Assembly (NCBI GenBank): GCA_039679385.1
Contig: JBDKVB010000029.1
Span: forward strand, 1-35,056
Origin: Armatimonadia bacterium
GTDB lineage: Bacteria; Armatimonadota; Zipacnadia; Zipacnadales; JABUFB01
DNA length: 35,056 nt
Direction of reading: 5' to 3'
Part shown: in pieces, positions 1 to 35,056 of the stretch
How positions within the stretch are numbered: position 1 is the stretch's first letter
How the letters are laid out: the number at the start of each line of letters is the position of its first letter
The notes under the pieces: generated by a model
Database searches by the model: none
What the model saw: the letters and a program-made list of their open reading frames with translations, nothing else
What the model was told of the DNA's origin: nothing
Made by a program: the position numbers and the translations under genes

Positions 1-132
1 GTCTTGAATGATGCGCAATCCTAGAGGGAAGCTCACAACCAGCCTAATCTCCCCTCTATGTACCTACCCAATCACTCACCATCCCTATTCCCAACCACCT
101 CCCCCGCAACATAACAAAGCGGTGAACGGGAA

Positions 133-1299
133 ATGTCGCACGCAACAACTCACGGTCTCCGCATAGTCATCAACGCTTGCTCTGTGACGGGTGCCGCAAC
201 GGGCATTGGTAACTACACGCGGAACCTCGTCTCCGCCCTGTCGCAGACCGCCGGACAACAGCAGTACATCGCGCTCCGCTCTCACCGCGGGGAGGGCAGC
301 GAGAGCCAAGGCGGCCAACTACGCGAGCATGTCGTCGATACGCGGGCGCCACTGTGGGAGCAGCTGCAGTTGCCCAACCTCCTGCACGACCTCAAGGCGC
401 AGGTCTACCACAACCCGGCCTTCGGCTTGCCCGTTGTCAGGACGGTACCCCAGGTCTGTACCGTCCACGACTGCATCCCCAGGCTCTTCCCCGAGTACGC
501 GCCCCCCTGGCTCCGCCATTTCTTTGAGCACTGGGCTCCTGTGTGGCTGCGCGGCGCTGACCACATCATCTGCGCCTCCGCGCACACCCGCCACGACGTT
601 GAGCATCTGTACGGGATCACTCCATCACGGCTCTCAGTCGTGCACCAAGCGGCCGATGGCGCATACCAGCCAGTGAGAGACCCCGCTCGACTCGAGGCGC
701 TGATGGTGCGATACGGGATCGACGCACCCTATGTGCTGTACGTGGGGCGAATAGAACTGCGCAAGAACGTAGCAGGGCTACTGGCGGCCTTTCGAGAGGT
801 GCGGAAACGCGTGGCTCGACCACTGATGCTGGTGATGGCCGGCCCGAGTGAGCCCGGGACCTACGACCCTGAAGGGGTGCTGCCGCCAGAGGGGCGGTCT
901 GGCGATGTCTTGGTTACCGGGTACGTACCGACGTCCGACCTCGTCTCTCTGTACAGTGGTTGTGCTGTCTTCTGTCTCCCGTCCTTCTACGAGGGGTTCG
1001 GTATCCCGGTGCTCGAAGCCATGCAGTGCGGTGCTCCGGTGGTCACGTCACGCGTGTCGTCACTGCCGGAGGTCGGGGGCAACGCGTGCCTCTACGTGGA
1101 TCCCTACGATTCCGTGAGCATTGCCGACGGTCTGGAATGCGTGCTCGGCGATGACGTAGCGCGGGAGTGCATGCGTGAGGCTGGTCTGGAGAGATCACGT
1201 GAGTTCTCGCTGGACAGATTCGCACTGCAGACTGCTGCGGTCTACCAGCGCGTTGCGAATGAGTGCCAGCAGGACACGCGGACCGAGGACCCTGTATGA
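133..1299 (+). CDS. GT4 family glycosyltransferase
   Basis: Predicted cytoplasmic GT-B fold glycosyltransferase of 388 residues that moves a sugar from a nucleotide-sugar donor to a growing glycan. The N-terminal half has the usual acceptor-domain start (RIVINACS) and a Gly-rich loop (TGIGNYTRNL). The donor domain begins near VLYVGRIELRKNV, and the family E-x7-E motif is seen in FYEGFGIPVLEAM followed by SLPEVGG. Length is normal for GT4. The ATG at 133 is preceded by a modest GGTGA site. It is first in a run of plus-strand glycosyltransferase genes and its TGA overlaps the next ATG (ATGA), which suggests translational coupling. It resembles the protein at 1991 and the N-terminal half of that at 5101, so these look like paralogues. 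The sugar and acceptor are unknown. Confidence 0.93.
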   Translation: MSHATTHGLRIVINACSVTGAATGIGNYTRNLVSALSQTAGQQQYIALRSHRGEGSESQGGQLREHVVDTRAPLWEQLQLPNLLHDLKAQVYHNPAFGLPVVRTVPQVCTVHDCIPRLFPEYAPPWLRHFFEHWAPVWLRGADHIICASAHTRHDVEHLYGITPSRLSVVHQAADGAYQPVRDPARLEALMVRYGIDAPYVLYVGRIELRKNVAGLLAAFREVRKRVARPLMLVMAGPSEPGTYDPEGVLPPEGRSGDVLVTGYVPTSDLVSLYSGCAVFCLPSFYEGFGIPVLEAMQCGAPVVTSRVSSLPEVGGNACLYVDPYDSVSIADGLECVLGDDVARECMREAGLERSREFSLDRFALQTAAVYQRVANECQQDTRTEDPV

Positions 1300-1994
1300 A
1301 GCTGACGGCCGGCATCCGTGTGAGAAACGGCGAGCCATGGGCGGAGGAGTGCCTTGGATCGCTCAGTCGATTCGTCGACGCGATAGTGGTTCTTGACGAC
1401 GGATCGACCGATCGGACGTCAGACATCTGCCGCGCGTGCGATAAGGTTGTGCACTGCATCCGCTGGCAAAAGAGCTTCTTCCATGAGGGGCTGGACCGCA
1501 ATATGGTGCTGGCCCTGGCTCAGGACACGCGACCAGACTGGGTCCTGATGATGGACATAGATGAGGTGTTCGAAGACCGGATCGTCGACAGCATTGACAT
1601 GATGATGCATCAGGACGAGTTCGTAGTCTGGGGCTTCCGCATGCTGCATTTCTGGCGCGGAAAGACGCACTTTCGGTTGGACGCCAACTGGGGCGACGAG
1701 ACACATCACCATGTCCATCCGCGCCTGTTCCGGAGCCAGCTAGGGTTGCACTACCCCCTGCAGACCATCCACGGGGCTCATGTCCTGGGCCTGAGAGGTC
1801 AGGCAGCCCTGTCGAAGGTGCTGATCAGGCATTACGGGTATTCCTACGAGGACAGAATCAAGCAGAAGTACGAGTTGTACTCACGCGTCGACCCGGGAGG
1901 CGACTACCGGCATCTGCTCAACGACGACGGTGCGGTCATGGTGGAGTACAGACCCGGCCTGGAGCTCGAGAAGCTGTTGGCGGTGGGGCCGTGA
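1296..1994 (+). CDS. GT2 family glycosyltransferase
   Basis: Predicted GT-A fold inverting glycosyltransferase of 232 residues. It has the nucleotide-binding segment VVLDDGSTDRT and a metal-binding Asp motif in MMDIDEVFED; both are hallmarks of GT2. The C-terminal part is rich in His and aromatic residues and has no membrane segment, so a soluble or peripheral enzyme is likely. The ATG at 1296 was chosen over an in-frame upstream codon at 1263 because it forms an ATGA overlap with the previous stop and has GAGGAC five bases upstream. Its stop overlaps the GTG of the next gene. It is short for GT2, consistent with a catalytic domain and little else. The sugar it transfers is unknown. Confidence 0.9.
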   Translation: MKLTAGIRVRNGEPWAEECLGSLSRFVDAIVVLDDGSTDRTSDICRACDKVVHCIRWQKSFFHEGLDRNMVLALAQDTRPDWVLMMDIDEVFEDRIVDSIDMMMHQDEFVVWGFRMLHFWRGKTHFRLDANWGDETHHHVHPRLFRSQLGLHYPLQTIHGAHVLGLRGQAALSKVLIRHYGYSYEDRIKQKYELYSRVDPGGDYRHLLNDDGAVMVEYRPGLELEKLLAVGP

Positions 1995-3133
1995 GGATAG
2001 CGGTTGACTGCCGTTCTGTATTCGAGGGGTGCGGCGGAATCGGGAATTACGCGCTACACCTTGTGCGAGCGCTGGCCGCAGTGAACTCGCGGGATGAGTT
2101 CGTGCTCCTGTGTAGCACGTTGCGACCCCAGACCCACGTAGTGCAGCAGGCCAACTTCCGGCAGGTCGCGTGCCCTGCGGCCATGATAGACGCAGGTTGG
2201 GAGCAGTTACAGCTGCCAGCCATGCTCACAGAGCTCGGGGCCGACCTCTACCACAACCCTACCTTCTCAGTCCCTATCGTAGCTCCGTGCCCCACAGTAA
2301 GCACAATCCATGACGTCGTCTTCCACTTCCGGACAGAGCTCGTCGAGCCGCACCTATGCGCATATCTGCAGCAATGGAGCCTGGCTGCTACACGCACCGC
2401 CACACGCATCCTGACTGTATCACAGTACTCCAAACGGGCGATCATGGAGGCCTACGGGGTGCATGAGAGCCGCATCGACGTCACCTACGAGGCCGCAGAC
2501 CTAGCGCGCTTCCGGCCGTCATATGTCGGGCCTCAGGAGGACGAACTGCGCGCGAAGCACGACATCCGCGGCCCGTTCATCCTTTACGTCGGTTCGCTGG
2601 AACCCAAGAAGAACCTCGATCGCCTGCTCGATGCGTACCAGGTTGCGAAGCGCGACGCGTGCATCCCGCACTCACTGGTATTGGCAGGGGGTACTGGTGG
2701 GAGACCATATGACGCACCCGCAGCAATCGCTGAGCGTCGTCTGCAGAACCATGTGCGCGTGACGGGCTTCCTGGCTGATGACCTGTTGCCTTGTGCCTAC
2801 AACGCCGCCGATCTGTTCGTCTATCCGTCACTGTACGAGGGCTTTGGCCTGCCGCCGCTGGAGGCGATGGCGTGCGGCACGCCGTCCATCGTGTCGAACG
2901 GGACCTCCCTCCCTGAGGTGGTGGGTCAGGCGGCTTGGCTGGTCGACCCTGCGGACACGGACGCTCTGGCCGCTGCCTTGGTGCGGCTGTCAACCGACCG
3001 AGGTGCGCACGACCAGCTATCGCGGGACGGCCCACAACGCGCACGGCAGTTCAGCTGGCAGCGGACCGCCCTTGACACACTGGCCTGCTACCGACGTGCC
3101 GTTGGCGAGCATGACGTGCACACCTCCTGCTAA
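1991..3133 (+). CDS. GT4 family glycosyltransferase
   Basis: A 380-residue GT-B glycosyltransferase. It begins MRIAVDCRSV with a Gly-rich acceptor loop (GGIGNYALHL), has the donor-domain entry FILYVGSLEPKKNLDRLL, and the catalytic and donor motif [17 protein letters not shown] followed by SLPEVVG. The start is GTG at 1991, overlapping the previous TGA (GTGA). This places it in the same translationally coupled chain as the two upstream genes. It is clearly related to the products at 133 and 5101. It probably adds one residue of the cluster's glycan; donor and linkage cannot be told. Confidence 0.93.
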   Translation: MRIAVDCRSVFEGCGGIGNYALHLVRALAAVNSRDEFVLLCSTLRPQTHVVQQANFRQVACPAAMIDAGWEQLQLPAMLTELGADLYHNPTFSVPIVAPCPTVSTIHDVVFHFRTELVEPHLCAYLQQWSLAATRTATRILTVSQYSKRAIMEAYGVHESRIDVTYEAADLARFRPSYVGPQEDELRAKHDIRGPFILYVGSLEPKKNLDRLLDAYQVAKRDACIPHSLVLAGGTGGRPYDAPAAIAERRLQNHVRVTGFLADDLLPCAYNAADLFVYPSLYEGFGLPPLEAMACGTPSIVSNGTSLPEVVGQAAWLVDPADTDALAAALVRLSTDRGAHDQLSRDGPQRARQFSWQRTALDTLACYRRAVGEHDVHTSC

Positions 3134-3158
3134 GGCCATGTGACCCAGGGGTAGACAG

Positions 3159-4328
3159 ATGCGTGTATTGCATGTTTCTTCAGAGTACCCACCAATCCAG
3201 GTCTTTGGACTGGGGCGTGCCGTGCAGAGCCTGGCGACGGCGCAGGCTTCGCTGGGTGCGGACGTGCACGTGGTCACCAACAGCATCGGCGGCCAGGACC
3301 GAGATGTTACTATGGAGGGTGTACGGGTGCACCGGATAGACTTCCCGTCTCCACCCAAGCCGCCTGACGACACCTCGGCTGTCATCCAGTTCAACATCTC
3401 GGCACTGCAGACTGCGGCGCGGGTGGCGGACAACACCGGCGTCCCGGATGTGATCCACGTCCACGACTGGCTCACAGTACTCTGCGGACGGGTGCTCAAG
3501 TGGATGCACCCAGCAGCTCAGCTGGTATGTACGATCCACGACACCGCTCAGGGCAAGTACTTCGGACGCCTGGAGCGCTGGCAGCAGTACATGGCCCACC
3601 TTGAGCGCTGGGCAGGGATCGAGGCAGACAGTGTGATCTGCTGCAGCGAGTTCGTTCGAGGGGAGATGATCCAGCACTACGACTGCCCTCCCGGGAGAAT
3701 CGCTGTCATCCCGTGCGGTGTCGACGAACGGAGGTCTGCGGTGGAGGGCGACCTGGCCAGCTTCCGTACGATGTTCGGGGCGCCCGATGACCTGCTGGTG
3801 TTGTACCTGGGGCGCCTGGATCAGGAGAAGGGCGTCGGCGTGCTTCTCGACGCCATGTCTCAAGTGGTCGGGATCGTGCCCCAGGCCAAGCTGCTGCTGG
3901 TCGGCAAAGGACCCCTTCAGGCGGCCCTGCAGGAACAGATGCGCGGGCTCAATCTGGGGTCTCGGGCTGAGTTCGTCGGCTATCTCACAGGGAATGTGCT
4001 CGCGGCCGTGTTGCGACAGGCGGCGGTGCTCGTGGTGCCCAGCCTCTACGAGCCGTTCGGGATCGTGGCTCTGGAGGGCATGTTAACTCACACGCCTGTC
4101 GTCGTCTCAGACACCGGTGGTCTGTCTGAGATTGTGACTGACGGGGAGACCGGTCTGAAGGCGGCCCCAGGCGATGCTCGCTCCCTTGCGCAGGCCATCC
4201 TGCGTGTGCTGTGCGACGACGCCTTGCGCGAGCGACTCGCGGAGAACGGCTACCAGCACGCAAGAACGCACTACGACTGCCGGGACATGGCAGCGAGGAC
4301 CTTGCAGGCCTATGGATGCGAGGCATGA
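3159..4328 (+). CDS. GT4 family glycosyltransferase, glycogen-synthase-like N-terminus
   Basis: A 389-residue GT-B enzyme. The start MRVLHVSSEYPP followed by a Gly-Leu-Gly loop is the arrangement seen in glycogen-synthase-like GT4 proteins, and VIHVHDWLTVLCG is the matching conserved segment. The donor domain has VLYLGRLDQEKGVGVLLDA and the E-x7-E motif in SLYEPFGIVALEGM followed by TGGLSEIV. An AGGGG site lies upstream of the ATG at 3159. It is closely similar in layout to the gene at 7140, a second paralogue pair in this cluster. A role in making storage glycogen is possible from the family but less likely in this cluster of unrelated glycosyltransferases. Confidence 0.92.
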   Translation: MRVLHVSSEYPPIQVFGLGRAVQSLATAQASLGADVHVVTNSIGGQDRDVTMEGVRVHRIDFPSPPKPPDDTSAVIQFNISALQTAARVADNTGVPDVIHVHDWLTVLCGRVLKWMHPAAQLVCTIHDTAQGKYFGRLERWQQYMAHLERWAGIEADSVICCSEFVRGEMIQHYDCPPGRIAVIPCGVDERRSAVEGDLASFRTMFGAPDDLLVLYLGRLDQEKGVGVLLDAMSQVVGIVPQAKLLLVGKGPLQAALQEQMRGLNLGSRAEFVGYLTGNVLAAVLRQAAVLVVPSLYEPFGIVALEGMLTHTPVVVSDTGGLSEIVTDGETGLKAAPGDARSLAQAILRVLCDDALRERLAENGYQHARTHYDCRDMAARTLQAYGCEA

Positions 4329-5097
4329 ACCGCAAGCACAAGCCGACATCGTGATTCCAGTCTACAACCAACTGGAGTACACGCGGGCTTGCCTAGATAG
4401 CCTACGTAGCGCAACTGACTGGCCCCATCAGCTCATCATCATCGACAATGGTAGCAGCGATGGGACCTCAGAGTACCTATCCAGCCTTCAGTCTGCGGGC
4501 TGGCCCCTACAGGTCATCGCGAACAGCCGAAATCTGGGGTTCACCCTGGCGGCGAACCAAGGCATGCGGGCTGCACGCAGTCATTACGTCGTGTTGCTGA
4601 ACAACGACACTACAGTTACCCAGCACTGGCTCTTCGGTCTCCTCCGCGTTGCCGAGAGTTCGGATGACATCGGCATCGTGGGACCAAAGATACTGTCACC
4701 GCAGACCGACTGCATCCGGGGTATCGGTGGCTTGGTCTTCCGTGAAGGACGGGTCCAGGGACCGCTCGGTGAAGGCTGCAGCCGAGAGGACCCCACCTAT
4801 GGGGTGCCCTGTGAGGTCCAGTACGCTGAGGGCTCCTGCATGTTGATTAAGCGACCGGTGATCGAGACCATCGGGTATCTGGACGAGCAGTACGCTCCCG
4901 CGTACTACGAGGACACGGACTACTGCTTTCGCGCTCGGGAGGCCGGGTTTCGCATCGTGTACTCGCCTTATTCCGCTATCTACCACCACTCGACGGTTAC
5001 AGCACAGACCGTGCAGCGCGAAGACAGTCAGTTCACCCGCGCGGCATTGCGCAACGAGCGGACCTTCCGGGAGCGGTGGAGCCACCGGTTCGGGTAG
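4312..5097 (+). CDS. GT2 family glycosyltransferase, rhamnosyltransferase-like
   Basis: A 261-residue GT-A enzyme. It shows VIPVYNQLEYTRACLDSL, IIIDNGSSDGT, the metal-binding segment VLLNNDTTV, and the late acidic motif YYEDTDYCFRAREAGF. This set is typical of the GT2 subgroup that includes rhamnosyltransferases and WcaA/WbbL-like enzymes; the actual sugar is not known. The ATG at 4312 lies within the end of the previous gene (17-base overlap). The longer frame back to 4174 is out-of-frame overlap with the upstream gene and was rejected because its extra 46 residues look like shadow sequence (Arg/Ser/Thr rich). The next gene starts 3 bases after its stop. Confidence 0.9.
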   Translation: MDARHEPQAQADIVIPVYNQLEYTRACLDSLRSATDWPHQLIIIDNGSSDGTSEYLSSLQSAGWPLQVIANSRNLGFTLAANQGMRAARSHYVVLLNNDTTVTQHWLFGLLRVAESSDDIGIVGPKILSPQTDCIRGIGGLVFREGRVQGPLGEGCSREDPTYGVPCEVQYAEGSCMLIKRPVIETIGYLDEQYAPAYYEDTDYCFRAREAGFRIVYSPYSAIYHHSTVTAQTVQREDSQFTRAALRNERTFRERWSHRFG

Positions 5098-5100
5098 CCT

Positions 5101-7143
5101 ATGCAGATCGCAGTGGACGTGAGGCTGCTAGAAGTATCGGGCACGGGGAGTTCAGTCTACACAGCGAACCTTCTGGGTGGACTGATCATGCTGGCTCCCG
5201 ACCATCGTTTCCTGCTCATCTCGGGTTCGCCGCGCACATCACTGCCCTTGCCCGTGGCAGCGAACGTGACAGTGGTGCCGTCCGATGGTGCCGCCCTGTG
5301 CGATGAGCGCTGGGAGCAACTGGTTCTGCCAGTCGAGTTGGAGCGACTGGCTCCGGACGTTTTCTGGTCACCGACCCTAACCTTGCCGATGCTGAAGGCG
5401 TGTCCGAGCGTCCTCACCGTCTACGACTTGGGGTTCGAGGCTCACCCGGAGTACTACTCGCCTGAACTCCGGCGGTACCTCGGTCGGTGGGTCGCCCCAA
5501 GTTGTCAGGTGGCAGACCATCTGGTCGCGCTGTCCCAGTTTGGTCGCGAAGAGCTTTGCCGAACCTACGGAGTGGCAATGGACAAGGTGACTGTGATAGG
5601 AGGGGCTCCGGGCGCGCAGTTCCACCAGCTGGCCGATGGCTCCGGTCTGGGGGCACTCGGCGAACGCCTGAAGGTTGAGGGCTTGTTCGTGCTTGCCGTC
5701 GGCGGGACGGCAAGGAACAAGAACCTCCCGGGTCTGCTGTCCGCCTTCGGGAAGGCGCTGGAGGAGGTTGGGGACGACTGGACGCTGGTCGTGGCGGGCC
5801 GCCCGGGGCCTGGCGTCGCCGAGGCAGCAACACAAGTGCGCAGGCTTGGACTGCACGAGCATGTCGTCTTTGCGGGGCTTGTGTCGGACGGGGAGCTTGC
5901 GCAGCTGTACCGCACGGCGGGTGTATTCGCCTTCCTATCGCTGTACGAAGGGTTTGGCCTGCCGCCGCTCGAGGCCATGGCCTCCGGAACGCCAGTCTTG
6001 TGTTCGCGGACCGCGTCACTGCCCGAAGTGGTCGGTGATGCGGCCTACCTCGTCGACCCTACAGACCAAGCCGAGGTCGCCGAGGGCCTGCTCGCCCTGA
6101 TGCGAAGCACGGCGCTGCGGCGGCAGCTCTCGGCGGCCGGTCTACGTCGCGCGTCGGAGTTCTCCTGGGAACGCTCTGCACAGTGCATGCTGTCAGTGCT
6201 CGAGCGGGCGTCGGGCCTGCGACCGAGACCTCGCCATGGGGGAAAGGACCGTCCTGCACGCGTACTCGTGTCACGCATCGGCGCACGTGGCGACGTTCTG
6301 CAGACCACGCCGGTTCTGCGCGCTGTGAGACAGCGCTGGCCCGGTGCCGAGCTGACCTATCACACAAGCCATGCGCACTGCGAACTGCTCGCCAACAATC
6401 CCGACGTTGACTTGGTGCAGTCAGACAGCCGTCCCATCGCCACGCGGGACTACGATGTGGTCATTGACCTCAACCGTGCCTACGAGGATGCACCAGACCG
6501 CGCCCAACGCCATCGGATCGAGTTGTACGCGCGACGTGCAGGTGTCTCGGTCACAGACACGTCGCTGGTACTCGTCCCAACGGATCTCGAGTACGCCCAG
6601 GCCCGTCGGATCGCGGATGAACATCATCTGGGCGAAGCCGGCACTGTGGTCGGCTTTGGTCTGAGAGCCGTGAGTGTGCAGCAGCGCTGCTGGTTCGACG
6701 ACCGCTGGCAGGGGCTCGCAGACTCGCTTGCCGGCGAGGGTATGCGCATCGTGACCTTTGGCGGTCCTGGGGAGCGCGGGCTGGACGGACCGCGAGTGAC
6801 GAACACAATGGGCGTAGCCGATATGCGAGTCGCACGTGCTCTCATGGAGTACTGTCATCTGGTAGTCACTGTTGACACCGGGTGGGCGCATGTAGCCGCA
6901 TCAGCAGGGAAGCCCATCGTAGGCCTTTTTGGAGCCGATTCCCCACAGTGTGTACTGCCGCCGGATGGCGACTGGGTCGCCATCCGGGCCGAGTTGCCGT
7001 GCTCACCGTGCTTCTGCAGGCCGTGCCGCGACCGCACCTGCATGGACGCTATCACGGTTGACAAGGTCTACAGACAGGTCCTTCGCAAGGTAGGAACGCT
7101 GAGGGGCGATGGTCCAGCCCACCGGGAGGTTGTTCCCACTTGA
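5101..7143 (+). CDS. Bifunctional GT4-GT9 glycosyltransferase fusion
   Basis: A 680-residue protein made of two complete glycosyltransferases. Residues 1-370 are GT4 ([35 protein letters not shown]). Residues about 386-665 are GT9, the ADP-heptose:LPS heptosyltransferase family: [20 protein letters not shown] at its start, [18 protein letters not shown] as the conserved donor segment, and a terminal Cys group ([14 protein letters not shown]) like that of WaaF-type enzymes. Both parts keep their family motifs, so the protein may add two successive residues. Its start is 3 bases after the previous stop and its own stop overlaps the next TTG. The GT9 name does not prove heptose; many members outside LPS pathways use other donors. 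Confidence 0.92.
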
Positions 7144-8330
7144 AAGTGCTGTGCCTAGCCACAGAGTATCCGCCCGCGCGGGGGTATGGTCTGGGACGAT
7201 ACGCTCGTGAACACTGTGCTGCCCTGGTGCGGCACGGAGTCGCGGTCGATGTCGCGTGCAACAACTGGGATAGCGAGGTGGACGCGTACAGGGAGGACGG
7301 GGTATCGGTCCACAATGCGCCGTTGGCAGTCCCGTTCTCTGGTCACACGTGGGTGGCCGACGTGTTGCAGCACAATGTTGTGCTCCTGGGCCGCTGCCTT
7401 GAGATGATGCGCGCCGCTGGGGGCTACAACCTGATCCTGGCACACGACTGGCTGGCAGCAGCAGCAGCGGCAGCTCTCAAAGCCCTCCACAGGGTGCCAC
7501 TAGTCGTGGCCATGCACGACACCCAGAGGGGGAAGACCGCAGGACAGCCTGACGAGAACGAGCAGTACATCGCCCGAGTGGAGGAGTGGATCTGCGAGGT
7601 GGCTGACCTTGTGCTGGCCAACAGCCACTTCATCGAGCGAGAACTCATCCAGGCCTACCAAGTGCCACCGGAGAAGATCACGGTCGTGGGCTGCGGCGTC
7701 CGGTCCGAGGATTTCCAGACCTCGGCCGACATAGAGGTGTTCCGCACGCTTTTCTGTGCTCGTCGAGAGCGCCTTGTGGGGTTCGTCGGCCGCCTCGCGC
7801 GTGTCAAGGGCCCGGACGTCCTGGTCCAGGCGGTCCCGGCCATCCTCAGCGTCTGCCCCGACACGCAGTTCGTCTTCGCTGGTGACGGTAGCATGAGGGA
7901 TGGGCTGCTTCGGCAGGCGCGAGAAGCGGGCGTTGCCGAACGGGTGAGGCTTGTTGGCCATCTCACAGGTGACGTTCTGGCCGCCTTCTACCACGCTTGC
8001 GATGTGATTGCCATCCCGAGCCTCTACGAACCCTTTGGGATGGTGGCACTTGAGGCGATGGCGGCCGGCAGGCCCGTCATCGCCTCAGCCACTGGCGGCC
8101 TGAAGGAAACGGTTCTTGCAGGTGCCACCGGCGTTGCGATCCCTCCGAGAGACCCCCGAGCCCTGGCGTCAGCCGTGGTGCAGCTGCTGATGAACCCGCA
8201 GGCGGCCGCGAGCCTCGGACGTCAGGCTCAGGAACGCATCGCCACGGAGTTCCGTTGGGACGATGTCGCAACGCGCACAGTGCGGGCCTGGGAGCACTTG
8301 GCGACAGCAGACGGCCAGGGAGTGAGGTAG
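7140..8330 (+). CDS. GT4 family glycosyltransferase, glycogen-synthase-like N-terminus
   Basis: A 396-residue GT-B enzyme, paralogue of the gene at 3159: [20 protein letters not shown] at the start, LILAHDWLAAAAAAAL in the acceptor domain, VGFVGRLARVKGPDVLVQA entering the donor domain, and SLYEPFGMVALEAMAAG with TGGLKETV. The start is a TTG at 7140 that overlaps the previous TGA (TTGA), with GGGAGG about 11 bases upstream; an internal GTG two codons later is the only close alternative. It is the last free-standing glycosyltransferase gene before the iron-sulfur-scaffold-like gene, 2 bases downstream. Confidence 0.91.
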   Translation: MKVLCLATEYPPARGYGLGRYAREHCAALVRHGVAVDVACNNWDSEVDAYREDGVSVHNAPLAVPFSGHTWVADVLQHNVVLLGRCLEMMRAAGGYNLILAHDWLAAAAAAALKALHRVPLVVAMHDTQRGKTAGQPDENEQYIARVEEWICEVADLVLANSHFIERELIQAYQVPPEKITVVGCGVRSEDFQTSADIEVFRTLFCARRERLVGFVGRLARVKGPDVLVQAVPAILSVCPDTQFVFAGDGSMRDGLLRQAREAGVAERVRLVGHLTGDVLAAFYHACDVIAIPSLYEPFGMVALEAMAAGRPVIASATGGLKETVLAGATGVAIPPRDPRALASAVVQLLMNPQAAASLGRQAQERIATEFRWDDVATRTVRAWEHLATADGQGVR

Positions 8331-8332
8331 CG

Positions 8333-8710
8333 GTGTTCAGTGACACGGTCATGGACCACTTCACTAACCCCAGGCACGTGGGTACGCTGGCCTCGCCCGA
8401 CGCCGTTGGCACGGCTGGCACGCCCGGACGCGGCAACTACATGGTTCTGCAGCTCAGGGTGGACGGTGACCGCATCGTGGACTGCGCGTACATGACTTTT
8501 GGGTGCCCTCCTGCCATCGCTGCGGGGAGCGCACTGACGGAGATCATCAAAGGGATGCGGACCGGCGATGCACTCCGCATCACCGCTGAGCATCTGGAGG
8601 AGGCGCTAGGTGGGTTGCCCCTGGGCCGGAAGCACTGTGCGGCCCTCGCCGTGCAAGCCCTGCGTGCGGCGCTATCATCCGTTCTGCCGAACGCCTCCTC
8701 AGACGCCTGA
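8333..8710 (+). CDS. IscU/NifU-N-like scaffold protein lacking ligand residues
   Basis: A 125-residue protein with clear IscU/NifU N-terminal similarity: VMDHFTNPRHVG at the start, MTFGCPPAIAAGSALTEIIKG in the middle and LGGLPLGRKHCAALAVQAL near the end. In IscU the cluster is held by three Cys with an Asp beside the first Cys. Here the second Cys (C58) and the His-Cys pair (H101, C102) remain, but the segment that normally reads Cys-Gly-Asp reads Arg-Gly-Asn (R33, N35). Two key positions are therefore changed. The GTG at 8333 with upstream GAGG was chosen; it follows the previous stop by 2 bases. Its place in a glycan cluster with a radical SAM gene is unusual. It could be a partner or regulator rather than a standard cluster scaffold. 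Confidence 0.85.
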   Translation: MFSDTVMDHFTNPRHVGTLASPDAVGTAGTPGRGNYMVLQLRVDGDRIVDCAYMTFGCPPAIAAGSALTEIIKGMRTGDALRITAEHLEEALGGLPLGRKHCAALAVQALRAALSSVLPNASSDA

Positions 8711-8739
8711 ACGGCGAGCGCCCCGTACCAGATGCGTGC

Positions 8740-8768
8740 GGCCCATCGGGAAGCGGCGGCGATGGGCC
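8740..8768. repeat. Short inverted repeat between genes
   Basis: Nine-base arms (GGCCCATCG and CGATGGGCC) with an 11-base loop lie in the 217-base gap between the IscU-like gene and the small unknown gene. No T-run follows on either strand, so it is a weak terminator candidate at best. It could be an RNA-processing or attenuation hairpin. Nothing else is recognisable in this gap except the strong ribosome binding site of the next gene. Confidence 0.4.
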
Positions 8769-8927
8769 AGGGCGGAAGACCGGTCGTCAGATCAGTGCTC
8801 ATTCGCACACGGGGGGGCGGAGGGCAGGTTTCGGCGGCGTGGCGTCGCCTTGCAGGACGGTGCCGCCATGGCTGGCCTTCGGCCCCATAGTCGCTCACAG
8901 ACAGGCACACCAAGGAGGACAGACGCG

Positions 8928-9227
8928 ATGAACCCCGCCGTGACTGCTGTGTACCGTGACGAGGCTGGCCGCATAGGCCTGGGTATAGCCCGGCTGCATC
9001 AGCTGCTGGAGGCGCCGCACGCCCCAGAAGCACTCCTAAAGGCCAGCAAGATAGCGCGTGAACAGATACTAAGGTTGGGAGCGCTGCCCATCGCCGACGC
9101 CGCGGTGCGAGGCCGTATCCTAGTGGTGCTGGAGGGAATCGAGAGAGCCCCGTCCGATGATCGTGAGACGCTGGAGAAGCTAGGGGAGGCAGTCTGTGCC
9201 TGTCAGCGGTTATGCCCCGGACGGTGA
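8928..9227 (+). CDS. Small helical protein of unknown function
   Basis: A 99-residue protein with an excellent AAGGAGG site 9 bases before its ATG, which supports it as a real gene. It is predicted to be mostly helical, has no signal peptide, and ends in a Cys-containing segment (VCACQRLC). I do not recognise a family. By eye its pattern matches the first roughly 100 residues of the large protein at 9355: LHQLLEAP against LGRLLDAP, then a basic helix, then GRILVVLEGIERA against GRRIARVLASLETA, then a Cys/Leu-rich end. It may be a free copy of that N-terminal domain, perhaps a docking or oligomerisation module for the glycan machinery. Confidence 0.75.
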   Translation: MNPAVTAVYRDEAGRIGLGIARLHQLLEAPHAPEALLKASKIAREQILRLGALPIADAAVRGRILVVLEGIERAPSDDRETLEKLGEAVCACQRLCPGR

Positions 9228-9354
9228 CAGCTAAGTTGGCCAAGGCTGTCCTGCCTGGCGAACCCAACTGCACTGCGTCGATTGCCGCCGCCTGGGGACG
9301 CCCCGTGGGCCGCGACGCGTGCGCTATGACTGATTGGGGGCGGTTACAGAACCC

Positions 9355-12300
9355 ATGCAAGACGGTACGAAGCTAGCGACCGTCGTCCGGTTGAACGGAC
9401 TGCGGGCGCGTATGGAGCAACTCGGGCGCCTTCTCGATGCGCCTAGCACTGGACACACACGCCGCACCCTTCGACAGTGCGCGCGGAGCACGCTCAGACG
9501 CATCCATCCGATGCCTGGCAGTCGGTCACCCGTCGGGCGACGCATTGCAAGGGTACTTGCTTCCCTGGAGACGGCAGGGGAAGGGCCTCCAGACATCGCC
9601 GATGAGTTGAGACTGTGTACTTGTCTTGTGGACGCACTCCTGGTCGAGGGAGGTGCCACGGGGGAGGTCCCTGCGGAGTGCAAGGTCCTGTGGATGCCGG
9701 ACATAGGTGCTGCGGAGCCGCATGCATGGCAAGCCTTCGCCGACATCGTCTGGGCTCTCAGCCAGGAGCCGGATCTGGAGCACGGCATCCAGATTCCTGC
9801 AGCGGGTGATGTACCTGAGTGGGCGCTGCGAGCGCTTCCGCCAAGTTGCCCCGTAAGTCACCGCGGGCGGCACAGAAGTCGCGACTGGCTCGCCGACAGC
9901 ATCAACAGTTGGGACCCAGACGTCGTCGTGACCTTCGGAAGATGCGGTACCGTAGCGAAGCTCGCAGGCCAAGCGGCCAGAGGCTATGGGTGGATAGGTT
10001 TCCACGACAGACACGAAGCGATGCGCGTGCACGGGAGCTTGGCTGGCGGAAGTCGGCCGATGGACGTCATGATCTACCCAGTTTGCCGGCGTGTGCCACT
10101 GCATCCGATACCGGCGGCCGGTGGCACGATGTGGGCAGTCGGGGTGCGTTGGTGGGCCGATATCCTTGGTCAGCCGGCGGTCACCAAGGGCGGCGACGGG
10201 GTGGCCTCCAGGGGCGGCACTGTTGGTTGTATCTACTGGGGCCAGTCGGGCCAGGAGGTCGCGGAGGCCGTACGCCACATGAGACGCCTGCAGACCCGGG
10301 GAGGTGCGTCCGAGCTTCTCCCGCTCGACGATGCTCTTGGCAGAGCATTGCACGGTCTGCTGGAGCAAGGTGACCTGGGCCTGGGGATGACGGTTCTGCC
10401 TCCCCCGCCGGGGAGCGGTACAGAGTGGCGCACCAGCTTGGCAAGCGTTCTCGCTAGCTGGGACAGCGTGGTCTCAGTGGGGCCCCACAGTGACGGGGCA
10501 GCACCCATCAAGTGGGCTGCGGTGGTGGGCACCGCCATCGAGGAAGTGCGCGCCCATGGGGCTGATGGGGACAGATCCCTGACAAAGCCTCGCAGTGGGG
10601 CGTCTCAGCGGAGAGCATCACTGTCGGCTGTGGACGTCTGGCGGTCGACGATCATGCAGGTGTCTGGTGTCACGCCACGGTCGATGCAACGCACACACCC
10701 CGAGGTGCAGGCGGAACCTGCCATGGCTCGCCCGGTTCCAGCAGGGCGACGCGTGCTCGTGATGCGCAAAGTGGGGCTGGGCGACGTGGTGATGAGCAGT
10801 GTTGCAGCGCGTGGCGCCAAAGAGCGGTACCCGGGAGCGCACGTGACTTTCGCCACTTCAGACCGCTATCAAGCGATGGCGTCGCACTTCCCCTACGTCG
10901 ATGCGGTGGCCGACGCGGGGCGCGTGGACGAGCACGACTACGACGCGGCGATGCTATTCGATGACAGGCACCGCTTTGACTTCGCCCCCGGGGAAGGGAG
11001 ACGAGAGCGTCTAGACATCCTCTGTGAACTGGGGGGCGTGGCTCCGTGGGACAGAAAGCCCGTGTATGCTCTGGAGTCCGAGGAAGAGCTTCGGGCGATC
11101 GACTACCTCAGGCAGAGGGGATGGTCCGGCTTCCGCAAGCATGTTGGCGTCGTCCTGTCGGCTGCGGGCCGTGCTCGGAACCGAAGCGTGGAGGCTACGT
11201 CCCAACTCCTTACCGCGATGGGCAAACGGTCAGACCTGCAGCCAGTGCTGCTCGATGTGCGCCGGGATAGGGTCGAGCAACTGAACTGCCCACCGGGTAC
11301 GGTCGACACCTGTGGGGAACTCAGCGTCTGCGAACTGGCGGCCGTCATCTCCCATCTCGACGTGCTGGTTACGCCGGACTCTGGCCCTCTGCACCTGGCG
11401 GCCGCGCTGGACGTCCCCTGCATCGCGTTCTTCAGCGAGGTGCCGGCCGATTGCCGCATAGGCTACTACCCCAACTGCGTAGGGCTGGCTAAGCCCGATC
11501 TCTGCGACCAGTACCCGTGTGGCTACGTTGACGTCTGTCGGGATGCGCGGTGCATCAACGAGGTCCGATGGGGTGACCTTGAGCCCCACCTGAACCGGCT
11601 CCTCGACGTCGAGCGCGTCACAATACGCCATGCGGTTGCGCAACCGGAAGACCAGAGCAGCATCGCCATGCTGGCCAACCAGCTGGCACGCGGGCTGCGC
11701 CAGAACGGGTTGTCCGTCCGGCAGCGTCCCGTGGCTGACCCGCGCTCCGCTGCGTACGGCAACGGGTGTATCGTCGAAGCAGGCGGGAAGCGATTCGCAC
11801 TGCTGACATGCGACAACGACATCGCCTGCGCGGCCTGGACGCGAGAGGTGACGGAGCGCTACGACTACCTTCTGTGCTTCAGCCAGCATGTCTACGACGC
11901 CTATCGTCGAGCGGGCGTCCCCGCCCACAGGCTGCTCCCCTTTCAGCTCGGGCTATCAGACAGGCTTCTGGGGGCGCGTCCGCTGCTCCCTGACGTTCCC
12001 GAGAGTACTTTCGTGTTCTTCTTCAATGGCATCTGCCAGGAGCGCAAGAACGTAGAGGGGCTCGTACACGCCTTCCGGAGGGCCTTCTCCCGCGACGAGG
12101 ATGTGATGCTCGCCGTCAAGAGCAGCCCCAGAGCGTGGGATCGGTGCCAGCAGGTGCTGCGGGCTGCAGACAGCGACCTTAGGGCGACGGAGGGCAGACG
12201 CATTCGGGTGTACTCCCAGCTGTGGACAGTAGAGCAGCTGGCGGGCTGGTATCTTCGAACAGCGCGGCGTGGTGCCTATGTGCATCCGCATCGCGCAGGG

Positions 12301-13677
12301 GGATTCGAGTTGCCCGTTCTGGAGGCCCTCGGCTTCGGCGCCCGCGTGGGGACCACCGGCTGGGGTGGCGTTACGGACTACTGCGACGACCACTTGTTCC
12401 CGTATGAGTTGCGCAGGAGCCAGTTCCAGGTGCCCGACCTCTACCACGCTGGGGGGGCTCACCCCAAGTGGGCCGAACCCGATGGCGCAGATATCGAGCG
12501 CTGGATGCGGTGTGTCTACGAGGAGCCTACCACCCCTGCCTCCCAGCAGAGCACGATGCTACGCGTACGGCGCGACTACTCGTGGCGATCGGCGGCACGC
12601 CGACTTGAGTGGTGGACGCACCACGCCCATCGTCGCTACCTGGTGTTTGGTGGCGCAGGATATGGCAATCTTGGGGACGATGCAATGACACTTGCCTTGG
12701 TGGAGCAACTCGGGCGCGAGCGCTGCGTTGTGAGCTCCTATGCGCCCGTAGAGCAGTTCCCTGAGTGGTTCCATGGGCTGCAGGTGCGGCCTTGGGGGGA
12801 TCGTGGTGCGGCAGCAGTTCCGGCCGAAGGCCTCTTCTCCGACGTGCACACAGTTGCCATCGGGGGGCACGGCTGTCGATGGCCCGACATCCTTGAGGGA
12901 CTCTGCCGGCATGCAGTGGCAGCCCTTGAGCACGGCCTTGATGTTGTGTGGCGTGGTATCGGCATTGACGAACCCGATGGGCACCCCATCGATCGCGACC
13001 TGGTGCGCTACGCCTTCGAGACGGCCCGGTACGTGGGCGTGCGAGACAGCAGGAGCAGGGAGATACTGCATGAGTTGGGTGTCCAGCGCTCGGTGACTAG
13101 AGAACCCGATCTCGCGCTACAGCTCCAGGCGGCCCCGAGCAACCTAGCTGCACCTCTGCTGCGGCCCTTTCTTGAGCCCGAGACCCAGCCCTACGTGGTG
13201 CTGTCGCTGAACTCCATGTACGTGACAGAAGGGAATCTGGGTGAGTGGGCTGCGTGGGTGTCCTCGACCATCCACAGTGGACGTCATGTTCTCTGCGTAC
13301 GCATGTGCCGGCACCTCTGGGACGCACGAGAGGACGACATGCTCGCGGCGGTGGCCCTGCGCCGACGCTGTGGGGGAGAAGCTGGCTTCGACCTTCTCGA
13401 CAGCGCGGTGTCTCCGCAGCTGATGCTGGCCATCATGAGGGGCGCAGACATGGTGGTTGGCATGCGGTACCACTCCTGCGTGTTCGCCCACCGCGTTGGC
13501 ACACCAACCGTAGCGGTGTCCAGACAGGACAAGACACGGCGTTTCTGCACTGAGCATGGGGTTGCATGCCTGGACCCTGACCACATAGCGGCGCTGAGTA
13601 GTGCGTGCAAGAGGGTACTGCAGGACGGAAGGCCAACTCAGGAAAGGGGACTGTGCAGCGGTGACAAACCGGCGTAA
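9355..13677 (+). CDS. Multidomain GT9-GT4-polysaccharide pyruvyl transferase protein
   Basis: A 1440-residue fusion. Residues 1-100 are a helical segment resembling the small protein at 8928. Residues about 100-460 are unrecognised but look alpha/beta. Residues about 465-745 are GT9-like (RVLVMRKVGLGDVVMSS; VTPDSGPLHLAAALDVP; a Cys-rich end). Residues about 765-1090 are GT4-like (FFFNGICQERKNVEGLVHAF; HRAGGFELPVLEALGFG). Residues about 1092-1440 match the polysaccharide pyruvyl transferase (CsaB/WcaK) family: LVFGGAGYGNLGDDAM at the start and MRYHSCVFAHRVGTPTVAVS near the end. The last family either puts pyruvate ketals on sugars or has related roles in envelope polymers. The ATG at 9355 was preferred over an in-frame TTG at 9334. 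It overlaps the next gene by 17 bases. Confidence 0.85.
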   Translation: MQDGTKLATVVRLNGLRARMEQLGRLLDAPSTGHTRRTLRQCARSTLRRIHPMPGSRSPVGRRIARVLASLETAGEGPPDIADELRLCTCLVDALLVEGGATGEVPAECKVLWMPDIGAAEPHAWQAFADIVWALSQEPDLEHGIQIPAAGDVPEWALRALPPSCPVSHRGRHRSRDWLADSINSWDPDVVVTFGRCGTVAKLAGQAARGYGWIGFHDRHEAMRVHGSLAGGSRPMDVMIYPVCRRVPLHPIPAAGGTMWAVGVRWWADILGQPAVTKGGDGVASRGGTVGCIYWGQSGQEVAEAVRHMRRLQTRGGASELLPLDDALGRALHGLLEQGDLGLGMTVLPPPPGSGTEWRTSLASVLASWDSVVSVGPHSDGAAPIKWAAVVGTAIEEVRAHGADGDRSLTKPRSGASQRRASLSAVDVWRSTIMQVSGVTPRSMQRTHPEVQAEPAMARPVPAGRRVLVMRKVGLGDVVMSSVAARGAKERYPGAHVTFATSDRYQAMASHFPYVDAVADAGRVDEHDYDAAMLFDDRHRFDFAPGEGRRERLDILCELGGVAPWDRKPVYALESEEELRAIDYLRQRGWSGFRKHVGVVLSAAGRARNRSVEATSQLLTAMGKRSDLQPVLLDVRRDRVEQLNCPPGTVDTCGELSVCELAAVISHLDVLVTPDSGPLHLAAALDVPCIAFFSEVPADCRIGYYPNCVGLAKPDLCDQYPCGYVDVCRDARCINEVRWGDLEPHLNRLLDVERVTIRHAVAQPEDQSSIAMLANQLARGLRQNGLSVRQRPVADPRSAAYGNGCIVEAGGKRFALLTCDNDIACAAWTREVTERYDYLLCFSQHVYDAYRRAGVPAHRLLPFQLGLSDRLLGARPLLPDVPESTFVFFFNGICQERKNVEGLVHAFRRAFSRDEDVMLAVKSSPRAWDRCQQVLRAADSDLRATEGRRIRVYSQLWTVEQLAGWYLRTARRGAYVHPHRAGGFELPVLEALGFGARVGTTGWGGVTDYCDDHLFPYELRRSQFQVPDLYHAGGAHPKWAEPDGADIERWMRCVYEEPTTPASQQSTMLRVRRDYSWRSAARRLEWWTHHAHRRYLVFGGAGYGNLGDDAMTLALVEQLGRERCVVSSYAPVEQFPEWFHGLQVRPWGDRGAAAVPAEGLFSDVHTVAIGGHGCRWPDILEGLCRHAVAALEHGLDVVWRGIGIDEPDGHPIDRDLVRYAFETARYVGVRDSRSREILHELGVQRSVTREPDLALQLQAAPSNLAAPLLRPFLEPETQPYVVLSLNSMYVTEGNLGEWAAWVSSTIHSGRHVLCVRMCRHLWDAREDDMLAAVALRRRCGGEAGFDLLDSAVSPQLMLAIMRGADMVVGMRYHSCVFAHRVGTPTVAVSRQDKTRRFCTEHGVACLDPDHIAALSSACKRVLQDGRPTQERGLCSGDKPA

Positions 13678-14695
13678 CACGCAGAACAGCGAACTGGTTG
13701 CCGCCAACCATGCGCAGAATGAGGCGGAGATGGCCTCAGGACAAGTCACGATGCAGAGCTACCCCGAGCGGCTGTCATTCTACTGGCGCTCACCGTGTAG
13801 CCTGGACTGCGTGATGTGCGGCAAACATGCTCTTGGATACCCCCTAGACGACGAGAAGCAAGTGCTACGTCTGGCGGAATGGGCGGAGGAGGTGTTTCCG
13901 CACTTGGGGGGACTGTGCCTCTGCCCGTCAGGAGAGCCCTTTGAGTCTGACGTGCTTCTCCAGATCGTGGCGCATGCGTACGCGAATACGCGGATTCTGG
14001 TGGTGAGCAACGGGCAGAGGTTGGCGGGGCAGATACTCGACCAGGTCTTTGAGTACCGCGTAGACCATCTCTCTATCTCGCTGAACGCCGCCCGAGCAGA
14101 GACCTACCAGGCTATCACGGGCGCACCCTTTGAAACGCTGCTCACCAACCTGCGCGAGCTACTGCGGCGGCGCTCAGGGGGCGACGGGAGGCCGCACCTG
14201 GATTACTCGATCGTCGCGATGAACCGTACGGCTCCAGAACTCAGGGACTTCGTGCGTCTGGCGGCTGATCTGGGCGGCGAGCGAGCGATCATCCGCAAGC
14301 TCGGGGTGTCGATCCCAGTAGCCGCATGTCGTCGGAACATACGCTTCGATCCCCGTGTAGAGAACGTTCTCACGGACGAGAGCGTGGGCGAGCGCCTCCT
14401 GGATGACCTATGCGCGGTCGGGGAGAGTGCAGGAATCAGGGTGTCGGCCGACTTCGGACGTGCCTTCACGCGGCCACCGTACCGCTATGGACTGCAGACC
14501 TCGCACGCTCTCGACGCACGTCCTTGGAAGGCCTTGGAGTTGACCAGTTGCGGCGATACCAGATTCGCCTGCGGCAAGCCCGCTGACTTGGGGAACGCGT
14601 GGGAGTTCGAGCGTCTCCACGACCTCTGGAACGGTCCCAAATGGGTGGCAGCGCGCGCGGCAACGGTAGCCCGTCCCGCAGAACCAGCGGCGTGA
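13661..14695 (+). CDS. Radical SAM protein with partial C-terminal Cys set
   Basis: A 344-residue protein with the radical SAM cluster motif CSLDCVMC (C46-x3-C50-x2-C53), a GEP-type SAM-binding segment (PSGEPFES), and a later conserved strand (LSISLNAARAETYQAI). These predict a [4Fe-4S] enzyme that cleaves S-adenosylmethionine to a radical. The C-terminus has SCGDTRFACG and an ERLHDLWNG segment like the SPASM/twitch region of peptide- or sugar-modifying members, but with fewer Cys than a full SPASM set. The GTG at 13661, with AAAGGGGA upstream, gives a 17-base overlap with the previous gene. An ATG near 13730 is the alternative. In this cluster a modification of the glycan or its protein acceptor is possible; the substrate is not known. 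Confidence 0.87.
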   Translation: MTNRRNTQNSELVAANHAQNEAEMASGQVTMQSYPERLSFYWRSPCSLDCVMCGKHALGYPLDDEKQVLRLAEWAEEVFPHLGGLCLCPSGEPFESDVLLQIVAHAYANTRILVVSNGQRLAGQILDQVFEYRVDHLSISLNAARAETYQAITGAPFETLLTNLRELLRRRSGGDGRPHLDYSIVAMNRTAPELRDFVRLAADLGGERAIIRKLGVSIPVAACRRNIRFDPRVENVLTDESVGERLLDDLCAVGESAGIRVSADFGRAFTRPPYRYGLQTSHALDARPWKALELTSCGDTRFACGKPADLGNAWEFERLHDLWNGPKWVAARAATVARPAEPAA

Positions 14696-14896
14696 CATGT
14701 CCCGTCCGGGCCCCGAGTGAGGGGGCGCGTGTGTGGCCGCGGCCTGCTGCCTCATCCACTATCGGGCGGGACGCGACTTCAGCACCCCGTGCGCTCTGCA
14801 GCGTGACCTGGGCACCCTCCTGCTGGTGCGCACCAGCCTCACCCCACCCAACCTGCCCACAATCTAGCCTCCGATCGCTTTCCCTACATGGCAAGA

Positions 14897-14939
14897 GGCC
14901 GCCGCCTGAGCACCACACGCACCCGCTCAGGCGGCGGCC
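14897..14939. terminator. Perfect 15-bp hairpin between convergent genes
   Basis: Two perfect 15-base GC-rich arms (GGCCGCCGCCTGAGC and its complement) flank a 13-base loop. It lies in the 318-base space between the end of the radical SAM gene and the end of the minus-strand HTH frame, so it can serve both directions. Only CCTTTCCC follows on the plus strand and TCTTG on the minus strand, so the U-tract is weak. I see no gene in 14696-15013. The hairpin also marks the left edge of the minus-strand island. Confidence 0.65.
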
Positions 14940-15013
14940 CCTTTCCCATCGCCCACAGCCTTCCTCGCACGCGCCATCCCACCACAGCCGAGGTAGCTAC
15001 ATCGACCGCCTCT

Positions 15014-15205
15014 TCACTCTATCAGCCCCAGGTCTGCTGCCCTGGCGACGGCTTCCGCGGTGGAGGCTGCGCCCAGTCGGTCGCGGCAGTTCCTGAGGTG
15101 TACGTAGACCGTGGTTCCGGAGATGCCAAGCTGTTCTGCTGCCTGTCGCGGGGACTTCCCCTTGCTAAGCATCGCCAGCAGAGACGCCTGGGCCGCCGTC
15201 AGCAA
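15014..15205 (-). CDS. Small LuxR-type helix-turn-helix protein or frame
   Basis: A 63-residue frame with a complete LuxR/sigma-region-4-type DNA-binding domain: LTAAQASLLAMLSKGKS, AAEQLGISGTTVYVHL and CRDRLGAAS. Such domains bind DNA as the output part of response regulators and of MalT-like STAND regulators. The start is uncertain. The only usual start codon is TTG at 15205, with no good ribosome site and inside the first helix region. A CTG at 15256, seven bases after GAGG, would add a basic tail (RRRKRK), giving 80 residues. The frame is open upstream to a stop at 15310, overlapping the end of the nuclease-STAND gene. It may be made by coupled re-initiation or by a frameshift from that gene. 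Confidence 0.6.
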   Translation of the reverse strand: MLTAAQASLLAMLSKGKSPRQAAEQLGISGTTVYVHLRNCRDRLGAASTAEAVARAADLGLIE

Positions 15206-15258
15206 GGGCTTGCCCGGGACCGTTTTCCGCTTGCGCCGGCGTCCGGTCAGGGGCAGCG

Positions 15259-18200
15259 CTAGACCTCGTCCTCTGCGTCCTCCTGCCGGGCCGCGTCGAG
15301 GCGCGCCCTAAGGTGACAGCGTACTTGCGCGGCCCAGCTCTGAATGGCCGGTGCTGCCTCGGTACACCATTCCTCCACGACCCGCAGCTTGCCCTCATAG
15401 AACTCAGAGAGCGGACCGCCGAAGACACCCGACACAAAGTTGGCCTCAAGAGCATCGCCAACGCACTCCGGACCGAAGCGCAGCAACAGCGCGCGTGCCG
15501 GGTCAATCAGGGGGCCGTCCCCGACCGGTGCGACCGAAGCTGCAACCCCCGGACCGTCCGGCAGGTTCGCCTCAGCCCACGCTACGAGCCTATCGGCGCC
15601 AACATATTCCCCATACCACCCACGCAGGGACAGCAACAGGCGCAAGGATCTCTCCTCGGGCGCCAGACGGCGTGCGACGGCTTCCCAGACCTGCCCTGAT
15701 TCGGCCTGGGTAGCTGCGATCAGGGCCGCGCAGACCGGGTTCTCCCTGTACAGGTCAACATCACCATCGGTAGCGACCGTCATGCAGGCAGAAGCGACTC
15801 GCGATGGGTCGAGTGGGACCAGCCTCTTGGCGACCTCACCCCAGTAGAACTCACTCATGGTGCTCTTGCCTGCCTGCGCGGAGGCACGCTCCAGAGCCGT
15901 CCAGACGACCTTCTCAGCCTGTGAGACGTCGAAGTCGCCCTTGTGGAGAGCATGGGTGAGCAGCTCGAGAGCGGCATTGGCAGCTGGCGGCTCAACCTGC
16001 AGAAGCACCTCAGCGATCAGAGCCACCAAGAGGGGCTGGGGCGTGTCGAGGGCCCAAGCAGGAGGCAGGAAGCGTCCCTCTCGCACCAGCAGACGCCCCT
16101 GCTCCCGCATCCGGATCAGACGGAGAAGAGCGCGCTCGGTCAGACCAAAGGCGGTAAGCACGTCGAGGAGTGCGTCGTCGGGCATCTCACGATCAACGGC
16201 CCACTCATCCATCTTGTCCTCAAGCCAGTCCAGGCCTCGCCGGTTCGCGACACCGCGCAGGTAGCCAGAGGCAAAGCGGATTGCCCGCGCCCCATTGACT
16301 TCGCCGCGCGCCACAGGCAACCAGACCAAAGAAGTGTCGCGTTCACCTATCAGTACCCCCAGGGGCTCTGCCTGGACGGCCTCAAGTGATGCCAACCAGT
16401 CAAGGTCAAGTTGGTCAGGATGCCCCATGGCTTCGTCGGCAAGCTGGGCCAGTTGCTGCTGAATGTGCTCCCGGCCCTCTTGTGACGACATCTCATGGTA
16501 GCTCGAAGGGCCTGTCCATCGTCGGATTCTCTCTGCGAAGGTCGAGCCCTGCAACCGCTCAGACAGCGCTTCAAGGAGCTCCGCAAGGTCAGTAGGCATC
16601 TCCCTTCGGTCGTGTTGCAGCAGTCGCGAGATCTCGTCGCGCAGACGCGCTCTATCGCGCTCATCATCGAGGCGGTGCCGTTCCAGACGGTCGACGACGT
16701 CTCCACTGAGGCCCATGCGAGCGAGGCCAGCCCAGCTATCCAGCAGTACCTCGGTGGCTGCCCTCTGCACCTCTGGGTTCTGGTCATCGATCGCTGTGTC
16801 GAGGATCACCAGGGCTGATCGCCGCGCTTCCCATTCCTCGCTCCAGCTTTCAGGCCGCCACCTCGGTGGCACGGACATCCCTCCCTGAACTTCACCGGAG
16901 ACGTCGCCAACTTCATGCGTCTGGAGGGCAGCCGCCACGGCACGCACCGCCAGTAGCCGCGACGGCACTGATCCTCCTAGGGCCTCTCGTAGCAGAGCGT
17001 GTCGATCAACCGCGCGGACAGATGTGCCCCCAAGGTGCGTCAAGAAAAGCGATGTCCAGGCACCAGATGCGTTGTTGTCCCACACCTCGTTCTCGGCCTC
17101 TGCGAGCCGGAGCAACAGGCCTGCAGCCGTGAAGAACACCTCCGGATGCCAGGCGGCGCACTGCAGCGCATGGACAACCTGGCGGCGCCCCTGGGTGAAC
17201 TGGAGGAGTTGGTCGCGAGGAACGTGCTCTAGTACCCGCTGCAGAGCACTGACGCCCTCTACCGGGTGCAGTTGTACGAGAACCTGGACTATCTGGGCCA
17301 GTTCGGGGTCCGAGAGCGCTGCCAGGTTCCGGAACGGTCCACTTGGGCCAAGCAGTTGCCTCGTGAAGGCTTCCGCCACCCCCTCGGAGCCCATATCGAG
17401 CACCCTCTGAAGGAGGGACAGGCGGCTCTCGGGAGTGGGCAGGCGCTGCAGCAGTTCCGGTACCTCGTCGCTGCGGCGCGTCCAGACTTCGTTGGCAAGC
17501 CATACGGCCAGCAGTCGTGGCGTCACATACCGGTACCGTCCTGCATCCGCAACAAAGGGCCGGCTGTTCGGGTTGTGAGGTGCGTCCAGCAGGGCATGGA
17601 GGTCAATTCCCATGAAGCAGGCCAGAACTCTGCCCTCCTCAGCGACGTCGCCGCGGACGCCGACCCTCTGCAGGAGCGATAGCGCCTCCACCGCCCTCCT
17701 GTCCTCACGGTCGGGGATGAGAGCAGCGAGCGGGTCCTGGATGTCCTGCACTCGTGCCAGTTCGCTGGCCGAACGCGCCTGGTTGCCCAGGCGCCGGATT
17801 GCCCTCGCCAGGTTGACAGCCAGCTTGACGTAGCCCCCAGACAGATGTATGACCCGCTCCCGTCCAGAGGGAGCCAGATCACGGAAGCTCTCTGACAGCA
17901 GCTTCCGCATCGCGTCGTCGGCTAGCAGCGTGAGGGTGAGCAGACCCGGCGGATTGGCAGTCGTATACATCGATGTGGGGTCGGTCCCGATCGTGAGAAC
18001 CTTCAGGCGTTCGGGAGTGCTGCTCACGTAGAGAGCCATGTTCTGCATCGTGTGCTGGTCGCACTCGTCCACCACCAGGGCCAGGGTAGCCGACCGATGC
18101 GCACGCACCCATTGCAGAATGTCGCCCAGACCTGCAGCTCCGGGGTTCGGACAGTAGAGCACCCGCTCCTCCCACACAGACCCGAGGACGGCCTCCATCG

Positions 18201-18885
18201 CCAGGCGCGTCTTTCCTACTCCGGCCGGTCCCTCGATCCGGACCATGCCGTGCTGTGATGGGCATGCCAACCACTGACGTATCTGCTTGACATCCTCTTC
18301 GCGCTGCTCGTCTGGGTAGAATGTGGCCTCGTGCTCGGGCACCCTCCGCCACTCCTCAAGCGTATGGAGCCCGCCTGCTCTCGGGCGACGGAACACAGGC
18401 AGCATGGCAACAGTCGGGAACTGCTCGGCCCACTCCGCAAGCTCCCCGCCGTCCAGTATCCTGTAGTTCGGAGGCAGCCCATGCGCCTGGAACCATTGGT
18501 CTGCCGCGGCTTTGCGATTCTGACGTGTCCTGATGTTCAACGCGACACCTGTGGCAAGGCACCAGCAACTGCCCGCCTGTAGCTCCGCGGTGACATCGGG
18601 TTTGTCAAGTTCGTCGGTGAGCTGGTGCGGCTTGATGGCGCCGGCTTTGAACTGCCATACGGACCTCACTAAGGGGAGCCGGGAGTTGGCCCCCGCGGGC
18701 GCACCCTCCGCGAGAGCATCCACGCCGCCGTCCGGCACCGTCATGACAGTGCTGGCGGGGCAGATCACTGACTCCGGGGGCATTCCCAACCGTTCGCTCT
18801 CGCACCGCAAGAGATGCGCCATGAAGTCTACGAAGTCAGGCGGTGGCAGTGCGGCAATGTCCTGCGCCGTCGCCCTGAAGGGCAT
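15259..18885 (-). CDS. Mrr-like nuclease fused to STAND NTPase, antiviral-type
   Basis: A 1208-residue protein. Residues 15-110 look like a PD-(D/E)XK nuclease of the Mrr-like type, with GGVDAL (D56) and WQFK (Q78, K80). Residues 200-370 form a STAND-type P-loop NTPase: Walker A GPAGVGKT at 219-226, Walker B LALVVDECD at 268-276, TIGTDPT as a sensor segment, and LSGGYVKLA as the GxP-like motif. The remaining 800 residues are helical and Leu/Ala-rich, as expected for a repeat-type sensor. This layout is that of Avs/bNACHT-like proteins that sense phage products and then cut DNA. The ATG at 18885 was chosen over the GTG at 18924 because GGGAGG lies 6 bases upstream. Function in defence is inferred from architecture. 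Confidence 0.85.
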   Translation of the reverse strand: MPFRATAQDIAALPPPDFVDFMAHLLRCESERLGMPPESVICPASTVMTVPDGGVDALAEGAPAGANSRLPLVRSVWQFKAGAIKPHQLTDELDKPDVTAELQAGSCWCLATGVALNIRTRQNRKAAADQWFQAHGLPPNYRILDGGELAEWAEQFPTVAMLPVFRRPRAGGLHTLEEWRRVPEHEATFYPDEQREEDVKQIRQWLACPSQHGMVRIEGPAGVGKTRLAMEAVLGSVWEERVLYCPNPGAAGLGDILQWVRAHRSATLALVVDECDQHTMQNMALYVSSTPERLKVLTIGTDPTSMYTTANPPGLLTLTLLADDAMRKLLSESFRDLAPSGRERVIHLSGGYVKLAVNLARAIRRLGNQARSASELARVQDIQDPLAALIPDREDRRAVEALSLLQRVGVRGDVAEEGRVLACFMGIDLHALLDAPHNPNSRPFVADAGRYRYVTPRLLAVWLANEVWTRRSDEVPELLQRLPTPESRLSLLQRVLDMGSEGVAEAFTRQLLGPSGPFRNLAALSDPELAQIVQVLVQLHPVEGVSALQRVLEHVPRDQLLQFTQGRRQVVHALQCAAWHPEVFFTAAGLLLRLAEAENEVWDNNASGAWTSLFLTHLGGTSVRAVDRHALLREALGGSVPSRLLAVRAVAAALQTHEVGDVSGEVQGGMSVPPRWRPESWSEEWEARRSALVILDTAIDDQNPEVQRAATEVLLDSWAGLARMGLSGDVVDRLERHRLDDERDRARLRDEISRLLQHDRREMPTDLAELLEALSERLQGSTFAERIRRWTGPSSYHEMSSQEGREHIQQQLAQLADEAMGHPDQLDLDWLASLEAVQAEPLGVLIGERDTSLVWLPVARGEVNGARAIRFASGYLRGVANRRGLDWLEDKMDEWAVDREMPDDALLDVLTAFGLTERALLRLIRMREQGRLLVREGRFLPPAWALDTPQPLLVALIAEVLLQVEPPAANAALELLTHALHKGDFDVSQAEKVVWTALERASAQAGKSTMSEFYWGEVAKRLVPLDPSRVASACMTVATDGDVDLYRENPVCAALIAATQAESGQVWEAVARRLAPEERSLRLLLSLRGWYGEYVGADRLVAWAEANLPDGPGVAASVAPVGDGPLIDPARALLLRFGPECVGDALEANFVSGVFGGPLSEFYEGKLRVVEEWCTEAAPAIQSWAAQVRCHLRARLDAARQEDAEDEV

Positions 18886-18966
18886 GTGGTGCCTCCCTCG
18901 CGCCATGTCAGTCTCTGGCGCCACTTCGCCGATATCACGACGTTTCCTTCATCCTCTGTTTTGTAG

Positions 18967-18976
18967 TACCGCGGTA
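18967..18976. promoter_or_regulatory. Palindrome upstream of the nuclease-STAND gene
   Basis: TACCGCGGTA is a perfect 10-base palindrome about 80 bases upstream of the nuclease-STAND start codon, in the only gap before that gene. It is a possible operator for the HTH protein encoded at the other end of the gene, or another dimeric repressor. No convincing -35/-10 pair was found beside it. Confidence 0.3.
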
Positions 18977-19014
18977 GAACACACTGTGCACGACAGACAA
19001 AGACTAAGCTGGCA

Positions 19015-19626
19015 TCATGCATGCGTTACAGGTAGATGCTGTGGCGCGAAGGGCTCTTTCGGGCGGGTCTGTGGTCTTAGCACTGCCCTGGCTTTGCCGC
19101 CCTTGCCTCTCTGGATCGTGATCTGGGACAGGTCCGCCGCCACGTCGCCGACGTTGAGCCCAAGCAACTCGCTGCGGCGAAGGCCGCAGCCGAGGAGAAG
19201 CAGAGCGACGGCTCGCTCTCGCTCCGTCGCGCAGGCCCCAAGGAGGCGACGACAGTCCTCCTCGGTTGGCACCTGGGGGAAGGCCTCGGGCACGCGTGGC
19301 CTCGGCACGCCGGCGACGGGGTTGCCTTCCACGACGCCCGTCTGCTGCAAGTAGCGGAAGAAGGAGCCAAGGCTGCTCAGCTTGCGCGCCACGGTAGCCG
19401 GGCAGCGCTCCTGCCCAAGCCAGCGGCAGAACCCGTAGACATCGCGAGTCTGGACTGTCTCCAGAGTCGCAGCCGAGCACTGTGCTCGCAGGTACGCAAG
19501 GAACTGCTCCAGGTCACCCCTGGAAGCCCGAAGCGTGTTAGGACTGAGGCCTTGCACGGTCGCTTGGGACTGGAGGAACTCCTGCACCAGTGGGTGCAGG
19601 CCGGGCGGGGCGCCGACTGTGCTCAT
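19015..19626 (-). pseudogene. Truncated XerC/D-like tyrosine recombinase
   Basis: A 203-residue frame that matches a tyrosine recombinase from its N-terminal DNA-binding domain (LSPNTLRASRGDLEQFL) to the first catalytic Arg (R150 in GCGLRRSELLGL) and the beta-hairpin Lys (K175 in GKGGKAR). Similarity then stops near base 19086. The HxxR, His and nucleophile Tyr are absent here and in the other frames downstream. Normal length is about 300 residues. Without the Tyr it cannot perform strand exchange alone. An AAAAGGAAAC ribosome site precedes the ATG, so a short protein may still be made. The break lies just before the nuclease-STAND gene and may be a junction where that gene arrived. Confidence 0.75.
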
Positions 19627-19766
19627 GACCGTTTCCTTTTCTGGCAGAATAGACGACCTGCCAGGGAATGGCGAAACGGCCTCAGACGGGCGTTTGAGGG
19701 CACTTCAGGCCCGGTTCTGAGCAAGAAGACCGGTGGACATGTTCCGCTGAGCGCCGATGGCACACC

Positions 19767-19795
19767 AAAAAGCCCCGCCTGAGATCAGGCGGGGC
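19767..19795 (-). terminator. Rho-independent terminator after the large recombinase-like gene
   Basis: On the minus strand GCCCCGCCTGA pairs with TCAGGCGGGGC (9-10 usable base pairs with a small loop) and is followed at once by TTTTT. This is the most convincing terminator in the window. It ends the recombinase pair upstream and separates it from the truncated recombinase and nuclease-STAND genes, which therefore need their own promoter. Confidence 0.85.
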
Positions 19796-19822
19796 GTCCA
19801 CTGGACCACGTGCGAGGGCCGG

Positions 19823-20668
19823 TCAGGGGCGGCGAGTTTTGGTCAACCGATCGACGGGGAACAACCACTGATCCGCCCGGAGATCGGCCTCGAGAAGAGC
19901 GGTCCCGTCAGGGAACACCTCCCCGGCTCTGCGCCCACCCAACTCTATCGCGAGTTGCTGCACTCGGCGTGGTGTTAGCCCCAACCAGATGGCCGCGCGG
20001 GCTGTCGATACGTACTGCTCACCGCCCGGGCCCGGGGGGATTCGGAGCACGCTGCCGAGATCGCCGAGCGGAAGATCAGAGGACGATACCTGTGCCATCC
20101 CCTCGGGTGTTGCGTGGACATGCTTGGCGGATCCCTCGAAGTCGCCACTCAGCGGCATGCCGTTCCTGGCGGCGGCCGCCCGTAGGTGGTGTCTGACCGA
20201 CCCGAGGTAGCGCCCCATGCGCTTGCGCAGATAGCTCACAAAGGAAGTACCTGGCGCGCCCTCCCGCGAACCCCGCTGGAAGTCGAAGCCTTGCACCGCG
20301 CGGCGGAAGGCGCTTTGCAGAGCCTCCGGGGCCCTCTCTGGGACCAGGTCGGCGAGATCGCCTCCTGAACGCCCCAACTGCTCGCCAGTGGCACGAAGCA
20401 TCGCGGCCCAATCGCCTTGCAGCGGGACATAGCAGACACAGTAGAGCGCGTCCAATAGGGAAGAGGATCCCGCGGGGGCCAGGAGCGTTGCCTGCGCCGG
20501 CAGCTTCGCCTGGTACAGGAAGAAGTTCCTCACTTCCTCCAGCACCCGCCGACGGCCGCTTTCCTTGCCGTGTGGGGGGGCGACTGCAGAACCGTACCGC
20601 GTCGGCGGGGCCGACGTACGGGAGTACCCAGAAGGACCACCGACCCCTCCGGTACGGCGCCAGAGCAT
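19823..20668 (-). CDS. C-terminal part of the frameshifted recombinase-like protein, sigma-like
   Basis: A frame that continues the coding character of the gene at 20076 after a +1 shift. Real sequence seems to begin at the 7-C run (minus strand) at 20574-20580; before that it is shadow. Removing one C joins the two frames as FCSRPPHGKESGRRR and gives a single protein of about 937 residues. The part at 20180-20419 resembles sigma-70 region 2: LQGDWAAML, DLADLV, then AVQGFDFQRG and TSFVSYLRKRMGRYL. The C-terminus has a helix-turn-helix-like segment (ARAAIWLGLTPRRVQQLA). Sigma similarity is by pattern only. It is followed by the terminator at 19767. Confidence 0.65.
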   Translation of the reverse strand: MLWRRTGGVGGPSGYSRTSAPPTRYGSAVAPPHGKESGRRRVLEEVRNFFLYQAKLPAQATLLAPAGSSSLLDALYCVCYVPLQGDWAAMLRATGEQLGRSGGDLADLVPERAPEALQSAFRRAVQGFDFQRGSREGAPGTSFVSYLRKRMGRYLGSVRHHLRAAAARNGMPLSGDFEGSAKHVHATPEGMAQVSSSDLPLGDLGSVLRIPPGPGGEQYVSTARAAIWLGLTPRRVQQLAIELGGRRAGEVFPDGTALLEADLRADQWLFPVDRLTKTRRP

Positions 20669-22637
20669 CCCAGCGGTTCACGAAGGCTTGCTGGAACTCC
20701 TCCTCGTCGTGGATCTCCGCAAGGCTGTCGGGGAATAGCGGGTCCCCCTTCGTGTTCAGCGGGAGCGCCCTCGTGGCAAGGAGCAGCGTGCCCAGCCACT
20801 GCACCATGGTCTCGATGAGTAGTTCCTCCGGAGGTGCACAGTGCTGGTAGAAGCCCCCGCTCGGTGTCGTCCCTCCTGAGACCATAGCAGCGACGAAGAA
20901 GGCGTACAGGGCACAGCCGGGCAGAAGCTCTCGGACCGCCTTGTCGGTCAGCCCGTAATAGGGCTTGACCGCGTCGTAGGCTCTGGCGAAGGTGGGCCAA
21001 TGGCGATCTACCAAGAGCCAGAACCAGACAGCCTGCTCCGGGTTCGCCAGCACCCGAAGCAGCACCTCCACACCATAGGGGGTATGCAGGAGCCCCCGGG
21101 CTTGCTCGCCAAGTAGATCGCCTGCTTCTGCCGCCTGCGCAGTCTGAACTGCTGCCTCTAGTACTCTCAGGTCAGGGGACGCGTCGACAAAGACCTCTCG
21201 CAGGACGTCAGGATCGGCGGCTCGCGGCGGCTGAGGGGTCTGGTCCAGCTCTGCTGCAATGCACGCCCGATGGAGTGCTTCCTCCGGGGACGCGCAAGCT
21301 CTGCGGGCCTTGGTCAGACGGTGCAGCCCCGACGCGCCGACAGAGGTGAGACGGTGCATCAGTGCGCCAGCATCCTCGTTCGTCGGCTTACGGGCAGCCG
21401 CCTGGACCGCTGAGTAGGCAGCTTCCAGGCGGGGAGTGTCGTCAAGGTCGCCGAGAGCTTCAACGAAGTCGGCGACGGCCTCTGAGAGCGGCCCGTCCCA
21501 GGTCGAAGCGGATGGACCGCACTCTTGCGGGAGCGCCGTCTCGGCGGGAGCAAAGTGGTCGATACAGGCGTACAGGTCCGGCCTCCGCAAATACACCCGG
21601 CCGTCTCTCTCGACGTGCCGCATCCCTCTGGCGATGAGTCTCCAGAGCTGTTCCGCGGTCAGGTGCTCTGCATCGCCGACAGCCTCCAGCGTGAACCACT
21701 GGCCCTCTCTGTCCGCGCAGTACTCCCATGCCTCACCGGCAAAGCGTCGTCGCGCCGACCGGGCATCGGCAAGGCCCAGGGCACCGGCCACGTGGTCCCA
21801 CCCGTAGCCATCGCTGAGGATGAGCCGAGCCGCGCAGTCGCGTAGGCGCTCGAGGGTCACGGAAGGGTCAACCCCAGCGAGGGCAGACCACCGCGCCGAG
21901 AACCGTTCTCGCAATCTCTTCGGGGTGAGGGCCCCTCCGTGGTCGTTGGTCAGGAGCGGCTCATCAGCACTGCGGCCCATCACAAGGGGCGCCAAGGCCT
22001 TCGCCAAGACTTCGGGCAAGGGTAGGACCCGTGGTTCGGCCAAAGGGACAGTGAGGAGCCCGTGCTCAAAGCTAGCCGACCCAACCGTCAGCGCACGCAG
22101 GTCCTGGGCAGACAGGCCGAGAACCGCCACCAGAAGAATGATCGACGCGTCAACTGCCGCTCGGGGCGTGCCTTCCGTGACCAGGCCCTCGATGGCCGCC
22201 CAGGGCACGAGCGCTGGTATCGGGGTGGCGGGCTTCGCAGCCAGGCGCTTCAGGTAGGCGACGCGCTTCTCGGTCAGTGCCGGTGCCTCCCCTGACAGCC
22301 ACGAAGCGAAGCCCTTCATCTCGGTCAGGCAGGCCTCGATGTCGTCCTCGGGCTGCCCACCTCGACGCATCTCCATGGTGATGCGTTTCAGGTGGCTGCA
22401 GGCCGTCTTGAAGCCCTTGGCTCGGGCGTGGTGTACCAGTGGGGCCAGGAACGTGCAGCGCGCTTTGGCCTCCTCGGGCCGACACCCACAGGCTCGAAGG
22501 TAGTCGTAGTACGCGCGGATGGTCTCAGTCAGATCTGTGGCGTCACCCACGGGCTTCTTCCTGTGGTTCTTCGACAGAACACTCATCTCACGTTCGAAAC
22601 CGAAGATGCGTTCGAGGGCACGCACATACCCTATCAT
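20076..22637 (-). CDS. Large degenerate tyrosine-recombinase-like protein, frameshifted
   Basis: The first ~300 residues follow the tyrosine recombinase layout: an N-terminal helical domain, GLSAQDLRAL where the first catalytic Arg normally sits (it is Ser here), TLERLRDCAARLIL in the place of HxxR (His lost), and LGL...RRRF where the last His and Tyr should be. It is thus probably inactive as a recombinase by itself and may act with the intact enzyme upstream, as TnpB-like partners do. Residues 300-690 are helical and unrecognised. Past about base 20574 the frame becomes Arg/Pro/Gly shadow sequence, and true coding moves to the frame ending at 19823. The ATG at 22637 was chosen for its GGAGGG site; the frame is open to 22670. 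Confidence 0.7.
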   Translation of the reverse strand: MIGYVRALERIFGFEREMSVLSKNHRKKPVGDATDLTETIRAYYDYLRACGCRPEEAKARCTFLAPLVHHARAKGFKTACSHLKRITMEMRRGGQPEDDIEACLTEMKGFASWLSGEAPALTEKRVAYLKRLAAKPATPIPALVPWAAIEGLVTEGTPRAAVDASIILLVAVLGLSAQDLRALTVGSASFEHGLLTVPLAEPRVLPLPEVLAKALAPLVMGRSADEPLLTNDHGGALTPKRLRERFSARWSALAGVDPSVTLERLRDCAARLILSDGYGWDHVAGALGLADARSARRRFAGEAWEYCADREGQWFTLEAVGDAEHLTAEQLWRLIARGMRHVERDGRVYLRRPDLYACIDHFAPAETALPQECGPSASTWDGPLSEAVADFVEALGDLDDTPRLEAAYSAVQAAARKPTNEDAGALMHRLTSVGASGLHRLTKARRACASPEEALHRACIAAELDQTPQPPRAADPDVLREVFVDASPDLRVLEAAVQTAQAAEAGDLLGEQARGLLHTPYGVEVLLRVLANPEQAVWFWLLVDRHWPTFARAYDAVKPYYGLTDKAVRELLPGCALYAFFVAAMVSGGTTPSGGFYQHCAPPEELLIETMVQWLGTLLLATRALPLNTKGDPLFPDSLAEIHDEEEFQQAFVNRWDALAPYRRGRWSFWVLPYVGPADAVRFCSRPPTRQGKRPSAGAGGSEELLPVPGEAAGAGNAPGPRGILFPIGRALLCLLCPAARRLGRDASCHWRAVGAFRRRSRRPGPREGPGGSAKRLPPRGARLRLPAGFAGGRARYFLCELSAQAHGALPRVGQTPPTGGRRQERHAAEWRLRGIRQACPRNTRGDGTGIVL

Positions 22638-22705
22638 CTCCCCTCCAGCTCCGCAAGGTCCAGGCGTCATGGCCGTAGCAGACGTCCGCCCCGACCAAGG
22701 TCGCG

Positions 22706-23692
22706 CTATCTGCTCTGCGTCGGGAGCCTTCGCCAGGCGGGAGCAGGCCTTGGCGCGGGCGCTTCAGTGTGCTTGGCAGGATCCGTCGCCACACCAGTGC
22801 CTGCGAGAGGGTGTCTCTCGACTCCGCTCCTGAGGTCCCTCGTGTCTGCGTGCAGGTATACCGCTGTCGTCTCAAGCCTGGAGTGTCCCAGCAGACCCTG
22901 GATTGCCACTAGGTCTGCCCCGCCCTTCAGCAGCAAGGTCGCGAAGGTGTGACGCAGCGTGTGGAGCGAAACGCCCTCCCTGGTCACCCCGCTTTGCTTC
23001 CGCACGCGTTGCCAGATGATCTGCAGGCGCGAGGGGTAGATGCGGTTGCCGCAGACCGTGGTAAACAGGTAGTCATGGGCAGCGGCCGGCCTCACCGCCA
23101 ACCACGTACCGATGGCGTCCACGACCTCCTCCACCAGCGGAATCATGCGGCCCTTTCCTCCCTTCCCGCACCGCACATGGAGCGTTCGCGAGGGCAGCAT
23201 GACGTCCTCCAGCCGTAGCGCAAGCAGTTCGCTGCGTCGTACCCCGGTGAAGACCAGCGTAGCCATCATGGCGAAGTCCCGTGCGGCCACTACCGGATCA
23301 CGATGGTCGGCGCCGGCGGCCAACAGGTGACGCGCCTCTTCGACGCTCAGGCGCGTCGGGAGAAGCTGCCGACGCTTGGGGACGGAGATGCGGCTGAGGG
23401 GATCGTGGTCAACGAGGTCGCTATCCTGGAGGAACCGCCAGAAGCTACGGAGGGCGTACACATGTCGTGCGATGGTCGAGGCCGCCAGCCCACGCTGCTT
23501 CATCGACACGATCCAGCGACGCACAAGCGCCACCGATACGCCTTCCGGGACGGCGACGCCTTCCGACCGCACGAACTCAAGAAACTGCGACAGGTCGGAC
23601 GCATATGCGAGCTGGGTCTTGGGACTGTAGCCCTTCTCGGCGTCAAGGTAAGCGAGGAAATCCTGGACCACTGAGCATGTATCCATCGGCAT
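22706..23692 (-). CDS. Intact XerC/D-like tyrosine recombinase
   Basis: A 328-residue site-specific recombinase with all catalytic positions visible: R152 in FTGVRRSEL, K177 in GKGGKGR, H244 and R247 in HTLRHTFAT, H270 in LLGHSRLETT and the nucleophile Y279 in AVYLHA. The SAM-like N-terminal DNA-binding domain is present (GYSPKTQLAYASDLSQFL). The ATG at 23692 has GGAAGGTG eight bases upstream; the longer frame to 23956 would run into the RNase P RNA gene and was rejected. It has a roughly 30-residue Pro/Ala-rich tail beyond the usual end. It is the first gene of the island and the best candidate for its integrase; a chromosomal XerC/D role is less likely given its neighbours. Confidence 0.9.
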   Translation of the reverse strand: MPMDTCSVVQDFLAYLDAEKGYSPKTQLAYASDLSQFLEFVRSEGVAVPEGVSVALVRRWIVSMKQRGLAASTIARHVYALRSFWRFLQDSDLVDHDPLSRISVPKRRQLLPTRLSVEEARHLLAAGADHRDPVVAARDFAMMATLVFTGVRRSELLALRLEDVMLPSRTLHVRCGKGGKGRMIPLVEEVVDAIGTWLAVRPAAAHDYLFTTVCGNRIYPSRLQIIWQRVRKQSGVTREGVSLHTLRHTFATLLLKGGADLVAIQGLLGHSRLETTAVYLHADTRDLRSGVERHPLAGTGVATDPAKHTEAPAPRPAPAWRRLPTQSR

Positions 23693-23822
23693 TATCGGCA
23701 CACCTTCCGCGGTGCCGTGCCAGTGGATGAGGGATAACCGTGGCCGGGTTGTGGAGGTAACGCCCGAGCTTCTTGAGCTTGCCCTGCGAGTGGGACGTTG
23801 CAGGTGGTTATGTAGCCCCCTG

Positions 23823-23889
23823 AAGCCCGATTCTGTGGCTTTTCGCCACATCCGGCAAGCGGAGAGTGGGTCTATAAGCCGGATTCTGT
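23823..23889. repeat. Imperfect direct repeat at the 3' end of rnpB
   Basis: AAGCCSGATTCTGT occurs at 23823-23836 and again at 23876-23889 with one mismatch in 14. The second copy is the conserved 3' segment of RNase P RNA; the first lies just outside the gene, on the recombinase side. Between them is a 6-bp hairpin (TGTGGC/GCCACA, 23834-23850). The arrangement could be an integrase-binding or attachment region, or a chance partial duplication. Confidence 0.5.
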
Positions 23890-24330
23890 ACCCACGGGCT
23901 TGGGAGCTCCTGGGTGGCGACCATTTATCTTGGGTGCCTGTTACCAGACACCTCATGCACCCGACCCGGGGACTCGGACGGGCAGTCCTGCGGTGACAAG
24001 CAAGCTCGTCACACTCGTCCCCCTACGTGGGCTTGCTCCCGACGGGGTTTGACCAGCCGCCACGTCGCCGTGACGCTGGTGCGCTCTTACCGCACCATTT
24101 CACCCTTGCCGGCCCCCGCAGTCAGGAGTTTCGGGCGGTTGGCCCTGACCCCTTGGCCCGGGGTTGCACCCAGTGCACTCGCGTGCCCCGGCGCTCCGGC
24201 GGTATGTTTCTGTGCCACTTTCCGTAGGGTTACCCCTCCTGGCCTTTTGCCAGCGTCGTGCCCTGTGGAGTCCGGACTTTCCTCATCCCGCAGCAGATTG
24301 CGCGAGACGCGGCCGCCCGACCCACTCTCC
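23861..24330 (-). ncRNA. rnpB: RNase P RNA, bacterial type A
   Basis: The RNA part of RNase P, which removes 5' leaders from precursor tRNAs. On the minus strand the conserved segments are in order: GAGGAAAGTCCGGACTCC (24266-24285 region), GCGGTAAGAGCGCACC (24081-24096), GGAGCAAG, AGATAAATGGTCGCC, and ACAGAATCCGGCTTAT (23874-23889). The two ends pair (GGAGAGTGGGTC with GACCCACTCTCC), which fixes the limits at about 24330 and 23861, or 470 bases. This is longer than the 377 bases of E. coli, with extra length in the variable helices. The gene is divergent from the sugar operon and is followed by the recombinase island. Confidence 0.96.
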
Positions 24331-24336
24331 AAAGCT

Positions 24337-24342
24337 ATTATA
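24337..24342 (-). promoter_or_regulatory. Consensus -10 box of the rnpB promoter
   Basis: A perfect TATAAT on the minus strand lies 6 bases before the inferred 5' end of the RNase P RNA, exactly the spacing for a sigma-70-type start. No good TTGACA was found 16-18 bases upstream, where the sequence is GC-rich. Confidence 0.75.
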
Positions 24343-24475
24343 CCCGATCCGGGCAAGTCCCCGTGCGCACAGCTTGCCCCCTGGGGCCCAGGTAGAAGGG
24401 GCCTGCAGCAGGTCCGTGGAAAACTACCGTGAGAGGCGGCTCACCACGAGACCCGGGCGACCCTGGGAGGCAGCC

Positions 24476-27400
24476 ATGCACACGCGAACCCGCACCTTCA
24501 GTCTGCTTCTCATGGTCCTGGGCACGGGCGCGTGGTCGCAGTCCTGGGTCGTGCAGTCTCCGCGCCAGGTGCCGGTGGCCTACTCCGTCGATGTCCTCGT
24601 CGTCGGGGCAAGCACGGGCGCCGTCGCAGCGGCTGTTGAGGCCGCCCGGCAGGGAGCCTCGGTCTTCCTGGCTGCGCCACACCAGTACCTGGGCGATGAC
24701 ATGACCGCCACGCTGCGACTGTGGCTCGAACCGGGTGAGGTTCCCGAGGATCCCCTGGCCAGGGCGCTCTTCGAGTCCTCCACTGCCTCGAGCCCCTCCT
24801 GCGATGCTCTGCCCTTCTCCTATTCCGCGGATGCGCCGAGCAACGCTCGCCATCCGGACACCGCCCCACCTTCGCTGCTAGGTGACGGTGTATGGGGTGA
24901 CCCGACCAGGGAAAGCGTGCAGTACGATGCCGACGTCACCGTGACCGCCGATCTGGGTGCGAGCAAGCCGGTTCGCGGTGTGCGTCTGGCGGCATACCGG
25001 GGCAAGGACTACGGCGCGCAGGACGTGACGGTATCGGTGAGTGACGACGGCGTCGCTTGGCGCACGCTGGGGGCAACTGCGGAGGCCGGCGAAGAGCCTT
25101 CAGAGCTGACCGGTGCGCAGATCCAGCTCTTCGTCCTCCATGCCGAAGCCCAGGCGCGGTACGTCAGGCTCGTGGTACGGAGATCGGCCGCGCTGCCGCG
25201 CCTCCTTCTGGGCGAGATCGAGGTCCTGGGGCCGTCGAACCCGGACGCAACGCAGAGCCCCTATCCCTTACCCACTCCGATGCACGTCAAGAGAACCCTC
25301 GACGCGGCGCTCCTTTCGGCCGGTGTGCAGTACCTGTACTCCTGCTATCCGAGCGATGTGCTCGTTGACGCCGCCGGTGCGCCCTGCGGGATTGTGATGG
25401 CGAACCGGGCCGGCCGGCAGGCCGTGGTCGCACGGACGATCATCGACGCCACCGACCGTGCAACAGTGGTTCGACTGGCGGGAGGTCGGTTCCGCGACTA
25501 CCCGGCAGGGGCTCACACCTTCCATCGTGTCGTCCTTGGTGGCGAACCCCGTGAGGCGCCGGGGCTGAGCCATCGCCTCATCGCACCTGCCTATCGCGGG
25601 CAGTTCCCGAATGCGGCACGCACCTCCAGCGGCGCGTTCAAGGTGATCGACTACACTCTGGTGGCCCCGATGAAGGACGCCTCCTGGGCTAGCTGGGCGC
25701 GGGTCGATCAGCAGGCGCGCGCGCTCACCTACCACCCGGAGCAGCAGTTCACCTCCGACGTGCTGTTCGAAGTGCCGCCCGATCCTGTCTTCGCGAGGGC
25801 AACCGCCGAGGGGCCCTGGGTCAGCGCCGAAGCCTTGCCGCTGGAGGCCTTCCGCCCGGCGGGACTCAGGCACCTGTTCCTTCTGGGCGGTTGTGCAGAC
25901 CTTTCCCGGGCGCAGGCTGAGAGTCTGCTGAGGCCCCTCAACCTGATCGCTCTCGGCAAACGTATCGGTCAGGCTGCTGCTCAGGAGGCGCGGGCCTTAC
26001 CGCTGCCTGCGAGCCCGCAGGTCCTCGCTCACCCGATCGAGGCGCAGGCGATGGGCGAGGTTCGCGAGGCCCTGGTCGGCGTGCGGCCCACGCAGAACCT
26101 CCCGACGATTCCCGCCCCCAGGACGGCACTCCCGGTGCTGGGTACCTATGATGTAGTTGTTGTCGGCGGAGGTACCGCGGGCGCTCCGGCGGGAATCGCA
26201 GCGGCTCGACAGGGAGCCCGGACCCTGGTCGTTGAGTACCTCTCGGGTCTCGGCGGCATCGGCACCCTCGGCGCCATCCCCAGCTACTGCGCCGGGAACC
26301 GCACCGGCTTCGCGGCGACAGTCCAGGCGGAGGCAGGGACCGTCAGTACCTGGGTCATCGAGCAACGGATGGAGTGGTGGCGCAAGCAGTTGGAGCTGGC
26401 AGGCGCCGACGTCTGGTTCGGCACCATCGGCTGCGGTGCGCTCGTGGAGGATGGAACGGTGAAGGGCGCCGTGGTGGCAACTCCCTTCGGCCGCGGAGTG
26501 GTCCTGGCCCGGACGGTCATCGACGCCACGGGCAATGCAGACCTGGCCTTTGCTGCGGGAGCTGAGTGCCTCTGCACGGATGCTGACGAGTTCGGGATGC
26601 AGGGCACCGGTCTCCCGCCCCGCAAGCTGGGTGGCAATCTGGTCAACACGGACTACACCCTTGCCGACGACTCCGACCTTGTTGACACCTGGCACCTCTT
26701 CGTCTACGCTCGCGACAAGTTCCAGGCGGCCTTTGACCTGGGGCAACTGATTGGCACTCGCGAGCGCCGACGTGTCCGCGGCGACTTCGTCATGAGCTAC
26801 CTCGACCAGTTCGCCGGGCGGACCTACCCGGACACAGTCGTCCAGGCTCGCGGCGGCGGCTACGACACGCATGGCTACATGATCGACCGCTTCCTGTCTC
26901 TTGATGCACCGCGCACGGCCGGGCTGAATGTGAACATCCCCTACCGGAGCATGCTCCCCAGGGGGCTTGACGGGATGCTGGTGGTCGGGCTCGGGATCAG
27001 CGCCCATCGCGACGCAGTCCCGCTGATCCGTATGCAGCCAGACATCGAGAACGGTGGCTACGCCACCGGAGTGGCTGCGGCGATGGCGGCCAAAGCCGGC
27101 GGAACCGTCCGCGGTATCAACGTGCGCGAGCTCCAGCGGCACCTTGTCGCCCTGGGCAACTTGACACCGAGTGTGCTTGTCGAGCAGGATTCCTTCCCGT
27201 TGCCGGCGGAAAGCCTTGCCGAGGCGGTACGCGAGTTGCCCCGGAGCATGACGGCGGCTGCCGTCGTCTTCGCCCATTCCGAGCAGGCAAGGCGAGGGCT
27301 TCAGCAGGCCTTCGCTGAGGCCGAGGGTGCTGACCGTCTGACCTACGCGACGGTCCTGGCGATGCTCGGCGACGGCTCCGGGGTGGACGATCTGCTGCAA

Positions 27401-27922
27401 GCCGTGGCGTCCCAGGAATGGGACAAGGGATGGGACTTCCACGGGCTCGTAGGCGAGGCGAAACAGAGCGCCCTCGACACCCACGTCATGGCTCTCGGCT
27501 GGGCAGGTGACCGGAAGGCCATGCCGGTGCTCTTGGAGAAGCTATCGCAGCTCACGGCTAGCAGCGAGTTCTCACACTTCCGAGCCGTGGCGCTGGCGCT
27601 GGAGATGCTCGGCGATCCCAGGGCAGCGAGGCCTCTGGCACAAGCCCTGGCCCTTCCGGGGGTCAGCGGTCACGTTGAGGCTACGATCGAGGACGCCCGC
27701 CGACTGGAGATCGCGGAGGCGACTTCGACGGTGACGAGTCGTGTGAAGTCCTTGCGCGAGTTGCTGCTCGCAAGGGCGTTGTACCGTTGCGGAGACTTTG
27801 AAGCCCGAGGTGAGACCACGCTCCGCTGCTACACAACCGACCTGCGGGGTCATCTCGCACGTCATGCGAAGGCTGTGCTGGAGGAAGGCTCTCCGTCGCA
27901 GCCGCAAACTACACGTCCCTAA
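24476..27922 (+). CDS. Exported tandem FAD-dependent oxidoreductase with discoidin-like insert
   Basis: A 1148-residue protein with a signal peptide (MHTRTRTFSLLLMVLGTG, cleavage near residue 21). It has two FAD_oxidored-type modules. The first Rossmann motif is VDVLVVGASTGA (residues 38-49) and the second is DVVVVGGGTAGAPAG (residues about 558-572). A discoidin (F5/8 type C)-like beta segment at about 120-253 interrupts the first module (DVTVSVSDDGVAWRTLG; YVRLVVRR). The last 230 residues resemble HEAT repeats. The ATG at 24476 follows GGGAGG; the frame back to 24164 runs through the RNase P RNA gene and was rejected. Likely role is oxidation of a sugar or polysaccharide in the envelope; the substrate is unknown. 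It leads the operon. Confidence 0.85.
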   Translation: MHTRTRTFSLLLMVLGTGAWSQSWVVQSPRQVPVAYSVDVLVVGASTGAVAAAVEAARQGASVFLAAPHQYLGDDMTATLRLWLEPGEVPEDPLARALFESSTASSPSCDALPFSYSADAPSNARHPDTAPPSLLGDGVWGDPTRESVQYDADVTVTADLGASKPVRGVRLAAYRGKDYGAQDVTVSVSDDGVAWRTLGATAEAGEEPSELTGAQIQLFVLHAEAQARYVRLVVRRSAALPRLLLGEIEVLGPSNPDATQSPYPLPTPMHVKRTLDAALLSAGVQYLYSCYPSDVLVDAAGAPCGIVMANRAGRQAVVARTIIDATDRATVVRLAGGRFRDYPAGAHTFHRVVLGGEPREAPGLSHRLIAPAYRGQFPNAARTSSGAFKVIDYTLVAPMKDASWASWARVDQQARALTYHPEQQFTSDVLFEVPPDPVFARATAEGPWVSAEALPLEAFRPAGLRHLFLLGGCADLSRAQAESLLRPLNLIALGKRIGQAAAQEARALPLPASPQVLAHPIEAQAMGEVREALVGVRPTQNLPTIPAPRTALPVLGTYDVVVVGGGTAGAPAGIAAARQGARTLVVEYLSGLGGIGTLGAIPSYCAGNRTGFAATVQAEAGTVSTWVIEQRMEWWRKQLELAGADVWFGTIGCGALVEDGTVKGAVVATPFGRGVVLARTVIDATGNADLAFAAGAECLCTDADEFGMQGTGLPPRKLGGNLVNTDYTLADDSDLVDTWHLFVYARDKFQAAFDLGQLIGTRERRRVRGDFVMSYLDQFAGRTYPDTVVQARGGGYDTHGYMIDRFLSLDAPRTAGLNVNIPYRSMLPRGLDGMLVVGLGISAHRDAVPLIRMQPDIENGGYATGVAAAMAAKAGGTVRGINVRELQRHLVALGNLTPSVLVEQDSFPLPAESLAEAVRELPRSMTAAAVVFAHSEQARRGLQQAFAEAEGADRLTYATVLAMLGDGSGVDDLLQAVASQEWDKGWDFHGLVGEAKQSALDTHVMALGWAGDRKAMPVLLEKLSQLTASSEFSHFRAVALALEMLGDPRAARPLAQALALPGVSGHVEATIEDARRLEIAEATSTVTSRVKSLRELLLARALYRCGDFEARGETTLRCYTTDLRGHLARHAKAVLEEGSPSQPQTTRP

Positions 27923-27937
27923 GTCTGTGAGGTCATC

Positions 27938-29386
27938 ATGTCTGTCATGCTGAAGATCGGCTTTGTGCCCTCCTACCGGAACCGCTGGACGCCCTGGACT
28001 GAGAAGATGCGCGCCGACAGCTTGGCCGTGCTGAAGGCTCTCCCCGGCGTCCAGGTCTTTGCGCCATCGGTAGCGGCCGATGGCGAGACCCTCTCCGCAG
28101 CAAGCGGAGCCACGCCCCACGGCGCCATACACAATCTGGACGAGGGCGAGACGGTGGCGGAGTTCTTCCAGGCGCAGCGCATCGACGCCCTGGTCATCTG
28201 CCCGCTCGACTTCGGTGACGAGCGCTCCGCCTGCAAGATCGCCGAGGAGCTGAACGTCCCGGTGTTCCTGTATGCAACGAAGGAACCGCCGGTTCCGGAG
28301 CGCCCGAGTCTCGCTCGTGTGTCGGACTCCTACTGCGGAAACCTGGGCATCTCCTCGGGGCTGCACCGGCGGCGAATCCGCTTCCAGTTCGGCGGTCTGT
28401 TCTTCCCCGAGGACCCCGGTCTCAAGGCGCAGCTCGATCTCTTCCTGCGTGCGGTGGCGGTGGGGAAGGGTCTGCGCAACGCCCGCATCGGCCAGGTCGG
28501 AGTCCGGCCGCCAACCTTCGAGACCGTCAGCTATGACGAAGGTGCGATGGTTCGCAAGTTCGGCCAAAACGTCATCTGGACCAATCTGGATGACATCGTC
28601 GCCGCGGCGAAGGACTACGCCGACGATGCTCCGGAGGTGCTCGAAGCGATCGCCCGGGTGCGGGCTTCTGTGCCGACCATCACCGTGGCCGATGACTACC
28701 TGATCAACTCTGCGAAGTTTGAGCTTGCCCTGACCGACTTCTGGCGCAGTTCCGGCCTTTCGGCGCTGGCTGTGCAGTGCTGGTACAGCATCCAGCGCGA
28801 GATGGGCATCTCCCTGTGCGCCTCCTTTGGCCGCCTCACGAATGCTGGGATGCTCACTGCCTGCGAGGCCGACGTCCTGGGCGCCCTGTCCATGATCGCC
28901 AGCCACCGGGCCTCACTCGGAGAGGACCTGCCGCACTTCGTCGACTGGACGATCCAGCACCGCGACGATCCGAACCTGCTCCTGGCCTGGCACTGCGGCA
29001 ATGCACCTGTCTGCCTGGCCGCTGACCGCTCGCAGATCGCCCTGCGGTCACGCGCCGACATGACTGGCGAGGCGGGCGTCAACCCCGGCGACCCACAGGC
29101 AGGGCTGTGCCAGTTCCAGGTGAAGCCCGGTCTGGTCACCTTCTGCCGTCTGGCCGAGTTCGACGGTGACTGGAAGATGCTCATCACGACCGGCTCGATC
29201 CTGCCCAGCGATGAGACGAACGCCGGAACCTGGGCCTGGGTCCGCGTGCGCGACCATGCCCGACTGTACCGCACGCTGGTCGAGCAGGGCTTCATCCACC
29301 ATGCCAGCATGATCCACGGGAACCAGACTCGCGCCCTGGTGCAGGCCTGCAAGTTCCTCGACATCCAGCCCGTAGTGGTGGAGTAG
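27938..29386 (+). CDS. L-fucose/L-arabinose isomerase-family protein
   Basis: A 482-residue protein related to the FucI/AraA isomerase fold, which interconverts aldose and ketose sugars using Mn2+. The N-terminal half is alpha/beta (LKIGFVPSYRN; IDALVICPLDFGDE). The C-terminal half has the family signature TACEADVLGALSM (C309, E310) and a His-containing terminal segment (HHASMIHGN). Length is near AraA (about 500) and shorter than FucI (about 590). It starts 15 bases after the FAD oxidoreductase gene, and the kinase gene follows 12 bases later, so an isomerase-then-kinase step is plausible. The exact sugar is not known. Confidence 0.83.
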   Translation: MSVMLKIGFVPSYRNRWTPWTEKMRADSLAVLKALPGVQVFAPSVAADGETLSAASGATPHGAIHNLDEGETVAEFFQAQRIDALVICPLDFGDERSACKIAEELNVPVFLYATKEPPVPERPSLARVSDSYCGNLGISSGLHRRRIRFQFGGLFFPEDPGLKAQLDLFLRAVAVGKGLRNARIGQVGVRPPTFETVSYDEGAMVRKFGQNVIWTNLDDIVAAAKDYADDAPEVLEAIARVRASVPTITVADDYLINSAKFELALTDFWRSSGLSALAVQCWYSIQREMGISLCASFGRLTNAGMLTACEADVLGALSMIASHRASLGEDLPHFVDWTIQHRDDPNLLLAWHCGNAPVCLAADRSQIALRSRADMTGEAGVNPGDPQAGLCQFQVKPGLVTFCRLAEFDGDWKMLITTGSILPSDETNAGTWAWVRVRDHARLYRTLVEQGFIHHASMIHGNQTRALVQACKFLDIQPVVVE

Positions 29387-29398
29387 GGGAGGGGCACC

Positions 29399-30343
29399 AT
29401 GGCTGAGCTCGATATCGTAGGGATCGGACTCTCGACCCTTGACGTGCTGATTCGACTGGGCGACATGCCCTCCTGGGAGAAGGGCGGCTCCATCAGCAGT
29501 TTTGGCCTCGATGGCGGCGGACCGGTCGGCACTGCCTGTGTGGCCGCCTCGCGCCTGGGTGCTCGGGTCGGCTACATCGGCATCGCGGGCAACGACGACG
29601 TCGCTCGCCTGAAGATCGACTCCCTCGTGGAGAACGGGGTCGACGTCAGCCACCTCGCGATCCGCGAGCATCCCGAGACCCATGTCATCATTGTCTATGT
29701 ACACGAGGAGACCGGCGAGCGTGTCTTCGCCGGCCTGAGGAACCTCGGCCGCTCCCCTGTGGAGCCCGGGGAACTGTCCCGCGAGTACATCACCTCCGCC
29801 CGCTATCTGCACCTCGATGGCTGGCATCCCGACGCTGCCCTTCAGGCCGCGAAGTGGATGCATGAAGTGGGCGGCACCGTCTGCATCGACTGCGCGAAGA
29901 CCAACGGTGGCGTGCGTCCCCGGACGGAGGAGCTCGTTCGCAACTGTGACATCGTCATCTGTGGCTCGGGCTTTGCACCGGCGCTGACGGGTCGCTCGGA
30001 TCTGTGGGAAGCCGGAGAGGCGGTGCTCGACCTCGGACCGCGCATCGTCGTCCAGACCGAGGGCGAGGACGGAAGCTACACCACCACCGCCGACGAGCGC
30101 TTCCATACTCCGGCCTTCACGGTCGACGTCCATGACACCACCGGCGCGGGCGACGTCTTCCACGGTGCATATCTCGTCGGCATGCTCCGCGGCTGGGATC
30201 TGCAGACCATCGCCACCTTCGCCACGGGTGTCTCCGCTCTCAAGTGCACACGCCTGGGCGGTCGCAAGGGCATTCCCAGCTTCGAGGAGGTTGCCTGCTT
30301 CCTGCACGAGCGAGGCGTCGACCTGCCCGTCCCTGTTGCGTGA
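29399..30343 (+). CDS. PfkB-family (ribokinase-like) sugar kinase
   Basis: A 314-residue cytoplasmic kinase. The N-terminus IVGIGLSTLDVLIRLGDMPS and the second PfkB signature DTTGAGDVFHGAYLVGML (about residues 246-263) are clear; the Asp in GAGD is the catalytic base that activates the sugar hydroxyl. A Gly-rich substrate segment (DGGGPVGTACVAASRLGARV) is also present. AGGGGAGGGG lies just upstream of the ATG. It would phosphorylate the ketose made by the isomerase encoded 12 bases upstream, although ribokinase-like enzymes also use nucleosides or fructose derivatives. Confidence 0.92.
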   Translation: MAELDIVGIGLSTLDVLIRLGDMPSWEKGGSISSFGLDGGGPVGTACVAASRLGARVGYIGIAGNDDVARLKIDSLVENGVDVSHLAIREHPETHVIIVYVHEETGERVFAGLRNLGRSPVEPGELSREYITSARYLHLDGWHPDAALQAAKWMHEVGGTVCIDCAKTNGGVRPRTEELVRNCDIVICGSGFAPALTGRSDLWEAGEAVLDLGPRIVVQTEGEDGSYTTTADERFHTPAFTVDVHDTTGAGDVFHGAYLVGMLRGWDLQTIATFATGVSALKCTRLGGRKGIPSFEEVACFLHERGVDLPVPVA

Positions 30344-30358
30344 TCGGAGGCCGCCTGA

Positions 30359-34795
<4,437 letters not shown>

Positions 34796-34842
34796 TCGCG
34801 GAGCACTTTCCGTCTCTGCCTTACGAGCGCCAGAACCAAACA

Positions 34843-34880
34843 GGGCGTCGCCTCCTCTTCGGGAGCGACGCCCTTTGCCT
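34843..34880 (+). terminator. Terminator of the sugar operon
   Basis: GGGCGTCGC (34843-34851) pairs with GCGACGCCC (34865-34873), with three more possible pairs near the loop, and is followed by TTTGCCTTT. It lies 48 bases after the GH2 stop codon and fits a Rho-independent terminator for the four-gene operon. Confidence 0.75.
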
Positions 34881-34903
34881 TTGCAGTAGCCCGTACCTTC
34901 CGC

Positions 34904-35056
34904 CTAGCCCGCATTATTCATGAACCTGGCCATGGCGGTGGGTTCTAGTGGTGGTTGGAGGCGCTGTAGCAGGTCCCGCCACAGGTCCTGCACCGGGCAG
35001 CCGGAGGCGAAGCCCAGCCATACGCGGCGCGCCGTCTCCCGTACCCGCACACCCAG
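34904..35056 (-). CDS. Probable transposase, C-terminal end only
   Basis: A minus-strand frame of 50 codons runs from the window edge to a TAG at 34904. It reads VRETARRVWLGFASGCPVQ, then LWRDLLQRLQPP and ends MARFMNNAG. The basic helix followed by a Trp/Leu-rich helix and the short tail recall the C-termini of IS1380/IS4-type DDE transposases. The catalytic part lies outside the window, so the assignment is tentative. It faces the sugar operon across the terminator. Confidence 0.45.
   Translation of the reverse strand: MGVRVRETARRVWLGFASGCPVQDLWRDLLQRLQPPLEPTAMARFMNNAG

Follow-up and report, generated by a model that had tools for sequence, protein, structure and literature searches.

Single polypeptides that both assemble a glycan and cap it are few, and characterised cases of pyruvate capping involve separate genes. 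In the accessible text of the respective reports, Klebsiella WbbB is described as a single polypeptide that both polymerises and caps (PMC11231755), and WbbZ as a pyruvyltransferase whose action stops chain elongation in vitro (PMC10629545). Our literature search yielded no published example of pyruvate capping and sugar transfer in one polypeptide. Here we analysed P0001, a 1440-aa protein encoded at 9355..13677 (+) of the window (the whole stretch of 35,056 nucleotides from an Armatimonadia bacterium), in which GT9 and GT4-like glycosyltransferase (GT) modules are joined to a polysaccharide pyruvyltransferase (PyrTr) module. We tentatively read P0001, with a probability of roughly 0.42, as a cytoplasmic multi-module glycan-finishing enzyme that was recently added to a conserved surface-glycan cluster and is predicted to add sugars and a pyruvate cap. 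A natural GT9-GT4-pyruvyltransferase fusion would allow extension and capping to be tested in one protein.

The P0001 frame is open from ATG to stop without interruption, and a stop-free run of 1440 codons has a chance of ~3e-18 at the local base composition. Five parts follow one another: a four-helix bundle (residues 1-98), an orphan segment (~100-450), the GT9 module (~460-745), the GT4-like module (~760-1088) and the PyrTr module (~1091-1437). The true frame had the top codon score for every module; the exception to this pattern is residues 1-100, where no frame stood out. The fusion of the GT9, GT4-like and PyrTr modules is thus real: the first-pass annotation had proposed that these families are joined in one protein, and this is borne out by the intact frame, by Pfam matches above cut-off for GT9 and PyrTr and by other evidence for GT4. 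The unrecognised segment, given there as 360 residues, measures about 450 and is entirely N-terminal. Since the fusion is known from one genome only within the searches made, an assembly or frame error joining separate genes was considered. We regard such an artefact as highly improbable given the single continuous frame of 1440 codons, the top codon score of every module in the true frame and the likeness of the N-terminus to the neighbouring P0002, which backs the frame start.

The GT9 (heptosyltransferase-family) module (10732..11589, +) was recognised by Pfam, motifs and profile comparison. PF01075 matched residues 639-695 (E 1.9e-11, 44.2 bits; gathering score of 22 passed), and a profile built from such GT9 modules aligned with solved heptosyltransferases. 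Motifs were present as GLGD (474-477; GxGD) and PDSGPLH (674-680; D675-H680); we take the GxGD Asp to be catalytic and D-x-G-x-x-H to be the GT9 motif. A cysteine cluster is found at residues 717-733. From its family and motifs, the module would pass a sugar, perhaps heptose, to a growing chain.

The GT4-like module (11632..12618, +) scored 20.6 bits on PF13692 (residues 889-1012), under the 27-bit Pfam cut-off. Its assignment is further based on a PHROG glycosyltransferase family covering residues 818-1084 (E 5.9e-13), on a profile-profile match to the GT4 proteins encoded in the window (probability 94.8%) and on BLAST links to the phylum's GT4 proteins. In E-x7-E, presumably the GT4 motif with the first Glu catalytic, that first Glu is replaced by Gly982 and the second is retained; all 19 other aligned rows (19/19) carry the first. 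The module may be envisaged either as adding a second sugar via an altered mechanism or as holding the acceptor only.

The C-terminal PyrTr module (12625..13665, +) matched PS_pyruv_trans (PF04230) over residues 1105-1390 (E 1.7e-24, 87.6 bits; gathering score of 25.3 passed). It keeps NxGD (N1105, G1107, D1108), RxxxS (R1230, S1234), RxH (R1371, H1373) and K1393; NxGD, RxxxS/T and His are named as motifs of characterised pyruvyltransferases in the accessible text of PMC10629545. Its model (pLDDT 80.1) forms a full two-domain GT-B-like fold, with Z 22.1 to UDP-GlcNAc 2-epimerase (307 aligned, rmsd 4.3). Pvg1p and WbbZ were absent among the best 50 rows of the fold search, and a PyrTr profile matched Pvg1p (5ax7) only with E 0.8. 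A joint model of all three modules from a merged alignment was set aside because fragments fell on the wrong modules.

Judged by alignment, two of the three modules, GT4-like and PyrTr, are altered at key positions. The PyrTr loop arginine, equivalent to CsaB R207, is Asn1286 (Arg in 36 and Ser in 2 of the 38 other rows), and Ala stands where CsaB has Tyr14; in the accessible part of the CsaB study, R207D was inactive and activity of Y14A undetectable (PMC10435577). The Ala is also found in all three PyrTr-GT4 fusions of the phylum described below, which tempers that objection. In the tree, the PyrTr module sits on a very long branch (4.25-4.7 changes per column), which could reflect a changed function; because this branch met that of L064, the module is left without placement. 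These losses, together with the missing first E-x7-E Glu and the unrecognised N-terminal part, would fit a protein in which only GT9 is catalytic and the other two modules, GT4-like and PyrTr, are GT-B folds that have decayed or taken on a new role, in acceptor binding or as a scaffold, with no pyruvate transfer. We hold this to be possible yet doubtful: the equivalents of the PEP-binding Arg, Arg, His and Lys are all retained by alignment in a very diverged sequence, suggesting selection on these residues, and codon usage across the modules of the intact frame is normal. Loss of catalytic residues in all three domains was not found, as the GT9 motifs and most PyrTr motifs are retained. The proposed line of sugar addition and pyruvate capping thus still stands as the best reading, weakened at the GT4-like Glu and the PyrTr loop arginine.

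Pyruvate capping had also been linked in the first-pass annotation to S-layer anchoring, such that P0001 would make a pyruvylated wall polymer anchoring SLH/S-layer proteins. Besides the PyrTr module itself, SLH domains speak for this: the suggested look for such proteins detected them over cut-off at three places in the genome (contigs C121, C15 and C53). One SLH protein of the genome also has a weak iron-uptake-porin match. However, the genome scan placed no SLH domain on the contig of P0001 (C29), and on the CsaB model TIGR03609 the P0001 module reached 92.6 bits, below the curated 213.1; a different gene, on contig C157, cleared this cut-off with 269.2 bits. Because the genome holds a separate true CsaB, anchoring is unlikely to be the job of P0001. 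Moreover, PyrTr genes occur in at least 279 of the 291 genomes of the phylum and are near-universal there without the P0001 fusion, indicating that pyruvylation in the phylum is independent of it. The link is therefore unsupported for P0001, and we consider the anchoring role very improbable.

The N-terminal region contains a predicted four-helix bundle (residues 1-98; 9355..9648, +), to which the AlphaFold2 structure of this region is confined (pLDDT mostly 70-78). The bundle resembles P0002, a 99-aa ORF at 8928..9227 (+) that is a candidate partner or duplicate docking domain (BLAST E 0.001, with a score reached by 1 of 2000 shuffles); elsewhere in the genome, P0002 matched nothing at E <0.2. 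A fold search with residues 1-104 gave a best Z of 11.7 (rmsd 2.5, 96 aligned), which is below the level meaningful for helical bundles. The N-terminus matched at E <= 0.01 in 3 of the 291 genomes, one being its own and the other two weak; of these hits, that in G180 (L067) was taken as chance, the host protein being alpha-2-macroglobulin-like by eye. For the orphan segment (~100-450; 9652..10704, +), Pfam gave no match and the 291 genomes no convincing relative, and the single-sequence model had pLDDT mostly <50. A fourth GT-B module, suggested here by GT-like appearance, was rejected, as four GT-B profiles matched the segment no better than shuffled or reversed sequence and the model was poor. 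P0001 might be a complete single-chain extend-and-cap machine, comprising a novel docking domain also present in P0002, a new enzyme fold or GT family at 100-450, a GT9 and a GT4 module that add sugars, the latter working without its first motif Glu, and a chain-ending PyrTr. One polypeptide would then carry out both sugar transfer and pyruvate capping. We think this complete machine unlikely.

The P0001 gene adjoins a seven-gene array on the same strand (133..8330, +; GT4, GT2, GT4, GT4, GT2, a GT4-GT9 fusion at 5101-7143, GT4), with a NifU/IscU-type scaffold ORF (8333..8710, +; PF01592, E 2.3e-32) directly 3' of the last GT4 gene. The array genes that were scanned included neither an exporter nor a polymerase. 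Downstream lies a radical SAM protein (13601..14695, +; PF04055, E 5.8e-8), whose listed start, a GTG, falls within the P0001 gene; translation more probably begins at an ATG near 13730. In a sister genus (locus L205), the array genes from GT2 through the last GT4 stand in the same order, at 48-64% identity, and both the P0001 gene and the GT9 fused to the neighbour are absent. As the array is conserved there without the gene, P0001 appears to be a recent, lineage-specific addition to the surface-glycan cluster.

A target other than surface polysaccharide, such as protein glycosylation or a mobile-element-borne modification, could be read from the nearest GT9 relatives in the phylum, which are encoded within the head modules of prophages in another family, from the match of the GT4-like module to a phage glycosyltransferase family and from the recombinase-like and STAND ATPase-like ORFs downstream. 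Against this, the upstream array shared with the sister genus looks chromosomal and the scanned parts of the window yielded no recognisable phage structural gene, and we judge such a target quite unlikely.

The same fusion was sought as the first-pass annotation had advised, and no second example was found among the matches listed for the 291 genomes of the phylum, in a scan of 84,980 species, or among plasmids and phages. The combination is apparently unique, although a diverged fusion could be missed because two candidates were scored per genome and the other scan needs near-identical 8-residue stretches. Other multi-GT giants also occur in the phylum.

For the finishing enzyme we counted the module identities, the GT9 motifs, the PyrTr motifs and GT-B model, the adjoining conserved GT array, the PyrTr-GT4 fusions in the phylum and the WbbZ and WbbB precedents; counted against it were Gly982, Asn1286, the Ala, the long PyrTr branch, about 450 unexplained residues and the lack of an exporter or polymerase among the scanned array genes. 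In such an enzyme, the four-helix N-terminus would dock P0001, perhaps on P0002 or within a GT complex, and after the GT9 and GT4-like steps the PyrTr module would transfer pyruvate from phosphoenolpyruvate to the terminal sugar as a ketal; the ketal would cap the chain and add negative charge. P0001 would thereby illustrate how new finishing steps enter a conserved surface-glycan cluster within one bacterial family.

Within the phylum, the PyrTr-GT4 fusions (L039, L040 and the truncated L042) likewise join PyrTr to GT4 and share the Ala; unlike P0001, they have PyrTr first and no GT9, measure about 880 aa and form a clade of their own, whereas P0001 is unplaced. The GT4-GT9 fusion of the array also joins these two families, but with GT4 first and both E-x7-E Glu present, and its GT9 is only 24.5% identical to that of P0001. 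CsaB, in the accessible parts of its descriptions (TIGR03609; PMC10435577, PMC6030368), shares the four PEP-binding residues, whereas P0001 lies far under the CsaB cut-off with loop Arg and acceptor Tyr replaced. In the Klebsiella O1 antigen system, as far as the accessible text of PMC10629545 describes it, WbbZ carries the same NxGD, RxxxS/T and His motifs and pyruvate-caps the chain made by the multi-GT enzyme WbbY, being, unlike the PyrTr of P0001, a separate gene. Like P0001, the O12 polymerase-terminator WbbB is a single protein in which several GT modules are joined to a module for capping; according to the accessible text it has a Kdo cap, GT99, GT102 and GT103 modules and a coiled-coil spacer (PMC11231755), whereas in P0001 the modules are GT9, GT4-like and PyrTr, preceded by an orphan N-terminus. 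P0001 thus fits the WbbB-like plan of GT plus capping in one polypeptide, by module family only.

The joining of GT9, GT4 and pyruvyl transferase in one protein, proposed in the first-pass annotation, was borne out by module matches within a single frame. The stop-free open reading frame of this fusion, P0001 (9355-13677, +; 1440 aa), comprises on the forward strand a predicted four-helix bundle (residues 1-98), an orphan segment (about 100-450), a GT9 module (about 460-745; Pfam 44.2 bits, cut-off 22), a GT4-like module (about 760-1088; Pfam 20.6 bits, under the cut-off of 27) and a polysaccharide pyruvyltransferase (PyrTr) module (about 1091-1437; PS_pyruv_trans 87.6 bits, cut-off 25.3). The GT4 assignment was also indicated by a PHROG family spanning residues 818-1084 (5.9e-13), by comparing profiles with those of the GT4 proteins encoded in the window (94.8% probability) and by BLAST matches within the phylum. 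The true frame gave the top score in each module, residues 1-100 showing no clear frame preference, and codon-position GC resembled that of the neighbouring genes. The structure model of the N-terminus was of low quality (mean pLDDT 42.0), and values of 70-78 were reached only in blocks inside the first 98 residues.

The GT9 module belongs to its family by score and core motifs (GLGD 474-477, PDSGPLH 674-680), and a profile of these GT9 modules matched solved heptosyltransferases (3tov, 9.9e-45; 1psw, 6.7e-35). It also carries a four-cysteine cluster at residues 717-733 (window 11503-11553, +), three cysteines of which are invariant in 18 of 18 aligned GT9 rows; the sequence suggests a metal site. 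The GT4-like module failed the E-x7-E test: its Arg-Lys pair is intact, but of the two motif Glu residues only the second remains, the aligned first being replaced by Gly982. That first Glu was found in 19/19 other rows, in 39/39 pattern matches among ORFs of the loci covered at that stage (some of which overlap), in the window's five GT4 sequences and in all four plasmid relatives inspected visually, out of 21 matching records.

The PyrTr module falls within PF04230 by score and core motifs, and retains N1105, G1107, D1108, R1230, S1234, R1371, H1373 and K1393. The columns of R1230 and S1234 were identical in all 38 other rows of the alignment (one locus being counted twice, as L041 and L173, and one row, L064, being partial), those of R1371, H1373 and K1393 in each of the 37 rows that have a residue there. 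However, the loop Arg of characterised pyruvyltransferases (CsaB R207, by alignment), present in 36 of the 38 other rows, is Asn1286 in P0001. The position of CsaB Tyr14, located by motif, is occupied by Ala1101; Ala recurs there in 3/38 other rows, all PyrTr-GT4 fusions. In the accessible part of the CsaB study (PMC10435577), mutants R207D, R148K, R148Q and H308A are inactive, and activity of Y14A is not detectable. The GT9 motifs and the PyrTr residues listed above being kept, catalytic loss in all three domains, named at the outset as the outcome that would refute the reading, was therefore not observed; two of the three modules (GT4-like and PyrTr) nevertheless deviate from their families. 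The PyrTr structure model, built from an eight-row alignment (pLDDT 80.1, pTM 0.82), gave full-length GT-B matches, the best to UDP-GlcNAc 2-epimerases (Z 22.1, rmsd 4.3, 307 aligned). As far as the accessible part of the WbbZ study goes (PMC10629545), a solved pyruvyltransferase likewise gives UDP-GlcNAc 2-epimerase fold matches.

The search for the same fusion revealed no close relative of P0001 in a scan of 84,980 species, and among the ORFs of the loci compared by BLAST none, besides P0001's own, matched two different modules. Single modules are widespread: 239 of 291 phylum genomes match one at E <= 0.001, plasmids yielded only GT4-module matches among the matches listed (20 of 21 records), and phages a single match, to the GT9 module. 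Pfam identified PyrTr-GT4 fusions at two loci of the phylum, L039 (879 aa) and L040 (876 aa), and a third, at L042, is interrupted by a contig end, its GT4 match lying marginally under the cut-off. Pfam further revealed giant proteins of methyltransferase-GT2-GT4-GT4-GT2-TPR (L046) and GT4-GT2-TPR (L051) architecture. Literature searches turned up no description of such a glycosyltransferase-pyruvyltransferase fusion. P0001 combines two altered modules with a 450-residue unrecognised N-terminus; it is a real combination of known parts, of recent origin and apparently unique.

In another family of the phylum, GT9 genes were seen in prophage head modules of four genomes (L055, G281:C20:60000-72000; L158, L160, L161, L162), placed between the major head protein and an ORF of ~1150 aa, with a GT4 gene after the portal gene in L055 and L160. 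PHROGs confirmed the terminase (L160) and the portal, protease and head proteins (L055), the remainder being assigned by eye. Glycosylation of capsid or surface by the phage is a possibility.

Upstream of P0001 lies a glycosyltransferase array (GT4, GT2, GT4, GT4, GT2, GT4-GT9, GT4; 133-8330), directly followed by a NifU/IscU-type scaffold ORF (8333-8710, +) which by eye retains two of the three cysteines expected of it. The 99-aa P0002 (8928-9227) is similar to the N-terminal part of P0001 at E 0.001, a score reached by 1 of 2000 shuffles, and had no further match under E 0.2 in its own genome. A radical SAM gene follows P0001. Further downstream, a 1221-aa protein (15259-18924, -) whose matches to STAND/NB-ARC ATPases are weak (nSTAND_NTPase5, under cut-off at E 5.7e-4) adjoins ORFs recognised by eye as recombinase-like (20076-22670 and 22706-23956); together they may form a defence or mobile region. 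Elsewhere in this genome, another cluster (L206, G000:C57:1-10158) likewise has radical SAM-like ORFs together with a GT4 gene. In a sister genus, locus L205 (contig C528) shares the gene order of the array from its first GT2 to its last GT4 (identities: GT2 63%, GT4 54%, GT4 60%, GT2 64%, GT4 48%, GT4 52%). Its fifth glycosyltransferase gene ends ahead of any GT9 half, and where the window has NifU-P0002-P0001-radical SAM, this locus carries a GT2 plus an ORF that by eye looks sulfotransferase-like; both GT9 fusions and P0001 are thus absent from this locus.

The suggested link to S-layer anchoring was not supported for P0001. SLH domains do occur in the genome, at three places, all on contigs other than that of P0001, but P0001 is not the strongest CsaB-like protein. 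PF04230 was found in 279/291 phylum genomes, and this genome has three such genes. Because the gene on contig C157 alone exceeds the CsaB cut-off (269.2 versus 213.1 bits), the module of P0001 reaching 92.6 and the gene on C19 just 55.3, it is a better candidate than P0001 for SLH anchoring. In one SLH protein of the genome (L059, 1396-3108, +), a start resembling a signal peptide is combined with a single SLH domain, a collagen-like repeat and, from a weak match to an iron-uptake porin, a possible outer-membrane barrel.

Most likely, P0001 acts as the finisher of the neighbouring array's glycan, to which it would add sugar before capping it with pyruvate. The PyrTr-GT4 fusions of L039 (1562-4198, -) and L040 (1718-4345, -) end by eye in a helical tail with a basic amphipathic end; these tails are probably coiled-coil and resemble, again by eye, the spacer of known chain-terminating enzymes. 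For P0001 itself there are two published parallels, as far as the accessible parts of their accounts go: WbbZ, with terminal pyruvate addition and shorter chains in vitro, and WbbB, in which one polypeptide carries out both extension and capping.

What the first reader, a model, noticed from the sequence alone, without database searches (positions are those of the whole stretch)
15014..18885. Nuclease-STAND defence protein paired with a LuxR-type HTH
The sequence shows a PD-(D/E)XK motif set (D56, Q78-x-K80), Walker A and B motifs and a long helical C-terminus, the layout of Avs/bNACHT antiviral NTPases. MalT-type STAND regulators carry a LuxR HTH at their C-terminus; here a full LuxR HTH lies in the next frame directly after the stop. 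A nuclease-STAND with a separable DNA-binding output would be a new arrangement: the HTH could autoregulate the gene or guide the nuclease.
Basis: partly seen in the sequence, partly recalled or inferred. Interest (0 to 1): 0.78.

Follow-up and report, generated by a model that had tools for sequence, protein, structure and literature searches.

The report
Defence NTPase beside a recombinase scar
A bacterial gene that looks like a known type of phage-sensing, DNA-cutting immune protein sits inside a broken mobile element, and the small DNA-binding fragment next to it is the leftover tail of the element's recombinase, not a partner of the immune protein.

Summary
The large gene is real: window 15259-18885, minus strand, 1208 aa, ATG with a GGGAGG ribosome-binding site. 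Its N-terminal nuclease motif (E29, D52, D56, Q78-x-K80) and Walker A/B motifs are conserved in about 30 homologues. An AlphaFold model (pLDDT 80) matches Avs3, Avs5, CED-4 and plant NLRs, with a helical, HEAT-like C-terminus. The closest named family is PADLOC PD-Lambda-4_A (E=2e-22), not the PADLOC Avs models. It is a divergent member of a known kind.

The LuxR-type HTH is also real (Pfam GerE, E=1e-11), but the proposed pairing fails. None of 43 homologue loci scanned carries it. Its best relatives are the last 80 residues of large serine recombinases (LSRs) in two sister genera: 54% identity, beginning 2 nt after the STAND stop. On the other side of the STAND gene lies a tyrosine recombinase that lost its C-terminal third. 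In relatives an intact XerC-type recombinase directly precedes an LSR at 13 of 25 LSR loci. In the window the STAND gene fills that interval: the XerC 3' end and the first 89% of the LSR are gone.

The "STAND + HTH" layout is therefore a replacement scar inside a multi-recombinase mobile element. The STAND gene is most likely its anti-phage cargo.

The parts
15259..18885 (-). Nuclease-STAND protein, 1208 aa (P0001), divergent PD-Lambda-4_A-like
   Evidence: C-terminus aligns end to end with the closest homologue L075
18892..18897 (-). GGGAGG ribosome-binding site, 6 nt before ATG 18885
   Evidence: Sequence
18406..18885 (-). N-terminal PD-(D/E)XK-type nuclease domain, residues 1-160 (E29, D52, D56, Q78-x-K80)
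   Evidence: Conservation; model pLDDT 90; best fold match EcoO109I restriction enzyme, E=0.04, weak
18205..18231 (-). Walker A, residues 219-227 (GPAGVGKTR)
18061..18078 (-). Walker B, residues 270-275 (LVVDEC)
15262..17478 (-). All-helical HEAT-like C-terminal region, residues about 470-1208, presumed sensor
   Evidence: AlphaFold model and Foldseek karyopherin/SF3b-type matches
15014..15256 (-). C-terminal 80-residue remnant of a large serine recombinase; holds the 'LuxR' GerE domain (15041-15202)
   Evidence: 54% identity to LSR residues 625-704 of 705 (G001) and 609-687 of 688 (G002); GerE E=1.9e-11
15257..15261 (-). Junction: STAND stop TAG (15259-15261) abutting the recombinase remnant
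   Evidence: Homology to LSR starts at 15256
19015..19626 (-). Truncated XerC-like tyrosine recombinase; homology ends about 19081, catalytic C-terminal part missing
   Evidence: 50-53% identity to residues 25-195 of intact 330-aa XerC of G001; alignment
19823..22670 (-). Large integrase-like protein (TnpB-like), split over two frames near 20590 (20076-22670 and 19823-20668)
   Evidence: tblastn of the continuous G001 protein matches both frames in order; weak Pfam Phage_integrase
22706..23956 (-). Intact XerC/D-like tyrosine recombinase, 416 aa
   Evidence: Pfam Phage_integrase E=1.4e-33

Best explanation
The large gene encodes a single-polypeptide, Avs-like anti-phage sensor of the PD-Lambda-4_A kind. 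A C-terminal helical repeat region senses infection, a central STAND NTPase switches or assembles on ATP, and an N-terminal PD-(D/E)XK nuclease cuts DNA. It is cargo in a mobile element that carries several tyrosine recombinases and a large serine recombinase (LSR). The STAND gene replaced the block from the last third of the XerC-type gene to codon ~624 of the LSR gene, so the LuxR-like HTH is only the left-over LSR tail. Shown: the ORF, motif conservation, family and fold matches, LSR identity of the HTH, both truncations, and XerC-LSR adjacency in relatives. Inferred: phage defence, ATP-driven activation, DNA cleavage, and that the remnant has no function.
For: HTH: best relatives among 291 genomes of the phylum are LSR C-termini in the same family, 54-55% identity. 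Those proteins carry Resolvase, Recombinase, Zn_ribbon_recom and two GerE-type domains. Homology starts at 15256, upstream of the TTG, and includes the linker LPLTGRRRK. XerC: the window copy aligns only to residues 25-195 of 330. XerC directly followed by LSR on the same strand, gap 355-666 bp, at 13 of 25 LSR loci in relatives. No LuxR HTH at 43 homologue loci. Defence: PADLOC PD-Lambda-4_A E=2.3e-22; close relatives of the model (L048 1205 bits, L058 1132 bits) lie in the same family as P0001. Homologues lie on plasmids and (pro)phage contigs, one beside a CBASS-annotated gene, one beside phosphorothioation genes. Fold: Avs3, SAMD9, CED-4, Avs5 and RPP1 among the top PDB matches, E 5.5e-9 to 8.4e-5.
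Against: No experiment. The PADLOC match covers residues 6-721 only; no PD-Lambda-4_B partner was found in the proteins scanned. The Pfam STAND match is below the gathering score. The nuclease fold match is weak (best E=0.04). The genome is a draft, so an assembly chimera at the two junctions cannot be excluded. The remnant keeps a coding-like frame and could still be translated from CTG 15256 (GAGGT 6 nt upstream). No intact copy of this LSR exists in the same genome, so break points are known only to a few codons.
Confidence: 0.88

Rival explanations
1. The HTH is a genuine small regulator or DNA-targeting subunit of the nuclease-STAND, translated by re-initiation after the STAND stop.
For: Directly abutting, same strand, intact GerE domain, coding-like codon score; GAGGT before a CTG at 15256 (sequence).
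Against: Absent from all 43 homologue loci scanned. Identity is to LSR tails, linker included, and the matching XerC truncation lies on the other side of the STAND gene. No ATG or GTG start; the only TTG lies inside the homologous region.
Confidence: 0.04
2. A MalT-like STAND regulator whose C-terminal HTH was separated by a frameshift; the two frames are one protein.
For: STAND followed by GerE in the -1 frame.
Against: The STAND C-terminus ends where its homologues end. No homologue has a fused HTH. No slippery heptamer in the 49-nt overlap (sequence). The fold is Avs/CED-4-like with a HEAT-like tail.
Confidence: 0.02
3. Assembly chimera: the contig joins an LSR tail, a STAND gene and a recombinase from different molecules.
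For: Draft genome of 184 contigs; abrupt junctions.
Against: Both outer pieces come from the same element type, in the order and orientation seen in relatives. G+C is even across the junctions, 0.63-0.66.
Confidence: 0.06

Closest known systems
PD-Lambda-4 component A (PADLOC PDLC03991; defence screen of Vassallo et al. 2022, PMC9519451)
   Same: Length about 1200-1280 aa, N-terminal DGGxD...QxK domain, P-loop NTPase, helical C-terminus; E=2.3e-22 over residues 6-721.
   Different: Only 20-29% identity to family members examined; the C-terminal 40% is not matched by the model; no component B found near it.
Avs1-Avs4 (AVAST) nuclease-STAND proteins
   Same: Three-part layout nuclease-STAND-helical repeats; best PDB fold match is Avs3.
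   Different: No PADLOC Avs model matches at E<=1; shorter than Avs3 (about 2000 residues in 8dgc).
MalT / LuxR-type STAND regulators
   Same: STAND NTPase and a GerE domain in one locus.
   Different: HTH not fused, not conserved, and derived from a recombinase.
Large serine recombinases with tandem GerE-like C-terminal HTHs (G001:C58, G002:C29)
   Same: The window HTH is 54% identical to their last 80 residues.
   Different: The window lacks the resolvase, recombinase and zinc-ribbon domains.
GInt islands (ginABCD, PMC5385486) and Tn554-like elements
   Same: Several tandem tyrosine-recombinase genes at one side, variable cargo.
   Different: Here an LSR follows; the sequences were not tested against Gin proteins.

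Membership tests
PD-Lambda-4 component A | Significant match to the PADLOC model | tested here: met
   PDLC03991 E=2.3e-22; coverage 6-721 of 1208, so partial
PD-Lambda-4 component A | Accompanied by component B | tested here: not met
   None of the window proteins scanned against PADLOC matched it; not found beside the homologues scanned either. So it is filed as a component-A-like protein, not as a complete PD-Lambda-4 system
PD-Lambda-4 component A | Protects against phage | not testable with these tools
   Needs a challenge assay
Avs/AVAST | Match to Avs profiles | tested here: not met
   No PADLOC Avs model at E<=1
Avs/AVAST | Effector-STAND-repeat sensor architecture | tested here: met
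Avs/AVAST | Recognition of terminase or portal protein | not testable with these tools
STAND NTPases | Walker A/B and STAND fold | tested here: met
   Invariant motifs; fold matches to Avs3, CED-4 and RPP1; Pfam nSTAND_NTPase5 E=5.6e-4, below gathering
PD-(D/E)XK nucleases | E...D...(D/E/Q)xK active-site set, conserved | tested here: met
   E29, D56, Q78, K80
PD-(D/E)XK nucleases | Nuclease core fold | tested here: inconclusive
   Best match EcoO109I E=0.04; Avs4 TM 0.49; nothing below 0.001
MalT-like STAND-LuxR regulator | GerE domain fused or conserved with the STAND | tested here: not met
Large serine recombinase (HTH fragment) | C-terminal tail homologous to the family, linker included | tested here: met
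Large serine recombinase (HTH fragment) | Resolvase catalytic domain | tested here: not met
   Absent from the window; hence a remnant, not a working LSR

The most novel reading that the evidence does not exclude
The surrounding element is an undescribed mobile-element type in this bacterial order: tyrosine recombinases followed by a large serine recombinase ending in tandem LuxR-like HTH domains. It can trade its own recombinase genes for defence cargo, and the leftover HTH might still bind element ends.
Probability: 0.3. Interest if true: 0.5.

Novelty: new member of a known kind. Interest (0 to 1): 0.3.

Why it matters
It removes a false lead (a nuclease-STAND with a detachable DNA-binding output) and gives a clear example of how a recombinase scar can mimic a regulatory partner. 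It also widens the PD-Lambda-4_A family to a divergent branch found in bacteria and haloarchaea, on plasmids and (pro)phages, and gives a residue set for testing it. The conserved XerC-LSR pair may be a mobile-element type worth describing.

Tried and rejected
P0001 gave no close relative in genome contigs or viral contigs by short exact peptides and none in phages. Alignment A1 was too diverse for a pattern scan. The HTH gave no plasmid match and only unrelated LuxR-type proteins in genome contigs. Frameshift fusion: no slippery site, and the STAND terminus is native. PDB sequence search with P0001: nothing; the family profile gave only weak STAND hits (PH0952, NRC1). Promoter/terminator scan: nothing. 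Nucleotide comparison of element ends with relatives: nothing. XerC or LSR-type genes are not systematically next to other STAND homologues.

Full report
What is there. The large frame is window 15259-18885 on the minus strand. The ATG at 18885 has GGGAGG six bases upstream. The HTH at 15014-15205 is a full GerE domain (E=1.2e-11) in the -1 frame.

What the large protein is. PADLOC places it with PD-Lambda-4_A, E=2.3e-22 over residues 6-721. Proteins that match that model over nearly its whole length (L048 1205 bits; L058 1132 bits) align with it in one family. No PADLOC Avs model matched at E<=1. PD-Lambda-4 comes from the E. coli phage-defence selection (PMC9519451); PMC10952713 lists it under a P-loop NTPase domain. 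Homologues are on plasmids of cyanobacteria, rhizobia and haloarchaea, on 18 viral or prophage contigs and, as strong matches, in about 10 of 291 genomes of the same phylum. Some lie beside other defence-type genes: a CBASS-annotated phospholipase and phosphorothioation-associated genes.

Structure. AlphaFold with 15 homologues gave mean pLDDT 80, pTM 0.52. The top PDB matches were Avs3 (5.5e-9), SAMD9, CED-4, Avs5 and later the plant NLR RPP1, together with karyopherins and SF3b, which are HEAT-type. TM-scores over the whole chain are low (0.1-0.3), so the matches speak for shared domains, not for a shared overall arrangement. The nuclease domain alone was modelled at pLDDT 90; its best match is the restriction enzyme EcoO109I, with Avs4, Mus81 and Bse634I in the list, none below E=0.001. 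The nuclease reading therefore rests mainly on the conserved motif.

What the HTH is. No LuxR-type HTH was found at any of 43 homologue loci, about 444 kb. These homologues are distant (about 20-29% identity) and a few loci end close after, or inside, the gene. Searching the phylum with the HTH gave as best hits two genomes of the same family at 54-55% identity, inside long frames. These are large serine recombinases of 705 and 688 aa with Resolvase, Recombinase, Zn_ribbon_recom and two GerE-type domains at the C-terminus. The window sequence aligns to residues 625-704 of 705, begins at 15256, two bases after the STAND stop, and includes the linker LPLTGRRRK that lies upstream of the TTG. The genome has no other copy of this LSR.

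The other side. The frame at 19015-19626 is a tyrosine recombinase that aligns to residues 25-195 of an intact 330-aa XerC in G001 and then diverges at about 19081; the C-terminal catalytic part is missing. In G001 the order is TnpB-like, XerC, LSR. In the window it is XerC-like (22706-23956), TnpB-like (19823-22670), truncated XerC, STAND, LSR tail. Across 61 relatives, XerC is directly followed on the same strand by the LSR at 13 of 25 LSR loci, with gaps of 355-666 bp: G001:C58, G001:C838, G002:C29, G003:C188, G003:C349, G006:C6, G008:C114, G011:C94, G015:C2, G015:C38, G030:C83, G036:C238 and G036:C390 (paired by reading the coordinates, and the XerC list was cut off, so this is a lower bound). 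The STAND gene thus occupies the place of the missing block.

Mechanism. The most likely function is phage sensing by the C-terminal repeats, ATP-dependent switching or assembly through the STAND domain, and DNA cleavage by the nuclease, as described for Avs1-Avs4 (PMC12931631). Only the anatomy is shown here. The HTH has no supported role. It could still be translated from CTG 15256, which has GAGGT six bases upstream.

Verdict. The sequence observation is correct. The nuclease-STAND reading is good. The new arrangement is a scar.

Noticed in passing
G001:C58, G002:C29 and 11 further loci: A XerC-type tyrosine recombinase directly followed by a large serine recombinase with tandem LuxR-like HTH tails recurs across genera of the order; possibly an undescribed mobile-element type.
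   Followed up: partly
window 19823-22670: The TnpB-like integrase is split over two frames near 20590, so this recombinase is probably decayed, or there is a sequencing error.
   Followed up: partly
L003 973-1398 (G005:C3): A 141-aa N-terminal fragment of the same STAND family, cut after the nuclease motif, in a genome of the same order.
   Followed up: no
L086 5960-6085 and L088 3911-4807: Further truncated LSR C-terminal tails in sister genera, showing that such remnants occur elsewhere.
   Followed up: partly
L058-L075: Eighteen IMG/VR (viral or prophage) contigs carry PD-Lambda-4_A-like genes, 25-65% identical to the query used; this suggests phage- or prophage-borne defence.
   Followed up: partly
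window 133-13677: Glycosyltransferase-rich cluster, including a 1447-aa fusion with Glyco_transf_9, Glyco_trans_1_4 and PS_pyruv_trans domains.
   Followed up: no
window 13601-14695: Radical SAM protein converging on the mobile element, with weak similarity to metalloenzyme maturases.
   Followed up: no
window 14890-14946: Strong 22-nt inverted repeat (91% complementary, 13-nt loop) just downstream of the LSR remnant; possible terminator or element end.
   Followed up: no
L054 316-4434: In Rhizobium leguminosarum a 1372-aa protein with an N-terminal HTH lies directly upstream of a PD-Lambda-4_A-like gene.
   Followed up: no
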